Shown piece after piece: positions 1-64,000 of a stretch of 64,000 bases of DNA. Position numbers and translations under genes: made by a program. Origin of the DNA: Ectocarpus siliculosus (Eukaryota > Sar > Phaeophyceae > Ectocarpales > Ectocarpaceae); NCBI GenBank assembly GCA_000310025.1, contig FN648398.1, forward strand, positions 462,829 to 526,828, read 5' to 3'. Position 1 is the stretch's first letter. Every line of letters begins with the position of its first letter. A model generated the notes under the pieces. The model made no database searches. It saw only the letters and a program-made list of their open reading frames with translations, and was not told the DNA's origin.

Positions 1-291
1 AGGGTATGCATGTGTAAGGTAGTTAAATGAGTCCGGGTGTAATCTTGCCAATGCAGCGAGTAGGGGGGCTGTTGGATGTACTCACAGCATCAACAGATTA
101 TTGCGAGCAAGAATTTCCCGAGCAGATGGAGCGGGGAGTTTGGGGGGTCAATGGTTGCTATGGATTAGATTTGGTGGTACCAACTTTATCACATATTGCA
201 GGTTTGAGGGTATGGGTGTCTACAACGGAATTTGTGTGCGTGGCTTGTGGTTCCTCACTTCCTTTTTCTGTGTATAATCAAGTCCTTTTTC

Positions 292-482
292 CGGCTCTCA
301 CGCCAACCCCGGCTTCCACGCCCATACTCCGGCTATCACGCCAACCCGGCTTCCACGCCTTCAGGACTCCCACGTCCCTACATATACCTTTACATCAGGG
401 CCACCACGCCACCCGGCTTCCACGCCACAACTATATTATACACGAGCTTCCACGCTCCACCACGTAGAAGGGCTTTCACGCC
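292..482. repeat. degenerate CACGCC-rich short repeat
   Basis: A block of imperfect copies of a short unit built on GGCTTCCACGCC, with variants such as GGCTATCACGCC, repeated about eight times with irregular spacing. It is followed at about 652-690 by a TATG-rich stretch (TGTATGTATTGTATGTAT and similar). Frames running through it look repetitive rather than protein-like. No gene is supported in 1-1599. Confidence 0.55.
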
Positions 483-1599
483 CGCGGATAGTTTCTACAT
501 TTTGACCGTTGGCAGTACCCAGCTGCTGGCACCTTTTGTTTCCCACTACGGGACCCCGCGCCGAGGCACCCACGCACAAAGCTACTCAACATACAACAAA
601 CAAACTCAATACTCACCTAAACAAATACACGGACGGATAAGATTCGGTTGATTGTATGTATTGTATGTATAGTATGTATGTATGCAGTTATTATATAGTA
701 AGTAGTGTGCACACCGCCATCATATGCATAATACTGTATACTGTAGGAAAGAAACAAATGTAGGTGCGTTTGCTCGTAAGGCATTGATTGGTGGTGTTCG
801 TTTGGGTGTAGGTTGATGGGTGTTGTTGATTTTTTTGTTTTGTATTTTCTTAGTATGACGCAACGAATCCATCTCTATCTGAGAGTCTAAGATAGATTAT
901 TAGCAATGAATCCATAACGTCAGAGGAAGGCTACCTGTATTTCCACGATTTCCCGCGCAGCACACAGCGACATCTCCCCTGCTGTGGGTAACAGGCTCAA
1001 CAAGACAGTTTGTTTCTTTCTTTTTGGTGTGTGTGGTGTCCCCGAGGGGACAGACCTCACACGGCGGCGGTGGCCATCAAATTGGATGTGGAATGCCGAG
1101 GAAATCCTGCTGGAACACTGCAAGCAGTGCGAACCCGGCGATTTCAAAAACAGGTAGTAGGTAGGTGTGAAAATGGCACTCATTGAACGTCAATCAGTGT
1201 TCAAACGATTAGAACAGAAACTACACATGATCCTAGCCAAAAAGCCGAGAAGGTGTGTGTGTGTACTGTTTGCGACGTGCCGGATTTTGTTCGTAACAAA
1301 CACTCGAGAGGCTTAAAACAGGAGTATTATTATTTTGGTCTGCGCGAAAGTTGCCTTGTATTCGACAAATTGCACAACAATAAGACAACAACATCGCAAT
1401 GGATGTTGCGGGAAAATATCGCTCTTGTTTTACATTGTGTGCTTGCTTATAGTAAATACTACAGTCAACAGCCATCGTTTCGTGCAACAGGCAGGCGTGG
1501 AAGCGGAGCATCATTAGGTTGGCAGCATTTGTGTAGCAGCAGGGTAATCCGCCCTTCCTTTCTTTTTTTCGAAAAATATCCATGTATGTAAGAGCTTAC

Positions 1600-4414
1600 G
1601 GTAGCCTTGAGTACGAAGCCGGGGAAACTTGATCCGGGTTGAACGACCGACGGAGTGATTGGGTTGAGGCCGAGGCCCATGGTGGGACCGATAGCGAATG
1701 TTCCTGGAGCGGTGATGTCGAGAAACTACATGTATATCGATTCTTGTTTTGTGTCAGCCTAGGCTTCAACAATGTTGGGACAGATCTGGTACGCTGGAAG
1801 GCATGTATGTGGTGTGCAATTGTACACAGCAGTGGGGTTCATCATGCCCCGAAGAACACGTCGTGGGGACTTCAGCGGCTGAGTAAGCAGGTCAGATGTA
1901 CTCTATTTTTTTCTCACATGACGAATGAATGATACGGTTGCTTTCCTTTCAAAAGTCGTTGCTCGTGTCACCTTTGACCATTTCGGCGGCTTGTCCCGGA
2001 GCTCCTGTTGCAGCTTCCTCTGGTGTTCCATAAGGCCGATGGCGTGTCTCTCTGTCATTTGCTGAACATACATCTGCGCCATGCGGTCGTACTCTTCCAG
2101 GTACTTATTCCACGCCGCGTTGAAGTCCTGAAACTGCATGTTGTGGGCTACCTGTGCAAGGAGACCAATCAAAGAGGGTCAAAGAGTCTTCAGTGCTGGA
2201 GGGGGAGGTCGATCAGTCCCTCCCTGCTTACGAAAGGATACCAACGCGTACTTTCAAAAAGGCAAGGCGGGGTGCTTCAATAAGCATAAAAAACGGTGTT
2301 TCAAGGTATTCTGAGGGTTAACACGCTCCACCGGGTGTCTCTGTTTCATGCTTCTCGGGGTCTCTAAAAGGTTACCAGAACGGGGAGCAAAGGGAGTAAA
2401 TTTGAGGCACAGCGTTGGTGGCCGCCATACCTTTGTGTTGTTGATCAGAATCACGAGTGGGAGGGGCAATGATGAAATACTTGAGCTGGTACTGCCAGAA
2501 AAAAACACCCGCCTAAGTCAAAACATGCTCCTTTCTGTATCTCCAGACTGCACGCATCGTACAGGTATTAACATGCTCACAGGGAAGAGGGGGGTTCAAG
2601 GTAGGGGGTAAGGATGGCCAAGGCATAAATCAAGGTTGAATGTGGTTTGGAGGCATTTTGGTTAGTTGGGTCAGCGTCATTGTTGAGGTACGTATCGACT
2701 CGCAACTCTTGCGTTGGAGATGTTCGGCGATGTTCGGCCGGCTATCGAGGATCCATGTTTGCTTAGTTTTTGAAAGGTGGTGAAAACCCAGACACAGCCT
2801 GATTTAGGCTAGATACCGGAAGCTGCAGTAGACCTTGCACACACACCTAGACCGAGATCAAAAGAAAAATTGACAGTTTCTCCCTCTGCACCTGAACATC
2901 CTGCCTCTCGCACAATTGTCTCGCCCGCACGGCCTTCTGCTGCCGTCTCGTTTCTTGTCGACGGAGCACATCCAGCTGCCGCTGCGCCCTCCCCGCCTCG
3001 AGGTAGTCCCCGCCCTCTTCACACTTCACTCGGTACTCCTCCAAAATACGCAAGAACTCCATGACCTGCCGGTTCACGTCGTGTATTGTGGCTAAATATC
3101 AGAGGAAGGGATGAGATGGCGTGGGTGTGGCGAAGGGCTACTGCGTCGAAATACAATCCATCCATTCGGGAAGATGGGGTTTCCATGCCGTTGCTCTTTC
3201 CACCAGCATGCAGTCCATTCTGCAGTCTAACGTTTAAACACTGCCAAGACTACAGACAAATTTACCCTCAAGGGAAATCAGCCGTCAGGCAAAACCAGCC
3301 GTCAGGCAAGTCCCCTCGAGTGCACCCGTGCATTCGTTTCAAAACTTCAACCAAATGCTGTTGCGGACCCGGTCGTGTGAAACACCTTCGGATCAGGCCC
3401 CTCCAGCGGCCCCGCTGGCCCCGCCTGCTCCAAGAGGCGGATAAACTGGTCGAAAGACACTCGGCCATCCATGCCAGCATCGGTGTTTGCCGCCGCGGCC
3501 ATGACACGAGCGACGTCATCTGCCCAAAAGGAGTGACAACAAGTTCAGACGCGAGGAGAAAGGATGCCTTGTTGATACGCTGTTTGTCGTGGTTGGCTGC
3601 TGGCAGTAAATTTGATAGGCCCAATGTTGCCCTGGTGTGTGTGCTTGTTCGTCCTATCGACAGTACTCTGGCGCCAGTCTATAAGCCTTTCGGCGCATAT
3701 ATCTGACGTATCAGCCGAGGTCACACAAGAGGAATGTGACACAGGGGCTGTTTCATGTTTTGTTTTGTAGTGCGCCACCTTCCCCCCGCACGCCTCGATA
3801 CTTATCGTGCCGTCATTCAAAAAGGAGTGGATAGAAAGTTACAATAGCAGTATTTGTACCAACATTGTCAGCAGTGCAGAGCCGTTGGAGCCGACCCACC
3901 CCGTCTGGAGGAGATGTTTGACCTTCTTTGGGCCGAGCTCCTTATTTATTTTGTCTGACTACATAAGTTCTATCTTCTCGCCGAGGCCGCTATGTGTAGC
4001 AGGCTTGTGGTTTTTGTATACACAAGCCGGCCAGCGGAAGAGCTTAACATTTGTTTCTCCTACCAATTCCCTATCTACGCAGGTGCTACTGACAGTACGT
4101 GTACAGTACTTTAGTACGCACTCACCGGGATTATGTCCCACTTTCTGAAGGATGCCCTCGAGCTCCTTCACCCCTATCGTCCCTGTGTTCTCGGCGTCAT
4201 ACAGGTTGAAGATTCCTTTCAGGGCTGAAACTTCCTCCCTCCCGTACACTCCTTGCCCTCCAGCTTGTGGTTGCATTCCCCCGGCCGCTGCTCCCGCCGA
4301 TGCCGACGTACGTTGGTGTTCCCCACTTCCCGTCATCGCAGGAGTGCCCCCGTTGTCGGTGTTTATTCCGCCGCCGCTGCCTCCTCTGTGCGACTCAGTA
4401 GCAGCGAGATCCAT
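1600..4414 (-). CDS. EF-hand and coiled-coil protein
   Basis: Exons on the minus strand, 5' to 3': 4126-4414 (start ATG at 4414), 3386-3519, 2892-3065, 1972-2151, and less surely 1600-1725. Every junction keeps frame (phases 1, 0, 0, 0). Exon 1 has a Gly/Ala-rich start, then an EF-hand (LYDAENTGTIGVKELEGIL). Exon 2 completes a second hand whose 12-residue loop reads NTDAGMDGRVSF. Exon 3 is helical with a GDYLEAGRAQRQLDVLRRQE segment, and exon 4 carries FNAAWNKYLEEYDRMAQMY and ends KPPKWSK. This layout (two EF-hands, then long helices) resembles proteins conserved in ciliated and flagellated eukaryotes; a flagellar or basal-body role is inference. The fifth exon (42 codons, phase 0, good GTAAGC donor) reads TAPGTFAIGPTMGLGLNP and is not recognised. 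No stop was fixed, so the 3' end is open. Confidence 0.65.
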
Positions 4415-5040
4415 GGCTTGTTATTAACCTGATGCGTGAAGGTTGATGCTGGTTGAGGGGAAAGAGGTGACGACCTGTAAAAGCTGCGGGTCGAACGACT
4501 GCAGCAACAGAGTAGCAGCTGCTACATGTACTACAACCCTTGTTGCTCCGATATTTTGATCACGACGTCGTACATTTGCTCGTGGTCGTGATGTCGATTG
4601 CGTTTTGAGTATCTGGCGTGCACCGTCACGTTGGGGGTATCACGCGGTAGGGGCGCCTCCGCTGAGTTCTACAGGAAATACGATGTACCCTGGATAAATA
4701 CCAAACAGATGTATGTAGGAGTTTCTCGACGAGAGCGGACTACATACATACTGCACCTGTGTTTGCAGTAAAAATGAACGTTACACGGCCCATGTGCCGG
4801 TTCGGCAGTCGGATCAAAGGATGCGGCGCAATCAAATCATCAGAGCCGTTGAGCTGCCGCGATCTTTCCTTGGATGGAAGTGCAGACAAGAGCACGTACC
4901 AAGTACGCCCATGTCCCCAGTCGGCTTGAACTAGTGGCAACATTCACTTGTTGAGCAATAGACTAGAACCATTTGCAGCAACGACACTTTTCGCGCGAAG
5001 CAAAGAGGGCTCGTCGCTCCAAGAAAGGGTTGCTCCAAGC
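4415..5040. promoter_or_regulatory. intergenic region between divergent genes
   Basis: About 626 bases separate the EF-hand gene start (minus) from the secreted filamin/PA14 protein start (plus), so both promoters should lie here. A small interrupted palindrome (ATCACGAC ... GTCGTGAT) sits at about 4558-4594. No TATA box is convincing. An in-frame upstream ATG at 4948 would lengthen the plus-strand protein by 31 residues. Confidence 0.35.
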
Positions 5041-5680
5041 ATGGTCAGGATTTCGTCCACCTTTGCGGGAGGAACACGCCGCTTTCGGCTATTTCCACCA
5101 GTGCTACTGCTAGTGGCCATCGGGTCACGACTGGCGAGAGGTTTTCGCCTGGTAGATGAAAACGGCACCACGGTTCCGTTCGTGCCCTACGAACAAGGAT
5201 TTGTTGGACGGTGAGGGAGCGAGAATACAGTGGCAAAGATGCGCTGTACAGAGTAGTACCACATGCTACTGTCGTCTCTTGAAGATATTAGCTGAAAGGT
5301 TCGACTGCTGAGGATAGATACACCTTTGATGCACCCACAGCACTTGACCAGAGCCAAAGGAGTAATGGCAGCTCTCCTTGTCGTGCAGGCACACAATTTT
5401 TGTGACCCTTGTCAGCTACAAACGAAAAAGGTTACTCATGATATGCCGCATACAAGCCACGTCTCTACCGACTCATGCCCGTGGCACAGCATTGTCAGGG
5501 TGTCTGAACCCTGCATTATCTGACCACGCTAGCTGATATTATTCTATGCGTCCTTTGTCGATGCTTTGTGTGCTTGCAGATTTGGCGATCCCTTCACGAC
5601 GTTCGTCCGCGAGCGGGTCAACGAGGGCGCGCCGGGAACTCCAACTTATCCTCGTCTGTACGAGGGAGTCTACCCGAGAC
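5041..5680 (+). other. exons 1-2: signal peptide and N-terminus
   Basis: Exon 1 is 5041-5210 (GTGAGG donor) and exon 2 is 5580-5680 (acceptor TTGCAG, donor GTAAGT). The joined frame gives a basic n-region, the hydrophobic core PPVLLLVAIGS, a likely cleavage after SRLARG, then VPYEQGFVGRFGDPFTTFV. The split codon CG/A at the junction is restored in frame. An N-terminal signal with no plastid motif supports secretion. Confidence 0.75.
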
Positions 5681-8600
5681 GTAAGTAAAAAGTAACATGA
5701 ACGTCGCTGCTGCATCTGTCCAACTCAAGAGAGGATATACGCGTATGGACCATGGCAATCCATTTTGGCTATTGTGTGTGCCTGTTTTGTGATTGCGAGA
5801 GTTTCTGTTTGTATCATGAGGCAGAGGAGGGAGGTATGCGGGACAAGGGAGAGAAGAGAAGCGGGATGTAGAGAGATGTCATACAGGTACAGAGTAGAAG
5901 ACATGGGCAAAGACAAAATATGTAGGAGAGTAAGTCAGGGAAGACATTCTTATGCACAAATTTGGTGACGGTTGCCAATTTCTTTCGCGTCAGAGATAAT
6001 TTGACTGCGGCACAAGATCAGGGTCAGTGCAAAGCTCAAACATGCCACCTCGGCAGTAAGGGAAAGGTTTTCCTTGAAAAAAACAGTGGAAAGCCTCGCT
6101 TGTCTCGTACACCTTGTAGACTGCATTTCGACCTATTCCAACAGCCGAACCGAATGCACCTCTATTCGAGTCCTCTTTTCATGCACCGGTATTTGGCCTA
6201 TACGAAATCGTCCTGATTGAGTGGTGCTACTGAGAAACACGCGCACGCACTCAAACCGTTTTTCAACACGCAGAAATATGCCCGGGGATGGTTGGACCGG
6301 TGGACGACGGCATGTACTACTGTCTCGGCAAGGAACACGGGTACTGCGATCGACGGTCCGGCACCTGTTTCTGCAACGTGGGGTATCAGGGAACCTCCTG
6401 CCAAGAGTGCTCCTCAACGCACTACGAGCAGGGTGGCTTGTGCTACCCCAAGCTGGTAAGGTCGCGGCTTGCTGTGCATGTTGTCTGCATGCTTCCTGGC
6501 GGTACATACCCATGCGGTGACCATCACCAATAGCGCACGCCAACTTTCTTCGCGATCCCTTATATTTTTGGAACCCAAGTCTTCTCATGTTTCTAGACAT
6601 CCTCTCAGGCTGGCACGGGAGCTGTGGCGGGATTCCTTTCTGCAGGCCTCCTTGCCGTCGAAATTGAACATTCCTCATAGCCCTGCCGCTGACTCCTACT
6701 GTACATGCAATGCTGTGTCTATTCGCATATTTTTGCTTCCTCGGCACCGACCACCCATATCGCTACACCTGCAGCTATGCCCCAGCGACTGCAGCGAGGC
6801 AGGAACGTGTCACCACTCCAACGGCACCTGCTCGTGCTTGCCGCACCGGGTGGGCGACGACTGCTCCTCGCTCTACTGTTCGTCGGTGTTCAGCTCTCGT
6901 TGCACGGAATGCACCGCGGACGGTTGCACGTCGTGCGAAAGCGGCTACTACGTGGATTATTTGGGTGGCGGAGTAGACTGCCTTCCGTGCAATCGCCACG
7001 ATCCACGCTGCACAGAGTGAGCATTGAACATGCTGCCAGGCCCCACTTGAGTTGTCAGATACGACCATAGAGTCAGTGCGGTATGCTGCGGCAGGTTATT
7101 CTGTGGGATTGGTTAGGGCATCCATCCGCGCTCTGCTATACTTCTGTCATTTATGTCTCTGAATATCAAGCGGTCGTAAAACATGTCGTGCGACGTCTCC
7201 CGTACGTTTTGGTACTGACATGAGCAAAATCACCAGCTGTATGAAAATTGCCCCCAAGACCCCCAACCCCTACCCCACTCCAACCCCTTCATCGCCACCA
7301 CCATAACCATCACCATCGCAACCACTCAGGTGTGACGAAGAATCTTGCCTCGAGTGCACAGATCCGCTCCTTTTGTCGATACGTCGATCCGGGATGCGCA
7401 TCGACGACCCCGCATTACCGTTCGATGAGATGGAGAGGGAGCTGCCTCACGCTCTTGAATTCGGGACGAAGGATCCTCGATATTTCGCATCAGCGGAAGC
7501 GTTTGACGTGGTGAGTAGCAGCACCAACCGGGAGGCCAGCAAGCGTTCTGAATGGAACAAGAACATCGCCCTGTATGACACCCGAATGGCGAAAAAATCA
7601 GTAACGTTAAGATGTGTAGGTTGGTGCGCCCCACGTCGGGGCTGAGGTCCATGTTGAGCAGTAGGGTGCACAAGTGCCAGCACATCGACATTCAAAACGA
7701 ATTGGGGGGCACGATACCCCAGTGTTCGCGCAGCCTTTGTTACTCTTTATTTGAGACTCTTGAAACGACGCAATACATGAGGGCTGCTTTCGAACGTTGC
7801 TCTTCTTCAGGCTCATCGAAAGCCTTGCATGTGTCAAGCATGTTACAAACGCTGGTAGATGACGCGGCCGTCTCTGTTAACGACACCTCAACAAGACGTC
7901 TAACGTTTGCTCTAACCTTTGTCTGATGTTGTTCCACAGGTGGCCAATGCGTCCTCACCACTGAACGAAACCAGCGTGGCGTGCGCCCAAGGAGTGTTCG
8001 GGGATGACTCTTGGGCGTGCGAGGGGAAAACCGTCAGCCATCGGGTGAGCTGCGACTGCCGTATGTGCTACCCTTCTTCACGAAGCAAGGAGAACCTTTA
8101 TGTAGAACCGTTGCAACTTTGTGCTACTGCACTACCGGTAGATGTGTTGCCCGCTGGTGCAGCGGTGCACTGTTACCTCGTTGTTCGCCGAGGAAAACTA
8201 TTAAGTCTCACCTTGCACGCCGGCAAACTTCCCCCCAGTGGTGTTTCCATGGAGCCTACTAGTCAGCTCCAATGGGTGTAGGAACCCACCGAAACCCCAA
8301 CATATTCACTCGGAGGAGTGAGATGCGGTGTGGTTCAAAACGCCCCAACCAAGTCGTTCCACTATTTGAGTGGGTAGAAACGCGTGGAAGGCGGTCGCAT
8401 CTAACAGCGACCCCCCAACCAACACCTCTCGAGAAGGTATGTGGAAACCCGGGAACGATTTCGTTTTCATCCCCGGAGTACGAGGCGTTCGAGGACCCCT
8501 CGGCTTCGGCCGGGGCATACGCCGCCGCTGCGTACGGGACAGCCACCACCAACGGGACTGTCAGAGTTACCGTGGTACGCACCGGCGGCGGATACGGCAC

Positions 8601-11600
8601 GGTCGGGGTGAGGTACCGGCTGCGACACGGGACCACGGACGGGGCGGACGTTTCGCCCCACGCTTTCTACACCACCAGGTGTGTTTCGGTTTGAGTGGTT
8701 AATGTAGCAATAGAGTTCGGTAGGCTAGCAGTTTGTTGTGTGACAACCACGGATTTTTTAGCGAAACACGTTCCAAGAGGCACATGACGTTTCTGCCTTT
8801 CCGTACATCGCCCAGAATAACTCCTGACCTCCCACACGTCCACCTCGCCTCATGGAGTTCTAATTCCTACAGCGAGGGTTCGCACGACTCCCGAGTGGCG
8901 CAACTGTTCACCCTTACGATCGTTCACGGAGACTGAATCCGATCAACGTTTCGACGGTTGACGTTGTTCCGTTCAAACCGAAACAACGATATACCGGACT
9001 CTTTAAACCAAGTCCTCCTTTGGTTGTCTGTGGTATCTCTTCTCCACTGGCAGCGATGAACTCGTCTTTGACCCCGGGGTGGTAGAACTATCGATCCTTC
9101 TGGGAGTTCACGAAGATGGGGAGGCTGAAACCGAAGAGTACTTCGACCTGTTCCTCCTCGAGCCGTGGGGCGGAGCGCGCCTTGGATCGCAGCAGCGCAC
9201 TAGAGTGACAATTCTCGATGCGGAGAGCAACGGAACGGTGACCCATCACTCAACAACTTCTTTACTCTTCGACCGGGACAGCAGCGATGGCATTATCTAT
9301 GAGGAGGAAACGCAATGTTCGGGTTACGATGCCGACGATAATGATGATAGTGATGTTGTTGTTGTTGTTGCGGGGATGCTCGGGAACGTTACTCTCGTGG
9401 CCAGGGATGCGCTGGGAAGATTGAGGGGCTTTGGTGGGGATGTCTTCGAGGCGTGGGTAGAGGTTCGGGGGGAAGAGGAGGGAGAGACCAACGGGGTCAA
9501 AGGGGGCAGCGTCTCCTTGGACGGCTACAACGCCTCCGTAGGTTTGGAGTCGAATGGTATACCCTTGACGTCACCGGCGGCGGTAGAAGCAGCAACGCCG
9601 GCAATGGTTCGCGTGGAAGATCTCGGCAGCGGTGACTACACCGTCAGCTACCAGGTGCGCACCAAGAACGACACAAGGTTCAAAATTGTAAATACAAATT
9701 ATGTGTATTTACTTGTGCCAAAGGTTGTAAGGCCGAGCTGGGCACTAGACTCAAATTACAGTCTGGAACATTCTGTGCGTGTCTCTCTGTGCATCGCTGC
9801 TGCTCTCATCGTAAGATCGTTACCCGACAGAGAGATTCGAATTTGGTACAAATGGTGGAATAACAACCGGGGAACCCATCACTTGTCTCTTCCGCTCTGG
9901 TAAGCGTCGAGAGAAGGCGAAGCGCTTGTGAAACCCCATCCTCCCACTCCACATGCGGAGGTTTCTTCTGTGATTATATCAAAGGAGTTCCCTCCTGCGC
10001 CGAGGGCGCTCTCAGCACCGGCGGGGGGATATATCCTAGGCGATGCCCTTCTGCCATATCAGGAGACCTCACCAAACCTAACACTTAAATCAAATGACCC
10101 GCACTTGGAACGAAACTATTCGTGTACGCCACACCGGGAGCTGTGACAATGAAACCTAACCACCATAGGCAAAAAGAGTCGTTTCTCGAACGTATGGGTC
10201 GCACCACCCATGGCCTTCCTGAGCTTTAGCCCTATCCCTTGAATCCTAACCACAGGCTTGACTCTAACCGACCGAATCTCAACCTCGACCATTCCAGGTT
10301 TATAGCGCCGGGGATTACTTGCTTCGAGCGGCACTTTGTCGACCTGGAGGTCTGACCGGGCGCTACACGAGCGACTCCTTCTTTCAAAACCAGGAGTTCC
10401 AGAGGGTAGACAGGCAAGTTCCCGCGGCGGTGCGTATACGTTCCTTGTTAGAGTTTGGGGCAGAAGACATTGCGGCAGAGGAGTTGGTGTGAGTCTTGTA
10501 CGTTCGATCCCGAGGATCCATGAGCGCTGGCGCCCAGATCGCTCTTCGAGGCGGGCTTCACAATGGCATCCTCTGCGTTAGCCAATCACGACACCGAGTA
10601 GCTCGGTGGGTGCCAGTCATGCACGTCGACATGACGCGCGTTGAAGGCGAGGTTTGTCGGTTGATGCGTCTAAATGGCGCACGTCTACATAACGCGCTTT
10701 GGAGGCGTCGTATTTCCGTTCCCAACGCTCTCTGCCATGGTGGAAACTCTGAAAGCACACCTATGCTACTTCTGCTTGAAGTTAGAAGTACGGTAGCCAT
10801 ACCGCCTTGTCGCTGTTCTTCTTTTCCAGGGTCATGAACTTCACTTGGGGTGCGGGAGCGATCGTTGGGACCGCCACGGACTTCGCGGGAGCCCGCTGGT
10901 CGGGTCGAATCAGGCAAGTTATAACCCTTCAAGCACGGACCCAACAAGCGGTAGGCCTGGTTGTCGATCGGCCTTGGGGAACCACCACGTACACAAGTAG
11001 ATTTCTCGGCGTCAACGTTGATGCCATGGTGCGTTCAATTTGGGATTGAGATTTCTGCTCTGATTTTTCCTTCGTCGCATAGCCCTTTGAAAGACACCAA
11101 CGCACAACACGCAAGCTTCGTCAAGAACTACAAACAAGCACTTGCGCACACCAGTGTGTGATTGTCGCAGGTGCCCAGTGGTAGTAGTGCGAACTGAATG
11201 CACATTGTTCGTCTCGAACGAAACGAGGGGAAAGACGGGGGTGGCGAGCGTGGGATCAGAAGGGAGGGTTTGGTTGTTGTCAGTCTCATGTACGCGTGAA
11301 GTGACGTATCGCCGTAGGCCAACCTATCGCCACCAAATCGAGAACGAGCGCGTTAGTCTTTCATTGGATCAGGAAAAGTTGGTAAAAAGTTGGGAAATCG
11401 TATCGGCGGAGGTCGAATGCTTTGTTTATCGTACCGATAGAAAGGGGTCCTTTGCAAGCAATTCAGGGAACCAGATCCTCAGACGACACCTGCCGTGGGA
11501 AAGTATCGACATTGTTGAGTGTAGATGGCTTCTCCGGTGCCTAGGTTTGCTTTTGTCACCAGCGGACAATGATCATGCCTAGTTCCCACCAAGTGCTACG

Positions 11601-14600
11601 TAGCCGATGCAAGTATCAACTGTGAAACAGCCCCTAACAAGCACGTGCCACATCGCTGTGGACTGGGCGACATTGTATCTAGGCCTGACTACTCGGAAAC
11701 CTTCGAGTTCGAATTGGGCACGGCGGTGGGAGGAGGAGACGCGGCGAGATTATGGATCGACGGTGCTGTCATTATCGATGGCTTTGAACGTGGCAGCGGA
11801 ACTGTCGGTGATTGGGAAGGCACGGAGGAGGGGCTGGGAGGCGGGGGCACGGGCTACGTCAACCTCACCGCTGGCACCTTACATGAGATCTACGTCGAAT
11901 ACAGGTATGCACGTCCAGAAAATATGGTATCGTTCATCCTACAATGGTGGACTGGTTTGAAAGCAATCTTGCATTCCACAACCATGTTGTGTTGAGTAAA
12001 TAGCGGTTGTCATGATTAACTTCCGGATTGCATTCAAGTAGGATCGAGCACCGTGGTTTACGAGTCCCGAGTATCAATACATGTGGGAACGTACGTATGC
12101 AGATTTCATATTGAGAATGTCTGTTTGCCTGTCCGCAACTGCAATACTGATTTTGTCTCCTTCGTGGTGTGCGAACAGAGCGTTTCCTTTTTATATACGC
12201 AACCGTGCAGATTGACACACCTTTGTTCTTGGTGGCACCCAATGTTACTGAAACGTAACTTGTTGTGAGACACACTCACTCTTTCTTCCTCCCTTCTGCG
12301 TCACGACAATATTTGAACCCAATGTACGGACCTTAATAACCATGCCATCGTCAAGCGAGAGGAGAGGGGATGCCTCGCTTTACCTTGCGTGGTCCAGCCC
12401 AAGCGTTTCCCGACAAATCGTTCCCCCAATGAACCTCTACTGGTGAGTCCTTGCTCTTGCTCTCGGTTTTGCTGTTGTTGTTGTTGCTGCTGCTGCTGCT
12501 GCTGCTGTTGCTCTTGTGGCGGTTCCTGTTCTCGATGTTCTCGCCATGGTTGCTATCGTCAGATAACCAGACAGCCCGATCTTCTACCAAGCACCTCTGT
12601 CTCGCATAGACACCCAGTGGGTAAGAAAACGGTTTCAATCTAGTCACAGACTAGCCAAACAAGATTCAAGAGAGTGACTAAAGAGGCGGTCGAGGGCTAC
12701 ACGGGCACCGAAAATCTTGCGAAGAGTTTCTTCGCCTATGTGGGGGGCTCGATTATGGTCAACGCCTCAGGGGTGGGAGTGGGAGAGAGTGGCGGGAGCA
12801 CCGGAACAAGCTATCTACCCTGTGGAATCGACAGGGGTCATAGCCGGTCGTCAACTAAACGGAACGCTTCTACGTGCAGACAGTAGTGGCGGCGACCCTC
12901 AGCGCATACTTTCATCAGGTTTCCACCACTTTCAGAAAGACCAACAACTAGACGTGAGTAGTCCAACCCCCCACCCCATTCCCTGCAATCACCACAAACG
13001 ATTCCCTCAATATTAACCCCAATCCGCGTGGCAATGCACCGGAAGGGTGAGAGATCTAGGCAGTGGCGGCAGCCCACGCGTGCTAGCGGTTCGATCGGCG
13101 CTAACGTCAGGCGAGAAGAGCGAGGCGTTCGGCGAAGGGACCGTATCGGCCGTTGCAGCTCTTCCCTCGACCTTCACGATTGTGCCAAGGTGATTTCTCG
13201 GTCGTGTGTGTCGATGCGTATGCAACACCAGTGAATTGTTAAAATCTACGCAAGTGTAAGGCGGAAAAGTGCCCTACCAGTGTTCCAACGTTGCCACTTG
13301 CCGAATGTACGAAGAGGTGCTGGGCAGGGGGTGTTCTCACGTCGTCATTTCACTCTCTTTGTTTCGAACGTGAGACGTAATTTGGGGAAGTTTGTGTCCT
13401 GACGTTGGCTTGGTAAACATCTGTTGAAAACCACCTTCATGCACATCCAGACCCCAATCCTACATTCCACAGTCGCTTTACGTCCTCCCCTAAGCATCGA
13501 AGCTGTCAACCGTACTACAAGGTGCTGGAGTTGGACTCGTAAGCGGCTTACCGTAGGATGCACCTCACTAATGTTCTCACGCTACGTCGCGTTGGGCGAT
13601 GCTACGTAAGCATGGTGGATGAACACTCAGAGACGTGCGGTGCCCCGACTTCGTTGGAGCTGCAAAGTATATGGTCGAAACACTACGGCGCGCATGGTTA
13701 TAAGTGCCTCCCACCCACCTACACTACGCTTTTTCGTTGCAGGGACGCGTTTGGAAACCTTAGGGTGGATGAGATGGATGCCGACGTGGCCCCGTCCGAC
13801 CATTTTTCGGTTGTGCTGGAGGCAATCAGTTACTACAACGACGAAGATGGATCCACCACCTTGGGTGGCGTTTACGGGGCGGCGGGGAGCGGAGGCGCTG
13901 TCGTCACGGGCAAGCTGGAGTTTGACGCAGAAAACGGCGTGTTTTTGGTCGAGTACGTGCCGTTTGTGGCTGGTACTCACCTGCTCAATGTCACGTTTCA
14001 GGTGAATTGCGAGGTTTAAAATTTCTCTCTCTATTTTTTCATTTTTTCCCTCGTTTTGATTCCACGCCAAGGTGGCCCATCTCGCTCACGCACCAATCAC
14101 GTCTTACTCTTTTTCTCGAGACTGCCTTTCTTGCCTTTCCCGATGTCCCAATCGACGTGAGTTACCCAACACCCGTGCGTGCTTAGTCATCAACCGTTGT
14201 TCGAGTGGGAAACCTGTGGAGAAGGCGCACGTTCAATTAACGGTTGAAGAGAGTGTTCTTGGTAGGACCTGGGGGGAGTTCGGACAGCATCAACATATGG
14301 CAGCAGAATGCTTTGTTACTGAACTATGGTACAAATATCTTCATGAGAGGAAGCTGTATGTTTGCCTACATACCTTGGGTACATCTGAAATCGAACACGT
14401 CATGAGGTCACCATCTGTCGTCGCTTATATTTAGATTGTTCTAACCAATAACTCATGTCAAGGGAGTCCCTTCTCATCGACAGTATACCTGGGAGAGGTT
14501 TGCGGACGGCATTCGCTGAACAACGCAGCGCTTACTGATGACGGGGCAACGGGGTTTCACAGCATCAATTGGGGCCAAGCTTTGATATCGAAGTTGCTTG

Positions 14601-17600
14601 ACGCACCGGCAGACCCTCAAGCACACATCTTCGTTTTTTGTTTGTAAGGAATGGCTGTTCGAGCCGGAAGAACACGTCAAGGGCAGCCCCTTCACGGTGA
14701 CAGTTGCGCCGGGGGAAGCCTTCGGCCGGCGCAGCGACGCATGGGGGGACGCCCTGGGGAGCAGCAGCAATGCCAATAATGGGTCCCTGGAGGCGGGTGT
14801 GACGGCCTCGTTGGGTGTCCGGGCGAGGGATGTCGTCGGGAACGCGGTGGGGGAGGGCGGCGACGAGCTGGCGGTGTATGCTTTCCACCGCGAAGTCGAG
14901 GTACGGGTTTGTCTTTGACGGGCTGATGGTCATCCTGTTGATTCATAATATGACGTTGTGGATGGTGTGGGTTTCGGTCGATCGTTGATGGTCATTTATC
15001 AATCGAGAACAAGATGGCGGTGGGTTACAGGGAGACGGGTTGTGTTCATTTTGTCCGTGGCAGCGATGTTCTTGGCCCGCCACTGGGTAGTGGGTTCTGG
15101 CCAACCAAAACGTGTATTCGATCGCAGCGTTTGCCATGCCTCCCTCCAAACTGTCTGACCTCTCTCGGCGTGGGAACGGTTGGCTGGTTTTACCAGAAGA
15201 TCTTCAAAGGGAATCCACGTAGAATGTTCCCTCAAAGCTTTGTCAATGGCCTTAGTGGAGTTAGGTTGACATGATGAAGTGGTCGTCTTGTCCCTGGTAC
15301 TCGATCGGGCCGCGCTCAGCGGTCTAGACGCGAAGTGTACACGCCGGTGCCCCCCCTCAACTGCTCTATGCCTCAACTGACAAGAGAGGGTCCGCTTCAT
15401 CAACAGCAACGTGTTCATTATCCTACGTGACGCCCATCAAATTGTCTCTTCCTGCGCACCTCGACCTGGCATCGCTTTCTGCGAAAAGGCGTTCACGAAG
15501 GGAACCGTTGATGACCTTGGAAACGGTAGCTACGATGTGTGGATTACGCCCACCGTGGCCGGGCCATACTTTATCTCCTTGGCTCTCGAAGACCAGGCAA
15601 GTCTTAGTCCTAGTAGTGTTTGGTTTTGCAATTTGAAAACCTATAAAGGGTGATCGTTGAGCGGTTAACCCAGCAACCGGTTGAGTCGAGCCCATACCGA
15701 TTTTGCCGTCCACTGGGAAAAGCGATCGGCCTACCGTAGTCAATTGCGTGCGGAGTTTCGTTGAGGGTAGCAGCACCGGAAACAAGCAAGCCCGCTGGTG
15801 TTGTGACGGTTGCTGGACAAGAAACAGCGGCTGAAATGGCGTCAACCACGGCATAACACCAAATCATGTCGTCAGAAACTGTAGTGTGGCGAAAAACTAA
15901 CAATACTATATACGCACCATCTAGGGGATGCGCCGTGTGACCATCTCTCTCGTTGGAATTCTTGTTCCCGGTCACCCCAGGAGGTGGCAGACAGCCCGTA
16001 CTCGGTTGTAGTGACACCCGGCGATGCCTACGGGCCGTCTTCGTCGGCGTATGGCGGAGGTATTTCGACGGCCGTGGCTACCCTCGAGAATGTCGTTTAC
16101 GTCCAGGCAAGTTAGAAAGGAGCGTCACCCCTTTGCAACTTGACGAACGTCATGTGTCAGCTGTTGGTATGTACTGAATGGGATGCTCACATTAAGGATG
16201 ACCACACGGTGTCACGTACCCGCGGACGTGTTCCTTTCGGTTCTCTGTCAGGAATTCTTTCAAAATATTATTCAAGTTTGAGCAATAGTCACCAAGTTAG
16301 TCTACCCCCCCATTGGCCCGTCACGTTCTGCATCGCATAGTGCATCGTTCCTCGCTGCTCCAATCCTTTGAGTTGTTTTCAGAAAGGTTTCACATCAAAG
16401 GCGACACTCTTTCGCGACACTCATGCTGTGCCCTGGGACGAGCATTGTGATGGGCGATCATCCTCCGTTCTGTAAATCACAGTTGGTTCCACACCATGCA
16501 CCCTCTCGTCAACACTCGGGCATATACTTTCGGTCTTTCTTGTTTTGCCACCGATTCCTGGCCATGACGGCAGAAGTCAGACGTTGAATAACCGCTGGTA
16601 AGCGCTGTTCACATAAACAAACGATCGATCCGCCTCAGGCAAGAGACAGGTGGGGCAACAACCTGTGGGGCAGCGGTTTCAATGTGACGGCAGAGCTATA
16701 CCTCGGCGACAACGCGGCGGCGGCGACAAATCAAGGACGAAACAGTACCGACCCAGCTGCGAGCAACGAGACCAGCAGCAACACTTGGAGTTCCTATTCG
16801 GGGGAAGACGGGGAGAAGCCTTTGGTGACGTTCTTCGGGAACGGTTCCGGGATAGCGCTGGTCACGTACGTCCCTCGAGAGGCCGGTACAAGCTTCCTGT
16901 ACGGTGAGGACAAGGCTCTGTCGTATGCACTGTCTGAGTCAAACCGCCACCGAGGGAGGTGCTTCTCGCGTTCTCATTCGTTAGTTCTTTGTGCTCGTTG
17001 TCGGAAGGGTCGTGTAGAAACAGTGCACTGGTCACGAGTGTATGCGCTTCAAGCTTTCCCCTTGCAATAATGATGAGAAACGCATAGCACGAGCTATGTA
17101 GGGGCTGAAGTACCCATTGCAGTCGTACCGGGTTGATGGGTTGTCTGATCGTTACCGAGCACCTCCTCCTCCTCCTCCGCACTGGTCCAAGCGGTACAGG
17201 AATATACTTTCTCCGTGGTCACAGGCTTCTCAGTAGTACGACGCAGACAGAGATACTGATCCAGGATGTTATTCTTGAGAAACAAGAGTGTTCCTGAAGT
17301 ACCCAAATCCACGGACACGAGTAACGCTCATCATTCGTCTGTTTTCACACTCGGAAGAGTGTGTAGGTGGCGGAGGCGTGATAGCTGTGAACGACCGAAT
17401 TGAAGTTGCGTGAGTCGCCCCAGTCTTGCGTTGGCTCACAGACACATCCTATTTCTCTCCATCCAGTAGATTGAAGAGGGGGCCAGGCTCGGCGATTCTC
17501 CGGCTGTGGTTTTCCTTCAAGAGCCCGCCATATTCGTCAGAATCGAAAAGAAACCCTCGCGGTTAAGGTTATGACTTCGAATGGGCACGACGTAGGGCCT

Positions 17601-19668
17601 ACTTGCAAGTATTGCTACGTATGTAAATACACTGGGAATAAATGGAGGGCACAGCTTTATTTGCACTGTGCGTGCATGGTGTCATATTGCAACAATATAT
17701 CTTGCTCATGCTACTACATCGGTCATCTTTGACCCATCTGCATGTTGAAACTATCTGCCATCAGTTCTGTCCAAAAATGTTCTCTGGAATCATAATCAAT
17801 ACGATAGCAAAATGTTTTTCTCGCCGTCGTCCATCTCGTTGTCGATCTTGTTTTCCACCAGTCCACGTGAACGATCTCCAGGTGGCCGGTAGCCCCTTCG
17901 AGGTGAACGTTTCGGCAGGGCCGGCGCGTGGCGCAAACGCTACCGCTTCGGGCTCCGCCCTCGCCCTTGCTACCGCCGGAAAGAACGCCTCCTTCATTAT
18001 CCAGGCCAGAGATGGCGGAGCCAACCCTGCCGCCGAAGAGAGTGAAATACACGCAGACGAGGAGGGGGTGGGAGGGACGGCAGGAACGACATCCTCCGTG
18101 TTTAACGTTACGCTAACGAGGATCGATGGGGTGGGGTTGGACGGAGATCAGGAGGATAGCGTTAACTCGACCGTCGTCTACGCCGCGGTGGAGGATATAG
18201 GTGAACATGTGTAGATTCAGAATACGCAGAGGAAATCGAACCTTGAAATGAGGAATAGAAGAGACGTTCAACACGCATTGGCAAGCGAAAAGGGTTGTAT
18301 TTAGATATCATACAAACTGTGGGACAACCAACAACTTGTGAACACAGACTCTTGATCTTATTGATCTTATTCACAAGCAGGGGATGGCAAGCACGAGGCC
18401 GTCTACAACGCCACAAAGACCGGCAATTACTCCCTCGAGGTCGTTGACGCGTCCGACGGGGAGCACGCCGTGGGGTCTCCGTTCCAGGTTGTGGTAGAGC
18501 CCAACCAGGCCTTCGCGCCAGCGACGTTGGTGTGGTGGGAAAGGCAGGTGGGCATCGTAAGGAAACCGAGGGCTACGCGAAGTGCTGTCGCCACGTAAGC
18601 CATCGTCGACGTATCGTACTTCCACTGGGCGATCTCTCGTCCAAAGCTTTAAATTTAGTGCAGCTCCGCAGGTTGGTAAACAGCTAGAAGTGATCTACGT
18701 GCCCACCTTGCTCCTCGTCTCTGCGCTTCACTCTCTAGCCCTCTTGAATGACGCTCTGTGTGAAAACACCTAGGTCATCAGAGTGTCAACAGAGTGTCGA
18801 TCGGGCTCTCTCGGGCTCCCGTTCGGGAGTCTCGTACTTCAGTGACACGTTTTATCAAACCCCAATATCGCCATGGTAATTCCAAGGTTCTACAATGAAA
18901 GGGGTTTTTTTCTACTCCTTCAAACCTGCCCTTGTCCACCCAAACACAGGCACAAACTCCACTAAACGTTCACAAAACCACGCATCGGCTTCTTTGTGTT
19001 TTGAGAACAGGTGTGTGGATCGAACGTCATTCACCTCCAAGCGGTGGACTTTTGGCACAACAACATCACGCAGGGCGGGGAAGCTTTCGTGGCACGCTGG
19101 AAGCCCCGAGAGAACCAGGTTGAAACCGTCGCCACCGCCTACGAAATCGTCGCAGCAGATGACGACCGTGCTGATGCAGCTTCGGAAACAACCGAAGAAG
19201 GAGACTTTTGGACAAGCGAGGACGGTTGGGACGACACGGCTTCGATTGCCGCCGGCTTCTTCTTTCCGGCGCCTACAACCACCAACACCACCAACGCGAG
19301 CGACAACAGCGGCTCCCAATACGCATCTAGTGGTGGTGACACTGGCGCATATGTAACCGACGTCGGCGGGGGGCGGTACGAAGTCACTACGGCTGCCGTC
19401 GCGGGCTCGTATTGGCTCGAGATCGGGGTGGTGGAACCCGGCGGCCTCTGGGGAACGTACTACGAACACGGCGGCGTTGAAACGGAAGGTGCGAAACAGA
19501 AAGTGTACGTGACACCGGACGGCGTTTGTGGTTTTCTACTGGTGGTGTATTTCTGTAGATATCCCTCCAAGAGTGCTTCTACTTCATCGGGTGCTCACGT
19601 CTCTTTCCCTACCTCTCAATGTTATTTGCTGTTATTTATTTCTCGTTTTCTCTCTCTCTCTGTCTCTC

Positions 19669-19741
<73 letters not shown>

Positions 19742-22700
19742 ATCTCTCTGGCTCCCTCCCGCCCCCCTCCTCACCCGGACCACTTTCATCTCCAATATAT
19801 ATCAGTGACCTCCTGGACCCCAGAGGTCAACTGGAGGACTAAAGGCGCGGTAAACTTCGACTGGGGGCTACTCTCGCCCCAGGCTGGGGTCGACCGTTTC
19901 GGAACATCACCGTCGTCCCTTCCCTCCGGCAACCCTAGCACCAGCAACTACACTGCTTCAGAAGCATCATCATCGTCTACATCATCTGCGGAGTTTGCAC
20001 CGGAGAACGTTGCTGTGAACGGATCTTCGTATTTCTTCTTCCCGGCAGATTATTTTTCAGCCCGCTTCACCGGGTTCGGTGAGCAAGGGGTAGAGGAAGA
20101 GAGAAAGAGATGCATCGGGTGACAGCTAGAGCGAGAGAGAGCTAGAGAGAAGGACTTTTTCCTTGCCTTGCTCTATGGATTTCGCCGGGTTGCAACATTT
20201 CAATTTCCTTACGAAAACCATCGCAATCCATTCGACAAATGTCCATCCCACCAACGAACTCCACCTCTAACAGTCAAGGCCGACCTCGAAGGCGAGTACC
20301 GGTTCCGGGTCGCCACCGACAGAAGTTCGAGGGTCGCTCTGTCCGTATCCGGAGTCGAGTTGTTCGACGATCTCCTTCCAACATCCGAAACAACTGGGGG
20401 ATCCGCGGCCGACATGACAAGCGACGAGGCTTCTGCTGGAACCGCTATGCTATCTAAGGGAAGAACGGGGAGCCTGTTGCTAGCAGCGGGCGAAATGGTC
20501 CCGCTGCAGCTCCGATACGCGGTGAGGGCACATTTGTTGTCACTACCGCAGTGCCGTTCACATATGCATTTTTTGAGATCCTCAATATGGTGGCATCAAT
20601 TCCAATATTGGCGGAAAGCCCTGGAAAGAATATAAAAGAACGACATAATTGAGGACAACACATATGCCAGACAAAAGTATGCAAGAACCCCCGGCGCTTC
20701 CCTCCTTCTCCTCCTCCCCGGCCGATACCCCCCTTCCCGCCGCCGCCGTCCCACCACCCCGTCCCCCCATCCGTCCCTTATGCTGAACGCAGCACGCAAC
20801 GGGTGAGGCGTGGGTCCGACTGGAATGGACCGCCTCCCGAACAAAAGCCACGGAAGGCCTCTCCGTTGTCCCATCGACCAGCCTGTTCCACCACCGACTG
20901 GGCTGGAAGGTTGCCGTCGATTTACACCCGGCTCCGACGGCGGCGGGGGCGTCAACCGTAGCACTGTGGCCCCCGGCCCCCATCTCAGACACCGACATCG
21001 GGGAAGATGAGGGCGATGGCGGAGACGAGGAACTCGACGAAGAAGAGGAGAGTGAAGTTGGGGCAGGAGGGGGATTACACGCAGGGGAAGGGAATGATGG
21101 GACGGCCGGGTGGATGGCGGGGACGGGGCTGAAGCAGGTTACCGCCGGAAAGATGATGGAGATCGTGGTGCAGGCTAGGGACGACCACGGCAACCACCGC
21201 GGTGTTGGTGAGTGGTTTACACGCGGGAGCGTTCGGGAGGGGGTTCTGGGAAGGGTCCAACAACATCGCGCGCAATCGATGATGGGCTATTCGTCACGCG
21301 ATGCCACACCCATGTCAACCCCCCCTTGCCACTCTTTCCTCGTCCCATCAGGCGGAGACAGCGTCCAAATGTACGCGCGAGGCCCCGGGGGGGTTATGCT
21401 TCACGGTGGTGCCGTGGACACCGGGGATGGCAACTACACGGTGTCCGCCTGGCCGGTCATGGCGGGGGCTTACCACATGAGTGTCCTGGTTAGCTCGCTC
21501 GAGCCGTCGCGTTGGGCCCTGGGCTACAGGCAAGAACATCTAGTTATTGTCACCAGGAAGAATCGCAACAACAAGCGTGGCAACAGTTGTGCTTGTTCAC
21601 GACACCATCCGCAGAAAAACGCTCTGCCTTTGAACAGGATGAAGCCCTTCTCTCTGTTCGTCACGGCAACACGCGGAAGTTCAAAATCGGTCAAAAAGCT
21701 ACCTGTTGTTGACCTAGAAGGGAGGGGTTCGTATGGCATCTAGCTTGGTCTATCCCTTCACCAATCCGAACAGCCTTAGGACACTGCGTAGAGCTAATCT
21801 GTGTCACATTGGTTCCCTCGGGCATGAGGTTGACATTAACACTCTTCCCTACAGACAGCACCTGTAGGACTGACTTTACGCCCCGCCGGAAAATGACCTG
21901 CCTCGAACCCTTTCAAGCGCACAAATCAGAAGAAAACATATGCGCGAATGAGGAGGACTTCAAGTATTTTCGAAAAGATGACGGAGGGATTGCAAACCCC
22001 CAAGGTCTCAGATGACAGTCGCATGCACCTGTGACGAGTTCGGGTTACGATTCTCAAATACCCCGTCGTAGATAAAATCATGCGAGGTATTGATGGCGTC
22101 GCAACACCCCGAAACCATTGCACAAGAAAGCGCACCACGCTCGGAACAAACAACCGGGCGAAATGCGTCGTTGCCAACCTTGGGAACCCCATGTCTGGAG
22201 ATGCGATCGACGGGCAACTCTTTTTAAGTAATGAAACCCTTGATGCAACCCTCGAACCCGACCTTTCTTGTTTATTCTGGACATGATCAGGAGCGTCGAG
22301 CAAGCGATGGCCGGGGCGCACGTGTCCGGCAGTCCGTTCCGGTTGTTGGTGGTGGAGGGAGCCGTGGCCGCCAACGCCTCCTTGGCGTTCGGGGTAGGGA
22401 TCGATTCGCCCCTCGCCGGAGGCGTGTTCGGCACGTCCGCGTTTACGATCAGGCAAGGGAGACCACCCCCTGCAAAAAGGGTCAAGACATCTTCAACAAC
22501 AGCACTAGACCTAAGGATTACCACCAAAGTTAGGGGTGGCCTTTTGCGTTTCCTCCGTTCTCCTCACCCCCCACGACACATACGGGAAACACTTGAAAGC
22601 ACCACAGCACTAGCAACATCTCTACGATGAATAGGAACGGCTCCGTCTCAACAGGGACGTGGGATCAGTGGTCAAATAGCCTAGGCAAGCATCAAACAAA

Positions 22701-25700
22701 TTGTCCCTTCCAACACACCACGGTCATGAACAGAGCGAGGGATTCGATGGGGAACCGGGTGTCCTCCGGAAGCACGGGCGACTTTAACGTGGAGCTATTC
22801 CTGGCGGACGAAGCTACGGTGACGATGGGAGATGGCGTCGATCCATCCCCGGTTTCTGTCGGGAACGCCGTGTACACGGCCGGGGGGGAGTACGCGGCAA
22901 CATATAACGTTACTGTGGCGGGGGACTACGCTCTGCACGTGGGTAACTTGGCAACATCAGTTTGAACAATCACTGAAGAAGCACAGACCCACCTATCGCT
23001 CGGAAGTAGCGGATCTTTCGAAGCGTCTGGATTCTCTCGCAACGGTGTCTGTGCTTGCGTAGAAGGCACGCGAAAAACAAACAAAACGATTTTCCACTCT
23101 CCAATGTTCCGACCAAACCTTCAAAAACATCACCGCAGTTGCCGAGTCATACTCCCCCTCCCCCACGGCCCATCTCAAGTAAGGTCGCGCGTGTTCGACC
23201 ATTGAAGTACGCAGCCAAGTATTTACACTACGCCCTTCCCAACGCGTTACGCCCTTGATCAGGTGACGCAATCGTTGACGGGAGGGCACATTGCGGGAAG
23301 CCCATTCTCCCTGCACGTCTCGCCAGGTCCTTCCTACGCCGCAACATCGGTGTGCGACGACTGCGAGGCAATTTTCTCCGCCGAGGGCAATTTCTCGGTA
23401 AATTCTACAAAGCTGGTTCTCTTCTCCGCTAGGTGAGTGGCGGTTAGAGCTAGAGGTCCAGGCGGGCATGTTCGGTTTCCCTTGCTCCACCCCACTTTGG
23501 ACGCTCCGAGTAACGTTGGAGCCGTTTTTTGTTTTTTTTTTCAGTGGTTTTCCGAGCGAGGGTGCTCTGCATCTTTGTAGAGATGAAGAAGGCAGACAGC
23601 TTCGATGTAAACAACTCTATTTTCCGAAACCCGTTACATGTTTGCCTCCGCTCGACCTCATCGTGTCGATAGAAACGCTTTACTTGCCTTCGCAACGTAG
23701 TTCTGTTTTGTCCCGTGAAGCACCTCGAGCCGTATGCCTCGAACCCAACGACAAACGCCAAGGCGAAGTGCCAACAGCGCGAACCTGACATAGCAGGCTA
23801 CGAAGGAGCAACGCTGGACCTCACAGGGTATTGATTCCTCGACCACGAAATGTTTTCGTAAGTCGGGCCAGGTCGATTGGGTCGGCACATCTTAGGGTAG
23901 GCTGCTCGAGTTGGGTTGCTCCCGGAAACGACAACTTCCTAAGGTAATTCTGGCTCATCTCCTCCCTTCTCGTCCCTCTTGTCATTGGTATCAGGGACGC
24001 CTTCGGCAACACCCTGGAGACAGGCGGAGATGAGTGGTTCGTACGATTGAGAGGGGCGGAGGAAGGGGTTTCTGATGCAGAGGTGCGACATCCGGTGGTC
24101 GCCGATCAAGGAAGTGGCTCCTACAGCGTCGCGATCAAGCCAGGTATGTTATTCCTGGTGAAACTATTGCTGGTGCCGATAGTCTTGTTGTTGTGATTCA
24201 TATGTTTGGCGTTCTTGATGTCGTTCATCCTTCCAAACATTGACGTAGTCTGAGCTCTCCAGCACCTCCAAATGCCGCTTTGATATAGCACCGTGGCAGC
24301 CGAACGTTCGTGTTCACATGTTGAAGCTACAACACCCAGGAACACCACTACTTCGTACTGCGGGGAGAGGGCATCTACTTGAATAACCACAGGTCGAAAC
24401 GCATTTCATTAAAATGTGGTTCGAACAATTCTTCTCTGGTGTTTTTCCAGACAGTCTCAAGCAGCGCACAAACGTTGTGGCCACCCCGTCGCTGCGCGTT
24501 TTTCTTTTGTCCCCCCGCAACAACTTTCGATTCGATACAACAGGCGTTACTGGTCTCTACGAAGCTCAAGTGCTGCTGCTGTCAAAAGTATCAACAGAGG
24601 ACTTTTTAGCCGACTTGGGCGGGAGATCCAGAGGTGGAGGGCTAACCGCCCAGTACTACACTAACGCCCGCTTGGCTGGGAGGCCACTTGTCACAAGGGT
24701 GTGTGTTGCTGTGGATTAATCAACTTCTTCCTTCCTGCGCATGTAGATGATGCCATTAGAGGTACTCCCACCTTCCATCATCGCTCACATGCCCTCCTCC
24801 TCATTAAAATTAAAAAATCATACATATTCCCAATATATGCAATGATCTTTCCTCCCTCCCCTATGCCTTCTTGAATTCCTGCGCTACTTTGTGACCGAAA
24901 GATTGACCCTTCGATCCAGCTAGACTGGGGGTCGGGGGTTCCGCCAGGCGTCTCGAGAGTGGGATCTACGGGGGGCACGGTTGGGATTCGGTGGGACGGG
25001 TTCTTAAAGGCACAAGTCTCGGGGGAGTTCACGTTTACGATCAGCACGGGGGCCGGGGACGAGTCAAGGTGAAAACTCCGTTGGAGATGAGAGGTCTTCT
25101 CATTGAAAAGCCACGAGTCACGGATGTTGTGTTGACCACCATGCTTGCAAATGCCGCGTGTCCTACTGTCTTCACAAGTTGTTGGCCAGTAGTTATTGTT
25201 TCGTCCGTTTCTAGGGGGAGTTCGTCTTCATGCCCGGCCGGGCGGCCAGGTAAGGAGTTCGGAGGGAAAGACTCTCAGTCACCACCTTTCGTCTGCTTCA
25301 AATATCATATGTTTTAACGCAAGCTAGTCTACTGAGCACACGTCCAGCCAGCCTGCCCCATCTTGACCTCTCGGACGAGGGGAGTATGAGGGTGCGCCTC
25401 AGTGTTATCGCCGTGTCACTACCAAGACAACAAGCGCAACATCGCAAACCAACAAATTGGGAGAACTGCATGACCATCGGCAAAAAACAACGGCAGTAGA
25501 ACGCGCACGAATGCGTACTGCTACTACATACAGTATCGACTAATGAGCAGATCCGTGCAGTTATCGGAACCGGAACCACGTAATGGTCAGGGAAAGATGC
25601 TAACAGAGTGGCCAACTGACAGGTGCCTGGTTCGGACATTTGACAGGCACGCGTGTTCGTTCTTATGCTATTGGCATGGCAGATGTCGGATCCACAATCA

Positions 25701-26346
25701 AGCGCTGTTCTTGTCTTGATAATAGTTTCAAAACAGGTTCATGTCCCTTGTTGGACCTGGCTCCGGTCTCCGCCCCCCACCCCTGTCCTGCCAACGTCAT
25801 ATGCCTCCTCGGTGGCCATAGAAAGTACAATATCTCCAAAACCGCCAATCTTTTCACGCACACCTCCAAACTTCTGGATTTGGAACAAGCTCGTGGCCGA
25901 CGAACAGAGCACTCCGCTGGTTATTGGCCGGCCTAGATCTCTCTTCAACCAGAAACGCTCATTGAAAGGACGCACCCATCCTCTTTACCGCTACACTTGC
26001 ACACCACCCCCGTTCCCCTCCAATTCAACCCAGGCTCTGGATTCGAGACGAGCTCGCTATCGACACATTTTCAACGTCCCCTTCCGACCTCGTCCGGTCG
26101 ACGTCCCCCGTCCCTGACGTCACCGTGGCCTCGCAAAACGCTACCTTGCTAACAGCCGGAGAGGTGGTCAGGCTGCGCGCGGAATACGTCCACCACGGCG
26201 GCGGTGGGATCGTCCGGGCTGTGCGAGTCGTTGTGGGCTGGGAAAGCCCCGGAACGCTACAGCCCGCGCAAGCTTTGCCGTCGTTTGCGCTGTTTCCGTC
26301 GGCGGGAGAAATTGCCGGAAGTCCGTTTGCTTTTAGTGTCGTTTGA
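5041..26346 (+). CDS. giant secreted filamin/PA14/Calx-beta protein
   Basis: About 33 exons encode roughly 2,390 residues. Order: signal peptide, Cys-rich EGF-like region, Calx-beta domain, filamin repeat, PA14, five filamin repeats, PA14, three filamin repeats, PA14, ending in a last AGSPF segment and TGA at 26344. Phases agree at every junction placed except around exon 13 (12575-13060), where one exon boundary is unresolved. Start 5041 is chosen because the signal peptide then begins MVRISS and has the core LFPPVLLLVAIGS; 4948 is an in-frame alternative. Filamin Ig folds, PA14 and Calx-beta are known in adhesive or carbohydrate-binding surface proteins, so a cell-wall or adhesion role is likely but inferred. 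Six introns appear to use GC donors. The end right after AGSPFAFSVV is abrupt; a missing 3' exon is possible. Confidence 0.85.
6274..8044 (+). other. exons 3-6: Cys-rich EGF/furin-like region
   Basis: Exons 6274-6455, 6775-7016, 7330-7510 and 7940-8044. The spliced product has laminin/EGF-type patterns: YCDRRSGTCFCNVGYQGTSC, then CPSDCSEAGTCHHSNGTCSC, followed by a furin-like CTECTADGCTSCESGYYVDY and CDEESCLECTDP. More than 25 cysteines in about 180 residues point to an oxidised extracellular location. Exons 5 and 6 then run into a less cysteine-rich linker with N-glycosylation sequons (NASS, NETS). Confidence 0.8.
8437..9654 (+). other. exons 7-8: Calx-beta domain and filamin repeat 1
   Basis: Exon 7 (8437-8678) reads GTISFSSPEYEAFEDPSAS and later TVRVTVVRTGG, the N-terminal half of a Calx-beta domain. 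Exon 8 (9054-9654) continues DELVFDPGVVELSILLGVHE with EYFDLFLLEP and RVTILDAES, its second half. Exon 8 then gives a filamin-type repeat start, NVTLVARDALGRLRGFGGD, and DLGSGDYTVSYQ. The start of exon 7 uses an AAG acceptor chosen only because it keeps frame. Confidence 0.7.
10298..12442 (+). other. exons 9-12: end of filamin 1 and PA14 domain 1
   Basis: Exons 10298-10413, 10830-10913, 11683-11904 and 12356-12442. The product reads YSAGDYLLRAALCRPGGLTG, the PA14 opening RYTSDSFFQNQEFQRVDR, then VMNFTWGAGAIVG, GARWSGRIRPDYSETFEFEL, ARLWIDGAVIIDGF, HEIYVEYS and DASLYLAWSSPSVSRQIVPP. These are successive PA14 strands. Exons 9 and 10 both end at CAG/GCAAGT, and continuity of the domain requires these GC donors. 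Confidence 0.8.
12471..12518. repeat. TTG/CTG trinucleotide microsatellite
   Basis: A run of TTG then CTG triplets, with flanking imperfect copies, lies in the intron just after PA14 domain 1. It shows as poly-Cys or poly-Ser frames on the two strands, which are not genes. Confidence 0.8.
12575..13189 (+). other. exons 13-14, boundaries partly unresolved
   Basis: Candidate exon 12575-12620 (46 nt; phase fits, product YQAPLSRIDTQW) is followed by a coding-like stretch from about 12671 or 12686 to about 12822 (VEGYTGTENLAKSFFAYVGG). Exon 14, about 13060-13189, is clear: SGGSPRVLAVRSALTSGEKS, ending STFTIVPR, which joins exactly to RDAFGNLRV in exon 15. The donor of the middle piece could not be fixed. 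Confidence 0.45.
13743..19458 (+). other. exons 15-22: filamin repeats 2-6
   Basis: Exons 13743-14001, 14649-14900, 15489-15596, 15981-16106, 16639-16903, 17862-18200, 18381-18547 and the first part of 19011-19488. Each repeat shows the filamin/ABP280 pattern: an ARD..GN turn (VPRDAFGNLRV, VRARDVVGNAVGE, VQARDRWGNNLW, IIQARDGGANPA), a NGxY/aGxY strand (DLGNGSYDVWITPTVAGPYF) and a closing GSPF (HVKGSPFTVTV, VADSPYSVVV, QVAGSPFEVNV, AVGSPFQVVV). Exons 17 and 18 end at CAG/GCAAGT; the spliced reading EDQ-EVADSPYS and VQ-ARDRWGNN is exact repeat continuity. Confidence 0.8.
19459..20950 (+). other. exons 22-25: PA14 domain 2
   Basis: Exon 22 ends at 19488, exon 23 is 19806-20078, exon 24 is 20274-20521 and exon 25 starts at 20793. 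The reading gives GGLWGTYYEHGGVE, then TSWTPEVNWRTKGAVNFDWG, SARFTGFVKADLEGEYRFRV, VALSVSGVELFDDLL, MVPLQLRYAHATGEAWVRLE and SVVPSTSLFHHRLGW. This parallels PA14 domain 1 strand by strand. An acidic Glu/Asp linker follows in exon 25. Confidence 0.8.
19646..19738. repeat. TC dinucleotide microsatellite
   Basis: About 40 TC units with a few interruptions lie inside the intron 19489-19805, close to its 3' end, where they may act as an extended polypyrimidine tract. The long Leu/Ser frames here are artefacts of the repeat. Confidence 0.9.
20951..24500 (+). other. exons 25-31: filamin repeats 7-9
   Basis: Exon 25 (20793-21207), then 21352-21529, 22291-22452, 22734-22938, 23263-23432, 23995-24143 and the start of 24451-24698. 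Repeat marks: VVQARDDHGNHRGV, NYTVSAWPVMAGAYHMSVLV, HVSGSPFRLLVVEG; FTIRARDSMGNRV, YNVTVAGDYALH, HIAGSPFSLHVSPG; LFSARDAFGNTLETGGDEWF, SGSYSVAIKPG. Exons 26 and 27 end at CAG/GCAAGA and CAG/GCAAGG. Exon 28 is taken to end at 22938 (GTGGGT donor) because only that keeps frame with exon 29. Confidence 0.8.
24501..26346 (+). other. exons 31-33: PA14 domain 3 and C-terminus
   Basis: End of exon 31 (to 24698), exon 32 (24902-25068) and exon 33 (26034-26346). Reading: GGLTAQYYTNARLAGRPLVT, RIDPSIQLDWGSGVPPG, VGIRWDGFLKAQVSGEFTFT, DESRLWIRDELAIDTF, LLTAGEVVRLRAEYVHHGGG, VRVVVGWESPGTLQPAQALP and finally EIAGSPFAFSVV before TGA. The domain is complete, and the phases 0, 2 and stop agree. The following filamin repeat is cut off at its first strand. 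Confidence 0.75.
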
Positions 26347-28882
26347 CTCATCGTCTGCGAGGAGATTCTTTGGGAAGGTTCATTTTTCTGGTTGACTTTC
26401 ACGCAAGGTGCTTTTCTTTTCGAGAGGGACCTTGCAAGTACTACTTCAAGTATTTTTGTATCCGAATCAATGTTGCTTTGTATCGCTGTGTCGGTGGATC
26501 GGGTCATGCGCAAAGTGCGCTTGGAAGCCCGATGCGCTCATGCCTACATCTTCCTTCTGACGGGTTGACTCGGATCCGTGCTGCTGAGGGACCAAAATGA
26601 GAGAAATAACATCGTCTCGATGACAAGAACAATCTAACCTTGGATTGTGCCCTCTCTCAAAAAGAACTGATAACCACGCACCCACAGCAGCACCTCTCAT
26701 GACAGCCCCGTTATATTGTAGCAGTTGATTTGGTGCCACTTTCATACAGGAAGCACGATTTTCCTGGGTCGATTGCGTCGTCCTTCCCCCATCCACCCAT
26801 TGGAGCAGCACCTCCAATCCAACGACCGATACGTCTGAGTGACACCCCCTCAGGTCCGGCAATAAACTACATTTACGTGCACCGTCTACGACACCTTCGA
26901 CGTTAAGGTTGTCCCCCCCCCCCGATGTCTAACCACCCCCTCCGCACGACTACATACACAGGGAAGCAAGTCACTATGCACTCCCGTGCTGTGGAAAACA
27001 ACTGATATTTATCCCCCTCCCAAAGGCTTCCCGGCTCTTCTCACTCTCAGAGCTACCTATACCCATGCTGACCCAACAGAACAGGGCAGAGGTAAATATC
27101 AGTACAAGGTGCTATCGTGAAGATTCAGGGCCTCTTGCCGCCCGTCCAATCCCCATACATTCGTTTTCGCCTTTCGCATTAGTACGACTCTCCTTCACAC
27201 GGCGGATCGAGCCCGCGGTATTGCACCATACACCCAACCCTTACAATGTTGAGGAAATTGTGCAACCCGCTTTTCTGATTAAGTGCCGTCGATCGAATTT
27301 ATCTTGATATCCTACTCAAAGCTGACGATCTCCGCGGCCGTCGATTGCTTTACTCTACGAGATGTTTTTCTTACCCCCTTTGTTCCGGGATAGGTTCTAC
27401 GGTTTTCACACAGACAAACGGAAAAATGAAAAAACTCACTCGAAGAGAATATACTATTCATGCAATATTTCCCTCGGTCTCAAAGAATTTCCTCAAGAAA
27501 CGTACACAAGCTCGCAACGTAATATTCTTGGTAGTTGGCATACCCGTTGTTCCCGCACGCTATTCTGCAACTGACTCGGGCTGCCAGCAGCTTCTTCCAG
27601 CGCCGCCAGACAGATACGGCTTACACGTTGCCCTTCTTCTTTTTAGTATCCCTCGTATTTTGCTTGGCTATTTACTTATTGTCCTGCGTTTTAGGGGGTT
27701 CCGAGACGTCAAACTCACACTGACACCAAGGCAAACCTGCAAAAAAGAAAAGCATTGCACGTCACATCTGCAAGCAACAACAAGACACACCAGCCGAAAA
27801 AACCAAACAGGGTAACCAACACATCAATTAGATCACTGGGTCAAAACTAATCTATCTTTGGCGGGTGACTGTTAAGAGGTAAGGGTTACGAAAAGGAAGC
27901 GACTCTCTAGCAGGAGAAGTTGTCGCGTTGTGCGTGACACACCTGGTGCCGCGACCATCCATTGCCGCTGCTGCTGATATCCTGTACATATGGTACATGA
28001 GCCATCCCCCTTCCAGACAAAATCAATGAACTTCGTCACACGCGGGATACCAGTTCGAAAACGCCGCACTGGGAACTCAAAACACTTGGAAACTTGGAAC
28101 GCCGCAAAAGCGAACTAAACTGTATCTCTCTCTCCCACGACACACAAGACAAGGGAGGGACGCACCTTCCCGACAAGGAAATCACGGGGGCGGGGGCGCT
28201 TTATCACAGCACTCTTCGTACTCTTTTTTTAGCTATTGATGTTTCCCGTCGTCACTCGTAGTAATGTTCGGTCTACGCCTAAAGGATTCCCCGCCCGCAA
28301 GGTAGATATAGCACATCAGGATGTCGCATCGACCACTAGCCTATGAACAACACTTTTCCTTTCTCTGCATCGTGGGCCTCCCTACCACCGCCCGCCCCAC
28401 ACCCCATTGCAAGAACGGAAATGAACCCCAACGTTCTCGTTCCTACGTGGATTCATTACAGCGGAGCACAAATGGTCCTTTGACCAAGGATTGCTATACT
28501 CCCATCGACCGAAAACCTGTAGCACTTCGTGCAGGTAGTATACATTTCCCCGTTATTTGTAATCCTATGGTTGCCGCGCGTCGAGGAGTAGAATTTTCTT
28601 CCACTTCTTCTACGCTCAAGCACGACCGCATGCCCTCTGACAAGGTTGTCAATACAGTCTCCCCCCCAACGACGCAACACGTGCTTCGCGCATTTGTGGG
28701 TTTAGTCAACAAGCCGCACAGCCTCATACCGCCTCGGTTCGTCGGACGGCGCTGGGATTATCCCCTAGGCTACTGGTTTAAGTGGGTGGTCTATCTGCCT
28801 GCTGCCCTCGTCGACCGGACGCTTAAACCGACCATCTTCCCGTACAGCATACTGATGAGTCATCTTACACAAGGTGCTTCAA
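26347..28882. other. intergenic, no firm gene
   Basis: Lies between the 3' ends of two convergent genes (plus-strand gene ending 26346, minus-strand gene ending 28883). It holds a poly-C run near 26920 and AT-rich stretches. A short frame ending at 27723 has one strong hydrophobic segment (PFFFLVSLVFCLAIYLLSCV) and could be a missed last exon. Another open frame at 28321-28953 overlaps the neighbouring gene and shows no family. Confidence 0.5.
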
Positions 28883-31800
28883 TCACGGCTGGGCCGGCAA
28901 GGGAGGGGTGGTGCCGCCTGTTTCGTAGAAGTCGGCCAAAGTGTCGGGGGTGATCGACTTTTTATGCTCATCAAGCGAAGTGCTGATGTCGCCGCCGGCA
29001 CCACCGCCGCCACCGCCGCCTTCTTCGCCGGACATGAGGCGCACGGGGCTACCCCCCCCTCCTCCTTCACTCTCTCCTGGTGCTGCCGCCGATGCCTCCC
29101 CTCCCCCTTCTCCTGCTATCGCAGCGTGTATCGGAGGTTTGTCCAGTGAAGCGGCCCCCTCTCCCACACTCTTGGCGTTGCTGTCCTTGCAGGTTGACAG
29201 TTTGCCAACGGCGTTGCTGCCGATATCGCCAAGGATAGCGTCGACGCTAAGAATGTTCCCGCAGATGTCTTCTCTCCCTTCCTCGTTCATGAAGTCCTCC
29301 GCGGAGGCGACGATGTCGTGACCAAGGTCGCTGCCGCACTGGCCGATGCTGCCCTCCTCGCCACCACTGCCGCCGCCTCCGCCTCCGCCGCCGCTAAAGC
29401 GCTGGCGCGGCATTGAGGATGACGAAGACGTCCGGCAAAGCGACGTCGAATAGGTCGTGAAGGATGCCAAGCGGCGCGGCCTAGATGTCGCAGAGCTGAA
29501 GGAGCGCTTCTTGCCGGTGCTGCTGCCGCTGCCGGTGCCGCTACCGCCGGCTGCGGCGGCAGGGAACGTGATGTTGCCGAGGCTGTTCCCTCCTACACCT
29601 CCGCCTCCTCCATCCTCGTCGGTGTCGGTGGTGATAGGGCCGGTGATGAAGCTCCCCAACCCTTTGACACTCTTTACCCCTCCTCCTCCACCGTCCAGCC
29701 CGACCATGTCTAGGTTGAAGCTACCCATGGAGGAACTGAGGTCCATGATGCCCTCGCTGGGCACACGGCCCAGGTTCAGGTCATCCGCTAGCGCCCCGCC
29801 TGCGCCCCCGTCGTCGGGGAAGGACGGCAGGGACAGCCGACTGAGACTCATGTTGTGCAGGTCTCTCGTGAGTCCAAGACTTCCGCCTTCGAAGTCCTCG
29901 TCTCCGTCCGTGCCGCCGCCTAGACTCTTTCCGGGCCCTGTGCCCCGGATTCCGAGAGCACGTTGGCCGAAAGCTTTGCTGCTGTCGTAGTGGCCAAGGG
30001 CATCCACTGTGCCGCCGGACCCGGAGTGCCTCGGTGGGAGGAGAGGCATGTGGCCGTGCCCTTCGCCATCGCCACCTTCTTGTGCAAAGCAAAAGCTGCC
30101 GGCGGACGGGTCGAACGGATCGCCGCCGCCTTGGCCAGGCATCATCCGTCTGCGCTTGTAAGCGGCAGAATCCACGCAATCCCCTTCCAAAACCATGTCC
30201 TCCGCAACCGTGGTAGCGATGCCGGCTCTTCCATCCGTCGCCCCCGCTCCACGGCCGCCAAACCCGCCGTCGATGAACGGCATCATGCCGACGTCACCGC
30301 TGCCGTCAATGCCTACGGCGGCGAAGTTGCCCTGCAAGTCGGACGGCAACCTCCTCACGGTTTTACCCGCGGGCCCGTACCCATAGCGGTGATCCCCAGA
30401 GAGTTGAGCCGCCGCCGTCTCGTGAGACAGCTGCCGGTGTGGCGATGTAAGGACTAACGCCGGCATCATGGGCGTGGATGGGTGGAGACGCCCAGGTTGC
30501 TGTAGCTGTTGCTCTTGCTCCTGCTCCTCCCCCTTCTGCTGCTCATCCGAGTAGAACGGCTGCGCGCCGAAGTTCGTTCTGCTCGCGATCTCGCACATGA
30601 TGTTGCAGATGTTGCTGCTGCTGTTGCACTCGTGGACGACGTAGGCCTGGGGGTCGCTCCCGGGCTCGGGGAGGCAGAAGGTCCAGCGCGCCTCCGCAGG
30701 GACGTCGGTGGCAAGCTCGACGGCCGACCGGAGCCGCTGGTAGGTGGCTCCCTGCCCGAGGAGGAAAGACAGCGCCGAGGCGATCAGGAGCGCGTCCCAG
30801 CTCAGCGGGAGAGCGCGCACGACGGAGGGATTTCCCCCGCTGCCGACGTCGACGAGGGAAGGGATGGTGTCGAGGACGTCGGTGGCGGCGTCTCGTTGGC
30901 CCAGCATAGCGAGCAGCAGAGCACGCAGGGATGTGCACAGCAAGAGCGTCAGCTCGACGGATGTCTGCGGGGGGTGACGGGCACGCGAGCGTGGTGGCGG
31001 GAGATGTCAGGTGGAGTCGTTCAAGGGGACGTTTCTCCCTGGAAATGAATTGTGTTGTGTTTCGTTAGAGGTGATAGCTGCTGGAAGCGACGGTAGGCCA
31101 GAAGTAGAGAACGTTTTCCCCTGGAAATGAATTGTGTTGTGTTGGAGGAGATAGATGCTGGAGGCGACGGCAGGCCAGAAGTAGAGAATTTTTTCCCCTG
31201 GAAATGAATTGTGTTGTGTTAGAGGAGATAGATGCTGGAGGCGACGGCAGGCCAGAAGTAGAGAACGACCACCACCCAACACCGCTACCATCAACAACCA
31301 CAGCAACAACAACAGCAACGACAACAGCAAAGTAGCATACCTCGTTGCGCAAGCCGAGAATGCAGATGCTGAGCTCTTCGCAGGACCCGATCGCTGCCGC
31401 GCGCCCCACGGCTGGGTTAACGATCGCCGGCATGTTTGCTAGGAGGCAAGAGATGGAGTGCAAGGCCCTATGGCTCGACGGCATCAGCTCGACCCCTGGC
31501 CTCGGGTGGGCTTCGCGGGCGTAGTCCAGGTACTCGATGGACAGGACAAGGTTAGCGGGGATGCTCTGCGATGGCCCAGCATTTGTCACGACAAGAAGAG
31601 CAGGGTATTCGTATCAGTTTAATGTACTGCAATTGAGAGCCTCGAAAAAATATACAGTAGGTGCTTGGCTGCGTCGACGCGTACGGTTGCTCGATAGACA
31701 AGGGGTCAGATCAGCAGGAGCCTACATCGACGGAACCTACATCGTGCGACGTAACGGAGCATCGGGGCAACGGACTAAACACAAATCGGCAATATTGCCC

Positions 31801-33450
31801 CGTCAAACGAGGTGAAAGATGGCTATCGATGGGCTTAGGGTGCAGGACGAAAAACGGCTTTTGAGCGAATACCGACCAATAGCAATACAAGAGTGGGTTG
31901 CTGGACGAGGTTTCGTCGGTCTTGGAGGTATTACTCGACCACCGATGGCGGCCATAACTTCTCCGACACTTGATTCCATCCACATCCAAATCAGAGCTCT
32001 ACAACAGTTTGATGTTGCTCAGGGTTCAAGGCCACGCAACGAACATGCACACTCACGTCGCCAAACCAGCACAGCGACGAACGCCCTAGAATCCGCTCAC
32101 CTGGACGTTCGCCAAGACACGGCGGGCGTGGCCGACCCATTCAATCTTGAGCTCGTCTTCGCCCCGGTGCTGCCAGTAGAGCGCCACCAGCGCGAGGGAC
32201 GGCACGACTCCCACCCCTGTCAGGCCGTTGACATCGCCGAGGTGGTACCGCAGAGAGAGGTAGTACGCGTGCGCTGCCTCCTGGTCTCCGCTTATCAAGG
32301 CCCCCAGAGAAATCGCTCCGACCACCTTTTGTGGAACCAGTTCGAGGGGGGGGCGGGGGGCGGACAGCAGGCGTGGAGGTTTAAGGATCCAAAGTACGAT
32401 ATGGAATGAGAGTTTCACAAAACTTTTGCTGGTACTGTAGTCGCTGTCGCTGCTTTTGGCTGTAATAGTGGCAACGCCGACTTGGCTAAATTCCCAACTA
32501 AAGCCCGACCTCACACGAACACCCGATACCTGAGCTTGCTCGCAAGCAACGAGGTCGGCCCCGACAGCGGTCGCCATGTCCTGCGGCAGCCGCTGCCGCT
32601 CTCTGAGGGCCACGGATAGCACCTCTTCCCGTACGAGCGGCACCAGCTTGCCCACCGTTCCAATGAAAACGCTCAGGTACAGCCGCTCACGGCCGGCTGC
32701 GGCCGTTCCCGCCTCCACCGGCGGCTGAGCGGTAGGAGCAGCCACAGCTCTAGACGCGAAAGAGTCACCGATGGCCTCGAAGCCGGGGAAGGACGAGGAG
32801 GACGAGGAGGACGAGCTGCCGTGCCCGCTGGCGCTGCCGCGTCTGGGCAGGACGGAGGGCACCCGGGAGGCGCCGCGTACTCGACGGGCGGAGCTACGGG
32901 AGCTCTTGCCCTTGTGTCGAGTGGCCCCTTCCGCCTTAGCCTTGGCGCTCTTCGGCTTCGGTCCCGTCTTTGCCTGAGGCGGATGCGAAGTGGAGCGGTG
33001 TTCCCTTCATTTGCGGGGATCTAAGTTTAGGGGCGGTTGTTGTCGTTGCAGTATGGAGAACGGGTGGGATGTAGGTGGATCGTAAAAGCGCTATGCGATA
33101 CATACTTGGTAAATACAGTAGTAGTGCTCCGGCTTTAGTTTGACGCCTTCGAGTCAAGTTGTCGGTACCGTCGTTGTTATCGTTGTTGTGGTCTGGCGTT
33201 GTTGTCTTGCACGATCATAACCTATTTTCCATACGCTTAGACGCTGTTATCGCGTCGTCATTCACATTGTTTTCTTTGCCACGATGCATGCCCATTTACA
33301 CGGACAACTGACCTTAGTGGAGAAGACGCAGTTGGTATCCCGCTGAATGCATTGCTCGCAGCGCGTCTCTCCTTCGGCCATGACGCATTTTACTCGCTTG
33401 TCATGGCAGAAGTTGCATGCGGTCCGTGGACTCCGCGCTCGGGCACTTGG
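28883..33450 (-). CDS. Zn(II)2Cys6 (Gal4-type) transcription factor
   Basis: Minus-strand exons: 33313-33450, 32530-32973, 32101-32325, 31341-31565 and 28883-30964, all phase 0, giving at least 1,037 residues. The first holds the zinc cluster ACNFCHDKRVKC ... CEQCIQRDTNC, spacing C-x2-C-x6-C-x8-C-x2-C-x6-C, preceded by basic SARARSPRT. A nuclear, DNA-binding regulator follows from the family. Next come a Lys/Arg-rich tract, a poly-Ser run, then helical segments (ERLYLSVFIGTVGKLVPLVR, AISLGALISGDQEAAHAYYL, ANLVLSIEYLDYAREAHPRP) that occupy the place of the regulatory domain of fungal relatives. The last exon is long, rich in Gly and Ser, and ends LADFYETGGTTPPLPAQP. The start codon exon was not found; it should lie above 33450. 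The target genes are unknown. Confidence 0.75.
31030..31267. repeat. intronic minisatellite, ~80-bp unit, about 3 copies
   Basis: Units start near 31037, 31119 and 31196 (periods 82 and 77), each carrying CCCTGGAAATGAATTGTGTT and later GGCCAGAAGTAGAGAA. They lie wholly within the last intron (30965-31340) of the zinc-cluster gene. A CAA-rich stretch follows at about 31287-31330. Confidence 0.85.
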
Positions 33451-36400
33451 CTGATCCAGAGGGTGTGGAAGAGTGGGGTTGTGTGGTTGTCATTATCAAC
33501 ATGTGAGGGTGATTAATCAGCAGTTTTGTTTTGAGCTCAAAAGGTTTCAAGGCAGAAGCAAAATAAGCTCCATCACACGCGAAGAGCATCATTGCACATG
33601 GCGTGTCGGCAGGTTGGTGTTGCTCGAACATGGACTACGATAACCACCTATGTACCCGAACGACGTGTGAGAATGGACACACACGTAAGTTTAGCATTGA
33701 AATAGAACCGAGAGCAAAAATCAATGAAGCAGTACCACTGATGATTTGGCCAACGGGGTCGATATTGTGTCTCAAACTCGTGCCGTTGGATGGTTTTCAG
33801 TCATTCTATTCAGAAAAAAAATAAACACAGAGAGTCAGTGGAGAACGTAGAATGGATTGTCGTGAACTCACGTATGGTGCCTGCAATAATCTCAAGGGGA
33901 TAAAGGGCAGCCGCTGAACAACTGCTCTCTCATGTTGTATCCGCAAAACCTCACTCGCGTGTTGTGGGTCGATTACTGTAGCAACCTGACCTTGAACACA
34001 GTACCATCGAAAAAGGAGAGGTGTGCATAGACAGCATTTTGGTTACATGAGAACACGCAAGTGTCTGCCCGTAGCAACCTGCAGAGAAAGCGGCTTTTTG
34101 AAAACCTCCTCGGGCCGGAAATATGTCACCTTTTGCACTGGCTTGTCATTGCATGGAGATGAGATCAATCAACGAAGGGCGTGGGAGCGCGTGCGTGATC
34201 CACCACCATCACGGCTAGCTCGAGAGGAATTCGATTATTGGTGGCTCCCATTCCTTGAATCAGTCTCACCATCGCCTATCCTTGGAACTACCGATACAGG
34301 TGGCCTGTACGCTTTGGGAAAAAGATGCCGCAGCGTAGAACAATCGAGCGTCCAGAGCGTCACAAGAGAGAGAGACCCGATCGAAAAGGCTTACAGGTCT
34401 AGTCTACCCATCGTGGGCATATCAGAGGGTCTACTCAGCGACCATGTACCACGTAGGAACTTATGCCACGCGCATCGCGTCACAAACCAACATTCTAGAG
34501 ATAAAGCGGAAAACACGCGAACGTGAACCTGGCGTAGAGACCGGTGTACGCTTGTCGGAGAGCTCGAGAACATGTGACGCACCGAGCTTAACACACGTCT
34601 AGACTGTACCGACACGGCTGTAAGTCTAAGTATCCACGGCTCTCATACTTTGTCTCCTCCAAACCATTCACAGAGAGACACTCGCCTTCGGTGTCTCTCC
34701 GCGTGAGCGTCCTCTGGTGGGGAAAGCTTGGGTCTTGCTTGGGTTGGCCATCTCTTCAGCAAGTTTAAACTTGCGAGTAGCGACAACAGCAGTTTGCACG
34801 GATGTCGGGGCGAGTGGCCAACGCTGACGCTGACGGGGTAGAGATGGGAAACTCCGCCAAGAGGTCGAGCTTTTCGCTCTCTCGCTCTCGCTCTCTCGCG
34901 CTCCCTCTCTCTTTGTTTCTGTCTATTTTCTCTTTCTCTCTATCTATCTCTTGTCCTGGTGCCGCCTTGGCAGGGAGAGCCTCTGCACGCTCCTTGATTG
35001 CGAATGGGCACGCAATGGCGACGTCACCGCGCCTGCGTTGCTCGGCGTTTTCGTTCCGCCTGACAAACCGATACGTCGTGTACACCTCACGAGTAGGCTC
35101 ACCGCTAAACAAGCTGCTATGAGTAAGTACGACTTCCCGCTCGCATGTGAACTGTGAAATCAGGAGACAGCCAGGAGACGGGAGAGAGCAGGTCGATGTC
35201 TCCTTTCATGCGAAAATGTTTGTCGTGCTGCTTGGACCGGACCGGCAAGTGTTCCGCCGCGTCGTGTTGTCTGATGGTCTGAACCGGCACATAGGTTCGC
35301 TTGTTGGCGGAGAAATTGACTTGGGGAGATAGATGAAAACATGTCTCACCTGAATCATCTGTGTATAGACTTAAAAAGACTCGAAATAAGTCCAGTACCC
35401 GGCCGGTTTCCCTCCACTCACTGAAAAGACTCCACCACATCCCGTTCGACTGTGGGTATATCTCGAATTGGTAGTCTTTTTGTGTGTGTTTTTTTTATTT
35501 TTTTCTTAATATGTTTTATTATTCCTTAATGTCTCACTGAATGAGAGTTGGATCGACCGCTTACCAGAACGAAATAACGTTCCCGTCCGTATTTTTCGGT
35601 TGGGCCGTCCTTCACTGACGTTCGTGCCTTTCGCAATTGGTCCAACGCACGCCACGTACGTCTAGCTTACGTCACAGATTATCGGAACAAAAGTTTGTTC
35701 CCCCCACAGAACGAGGAACATGTTGGAATGACCACCAGGCGTGATGAGCCTGCCACCCGCAAGGAAAGTGTCACAAAAGGTGTTAGGGAGCAATCTCGAG
35801 CGCACTGCGGGTGGAATGCACAGCAGTAGTACATTTACAGTAGCACAGTACCGTATACGACACAAGATAACACACCCCCTGGAACGATTTTCAAACAAAG
35901 CTCGATTTCTCAGCAGCGGAGTCACAGCTCCGAAAACAGCGGCGTTGAAGCTGCCTCGTCGAGAGCTTTCTGGACATGCATCGTTTCGTGTATGCATCCT
36001 CTTCGTTGTAGCGTGATCGAGCCTTGAAAATTGGTCGTGGGGGGTGTGTTATGTTGCGGGTGTGTAATCTTGTGGTCGAATACGGGAGTCCAATACATGC
36101 ACAAAAAAAAAAAAAAATGTATTAACGCGCTCACCAGAGGATTGGTACGTGGAAACACTCACCACGTAAAATTCATAGTCTCCACAACAGCCTCCACAAG
36201 TAATTACGCGTATAATTAGGCGTATAAAGATGGACACGATCCCATCTATGTTAAAGCATAGTCTATGAGGTTGTTCCTGGAATCTAGTTACCGTCCGCGG
36301 ATTGGAAAGGGTATAGGTTTGTTCAAGTCAAAAGAAACAAAAAACAAATACTTGTATGCATACAACGGAGCAATCGCGCTTCAATGTGTGCCAAAGATGG

Positions 36401-38050
36401 CTGCAAAAAAACGACAAGACAATGCGTTGGCAGGGTTAGGTGAGAATGATTCGTGGTCGACCTCACCTTGTAAGGTGGCAACCCCACCAAAAACAACGTA
36501 TCCTATGAACGAGAACGAGAAGTGATGCCTAATACGCTCAATCAAGTCTTCCAACCTCTTGGTCATGATCTTGTACAGAACGGGCCCGATAAGTAACAGA
36601 GGCTCATATTTTCAAGAAAAAAAAGGAAACAGGTCTAACAAACACACCTCAGCGGTGGACCCTACGCTAACCTCTATACAACAGCCTGTGCTCGACAGTG
36701 GCGACGAAATAAGAGAAATGAGCCTCGGCCCGATAGTACAGTTTCTTATCTACGGTTCTGTAGTGTCGAGACACCGGATACCACCGCCGGGTTTCTCCAC
36801 AACCGGGCTAATACTGTAGCGTATACTGCTATGCCTCGATGTACATCCGGGGGCACGACGACGCGATGGGCTCTTCCGTTCTTGTCTTAGGCTGCCAAGA
36901 ACAATCTGCCCCTCCCCATTTATTTAGCCAAGACATGACGGGTGGGGTGAGACAAGACACGGTGAGGGTTGGAGCTTCAGCCGCCGACCACTCAGCACAA
37001 CAAACAAAACCTCCCCAGGCATCAGAATCGCACCTTTGTCCATACACATCGCCCTCAGTTCGACTCGCGAAAAGAGGTTGTACATCAACACCAGTTCTCT
37101 CCCCTACGGGTAAAGAGCGCCACACGTCCAAACATACGTATTCTGACCCCCGACACATTGTCGGATCGAAAAGAAAACAACACTCTCTTGTCTCGTAAGG
37201 CGTGGGGACGGTAATGTGCTCCGTCTCCGACCGCGACACGTCGTCGGGCAACACTGACAAGCGAGGAACGAATGCTGCCCCGCACTCCCGTTCGAAACCC
37301 TGGCTTCCTGATTTCCGGGGCAAGCCCCTTGGCTTGTTTTTCCTTGTTTTTGTCAGCTTGTGGCTACGAAGATCGTGCCCTTCCTTTCAACAAGAGTACG
37401 GAAGAGGCGGTGCTGGGTAGAGGCCAGAGCGATTGCTATCGACAAGGCGGCGAAAACAACCGCCGTCATCTACTACCAAGGGAAAGCAGGACGACGACAC
37501 CGTTAGGTGCGTGCAACCGCCAAAGAGAGGAAGAAAATGTACGTTTGCGTTGCCCTGTCCTCGCGATGCGCCCACCTCATCACTGCGGTTTTGGCGCAGT
37601 TACCTGAACCGACGACCAAAACATGAACAATTGCAGCAAACAACAGCAGCAACCACAGCATCAACAGGTAAGAATCTAACCGAACGAGGCAGGCAGACAC
37701 GGTGAGATATGAGAGAGTCGGACGGAGAGCGAAGATCGGCGCAGCGCGGTGCGGAGTGATTCAGGGAAACCATAAAGTTGGCGAGAGAAACAGATTAGAG
37801 AACCAGTAACAGTGGGATGGTGGGGGGAGTTGAACGCAAGAAGTACCTAAGCAGCGAGGTTCCCTCCTCGCCCCCCAGAACGAAAAAAGCGTGGTTGACT
37901 TGCAAAAAGCTCCCGGCGCTCTGCTCATGTGTTTCATAATCGGAGGCTTCCGAGTTGTATGACAAGCGGGAAATACACACATACTTCATTATGCATATGC
38001 CATCGACAACAAAATCATGCGCACTTTTAGCCGTACAGCAAGCAGCGTAC
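33451..38050. other. intergenic stretch with uncertain small exons
   Basis: No confident gene. It should hold the start of the zinc-cluster gene (high side) and perhaps a last exon of the CPBP gene (low side). A CT-rich low-complexity tract lies at about 34868-34950 and an A-run at about 36102-36116. Two overlapping opposite-strand open frames at 36829-37323 lack any recognisable family. A possible two-exon plus-strand frame at about 34960-35332 is listed separately. Confidence 0.4.
34951..35332 (+). CDS. possible small gene, unrecognised
   Basis: An open stretch reading LLDCEWARNGDVTAPALLGV and FVPPDKPIRRVHLTSRLTAK ends at a perfect GTAAGT donor near 35120. A second open stretch (about 35173-35332) reads EQVDVSFHAKMFVVLLGPDR and VVLSDGLNRHIGSLVGGEID before TAG. 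They join in frame only through a very short intron of about 53 bases, unlike its neighbours. No family recognised; both could be chance frames. Confidence 0.2.
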
Positions 38051-41000
38051 CTTGACGTGGTAACGCACGAGAGCGATCGCGTCGTACACGGCGTGGGCCA
38101 CGATCGGCACGAAGATGTTTCCCGTAGAAAGAAAAAGGCCATGGAAGAACATTCCGCTCAGGGTGGCGGTGAGGAAGTACGCAACGGTCGCAGCGTGAAG
38201 GGACTATGAAAAAAAATTACAACAGAAACGCGACAAGCGGTACACAAGGGGGCACCAGGGGGTGGGGCTTGAGATCTGGGGGGGGGTTGAGGTTGTCGAG
38301 AAACACTGGAAAGCGGGGGTGATGCAGGAGAAAGACGTTCAATCGAGTACGCGCAGCAGTCCGTAGTCTCAGCGAGCTGTGTGATTTCAAGGTAAGCCCG
38401 ACAAAAGATGTCCGGTTCACCCCAAAAGCGGGAAAATGACGAAAAAACTGTCGTGCCTCCCACCGAAGGTCATACCTCTTTGTCCCGTACAGAGATGCGA
38501 CAGACGCTCTCCCTTCCGAAAAAAGTTCACACCAAGCCGTAAAGCTCGCACCAACATGCTATCTGTGAAACACAATGCCGAGATACGAAAGCCCTAAAGG
38601 AGTAGTAAGTGCATCCCCAAAATATGGCAGAATCAAAACGGCGGCAGCAGCTTCCCCGCGCGCCCCTGATAAATCACCGTTCGCGTTGCCCCGCTGCTCA
38701 GCGCCCCCCCCGTTCCATTCGCGTTTTGGGTGCACCAATGAAACGCGGTTTTGGTGAACCATGAAGGAGCCCACGTAATCTTCATATATTTTCTTTTATT
38801 TGCAACCGGAACACGTGCAAGCAACAAAAACACAGCTCACCCCGAAGATTGTCGCGGAGAGGCCTACGATGGCGGCCATCGGTAGCCCTGTCTTGGCCGC
38901 GAGTATGAGGGGCAGGAACCCTCGGAACGCACACTCCTCGCACAGCCCGACGAGCATCGACAGGGGGATCACGACCCCGGTTACCTTGCCCAGCTGACCG
39001 ATTCGATTGCGAAAAAAGTAAGGGTCGTCGTGTTGGTGACCTCACCATACGCCATGATGATGAACGTGAAACGCCATATTGAACGTGAATACACCATGAC
39101 GCAACGTGACTCCGACCAAACACGAAGCAAAAAGAACGAAAAAAAGACCTTGCCTTGACCTTGCCGGTCAACGCGAACGGAAAGCGTAAGATGTTGCAAG
39201 CCAGTGCCTCTTGGCGCGTCTGCTCCGCACCATCACACCAGTGGTAGTTGTAGTACCACCGTCACAGCAAACATGCAGAAGCAACGGTCTATTTGCGGTA
39301 GCACCCTGGGAAGTGGCCCCAAACATAGCTGAAGTTCACCACCATGCCCGCTAAAGCTTAGGAGTCGAGAAGATTTCTCAAGTTCGGGTTTTTCCTCGGG
39401 CCCGTCACCGTATTCCCTCGTGCTGTGCACACCTTGAGGTTCATTCGCCTTTTCCGCGACAACAAAACCTGCGCTCATTTGCAGACGTGTGTGTGTGTGG
39501 GCTCTCGTTCCATGTATTCTGGGCACCAGGCTACACCTTACGGTACATGTTTGACGCACCAGCCCGGGATAAATAAGAGGAAGGTAGCCATAGACAAAAA
39601 AGGTCGTAAAGACTCTGAGCCAGAGCGATGGGCTCCGTTTCCTTTCATCCGGATATTTCGCCAATTCCAGGATCGTCTTCGCTACAAGCCGCGCCCCCCC
39701 CCCCTCCTCCGCTTCGCCGTTCCGCCCACAAAATAAACGAAATAGATACGCACAGCAGACAAAAAAAAACTCACCTGTCTCTTGCTGCCAAACAGCTGAA
39801 GCGCGACCTCGGAGGTTGCCTCGTCGATCTTCCTCACCCACTCCCACTCTGTCCACCTGTCTAGCAGCAGTCCGTACCCGAGCAGCGGCACCATGCCGGC
39901 CACCCCCAAAGCGGTGGCGGCGGGGCTCACCATACAGGCCGACACTACCTGCTCGCCTGCATACACACACAACAAAACATCAGGGGCCCCGCAGAAGTGC
40001 GTTCCGGAATATTGAGGGGGTCTCGATGCGGCGCGGTTGGCTCGGGTTTGGCGATGGTACAATTGTGAAGACGATTTTTTGGTCCTCAACTCGACGAGAG
40101 TAGTGCGGGGGTCCCGCAATATCGCGGGAATGGCGCGAAATAACGACACCGCGTCGAAGGCAACGCCAGCACATGTTTGGCATTGGGGAGGCGCGAGAGA
40201 CTTGGGAAGCACGGCGTAGGTATTCAGTGTTGCACCGCAATATAAATAGGAGAGGATGATGACGGACGGGAACATACGCACACAGGCGTGGCTTTTCTAT
40301 CATCAACCACGAGCAGGGGAAGACGTCCAGAACAACGAGCTGGCGGTTTCACCGTTTGGTGCGAAACTTGCTCAACTGATTACAACATGCATGAACGTCG
40401 CCACGGACTCGCACTGCCCTTGCGCTACTCACGCATCGCCGCCGAAGCTACCAAAACGAAGAGACCGACAAATGCCAGCTGAGTCGCCGCCACCGCCACC
40501 AGCGCGACCCAGCTGATCCCCGGCGGCACGTCGACCGCACCCCCCCTCCCGGAAGCGGTCATGTCAACGACGCCGCCGCCACCGTCTCTCCCGCTCGCAC
40601 CGGCGCCGCCCAAAACGCCTCCTCCTGCCTCCTCCGCTGCCGCTCCGACGGCTATCGCCTCCTGGATTTTTCGCTCGAAGGCTTCCTCAATGGCCTGTTC
40701 CTCGTCGCTGTCTCCGCTGTCGTCACCGTCGGCCCGTGGTGAACAAAACAAGGCCCCCACGCCGCCCAGGAGGCCCTTCGCGCGGGCGGCCCAGCCCCCC
40801 TGCTGGCCAAGAGCGGTGCTGGAGAGCCGGCGCTGGAGGCTTCCCCTCTCTACTCTCACTCCCCCTCGCCACCTCCGTCGCGAGGTGCTGCTGCTACTGC
40901 TGCCGCTGCTGGTCCTGCTACGGGCACCCAGGCCTTCCTCTAGATCCGTGGCAGCGGCGGCGGTCTGCTGTCCGCACTGCTTTCGCTCGGAACCAACCCC

Positions 41001-42567
41001 GGAGGTCATGCCTGAGTATTGGGGACGAGACCTCCAGCTGCGTTGGTTGGGCCGCCAGCAAGTTTGGCGCGTACACGAAATGGGTGTGTGAGTTGTTTAG
41101 TGAAAAGCTTCACCATTCCCGGCGAAACAAATTATTTTCTATGTTTCCTCCTAGTACGTAGTCCCTCCGCAAAAAAAATGTCGCAAAAAAAATTGTCATT
41201 GGCCGAGGGGCTACAGGCCCTCGAAAGAAATCGGAAAGTGCCGAGACAAAGGGTGACTTGGCTTCAGTATGAAAAGAGTCCCCAAAACGCGTGGGGACAC
41301 TTTTGATACTGAAGGCAAGTCAGCAATTTTTTCTAGTGCCAGGCTATGTACCGTTTTACCACCTAGGGGACACACGGCTTGGGAGATTGTGTGCAGCAAG
41401 TCAAAGGCCTAGGAGGGGCATCACGCAGCATATCACACAGCGTACCACCTCACCCAAGCACGATAGAGCAACGGTTCTCACGTGCGTTTCACACAGCGGG
41501 CCCTAGGGCGACTACGGTGCGGTAAATAGACCTTTTGAATGCTGTGTCCCCAAAGTGTCCCCATTTGGGCTTCCAGTACTAGGAGGGTTAAAGCACTTTC
41601 ATGCTTCTTTTCATAGACCGTTCTTGTTCCCGGCTCGTGGCCACGGGCGCGGGGTAGTGATGGTAGATATACGAGACGCGATGCCGATGACATGCGATAA
41701 CAAGGCCGGGAGACGGGTCGTGTTTCGTGGACGGATCAAAGGGGTACAGGTAAATAGTTTCTGGGAGAAACATATGAGCGCAATACTTGTAGTCTACCAG
41801 CGAGGAGCATGTAGGAGACCTCGACACATCCCATCGATTGGGGCATTGTCGCGAACGGTTAGTCTCTCTCTGATTGGATGTATGCATGATTTCTCTACAA
41901 AAAGATAGACAGCGAAGAGATATTGGCCCGGGTCCACTACGAATAGTCACAAGTTTTGTTCGAGAAACGGAAGGTTAAGAGATGGATGTTACACTACATG
42001 CTGGTCCATGCTCCACGGTGACACAATGCGACACTGAGCCTCGACCCAACCTTGCCGGGTGTGCCCCAACTCCGTGCCGTTATAAGTTGAATTTTAGATA
42101 GAAGTGGCACCGCACCGGTTTACTCTGCAGGAAAAATCGCGGCTGCTGTGCCAATGGTGCCGTTCGAACCGTCTCGTCGAGATCTTGCCGTTTTGTATCC
42201 TCTCCGTCGTTGGAGCAATCGAGAGAAAAAAACCGGTGCTGGGGGGGGTGTGGTATCTTATGCAACATGCGGCAATTCGCTCTCTCCGTCGAAGGTGCAC
42301 GTGGAGACAAAGGAAAGACCCTTTCGAAGAACGAGATTGGTATTGTGTCCAACCGCCCGACCCTTTACCCCGACACTATCGGCACACAGACAACCGAACA
42401 CCGGGATGCCGAGACTCAGGACTCCTACGCCCCTGAGTACGTAGGTGAGCTCACATCGGATTCCTGACGGACATGGCGGCAGGAACAGATCCCCCTGGGA
42501 TGAACGAAAGAGCCGATGGAGAGAATAACAAACAGCACAACGCCGTCGCAAAGACTGATACTCTCAT
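38051..42567 (-). CDS. plastid-targeted CPBP-family membrane protease (copy A)
   Basis: Minus-strand exons: 42455-42567 (ATG at 42567), 40433-41037, 39775-39956, 38841-38993 and 38051-38203; phases 2, 1, 0, 0 agree throughout. Exon 1 encodes a signal peptide ending FSPSALSFIPGG, an ASAFAP-like plastid presequence. Exon 2 is a Ser/Gly-rich stroma-side segment, then a membrane span (WVALVAVAATQLAFVGLFVL). Exon 4 carries the glutamate motif CEECAFRG (EExxxR). Exon 5 has FFHGLFLSTGNIFVP and HAVYD, the later His motifs. CPBP (ABI/CAAX) proteins are multi-span, metal-dependent intramembrane proteases or scaffolds; substrate unknown. The protein continues past CAC GTC AAG into an unlocated last exon. 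Confidence 0.75.
41254..41322. repeat. 31-bp-arm hairpin with 7-nt loop
   Basis: Arms 41254-41284 and 41292-41322 match at 28 of 31 positions in inverted orientation; the loop is AAACGCG. It lies in the first intron of CPBP copy A. It could be a foldback element or a small-RNA precursor; the sequence alone does not tell which. Confidence 0.8.
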
Positions 42568-42846
42568 CGCTCTATGCTCACACATCCGGAACAACAGCAG
42601 AGAGTGCCGTGTGGAGAGAGGATCGTTAAATTTGTCCATGTCCAGTGTGTGTATCGCCTGCAGGAACCACCTGCAACTCCCAGATTGACAGTCCCGCGCT
42701 CGGTTCTACATTCTCAGAGATCGCGAATGTGTGTCCTTGTGTCCTTGCGTCCTTGCTGTATTGACGCTACCTGTACATTAGTTCCCAGCTGCCGTTGTCT
42801 GGTGCCTATCATTGGCCGTGAAGTGGGGGCAATGTTGCGAGAGGCC
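42568..42846. promoter_or_regulatory. shared promoter of two divergent CPBP genes
   Basis: Only about 280 bases lie between the start codons of copy A (42567, minus) and copy B (42847, plus; an in-frame ATG at 42832 would shorten it to 264). Both transcription starts and 5' leaders must fit here. An ATTGGCC (inverted CCAAT) element lies at 42811-42817, and a small GTGTCCTT repeat at about 42731-42755. No TATA box is evident. Confidence 0.6.
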
Positions 42847-45560
42847 ATGTATACCTCCATCCTCTGCTGCATGCTGTGCTTTCTGCCGGTCCTCTCTTTC
42901 GTCCCGTCGCCACTGACAAGAAGAGTCCTTTGGACATCACCAGGAACAACGGCAGCTGCTGGGGGGCTAGCGTTGTCGATGGGCGGCGTCTCCAATGGAA
43001 GGGTGTGGTGAGACAGCCAACCGAGCAAGGTTTCCCCAATGCCACGGTGTGTAGGTGTGCAACAGTAGTTTCAGAAATCAATACCCGTGGGGCCCTTGGG
43101 GCCTACATCTAGCATGTAGTATTGAGTGCTTGTACAAGCTTGGCGATAAGGATCCACGGTACCTCGGGTCGACGACCGCCAATCGATGGCACGGCTTCTA
43201 CGTGGTCTAAACACAGCTCCCGGTCATGCACAGTAGTGCGCAGCAATTATCCACACGTGAATAGCGATGAGCACGTGGCGCCCAGGCGACCGTTACTCGC
43301 GGTGTTATTATGAATCGAATCAGCTTTGCCTGCGGGATCCACAGCAGCTCGAGATCGCGAGGAATTGGTCGACTCTTTAGACCAGGGCATTCAACCTTCT
43401 GCCACTATCATCAGAGAATGACCATAGCAACCGACTCACCCTCTCTACATTCTCTAGCTCGGCCAACTTCTGCGCTGGGGTGAGCTGGCTAGCGTTCGCG
43501 GACCTCTGCTGAGTTCAGAGGTGCATGGATTCGCCTTTTTGCTCCCCTACAGAGGGTAGTGCTCATGATCTACGGAAATCTCCGCTCGTTGGTGAACATG
43601 CACCTATGCAGCTTCCCTTCAATGACTTCTACGTTTGCCGCTGTTTGGTAGCGCTCGACGTTGCGCGCAAAACTGTAGAAGCAGCAGGCCATCGACAGCG
43701 AACGTTCGGGTTCGAACCTACACGGTGGTGAGCGAAACGTGTGGTCCATTTTCCCTGAGATAATTTGGTGTGTGACTCACGACCGCCTCGCATGAGCACT
43801 GTGCCATTATTTTAACCGCAGCCTGTTCTCGTATTCCAACGCGCCCAAAAAAACAGCAACGATCAACTGCCGAGCATCCAGGCCACGGGTTTCAGAAGCC
43901 AACCAACAAGAGTCGCTACGAGACAAGAAAGAGCTCCCTTTGGCTGCTTGCGGCGAGATAGCCAAGAGAGTGGACTGTGCGTAAGAGCCACACAACAACG
44001 TGGCTGGAGGCCTCGCTCGAACAGCCTCCGGGGGGGACAATTGAATTCCCGTCAAGATGAGTTCGTGAGCGGAGAGACACTGTCGCGCGAGGAGTTCGAG
44101 GCATGGTCAGCCGCAGCGGCAGCTGCAGCAGCAGCAAATCCTACGGGCGACGGCCGTCGTACTGGCGCGTACGATGCTACGACTTCTGTGTGCGTGGAAG
44201 AGGTCTACAGCTCGAGGGCCTCTCCCGCCGGAATAAACTGGGTGTCCATTCTCCTGTCGGTCGTTGACCAAGTCTTGTTCCTCGGCTTCTTTACTTGGCT
44301 CGCCACACCGGCAATACGTGAGTTTGATCTCACACTGCTATTTTCTTCCATAGCTAGTTTTTCCCAGCCATGACGGGGCTACCTGACGTCGTTCGGAACA
44401 TATCACGAGATTTCGCTCACACACCCTTTCATGCACCCCGAAAGAAGACCATGGTGATTTTCCACCATCGGTGGTGTACAACAGATACGTCGGACTCCCG
44501 CTCACACAATGCTCCGGTCATGCGAACATATGCGACCTTTGCCTGGTGTTTTCAATCAGCCCCGGGGGTTTTATTCTTAGCGCATGATATGTATCGGAAG
44601 GGATGCGTGTCTTGCCGTTCAAAGCGTTTGCAAACCGGAGCAAAGAAGTAACCCCACTACCCCCCAATTATCTCTTGCACGCCAATCCGGAACTCCCGAG
44701 CCGCAGGCGAGCAGTTACGTTCTTCGTTTGTGCTGAACTTTCCGGGGATAGGCTTGGGGGCGGCTGGGGCGGTGCCAATGTTCGTGTACGGCCTTTTTCT
44801 GGGCACGCAAAACTGGCCTTGGCTCAAGAGGCGCGAGGAAAAGGCGGCCGCCGACAACAAAGAGCTCAACCTTTTCGGCGGGCGGAGGCAGGTAGGTTGG
44901 CTCTGTCCTATTTGGCGGCTGGACTCGCACCGAAGCGCGATGAAACCAACACAGCTCCTTGCTATCCCACTCGTGGTGCCACGCTACGTGATTCCTTTCG
45001 CGCAAGCGAGCGACGTGAAAGTGACACCAGACTGGGTCCTCGGATTCTCGATCAGGTGGCCAGAGTGGCCGTGATATCTGTCCCCCTGGCCATACTCGTA
45101 GCCCTCTGCGAGGAGTGCGTGTACCGAGGATTGGTGCCCCTTCTACTCGTGGCCAAGACCGGCTTGCCTGTGGCCGCTGTGGTCGGCATCTCAGCGGTCT
45201 TCTGCGGGGTGAGACGCTCCTGCTTTGTGGGTGACGCCTCCGTGTGCGGCTTCCGTACAATACTTGTTCGCTTGGAGCTACGTTGTTTAGAAGCGCAACT
45301 ACTTTCGTCTGCTTCGTTTTCCGGAGACACGTCTCTGTCCTTGACCCTGCACACGTGTTTCTGTTTCGTATTGCCGATTATGCACACACATTACGTACCA
45401 AGAACAGGCGCGTCACGCGGGGACGTTGGGGAGCGCATTCGACGCCGCGGTTTTAGGCGTGTACGTCCACTGCCTCCTGTTGTCGACACGAAGCATCTTG
45501 GTCCCAGTCGTTGCGCACGCTGTTTTCGACGCCATCCTCTTCGTGGTGGGGCACTTGAAG
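42847..45560 (+). CDS. plastid-targeted CPBP-family membrane protease (copy B)
   Basis: Exons 42847-43007, 44025-44317, 44707-44891, 45056-45208 and 45408-45560; phases 2, 1, 0, 0, identical to copy A. Exon 1 encodes MYTSILCCMLCFLPVLSFVP, a signal peptide with the LSFVPS plastid motif. Exon 2 has LSREEFEAWSAA, an Ala run and the span WVSILLSVVDQVLFLGFFTW. Exon 3 reads GAVPMFVYGLFLGTQNWPWL and ends LFGGRRQ. Exon 4 holds CEECVYRG and exon 5 holds VYVHCLLLSTRSILVPVVAH followed by AVFD. Reading on from exon 5 meets a stop after LKVLIFTA; the true last exon is not fixed. A candidate at 45653 (VVAEWDTNKPALADENI) is one base out of frame. Confidence 0.75.
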
Positions 45561-48500
45561 GTACTCATTTTCACCGCTTGATGCTATTCGGTTACTCTTA
45601 AGCTCACGATTCAACTCTTTGTGCCAATAAGATACATGATCATGACAGGGTGGTTGCCGAATGGGACACAAACAAACCCGCTTTGGCCGACGAGAATATT
45701 GGGGTGTTCCTTCGCGCGACCCTGTTCGTGGCTTATCACATGGGGGAAACGCTACTTGTATATTGTCCGCTCTGTCCACTTCGAGATGATTTCTGCGTGC
45801 GATGTGGAATAACATGCATCTCGAAAGCAGCATCTCGTTGCGCCACCGATGTGGTGAAAACAGCGCGTGGTAGAGAGCAACACTGAAAGGGTACCTGGTA
45901 GGTAGTTTTACGCCCCTTGTCCGTTCCCATGCAGAGCTCTCATTTTTCCCAACATGAAGGGCTTGACGGCTTTTCAGACCCGCGAAATTTGCAGTCTAAA
46001 GCTCTCGGCGACCATATGCTAGCCAAGAGGTGATCGCGGCGTTCTACGTCCACTCGCAAATCCTTTTGTTTCTGGCGCCACAGGAAACCGCCCGACCACA
46101 ATAATATTCGTCACGGCTGGAGAGCACCCAGGAAGGACCAGAGGAGGGCGTCGTCGTTGGTGTCCCCCACACCGTGCAGGAGCGTGTTTGCCGTGGACGT
46201 AGTCACGTTTAACGAGAAGACGATTTCCTCTTATTGTATTTCTTGTTCATTATTGAGTCTGTGTGTGTTTATTTACATAGCACCGACTACGCATTGCGGA
46301 TGACAATTGAAAAGACGTCGGTGTTTGTGTGTGTGAGAGTTCGACCAGCTTGATCGTTCATACCGGGATCAATGCGAGGTACCATTAGGTTGCCAACTAT
46401 AAATAGGTACAGGAGTAAATTCACACCCCTCGGTTGAACTGCTGCTTGATCAGAGATTAGCCTGGGCTTTTCGGTTTGACCAACTTGATTCGTTGAAGAT
46501 CGGCCTCTGAAACCAGGACATACGTTTTCATGTTCAAGCATTGCCCCCACACATTGAGAGCTGTCTTTCACCTACAAGTATTACCGTGGGAAATCGTTGG
46601 AAGGTTGAATGGCGTATCTGCGTACAGCAGATACCACCACAACATTAATAGGAAGTACGCTCGAATGCGGCACTATTATACCGCTCACGTCGTTCTGCAG
46701 GGCATATAGGGCCAAGTGACTCCGGCACGCCACACGCTTGCCGCCTGCTGTGACGGCAATCGATCGAAATGTACCAGATAAAGCGAGATACAGTATTGCC
46801 GTGCTGGTCTTGAAAATCAAAATGCCCAACTGACAGTGCGTGGGATAGTTCGTCATGTCCGATTATGGCATGTAGAGTCGAACAGGTAACAAGCGATTGC
46901 TGAATTCCTTATTCCTTCACCGTAGAGAATCTTCTTGCGGATCATGTCTGTGAGAGGGTGGATTTGGACTGAAAACGATAAAATATCAAAGAACGCAAGC
47001 ATTGATTCGCGTCCGCTCGCGATCCCTACTTTGCAGAAGACTTCTCATACGACAGAGGGAGGCGAAGACCGAACGAAAAAAAACTTGATAAGCACTCGTA
47101 CAGCAAAGAGCATGCTGGTCATGCCGTCTCTGTGGTGCAACCTTGGTGGCGGCATCTGAAGGTTTGTTGAAACGACGTTGCAGCCCAACGACTGATACTT
47201 TGATGAGTCCATCCCAGCGTCTTCTCCTCGTACGGTTATCTATGAAAGAACTACAGGCACCCGCTTGGAAGCCCCAGGCGAGGGAGAGAGCACCTGTAGT
47301 TGTACAGCAGTATAATAGAACATCTGAGCAAGTAATCTCGCAGCGGGGGCTCCGTGTATGACACGAACCCCCCCAACTGCTCACAGCCATGCAGCCCCCG
47401 ACCAGGCGTGCCAACGTGGGTGCGGTGCGCTGCCCTCAAACCGACAACATTCATCATGTGTTACAGCTTATGAGCAACAAGCACTAGGTGCGTGACGGTA
47501 AGCGTACTACAGCATCTCTTTTTAGACACCAAGTTCCTCCATCGTTCAGGGATTGCCTCCTCTATGCTATAGTACCATGGATTTTTCTGCTTGCACCACC
47601 ATGCCCAGCATCCCGCGGAGCATACAGCAAGTCAGCCAGCAACGTCACAACATACATGAGAGGAGTAACGGACGTAAGACACTGGAGGGCTTCCATATTG
47701 CTGCCTTGGAGGGTTATCGAGCATGCACTTCTGCCGTCCCATCGCTGCTGCCGTGCTTTAGTCTCGTTTACAGCAGTGTCGTATTATGGTTCATCATGTG
47801 CTGTATGCTCACTTGCTTCGTTCGGTGGCCTTTGCCCTCCGTTTTCCCTGTTCGTCTGTCGTGCAAGGCTTGGTAGGCTCACACAACACACACAACACTG
47901 CTGTGTATGGGGCTTCCAGCCAGAGGAAGGATGCCTGCATGGCTCGAACATATTGCGGTAGCCGTGACGCTGGCTTGCTGCACGTGCGCTGGAGACGGGT
48001 TCACCGGGCTGTCATCCGGTGAGTTCGGAACATGAACAGCAGCAGTAGAGTTACAGCGAACAACCGGTGGTGGTGGGTCTTGTCACCGCAACGTGCGAAT
48101 CGAAAATCGATTACTACGGCAGTACATGTACAGGTTTTGCGGTTGTGGTCCGTGTCCAGCTGCTGCAGCTTTGAGAATCGAAAATGATTTTCAAAGAAGA
48201 CCAGGAAGATGGAGCCTTGGTTACACATTGGTAGTAACTCTTTAGGACTAACCGATGTTGAACCTCGGGAAGATGACAAAAGGCCCGAAATCCCCGACAA
48301 GCCCAGTTGCGCTGACTCCATTCAAATATTCAAATCATCAGCATTTGAGGGCCACAGGCTACACAGCCGTGCATCCCAGACAGCGAACGATATTTCTGGA
48401 CGTCGGCCTAGATCAGGCGGATTCGCTGACCTTGGACTCCCCTCTATTGCCGGTTGCACTGACTCCATTCAAATCATCAACATTTGGAGGCCCACAGGCC

Positions 48501-49155
48501 ACACAGCCAAGCATCCCAGACATTGTACAGCAGTAGCGAGTGATAGTTCTGGACGCCGTCCTACAGCAGTAGATCAGGCGGCTTCCATTCTCCCCTCACA
48601 TTTGACTTCACCATATCGATCAATTACCTGATTTGAGTTCCCAGTGTGCCTGAGAAGCACGATCATACTCAAGGGTCGTGCCCAACTCTGTTCCTCCGCC
48701 TATTCTGCGGATCATTCCCGGTACGCATGCACTCGTACGTATGCGCGTGTTCCGAGATACCCCGTCCACTGGACGCCTTCAGCATGTCAGTCGCAGCGAT
48801 ACCGTCAGCTGGCATGGCAGTTGCCTCACGCTGCGTCAGCGTGCCAGCTCAGCGTGGCGCGTGTTTCTGTGTTGGCGCTTTGCTGTGCACAGCCCCACTC
48901 GCCCCTTTACCTGTCACTTCCACTTCTCCCCTCTGATGGTAGAGTTCCGTCGCCTCTTTCTAGAGGACTGTCCCGTCCCGTGATACCTCGCGATCCCCAC
49001 CACTGCTCCGGAGAGCCCGTCTGTTCACCAAACGACCGAGGGATCAACGCCCTCCTGTGGTCTGAGATAGCGAACCCTTCTTGGCGGCACTGGCACGAGT
49101 GTCATGAAGCTGTCCTATCTCTCTCCACCCCGTCTCTCTTCACACACACACCACC
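45561..49155. other. intergenic, few signals
   Basis: No gene supported. Open frames up to 207 codons at 48644-49267 are compositionally like the antisense of pyrimidine-rich DNA. It contains a diverged direct repeat (48307-48580) and several copies of the TACAGCAGT motif. Confidence 0.5.
48307..48580. repeat. diverged direct repeat, ~145-bp period
   Basis: Copy 1 (about 48307-48423) and copy 2 (about 48452-48580) share GACTCCATTCAAAT, CACACAGCC, GCATCCCAGACA, TTCTGGACG and TAGATCAGGCGG in the same order. Copy 2 carries two extra ACAGCAGTAG insertions absent from copy 1. Confidence 0.75.
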
Positions 49156-49440
49156 ATGCCTGGCTCTGACGCAGAGCACCGCGACAACGACCACGTTGAC
49201 AATACCATCCCTTACAACGACCTCGCCAACGACGATGACGACGAGACCGCCACCGTCACTTCGCTAACCCAGGCCGACGCTATGGACGTCACCACCTCAC
49301 CCGGCGGTCATGCGGAGGGAGCCAAAAGCTTCTCCCGCCCCCACCAGTCGCCCGCCTCGTCCGCTTCTTTCGTCGCTTGGCAACGACGTTTTAAAATAAG
49401 CCAATTCACTTCGGGAACTCGGCAACCAGGTTACCGGTTT
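49156..49440 (+). CDS. possible first exon, hypothetical protein
   Basis: From the ATG at 49156 the frame reads MPGSDAEHRDNDHVDNTIPY, an Asp-rich segment (NDDDDETATV) and PHQSPASSASFVAWQRRFKI, all with coding-like GC-rich third positions. Coding character is lost after about 49420. The CT-rich leader upstream could be a transcription start. No family recognised; it may be a real acidic N-terminus running into the assembly gap, or a mobile-element leader. Confidence 0.25.
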
Positions 49441-49493
49441 TTTTATTACCTCTGTTTTTTTTTTGGCGGTAACCATAATCGTGGTCGAGTAGA

Positions 49494-50448
49494 TCATGTT
49501 GTGCGGGGTGGAGAACCCTCACTCCGCGCAATGGGAATGATCGCACCACGTTGTGTTAAAATTGTCAAGCACCCTCGAGGCAGTTACACAGTGCTTACAA
49601 CTGTCTCTGGAAGTGAAAGCGCCAGAAAATAAGTTAAGTCATACGCAGCTGCATCCGTGCGCAAGGAAGTAAGCACAAGATGCGACACCCTTAGCAGGAT
49701 GCAGTGCACCCTTCATGCGACTCGCCGAATACCTCACGGCGCTTCGCGCTTGGTGATGTGAGAGCCTGGTCCGGTGAGAACCCGGCGTGCTTTGTCCCGG
49801 CTTTGTAGGGACGCGAGGTCAATGGTCTATCGACTACTGCATGCACGACAATGAGTACCCCCCCCCCCCCCCCCCCCCCCCACCACTCCAAAACCAGACC
49901 GGGTGGCCCCCCCCCCCCCCGCCGCGTTTTTTTTTTTTGCCCCCGGGGTTTTTGGGGTCCCCCCTTTTTTTTTTTTTCCNNNNNNNNNNNNNNNNNNNNN
50001 NNNNNNNNNNNNNNNNNNNNNNNNNNNNNNNNNNNNNNNNNNNNNNNNNNNNNNNNNNNNNNNNNNNNNNNNNNNNNNNGAATCATGTTGTGCGAGGTCG
50101 AGTACCCTCACTCCGCGCAAAGGGGATGATCGCACGTTGTGTTAAATTGGTCTAGCACCCTCGAGGCAGTTACACAGTGCTTATAACTGTTTCTGGAGGT
50201 GAAAGCGCCAGAAAATAAGTTAAGTCATACGCAGCTGTCATCCGTACGCAAGGAAGTAAGCACAAGATGCCGAACACCCTTACCAGGATGCAGCGCACCC
50301 TTCATGCGACTCGCCGAATACCTCACGGCGCTTCGCGCTTGGTGATGTGAGAGCCTGGTCCGGTGAGAACCCGGCGTGCTCCGTCCCGGCTTTGTAGGGA
50401 CGCGAGGTCAATGGTCTAACAACTACGGCATGCACGACAATGAGTACA
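49494..50448. repeat. two ~360-bp direct copies flanking an assembly gap
   Basis: Copy 1 is about 49494-49855, copy 2 about 50083-50448, same orientation, roughly 95% alike by eye. Both start ATCATGTTGTGCG and end GCACGACAATGAGTAC. Between them are 49856-49979 and 100 Ns (49980-50079). Confidence 0.85.
49856..50079. other. low-quality sequence and 100-N assembly gap
   Basis: Homopolymer runs of C, T and G (49860-49979) pass directly into exactly 100 Ns, a placeholder gap of unstated size. The homopolymer stretch looks like base-calling collapse after a poly-C tract and should not be read as biology. Confidence 0.85.
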
Positions 50449-51005
50449 CAACCTCCCCCCCCACCCCCTCCCAGCACTGAATCTGAAGTAACGGCTGTTG
50501 GTGCACCCCGCACCTTCCTGAGTTGCTTATTTTGCAGCCGGCGTGTTTTGGGGCTCCGCTCTTATCTGTATTCGCATTGGCATACCACAGAGGCGGGTTA
50601 TTGTTTTTAATGCCAAGTCGGACCTGAGCACCTGTTCTTATGGCCAAGTTCTTAGATTTTGGATTTTGTGAGGCTCAAGTTCTTAGCTGCTAAGTTCTCA
50701 TGTGGTGGCGCGTTCTGTAGCCGAAGCGGTTACTTGTAGACTGTTACCAACGAGATATGTAGTGCATTCGCTGCTTGAGTGATTTCTGGCTGCTTCCTAT
50801 TGACGTATCCGACAGGCCGGGGGCAAACGCGATGACGAGTGCCATTCCGAGCGTCCTCCGTAGGGCAAAGCACGAACTTTCCTTCGCCTGACCATGACCG
50901 CGCATATTAAGTACGACCCCGCAACCCGCCTACCACGCCAACTGCTCTCGCGCGTTCCCGCCAGCTATCGACAAATCAAGCTGTGCCTTCGGTTTGCAAG
51001 GCGCA

Positions 51006-53105
51006 ATGCCGACGCACTCAGCGTGCAGCAAGTCGGAATTGATGACCAAGAACTCTCGAACACATCGACATTCGCGGCGGGATAGAGGAAGCACCCGACA
51101 AGTAAGCGGAACCAGGGTGCCTTGCGAGCTCGACGCCGGAGCGGTGGATGCTGGGGTTAGCGGTGAAGCAACTAGGCTTGGTGTGTTGTCACGCAGGGGG
51201 GAGGGTTCGCTCGAACCCAGTACAAGATCACGTGGAGCTGCGAGCAGGGGGGGGAAGCCAAAATCGTTGGTCAAGTTGAAATCAATATTGCTTGAAGCGA
51301 AAGGCAGGGATTGGAGAACAGCGTTGGCTGCTTTAGATGAGTTCAAGATCTCTGGCGGCAGTCTAGACACGACATCGTACAACATCGCCATCGCGGCGTG
51401 TAGCAACGGGAGACAGTGGGCCACAGCTGTGAGGTTGTTGAGAGAGATGCCGACGGAGGGAGTGACCCCCGATGTGGTTACCTACAACTCAGCGATCGCT
51501 GCCTGTTCAAAGGGGGGTCGATGGAAAGAAGCTATGGACCTCCTGACACAGATGGTTGCACCGACGGAGGGAATAACCCCCGACGTGGTCACCTACAACT
51601 CAGCCATCGCTGCCTGTTCAAACGGGGGGCGTTGGAAGGAAGCTATGGACCTCCTGGAGCAGATGGTGGCACAAGGAGTTCCACCGAATTTAATCACGTA
51701 CAACTCAGCCATTGGTGCATGCGCAAAGGGACGACGGTGGGAAGAGGCTATGGATCTATTGGAAGAGGTGATAGAGCAGGGCTTCCCCCCTAGCACCCGT
51801 ACCTACAATCCGGTCATCGACGCTTGCGCTAAGGGAGGCCGGTGGCTGGAGGCCATGGATCTCCTAGGACAGATGTTGACCAACGATATTCCAGCCGATG
51901 TAATTTCGTATAGCTCAGTCATCGCTGCTTGCGGGAGAGGGAGACGATGGAAAGAAGCTATGGATCTCTTGGAGCAGATGCGTACACAGGGAGTATCCCC
52001 GAACGTGATCAGCTACAACTCAGCCATCGATGCTTGTGCCAAAGGAGATCGGTGGAAGGAAGCTCTGGATCTACTTAGGGAGATGACAACGGTAGGGCTA
52101 GTTCCCACTGTCATCAGCTACAACTCGGCCACGGCGGCCTGTGCAGTGAACGGCCGGTGGGTTGAGGCTTTGGAACTGCTGAAGGAAATGCCGGCACAAG
52201 GGATAGCCCCAAATACTATCAGCTACAACAGCGCCTTGGATGCTTGTGCAAAGGGGGGACAGTGGGAGAAAGCTGTCAAGCTGTTGAGAGGGATGTCAAC
52301 AGTAGGGTCAGACCCCGACATCATCAGCTTCAACTCCGCCATCGATGCTTGCGGAAGGGGGCAGCAGTGGGAGACGGCTGTGGAGCTGCTGAGAGAGATG
52401 CCAACGGCAGGGCTAACCCCAAACGTCATCACGTACAACTCAGCCATCGAGGCGTGTGGGAGGAGTGCACGGTGGCAAGAGGCTATGGGTCTGTTCCGTG
52501 AAATGCCCACCCGCGGGTTGTCGCCAAATGTGGTCACGTACAACAGTATGATCGACGCTTGTGCAAAGGGGGAACAGTGGGAACTGGCTGTGCAGCTTCT
52601 TACGGGAATGCCAGCACGGGGGGTGGCTCCTGATGTCATCAGTTACAACTCAGCCATCGAAGCGTGCGGAAAGGGGGAACAGTGGGAGCTAGCCTTACAG
52701 CTACTTAAGGGAATGCCCACGCGGGGGCCGAAGCCAGACATCATCAGCTACAACTCAGCCGTAACTGCATGTGCTAAGAGTGGACGATGGCGGGAGGCTC
52801 TCGGCTTGTTAAAAGACATGGCAACGGTAGGGTTAACCCCGAATACCGTCAGCTATGGCGCAGCGATTCATGCTTGTGGAAAGGGGGAGCAATGGGACGT
52901 GGCTGTACGAATCTTGAAAGAGATGCAAACCCACGGAGCAACCCCAAATTTGATAACCTACTCGGCCGCCATTGATGCATGTGCGAAGCAAGGTCGTTGG
53001 AAGGAAGCTGTAGACCTACTTACGGATCTCCGGAGGCAAGGGTTAACTCCCGACGCCCAAACCTACCTCACCGTCATATCTGCTTTTCAAAGATGTAGCG
53101 ACTAG
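51006..53105 (+). CDS. intronless PPR (pentatricopeptide repeat) protein
   Basis: A single exon of about 699 codons. After a basic, Ser/Arg-rich N-terminus (possible organelle presequence) come 16 consecutive P-type PPR motifs plus a partial 17th, mostly 35 residues (one is 37), with the consensus YNSAIDACAKGGRWKEAMDL and LLREMPTxG. The repeats run to the C-terminus (LTPDAQTYLTVISAFQRCSD); no E, DYW or SMR domain follows. P-class PPR proteins bind organelle RNA one base per repeat and stabilise or help process or translate transcripts. Residue 5 of the motif is Asn in 13 of 16 repeats and the last residue is Asp or Asn in most, which by the PPR code predicts a pyrimidine-rich RNA target. Start 51006 is the first ATG in frame. 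Lack of introns sets it apart from its neighbours. Confidence 0.9.
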   Translation: MPTHSACSKSELMTKNSRTHRHSRRDRGSTRQVSGTRVPCELDAGAVDAGVSGEATRLGVLSRRGEGSLEPSTRSRGAASRGGKPKSLVKLKSILLEAKGRDWRTALAALDEFKISGGSLDTTSYNIAIAACSNGRQWATAVRLLREMPTEGVTPDVVTYNSAIAACSKGGRWKEAMDLLTQMVAPTEGITPDVVTYNSAIAACSNGGRWKEAMDLLEQMVAQGVPPNLITYNSAIGACAKGRRWEEAMDLLEEVIEQGFPPSTRTYNPVIDACAKGGRWLEAMDLLGQMLTNDIPADVISYSSVIAACGRGRRWKEAMDLLEQMRTQGVSPNVISYNSAIDACAKGDRWKEALDLLREMTTVGLVPTVISYNSATAACAVNGRWVEALELLKEMPAQGIAPNTISYNSALDACAKGGQWEKAVKLLRGMSTVGSDPDIISFNSAIDACGRGQQWETAVELLREMPTAGLTPNVITYNSAIEACGRSARWQEAMGLFREMPTRGLSPNVVTYNSMIDACAKGEQWELAVQLLTGMPARGVAPDVISYNSAIEACGKGEQWELALQLLKGMPTRGPKPDIISYNSAVTACAKSGRWREALGLLKDMATVGLTPNTVSYGAAIHACGKGEQWDVAVRILKEMQTHGATPNLITYSAAIDACAKQGRWKEAVDLLTDLRRQGLTPDAQTYLTVISAFQRCSD

Positions 53106-53856
53106 TTTTGGTAAGGCGTGAAAATGATTGTGGCTAGGGTGGAGGCTGTTTTAGCTGTCTGGGGGTGTCATCTTTTTGGACGTCATGAACCAACCCTCCA
53201 GGGACTTGGTGTAGTGACGAAGGGCGGAGGGACTGCGTCGTGGAAGATAACCATCCAACGGGGAGTGACCGCTGAAAATATTGACAAATGGACCATTGGG
53301 CTCTTTCTCCAAGGCCAAGTGGACCTTCTATTATCATGTACCACCTTCCAACACCAGTGAAGTGAAGATCCATATACTCGATGTTTCGTTCTTTCCGGTT
53401 TCGGGTGGTCCAACCGCGGATCATTTCATGAGGATATATTGTACAGGATGATGCCTTCCACTTATGGGCGCTTCTTCTCACGTTTACACTTCCACATGAT
53501 GAATATTTGGAAGATATCTACAAGAATTCGAACCAAGTACATGTAGGGCCCAAATACAATTTTACTGTCGTTTCTAATTTTTTGTTTTAGTTTCTTTTCT
53601 CTTTGCCGTTGAACTCGATTCGCAAAGCAACCTCTTTTTCGGAAACTCTCACCCTAAATTGTTGACAATGGCCCTTAGCCCTGTGATACAATCTGTGAAC
53701 ACGAGGAGCGTGCGCGCGAAATCTCCAACCTGTTGAATGCCTCCTTAACACAAGGAAATTTACTACGCTGTCTAACGACCGCTGGTATTTACTTAACGTA
53801 AAGGCCGGCAGGTTACGCTCCGTGGTATTTGTTGAAGATCCCTCACAGTGATGCTC
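53106..53856. other. intergenic between convergent genes
   Basis: Between the stop of the PPR gene and the presumed last exon of CPBP copy C. It should hold both 3' untranslated regions. AT-rich toward 53570-53600; no gene seen. Confidence 0.5.
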
Positions 53857-56150
53857 TTACTTGGCTGGTTCTCCTCCAGATGTCTGCGGGAAGGAACGCG
53901 CAGTACAGCAACAGAAAATAGGTGCAGCAACCCTTGTTGATTACCTTGTACATGTCATCTTGAGAGTTGGTTTTTCGTCTGTGCAGTGCGTTCACAGATA
54001 CATGGCTTTGTCCGTCTACCTTACCTATTGCTCATGTTGGTGGGGGGGTCGCTCCGCAACGGACACCGACCACGAAAGCCCGAAGGGTAAATCATCAACC
54101 TGCGCTCATGATTGACAAGGTGCAAGAGTGCTTGAGAAGCTGTCGAGGACTGACTCTAAATCCAGCGGTTTGATTCTGGGTCAAGGATTGAGGAGTGCGT
54201 CCGGTCATCTTGATACGGGGCAAGACGTAACGGCAGCGACTCCTACCCGACTGCATTCTGCCAACCCTGGCGATCGAAGAGCCGAGAATTAATCTTGTGG
54301 TTCGCGTGGCAGGACAGTTTGTACCTGATGACGGAAACATACCTTGATGTGGCAGTGCACTAGGGCGAAGGCGTTGTGGACAGCATGCGCCACCATCGGC
54401 ACGAAGATGTTTCCCGTGGAGAGCAGTAGACAGTGGAAGAAAATACCATTCAAAGTGGCGTTCAGGAAGTACGCCAACGACACGGCGTGGAGCACCTGCA
54501 ATTGTTGGCGCACGATTTGTTTTTGCCGGGGCTGTTGCTGTTGCATACTCCATTTTTTTGTCAAACAACGTGACTCGTCAAACTATCCGCCCTCGTCCCG
54601 TGGATAAATGACAAACCACGACAGAACAGCGGGTTCAAGACGCGGCATTTCCGCGTACTTCAGGTTGTTCTTTTCCACACGTGACCGTGTCTTACCCCGC
54701 AAAAGATCCCCGAGAGGACCACGATGGCGGCCGTTGGCAAGCTGGTGTGGGTTGCGAGTATGAGGGGTAGAAGTCCTCGGAACCCGCACTCTTCGGAAGC
54801 GCTGACAAGCATCGACAAGGGGATCGAAACCGCGGCCACCTTTGTCACCTGCGCAGTAGGCGGGTTCCGAAACTCGAGGTTTGCGCACGTGATAACCAAA
54901 CAGAATACATGAACTTTCAACACAAACACGTCATGGAGTTCGGCGATTGCGCAATCGGATTGTGCAGTATCACGACCATCGGTTGACAACGACTATCCGA
55001 AAAAGCAACTGCGGTGAACGTTGTGATGTTGGTAGAGATCCGCAACAGCGAGGATGTGAACAACACTGGGGATGAAAAATTCACCTGCCGTTTGCTCCCG
55101 AAGAGCTTGAGAACGGCGCGTTCCGTCGTGGCCTGGGCCTTTCGCACCCAACCCCAGTCCCGTCGCGTTTCGAGGAACAGTCCATACGCGAAAAGTGGTA
55201 GTGACCCGAGTATCCCTACACAGGCGCCGTGTAGTGTCACACTCAACGAAGATTTCACCTGCCCGCCTGATGGGTATTTTTTAGAGCGCACACCGGCATC
55301 GCATCGCGGAGATGTGAGGGGGCGACTCGTTTCTGAAGGTCGACACTGAGTCGTTGATTGTTCGCCCCTTCTCAACATGTAGAATCAGAAAGCCGGCACC
55401 CGGAACACTCACCCTGAGCGAGGTCTTTGACCTGCTCGTCTGACCGGCCGCTTTACATACATGGTGGTGGTACTTTTGGCCTTTACTGGCCACATGGGCT
55501 GTCACTAACCTCAAACTCGTGCAAAAATCGAAGGCACGTCGATTCTTCGTCGACAAGGGAGACAAAAGAGAAGCCCGTCCAAAACGTGCGGGAAGAACGG
55601 GGGAGGGCATCTTGTTTCATCTCTTGGTTTTTGGGCTACCGTTCGCGTTTATGTGTCGGGGCGCAGAAGCTATAGCCAGCGTCGAATAAGCAGTCTTCTA
55701 GGCTATTGTTAGCGCGTTGCGACAGTAATCGAGCTCACGAGAGGGAGTGTGATCCGCTGAGAACTCGTCAACGACATCGCGACTTGATTGGCATGCCTGT
55801 TGTTCCAGACACACCAATACTGTCCATTTACTTCAATGTGAAGCACTGACTCACGCATTGCTGGCTTGGCGAGCACAGCAAAAATCCCGAAGAAAAGTGG
55901 CTGCACCAAGATATCCTCGACGAGCAATCGCCAGTTTATCCCCGTCCGCGCACCAGCGGAATCAACTGCGCCGTCGGCGCTTCTGTACCATCCATCCCGA
56001 CTTGGAGCCGCGGACAGTAACGCCTTTTCGAACTCCTCGAAAGACAAGACGTCGTCTTCTTGGTCGGAAGCGGCATCGCGCGAAGACGAGACCCCCCTCG
56101 GCAAGTCTTTCGAGCGAACAGCCCAGTCCCATCGACGAATTCGTCGCCGG
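53857..56150 (-). CDS. CPBP-family membrane protease (copy C), 5' end missing
   Basis: Minus-strand exons: 55855-56150, 55085-55266, 54696-54848, 54343-54495 and a tentative last exon 53857-53883 (TSGGEPAK then TAA). Phases 1, 0, 0, 0 equal those of copies A and B, and the two catalytic exons are again 153 bases. The first listed exon has VLSFEEFEKALLSAAP (compare TLSREEFEAWSAA in copy B) and the span ILVQPLFFGIFAVLA. Next come GSLPLFAYGLFLETRRDWGW and LFGSKRQ, then SEECGFRG (EExxxR) and IFFHCLLLSTGNIFVP with HAVHN. HxxxN is the usual form of the last motif. An upstream exon with a plastid presequence, ending in phase 2, is expected but was not found. Likely substrate unknown. Confidence 0.7.
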
Positions 56151-58982
56151 CTGCATATTCCCGCCCTTTGCCGGAGGAAGTACCCGCCGCCTCGCGCTCG
56201 CGCGGCTCTCCTTTGTCGACGCGTGCCGAAATGATTCGGGCTGGCGTGTGGATTAAACCTGTTTTGGGCACATGGATGATGGGATGGGGGTCTCAGGTGG
56301 TTGCACAACAACAAATGGCATGCAACATACCAAACAGCAGTCAAGTTTCATCGGGTTCTTATGTTTTTCCTCCGACAGCCTGGAGATAAATGATTAATTT
56401 ATCTCCAACCCCGATCAACGCGTTGTATTAACTCGCGCGTTTGCAAGTTGTCTTCCTTCTTGCCACCGTTGGCAAACCGGAAAACGAGCTTGTGGACTTG
56501 GTCGAGGTGTCTTGTTCGGATTTCTACTTGCAGTAGAAATGTTTGCAGGCATCAAGATGCACGAAGTAGGCGCCCTACGAGTACAAGCAAAAAAAAATAC
56601 TAGTACAGGCGAAAAAAAATGTCTCCACGTACATTTTGTGGAAAACACCAAAAGCAAGATCTTTGTCTCGCACCTCGTAATGTTGTTGAACCTACAATAT
56701 GCGAGCACGAAGATGCATAGTTAGTGTACTGCTGTTGGAATTACTCTATGACTTACACGATGCTACAGAATTTGTTGGTTACGTGGTGGTGGGTCGTGCG
56801 ATTGCGCCGACAGCCGAGGACTTCACGAACCTAAAAAAGAGAAACTCGTCCAGGTTTGTACCTGCAGCAGTCTTTCGAGCACGGTGCTTACACCTCGCGG
56901 TTACGCACTAGCCTACCTGGTTATCGTGATGTTAAAATGTAAACTATGCATATGAGGGTGTCGCCGTGTCGCCTGTCTTGTGCATGTTTACAGCGCCCAC
57001 ATGAGCTCATATGAGCACCGGTCAAGAACACCCGATACAGCAGTTGCACTGGATGTAGTCTAGGTACTGCTGTAGCATACCAGCGGACCACTACTACTAC
57101 TGCTGTACAGCAGTGCGTAATTCCCTCTCCGGAAATGATAAAGCATACCCATTTTTGCTATCACCTCTGTCTCTACAACAGGAGCGGGCAAGGCGGGACG
57201 TGCACGGGGACATCACAACTGGGCAACAAGCGAACGCGCTCATACGGGCACAGCAGTACCTGCCAGTGCACAGGGAGCGGTCCAGCATGGTGGTTCACCT
57301 CTCACCTTATCGGTGGTGAAACCACGAAGGAGAGTCCCGGCAGGGAGCACGTTAAGCAACACAGCATGGAAGCCGCTGACATTGTCTTCGTCGGAGGGCG
57401 AGCAAGCCGCGGGCAAAACGGGCACGGGGGCATGCAATGGCGATGGGCGATGGAGGATGCAGGGAAGTTGGTTCACCCACTCGCGAACCAATCAGGAAAC
57501 TTCTGACAGTCCCGTGTTCCGTTATCCAATGCATGCAGCAGCGTACAGCAGTAAAGCACTTGTCTCATGGTCCCACGATCATCTCCTCTGTTCACGACAC
57601 CACGCTGTAGTGCTAGGAGCTCTCTTTCTCTCCTCTATTAATCTCTCTCCCCCTCTCCTCCCCCTCCCCGACTCTCTTCTTAGTAGCTTCGTTTGGGGCC
57701 CTACACAACTGCTGTGATCGTGAGGGTTCAAATTTTCAAATTTTCGAGTTGGGGACCTCACCAACACACTTACGATGCGAGAGATTGTGAACCATTTGAC
57801 CGGGGAAGAAGCAACCAACTGGTGTTGTTGGAAGAGTACTGCAGAGACACAGATGCAATGCGGTACATGGGCTTGAGGGCTTTGCTCGGGGAAGCTGCGA
57901 ACATCCAACCAGTCACAGCCACATGATTACGAAGGTATAGACTAGGTCTCCTAGACACATAAATAACTAAATAACACACAAGGCAGTCAACGGCACGTAG
58001 ATTTAGATTGGCTTGTCGAACACCAGGTGTGGTCGGATCTACATTGTTCCGAGACTTTAGCGTCTGTGTCCGTCTAGGGGTTTAGTCTACAGGAACAGCC
58101 GAGCAGAGAACGGTTTTTCATTGTTGGTGATGTTGAGGAAGAGGGCACTATTGTACGCTCAACTACACGAGCGAGCAGAGGAGCACGAAAATATGGGAGA
58201 GGTGCTTCACCGCTGTACCCACCGGTGGAAGTCTGAAACTGCTGAAGCTCCCTACTCCGCGGTATTTGTTGTGTCTCGGAATCCGATCAATGTGCCGCCC
58301 TTCCCTTGGCAAGTAATGTCCTTGCGTGTAGGGTGGGAAAATGCGAACTGTACTATATGAAAGTATATCTGCGTCTCGCCGACCAGTTATATCGGAGCCG
58401 TCCTTGGTTGCTGCTATTTTTTGTGGCATTGATTTTGCTCTAGCCAGGAGAATGTTGGCGTGGCGACAGGCAAGGGAGGGCATTTTAAGTTTCCGAAAGT
58501 CGTCTGCAACAGGTGCGAGGCGAACGACGAGAGGTGAGTCGCCTAAAAGTTGGACGGACTTAGGCATGTTAGCTCTCCGAACGAAGCAAATGGCAAAGGC
58601 AAAGGTGGCACATCGCAGATATTGTTTACCTCCTCCTATAATAGTGCCAATTCCAACCCGAGTTGAGTTTCAACATGTTCAAAACACACCAAAACTGCAC
58701 CCCGCCAAATGTAAGGCAACGGTGCGGCTAGGTAGAACCAGGTCCGACACTACAGCTTCGTTTAAACACACGACAGCACAAGCCAAAGAGAGGTCAACCG
58801 CCTACATACTACACGATACAGAAGAAAATAAATCAGGGTTGCGCGTGTATGTGGAAACGTATTAAGACGTCAGCAGCACACAAACAAAAGAGAGCCAGCT
58901 TCAGTGTCTAGGTTACATTGTACACTACGATACAGCAGTTGTAGAAACTGAGCGCTCAAGCCGGCGCCGTGTGCAAAGCGCG
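56151..58982. other. intergenic, motif-rich
   Basis: No gene supported. The region between CPBP copy C and the taxilin-like gene contains at least seven copies of ACAGCAGT or its complement, including the perfect palindrome TGCTGTACAGCA at about 57101-57112. Open frames here are short and lack family features. Confidence 0.45.
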
Positions 58983-61900
58983 CTACCCTCGCAGAGCGGG
59001 ATCAGCTTGAAAAACGGCCAGACCAAGGCGGCTAGAGGCGACCTCCAACTCCAGCTGACTGCACAGGCCCTGCAAGCGCTCCGCCATCTTCTTGTGACTC
59101 TTCGCAGCCTGATGCACCGGACAGTGAGAGAGAGCGTTGGAACGTGCGGTGACCGTCGTTGACACCGCTGTTGCTTGCGGGTCGAAATAAGGACCGCAAG
59201 TGGGAAGACCGCGGGCAGTCAACCGTGCGGGTGCGTGAAGAAGATTTTTTTATGCTTACGGGAGACTAATGTCAAGCAAACCCGTCGTCAGGAATAGCGA
59301 AACACAGCAGACAGCATAGGTGAATGATTGCAGCTCGGGGGTGATTGCCCCTCGAGTTCATTTCAAGCCCTATTATTTCTTCACAGAGAGCGTGTTGGCA
59401 AGGGCAACAAGGAGCCACAAGTTGAACATGAATTTTGTGTCGGGTATCACGCGAGTCGCAATTTAGCTCTCTGACGTCAAGAAAGAAACTCATGCCGTAA
59501 TCTGTGCAGGTGTCTTCGAGGTTTAGCTCAAAACCCAACAGTCGAGCGGAGTTCGCTACGGCGGTACAGTACCCGACAAAACAACACGCACGCCCTCACC
59601 TCTTCGCTTGCCACCACTTCCCTCAGAACAGCGCACTCAGCCTCCATCGATGCCCTGCTGGCGAGGAGCTCCTTGGTCTGGAGGAGGAGGAGGAGGCGTG
59701 TACACCGCCGGATTGAATAGATAGGGGGAAAATGCGACCGGCGAGGGAGGGGAGGAGGGGGGTCAAAGGGTGCGGAGGACACAGGATGGGTCCATGCGTT
59801 GTCGATTTCCTTAAACTTCATCTAAGTACACTGCAAGGTATCCTGCATCGAAAAACCCTCAAAGTCTACTGCCACGATTGTTAGCATGTTGCGATGGGTG
59901 CACTGCTGTACTGCTGTGGCGTGGCAGGATAAAATAATACAAAGGTCCGTGAGTTGAGAGGACCTCTGGAATGATCCTCCTGCACAAGTCCATCAACAAC
60001 TTTCAACGATGACTGAATGCAAATTCGCCGCGATGTCCCGCCGAAAACAAAGATCCGGGGCTTTGTCGATCAATCAGCCATTCCATCTGGGCCACAGAAC
60101 TCCAAAAACCATGATCACCCCGTGGTAAACAGCAAGCCCCGGCCGTCGTTGTTTCGAATCAATGATCGACCCGTCCGTTGTGATTCATCTCCAGCACCCT
60201 GACAGCGATGCGATGGCGACTTCGAGCCCCCCGCGGTGACCAGAACAGCAAGCCCAAGGTCGGGATGACCTTAGGCCTGCTCGTGTTCTTCTGGTCGCCG
60301 CGGGCGGCTCGTAGTCGCCATCGCATCGCTGTCAGGGTGCTGGAGATGAATCACAACGGACGGGTCGATCATTGATTCGAAACAACGACGACGGCGGCTC
60401 GCTGTTAACCACTGGTGATCATGGGTTTGGAGTTCTGTGGCCCAGATGGAATGGCTGGGTGATCAACAAAAGCCCCGGATGTTTGTTTTTGGCGGGAAAT
60501 CGCGGCGAGTTTGCATGCGACCCGACTGCCGTGATACTAAAAGTGTAACGGCTACAAATGGCGGGCGCGAGGTACCTTGGCCTCCAACCCAGCCGACATG
60601 GCCTTCCGCTCGTTGAGGATGTTCTGGATCTTGGTCAGGCTCCGCTCGCGTTGGGTAGTGTCGGCCTTCAGCTTGGCGTGTGAGGCCGTAGCGCGCTCCA
60701 GCTCCACCTGCAGGCTATCCGCCCTTGCATCCGCGGCCTTTCGTTCGGCTTCCTACAGATGCGTTTCGTGAAATTTTTGCGGGGGCGGGACGATTGTTGA
60801 TTCGAGCCGTCCGTGGTGCACTTAGGGCTTGTGCAACGCGCTACGACTTGATATTTCATTGCTGCCCTTGGGCGTCCAAGACTTTCGGGAAACGCAGGCT
60901 TGAGTGTGCGTTGTACCGTTGACCAGGTCATCATCATGGGGGATGAGATGCGGCACCGGCACCAGGCGGATGTCAAAAACATGCGAGACACAATTGTCCC
61001 GCTGTGTGCCGTCACCCCGCACCTGCTGTTCGCACTTGGCGCTCGCGATCTCGACCCGGAGGGATGCCGGAGTCAGCTGCGCGGCGCAAGCCTCCTTGCT
61101 GTGTTTCCGCCGCAACAAGTAATGTAGGCACAAATATGAACGACCGAAACGCAAAAGGGGGATCAGCTTGAGCGTTGGAACGTTTCGACAGTGCAGTAAT
61201 TCGCTCCTTCCGCTTTGATCGGGGGGGGGGGGAGATTTCCCAAAAAAAAACATTGGATGCGACTGGCGATACATGCAATCCTCCACCGATGTATACGGCT
61301 GGTGAACATACGCCAGTCTCACTATCTCGAAAAACAATTCGCGTGCATGGAACTATCGTCACAGACGGATAGTGACGGCGGAAATTCCAACCGAACAATC
61401 GAGCAGAACACAAATCCCTGTTGTGAAATCAAATGTTTGCCGGAAGCAAACACGCCCTTTGCCCACATCATTGCCTGTCCGAAAGCGGCAGCTGCAAGAG
61501 CCTCTCACTACTTCACTGCGGTCAAGATCGCCAAACGCGGCGGAAAACCAAGCGGTTTAGTTTTTCCCCCACAGCAGTTTACGCCGCTTTCACCGCTTCT
61601 TTTTCTTCCCCTTTCGCAGGTATCTCACGAAAGCCCTGTTATACAAGCTCTTTTCCGACTCAAGCAGTCTGACGACTTCGGGCCCTTCAGATCGGTGTAT
61701 CGACCAGCCGACTTCGCGAGTTCCCATGGTTCTCGGAACGGTTCTTCTGACAGTTTGAAGTGCCCGCATGAATCCTGCTTTTACAACATTGCGTCCTCAA
61801 AACTGAAATACTGAAAAACAACCAAAACACACTCACCCAACCATTTCATGTCAGCAATCCAGTCATCCAACAGGTCGCGCACCTGAGTCTCGTTTGCTCG

Positions 61901-63473
61901 GCGAAGCTGATCAGCTTCGCGCGCAGCTCGTCGTTGTCCAGCCGTTGCTGCCGCCGCCTCTCCGCCTCAAGCTTGAGCTTCTCCTGGATGCTGGGAACCG
62001 CCGTTTCGAACTTTTCCCTGAGTTCGGCGCTGCGCGCCTCCTGTCACGGCATTGTCGCGAAAATTTGGGCCGTGAGAGACGGAGAGCATTGACATGCTTC
62101 CACACACGCACACTCAATATTGAGTCTTTTGGCTACAAGGTGCTGGTGAGGGCTAACCCGAGTACACCTCAGCCCCGCGTTGCGTGCTCCTTGTATGTAT
62201 TGGAGCTGAGTAGAATAAGCGGGGGCGGGTGGGTTGCCAAAGCTCTGTTCGTTGTTGAACAACGACAAAATAAGTCTACCTTCGTGGCCCTCGCTCTTTA
62301 TATCTCGGTAACCCCTTAGTTCTTGAAAGGAATGTTCGTTAGTGTTTGTGGTATGTGTAGGCACTAACAGACCAACCCGTAGGGGCGGCGCCGATGGGTC
62401 CGTTGTCACCGTTCAGGAACGTCACAAACTGCGCCATGGAATTCAAGCTTTAATCGGTTGGCGATGCGTGGAAGGGTTTCAGGCACCAGCTGTACGCACG
62501 CACAGCGGATTTTCCTGTTGTAGAATGATGAACCAAAATGCAGGCAACGCTAAGTAACGCACACGCGTGACGAGATACGAGACGTAACCGAGAATTTGAA
62601 GAGCACTGTAGCCGAGAGGAGATAATTTCATTGGTTAACCAAAAAAATACTCCCAACTCGACGGCCTCGACGCTATCGGCGGCTGACAAGCGGACTAAAA
62701 AACATGGCTAAACCAGGCGACGAACGCCACTAAACATCCGCAGGAGCGGGGCTTTCGGTAACATCTGCGCTTGGATGATGTTTCACCTCTCCCGCCTTTG
62801 CCGTCTTCGAATGCTCGACCGTGAGTTGGTTCAGCTGGGCTTGCTCGCGGCACTTGACCTCCATGCTAAGCTTTGTCACCTGAACAGGCCGTAGCAGCAA
62901 CAACGACGGCCAAAACCAACGCGCGGAAGAAAGAATTGCATGACACGATACTGAAGAGCTCGGTCCACGGCTCAAAAAAAAATTGGTGACAAAGGCTGTG
63001 AGGTAATCACCATCTCTCTTTGCAAGATGAGACTGACTACGGTGGTGTTTTGATTAAACCGTCCGCTCCGTTCAGGGCGTCCCCCAACCCTCCCTTCTCA
63101 CGCCTCCACGCAAGACAGAAAAACGGCTTGGAGACACACACACACCCGCGCCTACGTTTTCACCAACACACGTACCGGTGGTTCGCGTTGACTGCTCGCG
63201 CAAAAAAAAACGCACGCAGATCTACATAGTTTACCTCCGACCCCACGTCATGCCCCGTTTTCCTTCCTCACCTTCGCTCGGCGAGCCGCGGCACGCCTCG
63301 TCGCCAGCTCCGCCGCCCCGGCTTGGTTCTTCGCCGCCGCCTCGTTGCAGCAGTCCTCCATGCTGTCTCGCCTCCACCTGGCCTCCACCGCTCTCTGCAC
63401 TGCCGCGGCGAAAAGGGCTCGGACGGCGTCTACCGGCCACTTCGGAGCCTTCCTTGGCGCAAAGCGACTGTTC
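58983..63473 (-). CDS. taxilin-like coiled-coil protein (5' end open)
   Basis: Minus-strand exons: about 63272-63473, 62787-62879, 61883-62040, 61023-61098, 60576-60752, 59600-59677 and 58983-59108 (TAG at 58983); phases 0, 0, 2, 0, 0, 0 agree. The product is almost wholly helical and charged. The third exon listed reads LREKFETAVPSIQEKLKLEA and NDELRAKLISFAEQTRLR, the fourth ends VEIASAKCEQQ, the fifth has LTKIQNILNERKAMSAGLEA, and the last has KKMAERLQGLCSQLELEV. In order and spacing these recall taxilins (F..tl.dIQ, EN..Lr.KL..L..Q...R, AKlqq, FQ.tL, LCraLq). Taxilins bind syntaxins or the nascent chain complex and act in membrane traffic; that role is inferred by family. Similarity is moderate, so a generic coiled-coil protein remains possible. 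The start lies upstream of about 63473. Confidence 0.55.
60017..60517. repeat. ~500-bp foldback inverted repeat inside an intron
   Basis: The left arm (about 60017-60257) and right arm (about 60285-60517) are near-perfect inverted copies: ATGCAAATTCGCCGCGATGT at the left end pairs with the end of the right arm, and CAGCACCCTGACAGCGATGC pairs with its complement at about 60331-60350. The centre has its own small stem (AAGGTC ... GACCTT). It fills over half of the intron 59678-60575 of the taxilin-like gene. It is a foldback or MITE-like element, or a hairpin RNA source. Confidence 0.9.
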
Positions 63474-63479
63474 GAGGGG

Positions 63480-64000
63480 GGGGTACACATGTTTAAGCCT
63501 TAAATGAAGCCTTAAATGTTACACCATTGACGCCACAAAAGAAGGAGGGGGGGAGGGAGAGACGTGCTCATGCTTGGCATGCCTTAGTTGTTAGATCAAT
63601 GACCACGCTTCCTCGATAGGACGGAGCATTGTTCCTAAAGGACCGATCACCATTGGCCCAATCGTTCCAGGGGGGGGGGGGGGCGATTTTGGGCGGGTTT
63701 CACTACCACCCTGAACGAAACAATTCAACAAAATGCGGTGGGGAAAAGCTAGGCTACTGTGACCAGTGCCCACTTGGCGAGTACATCGCCAAACACCCTT
63801 CGGTGGTCCCTGTAGTGATGAACGCCATTCGCGTTTTCCGCCGAAAAGATGCCTCTAATAACAGGCAGTACTTAAGATGTGGCGCCGCACGTCCTGCTTT
63901 AGTCGCCTCACATGCGTCGAAAGAGCAACTGCTGTCGTCTTTACGGGTGCCAATCAGCCGTTTCAGAGAGGATAGTCCACAGCAGGTGCGTTGTACGGCG
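63480..64000. other. window end, no gene seen
   Basis: Contains a poly-G run (about 63669-63682) and a short GAGG-rich tract (63541-63562). The first exon of the taxilin-like gene may lie here or beyond the window. No frame is convincing. Confidence 0.4.

Follow-up and report, generated by a model that had tools for sequence, protein, structure and literature searches.

Six probable U2-type GC-AG introns in a filamin/PA14 gene of the brown alga Ectocarpus siliculosus

GC-AG introns are found in animals, plants, fungi and algae, the last including the stramenopile Aureococcus anophagefferens. They account for less than 1% of introns in model organisms (PMC7072748) and for 1.3% of 2.46 million introns (PMC3033335), and their other donor positions compensate by lying nearer to the consensus (PMC2490688). 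In certain algae the share is raised, to 39.6% in A. anophagefferens, 22.2% in Micromonas pusilla and 7.7% in Chlorella, with G+C contents of 69.5% in Aureococcus and 65.9% in M. pusilla (PMC3033335). Both the donor compensation and the elevated GC-AG rates of some algae are already published (PMC2490688, PMC3033335), and our search of the open-licence literature, mostly judged by title, found no paper titled for brown-algal GC-AG introns. The six introns described here lie in a filamin/PA14 gene of Ectocarpus siliculosus, and are like the U2-type GC-AG introns known from animals, plants and fungi in having GC at +1/+2, an AG acceptor and an otherwise nearer-consensus donor (PMC7072748, PMC2490688). 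They differ from those of model organisms in frequency, with GC at some 4-6% of the donors surveyed here and at 6/22 in the gene, as against less than 1%. A raised frequency is shared with the GC-AG-rich algae (PMC3033335), although the G+C of Aureococcus and M. pusilla is much higher than the 53.5% found here, a value for the window only, i.e. the whole 64,000-nucleotide stretch analysed.

All six donors, at 10414, 10914, 15597, 16107, 21530 and 22453 on the plus strand (first base after CAG), read CAG/GC, extended to CAG/GCAAGT at the first four, CAG/GCAAGA at 21530 and CAG/GCAAGG at 22453, as a first-pass annotation had proposed. Joining them to exons starting at 10830, 11683, 15981, 16639, 22291 and 22734 gives open frames and intact PA14 or filamin motifs. 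The PA14 region starts in an exon at 10298..10413, ending in CAG and supported by the joined frame, PA14 paralogs and Pfam; the decoder included no more than its final 20 bases, and we set its start from frame and acceptor. Intron 1 (10414..10829, 416 bases, phase 2, CAG/GCAAGT ... TTCCAG/G) would lead into the PA14 middle exon (10830..10913, VMNFTWG...GRI), and intron 2 (10914..11682, 769 bases, phase 2, CAG/GCAAGT ... TATCTAG/G) into a further PA14 exon (11683..11904, PDYSETF...), which ends at a GT donor. In the filamin repeats, intron 3 (15597..15980, 384 bases, phase 0, CAG/GCAAGT ... CCCCAG/G) would join exons 15489..15596 (GSYDVWITPTVAGPYFISLALEDQ) and 15981..16106 (EVADSPYS...VVYVQ), the latter being linked by intron 4 (16107..16638, 532 bases, phase 0, CAG/GCAAGT ... 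CTCAG/GCAAGAGAC) to exon 16639..16903 (ARDRWGNN...). Further on, intron 5 (21530..22290, 761 bases, phase 2, CAG/GCAAGA ... GATCAG/G) would join exons 21352..21529 (...GDGNYTVSAWPVMAGAYHMSV...GY) and 22291..22452 (SVEQAMAGAHVSGSPF...TI), and intron 6 (22453..22733, 281 bases, phase 2, CAG/GCAAGG ... GAACAG/A) the last of these to exon 22734..22942 (ARDSMGN...). All exons after the first rest on frame, decoder and Pfam, and the introns on these together with the sequence itself, Pfam being nearly uninformative for intron 5; the paralog exon L038 adds to introns 1 and 2, and L039 to intron 2. At the level of sequence and gene model the GC donors are confirmed. The decoder model, which, judging by motif, lacks one or more exons near 13040-13190, has 23 exons and hence 22 introns over 8479-26203, if this is one gene; the annotation's count of about 32 introns was not reproduced. 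Upstream lies a sub-threshold Pfam match to Calx-beta. U12-type introns carry the donor motif RTATCCTT, and this type was rejected for the six, all of which begin GCAAG and lack that motif.

The decoder was trained on other loci of the same genome (223 introns) and allowed one additional donor dinucleotide with a prior of 5%. Given GC it gained 23.5 nats and called seven sites, the six and 29405, which is outside the gene, and within the gene it picked all six; 14 decoy dinucleotides gained 0-7.7 nats, with 0-4 calls each. On the antisense strand GC gained 0.3 nats with one GC call in 16, decoys reaching 7.0 nats and five calls. On the plus strand of 30001-64000 five of 22 introns were called with GC donors, which is uninformative because decoys there reach up to seven calls. 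An earlier decoder with smaller training called eight GC sites, adding 20292. Banning a single site cost 0.3-3.8 nats, the weakest being 16107 (0.28 nats), and setting the GC prior of the first decoder at 1% or 0.3% kept five of the six (16107 was lost), at 0.1% three and at 0.01% one. Decoder support per single site is modest and prior-dependent.

The exons that follow the GC introns had been said to restore filamin and PA14 motifs, and this is borne out by the open joined frames and by Pfam scores that drop once GC is disallowed, 21530 being the one site of the six with barely any change. The PA14 model scores 37.5 bits, against 14.1 when 10414 and 10914 are replaced together, and the filamin models score 38.8 at 15597 (28.0 for read-through, which ends soon after), 44.8 at 16107 (37.0 for the alternative) and 26.9 at 22453 (18.5). 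At 21530, where an open GT-only alternative exists, the scores of 33.4 and 32.9 are nearly equal and hardly informative. None of the five models, one PA14 and four filamin, falls below its Pfam cut-off, and one equals it exactly; raw-frame scans gave weak matches only. A PA14 paralog exon that is unbroken across both PA14 junctions (L038) scores 132.9 with GC equal to GT, 114.9 with GC penalised and 74.6 with GT only, and one unbroken across the 10914 junction only (L039) scores 121.1, 112.1 and 96.1, respectively. A search of the same genome with a 488-residue query turned up no close paralog and nothing beyond distant PA14 exons on C25. Sequence, gene model and domain continuity are in this way observed directly.

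A GC-AG frequency survey, which the first-pass annotation had proposed genome-wide, was run on 59 other loci (33 kinesin, 16 dynein with one more as template, and 10 housekeeping), taking part of the matches and omitting some kinesin loci for size; all 16 donor dinucleotides were treated alike and junctions were graded by margin. At margin 10 or more there were 84 GT and 4 GC among 88 junctions, at margin 8 111 GT, 5 GC and 1 TA among 117, and at margin 6 137 GT, 9 GC and 5 others among 151, two of these nine GC calls lacking the consensus and possibly being noise; at margin 2, 17 GC and 14 GG were found among 263, other dinucleotides coming near the GC count. The limits on this directly observed background are wide, 1.4-9.7% (5/117) and 2.8-11.0% (9/151). 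GC donors are about 4-6% of secure junctions, roughly one intron in twenty surveyed, with examples in genes for RPB1, dynein and kinesin. Where divergent kinesin templates were used and GC was scored the same as GT, 26 GC had come out among 110 filtered calls, many doubtful, and this scheme was replaced by GC-penalised runs with decoys and the flat 16-dinucleotide test. The HSP70 locus L018 (C12:3215000-3221500) was left out on account of a stop and three implausible GC introns in its model; human PRPF8 as query gave no match, which says nothing on PRPF8 absence. The filamin/PA14 gene, which was picked for its GC sites, exceeds the survey background with 6/22 modelled introns (P 0.0003-0.0015, with no correction for the choice of gene; 0.0003-0.011 when n is varied over 22-32 and the background over 4.5-6%), and Fisher's test against 12 consensus-bearing donors in 223 gives P 0.0024 for 6/22 and 0.015 for 6/32. 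The claim of GC use far above 1% is borne out in the gene and, with less force, in the genome; as to the suggested lineage- or gene-specific use, genome-wide use comes first, with a gene-level excess in a gene picked post hoc.

The U1 start, read directly as ATACTTACCTG, is canonical in all six copies found (at least six exist; 41 of 2618 candidates were scored), and the one U6 copy found has the canonical ACAGAGA; a GC-adapted U1 is thereby ruled out for the copies found, as is an altered U6 for that single copy. At the seven other donor positions the six sites have 6-7 matches to the U1 consensus, the average for 137 survey GT donors being 4.15; survey GC donors at margin 6 have a mean of 4.9 (all nine) or 5.71 (the seven with consensus). 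This agrees with the earlier proposal that a strong donor context compensates the U1 mismatch, as far as predicted pairing goes. Predicted U1 duplex energies are -6.3 to -7.4 kcal/mol for the six, against a mean of -8.07 kcal/mol for the 137 GT donors, and lie within the range of 18 GT donors from the window model (-5.3 to -11.7, mean -7.76 kcal/mol).

These six are very probably genuine U2-type GC-AG introns of a multi-exon filamin/PA14 gene, and the major spliceosome would remove them in its ordinary form, the +2 mismatch being offset. Canonical U1 could pair with the exonic CAG, with G at +1, with AAG at +3 to +5 and in four of the six also with T at +6, and because it can pair with these remaining positions the C/A mismatch at +2 would be made up for. 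We infer splicing at the six and this pairing, and also that the high rate stems from neutral tolerance: the genome would tolerate C at +2 in strong donor contexts, at about 4-6% of surveyed donors, and the filamin/PA14 gene may be the high tail of its GC-donor distribution. As other genes of the genome also use GC starts, this would be a stronger-than-usual case of a known phenomenon.

That the true donors are GTs nearby, inside GCAAGT or further off, with the GC sites as look-alikes, is very unlikely. A GT does lie four bases downstream at four of the six sites, and at five of the six the decoder can fall back on a GT when GC is forbidden, including one alternative that is open over 21530. 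However, splicing at the +4 GT would lose the reading frame in all four cases, GT-only models lose the full 23.5 nats, four comparisons covering five sites lose 7.8 to 23.4 Pfam bits, and the unbroken paralog exons agree with the GC model. Somewhat less improbable, though still unlikely, is a gene-specific device in which GC donors are kept for regulated or alternative splicing of a large protein. GC donors are enriched in alternatively spliced genes of human, nematode and Arabidopsis (PMC2490688), none of the 24 introns that the decoder placed on the minus strand of 30001-64000 has a GC donor, and the gene's excess over background would fit; but this gene owes its selection to its GC sites, such donors are also present in genes for RPB1, dynein and kinesin, and five of the six intron lengths are not divisible by three, so that intron retention would break the frame.

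An origin as mobile introners that took their GC donors from duplicated target sequence seems highly improbable. Introner elements (PMC3488318) are a route of intron gain in algae, and one of the six introns carries an end repeat: the 8-base CAGGCAAG stands at both ends of intron 16107..16638, making that boundary formally slidable, and repeats of at least seven bases through the junction occur in none of 145 survey introns. Yet the repeat encodes Q-A-R of the filamin motif QARD, which itself explains much of it, and the other five introns have none. Unlike introners, the six showed neither repeated copies nor inverted ends: compared with 353 kb of sequence they gave no other match, two searched genome-wide gave no full copy and one 55-base match, and their first and last 60 bases share no exact inverted match longer than six bases. 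Least credible is decay, with GT donors mutated to GC in a pseudogenizing gene. Six changed donors within one gene might suggest it, but the joined frames are open, the domain models reach their cut-offs, the other donor positions are unworn and nearer to consensus than in typical GT donors, and RPB1 has the same donor type.

The preferred reading, ordinary splicing of tolerated GC donors, leaves room for a speculative extension, which we think rather unlikely, in which the +2 base trims donor strength. CAG/GCAAG occurs in all six window sites, which were reader-picked, and in RPB1, while CAG/GTAAG occurs in 0/137 GT donors at margin 6 (4.0 expected from shuffled pairing of exon and intron halves, P 0.007), 0/178 at margin 2 (5.0 expected, P 0.002) and 0/111 at margin 8 (2.5 expected, P 0.054). 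It was found in one of 207 GT donors with donor scoring on, and once in the first window model. Exon-side and intron-side matches are negatively correlated (rho -0.34, n 137). Otherwise fully U1-complementary donors (CAG/GNAAG) might persist almost exclusively with GC, since U1 binding to a GT version would be too tight, and GC-AG introns would then be a super-consensus class, not weakened leftovers. Should donors here really avoid full U1 complementarity unless +2 is C, one could measure directly how strong U1 binding can usefully become.

The raised GC-AG rate, together with a normal U1 and a window G+C of 53.5%, suggests that neither extreme base composition nor a change in U1 is required. 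On the survey rate, a gene finder that accepts only GT donors would break about one intron in twenty here and would wreck genes like the filamin/PA14 gene, and large proteins of this organism are therefore likely to be mis-annotated.

The first-pass annotation had read six GC-AG introns among about 32 in the filamin/PA14 gene, and this observation holds up in the sequence and the gene model, with its mechanics read correctly. All six donors have the form CAG/GCAAG, followed by T at 10414, 10914, 15597 and 16107, by A at 21530 and by G at 22453, and joining them to acceptor exons at 10830, 11683, 15981, 16639, 22291 and 22734, respectively, gives open frames carrying the filamin and PA14 motifs it had named. 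A GT lies four bases 3' of the donor at four of the six sites, and in all four cases its use breaks the frame. The fourth of these introns has CAGGCAAG at both ends (16104-16111 and 16636-16643), where QARD, a filamin motif, is encoded by the exon. Among 145 introns surveyed elsewhere in the genome, no repeat of at least 7 bases runs through a junction. A 67-base stretch (11628-11694) comprising the end of the second intron and 12 exon bases is also present on another contig (C17:3992494-3992560, 98.5%), where it adjoins a G run.

We compared the GC sites with chance using a simple gene decoder trained on 223 introns from other loci of the same genome, in which one extra donor dinucleotide was allowed at a 5% prior. 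Allowing GC gained 23.5 nats over GT alone, and the decoder then called the six sites plus a single weak one beyond the gene, against gains of 0 to 7.7 nats and 0 to 4 calls for each of 14 other dinucleotides used as decoys; on the antisense strand GC gained 0.3 nats and decoys up to 7.0. Elsewhere in the window (30001-64000) there was no GC call among 24 decoder introns on the minus strand, and plus-strand GC calls were no better than decoys. That plus strand also holds, in an intron-rich genome, a stop-free open frame of 735 residues with 16 PPR_2 (pentatricopeptide repeat) stretches at 50898-53105. Banning GC at any single site costs little (0.3 to 3.8 nats), and in a first decoder with a smaller training set a GC prior of 1% lost 16107 and one of 0.1% left three sites, so the protein evidence matters; site by site, 16107 is therefore the least secure for the decoder.

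The Pfam PA14 score is 37.5 bits for the GC model and 14.1 with GT alternatives at both PA14 sites, and the filamin score falls from 38.8 to 28.0 bits at 15597, from 44.8 to 37.0 at 16107 and from 26.9 to 18.5 at 22453. At 21530 it barely moves (33.4 versus 32.9), making this the weakest site on protein evidence. Two distant PA14 copies on contig C25 have frames uninterrupted across one or both PA14 junction positions, and both align best to the GC model even with GC penalised.

The background rate was surveyed by protein-to-DNA alignment across introns at 59 loci elsewhere in the genome (10 housekeeping, 16 dynein and 33 kinesin; one HSP70 locus was left out for a stop in its model), scoring all 16 dinucleotides equally, without a donor profile and with a minimum intron length of 60 bases. 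A junction was counted only if its loss cost a set margin of score. Counts were 84 GT and 4 GC at margin 10 (n=88); 111 GT, 5 GC and 1 TA at 8 (n=117); 137 GT, 9 GC and 5 others at 6 (n=151), below which noise rises; 157 GT, 11 GC and 26 others at 4 (n=194); and 178 GT, 17 GC, 14 GG and 54 others at 2 (n=263). The nine margin-6 GC junctions lie in RPB1 (two), a dynein (one) and kinesins (six, two within one gene), two of the kinesin junctions being without consensus. A separate alignment, which used a donor profile and penalised GC, gave GC donors in 16 of 223 filtered introns. Twelve of these also have G at -1 and +5, a combination for which seven decoy dinucleotides yielded a mean of 1.4. 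CDC48, HSP90 and the remaining HSP70 loci gave no GC calls in equal-scoring or penalised alignments, and two EF2 calls under equal scoring disappeared once GC was penalised. These counts put the GC donor rate in surveyed junctions at about 4-6%, within wide limits. Light-harvesting genes stand in arrays on four contigs (C92, C232, C488 and C16); twenty of their search matches have an identical score (127.6 bits), ten on C92, with a second cluster on C16. One light-harvesting protein differs from FCP17 of 9YGV, the photosystem I structure of Macrocystis pyrifera (Phaeophyceae; PMC13219633), at five of 156 aligned positions and scores 326 bits against it, versus 197 for the next match; this single protein makes a brown alga the most likely source.

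Raised genome-wide use of GC donors in large part explains the six introns. The gene nevertheless has 6 GC donors in 22 modelled introns against a 4.5-6% background (P 0.0003-0.0015, or 0.003-0.011 with 6 of 32), an excess that is a lead and not a test, because the gene was chosen for its GC sites. Nor does anything in the snRNA genes point to an altered spliceosome, since the six U1 genes found have a normal 5' end and the U6 gene found contains ACAGAGA. Human PRPF8, a protein expected in any spliceosome, found no match in the genome search, probably a limit of the search. U1, U2 and U5 genes lie within a few kb of one another on C47 and at several places (~121700-123930, 440753 and 455371) on C479, the window's own contig, as do U1, U2 and U4 on C3. 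A U2 match at 1065-1256 (minus strand) scores 69.6 bits versus 86-144 at six other U2 places in the loci scanned (seven rows, one place twice) and is possibly a decayed copy.

With a normal spliceosome, the +2 mismatch would be offset by consensus matches elsewhere: at the seven remaining donor positions the six sites have 6 or 7 U1-complementary matches (GT donors, mean 4.15), and their predicted pairing energies, -6.3 to -7.4 kcal/mol, come near the average for GT donors (-8.07). For the nine margin-6 GC donors the average is -6.27 kcal/mol (-0.9 to -9.7). Such compensation is already in print for GC donors (PMC2490688), and PMC3033335 gives far higher GC-AG rates for some high-G+C algae; G+C is 53.5% in this window, C479:462829-526828 of a 189 Mb genome.

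Exon-side and intron-side U1 matches trade off in surveyed GT donors, being negatively correlated, and +3 is G in 77 and A in 55 (n=137). CAG/GTAAG is absent from the 137 secure GT donors at margin 6 (about four expected, P 0.007) and from the 111 at margin 8 (2.5 expected, P 0.054); with donor scoring on it occurs in 1 of 207, and the first window model had one. The same form with C at +2 is found at all six window sites and one RPB1 site. That the +2 base tunes donor strength, fully U1-complementary donors being kept almost only as GC, is a lead from a small sample with six hand-picked sites. The value of the six introns lies in this question and in the warning they give for annotation.
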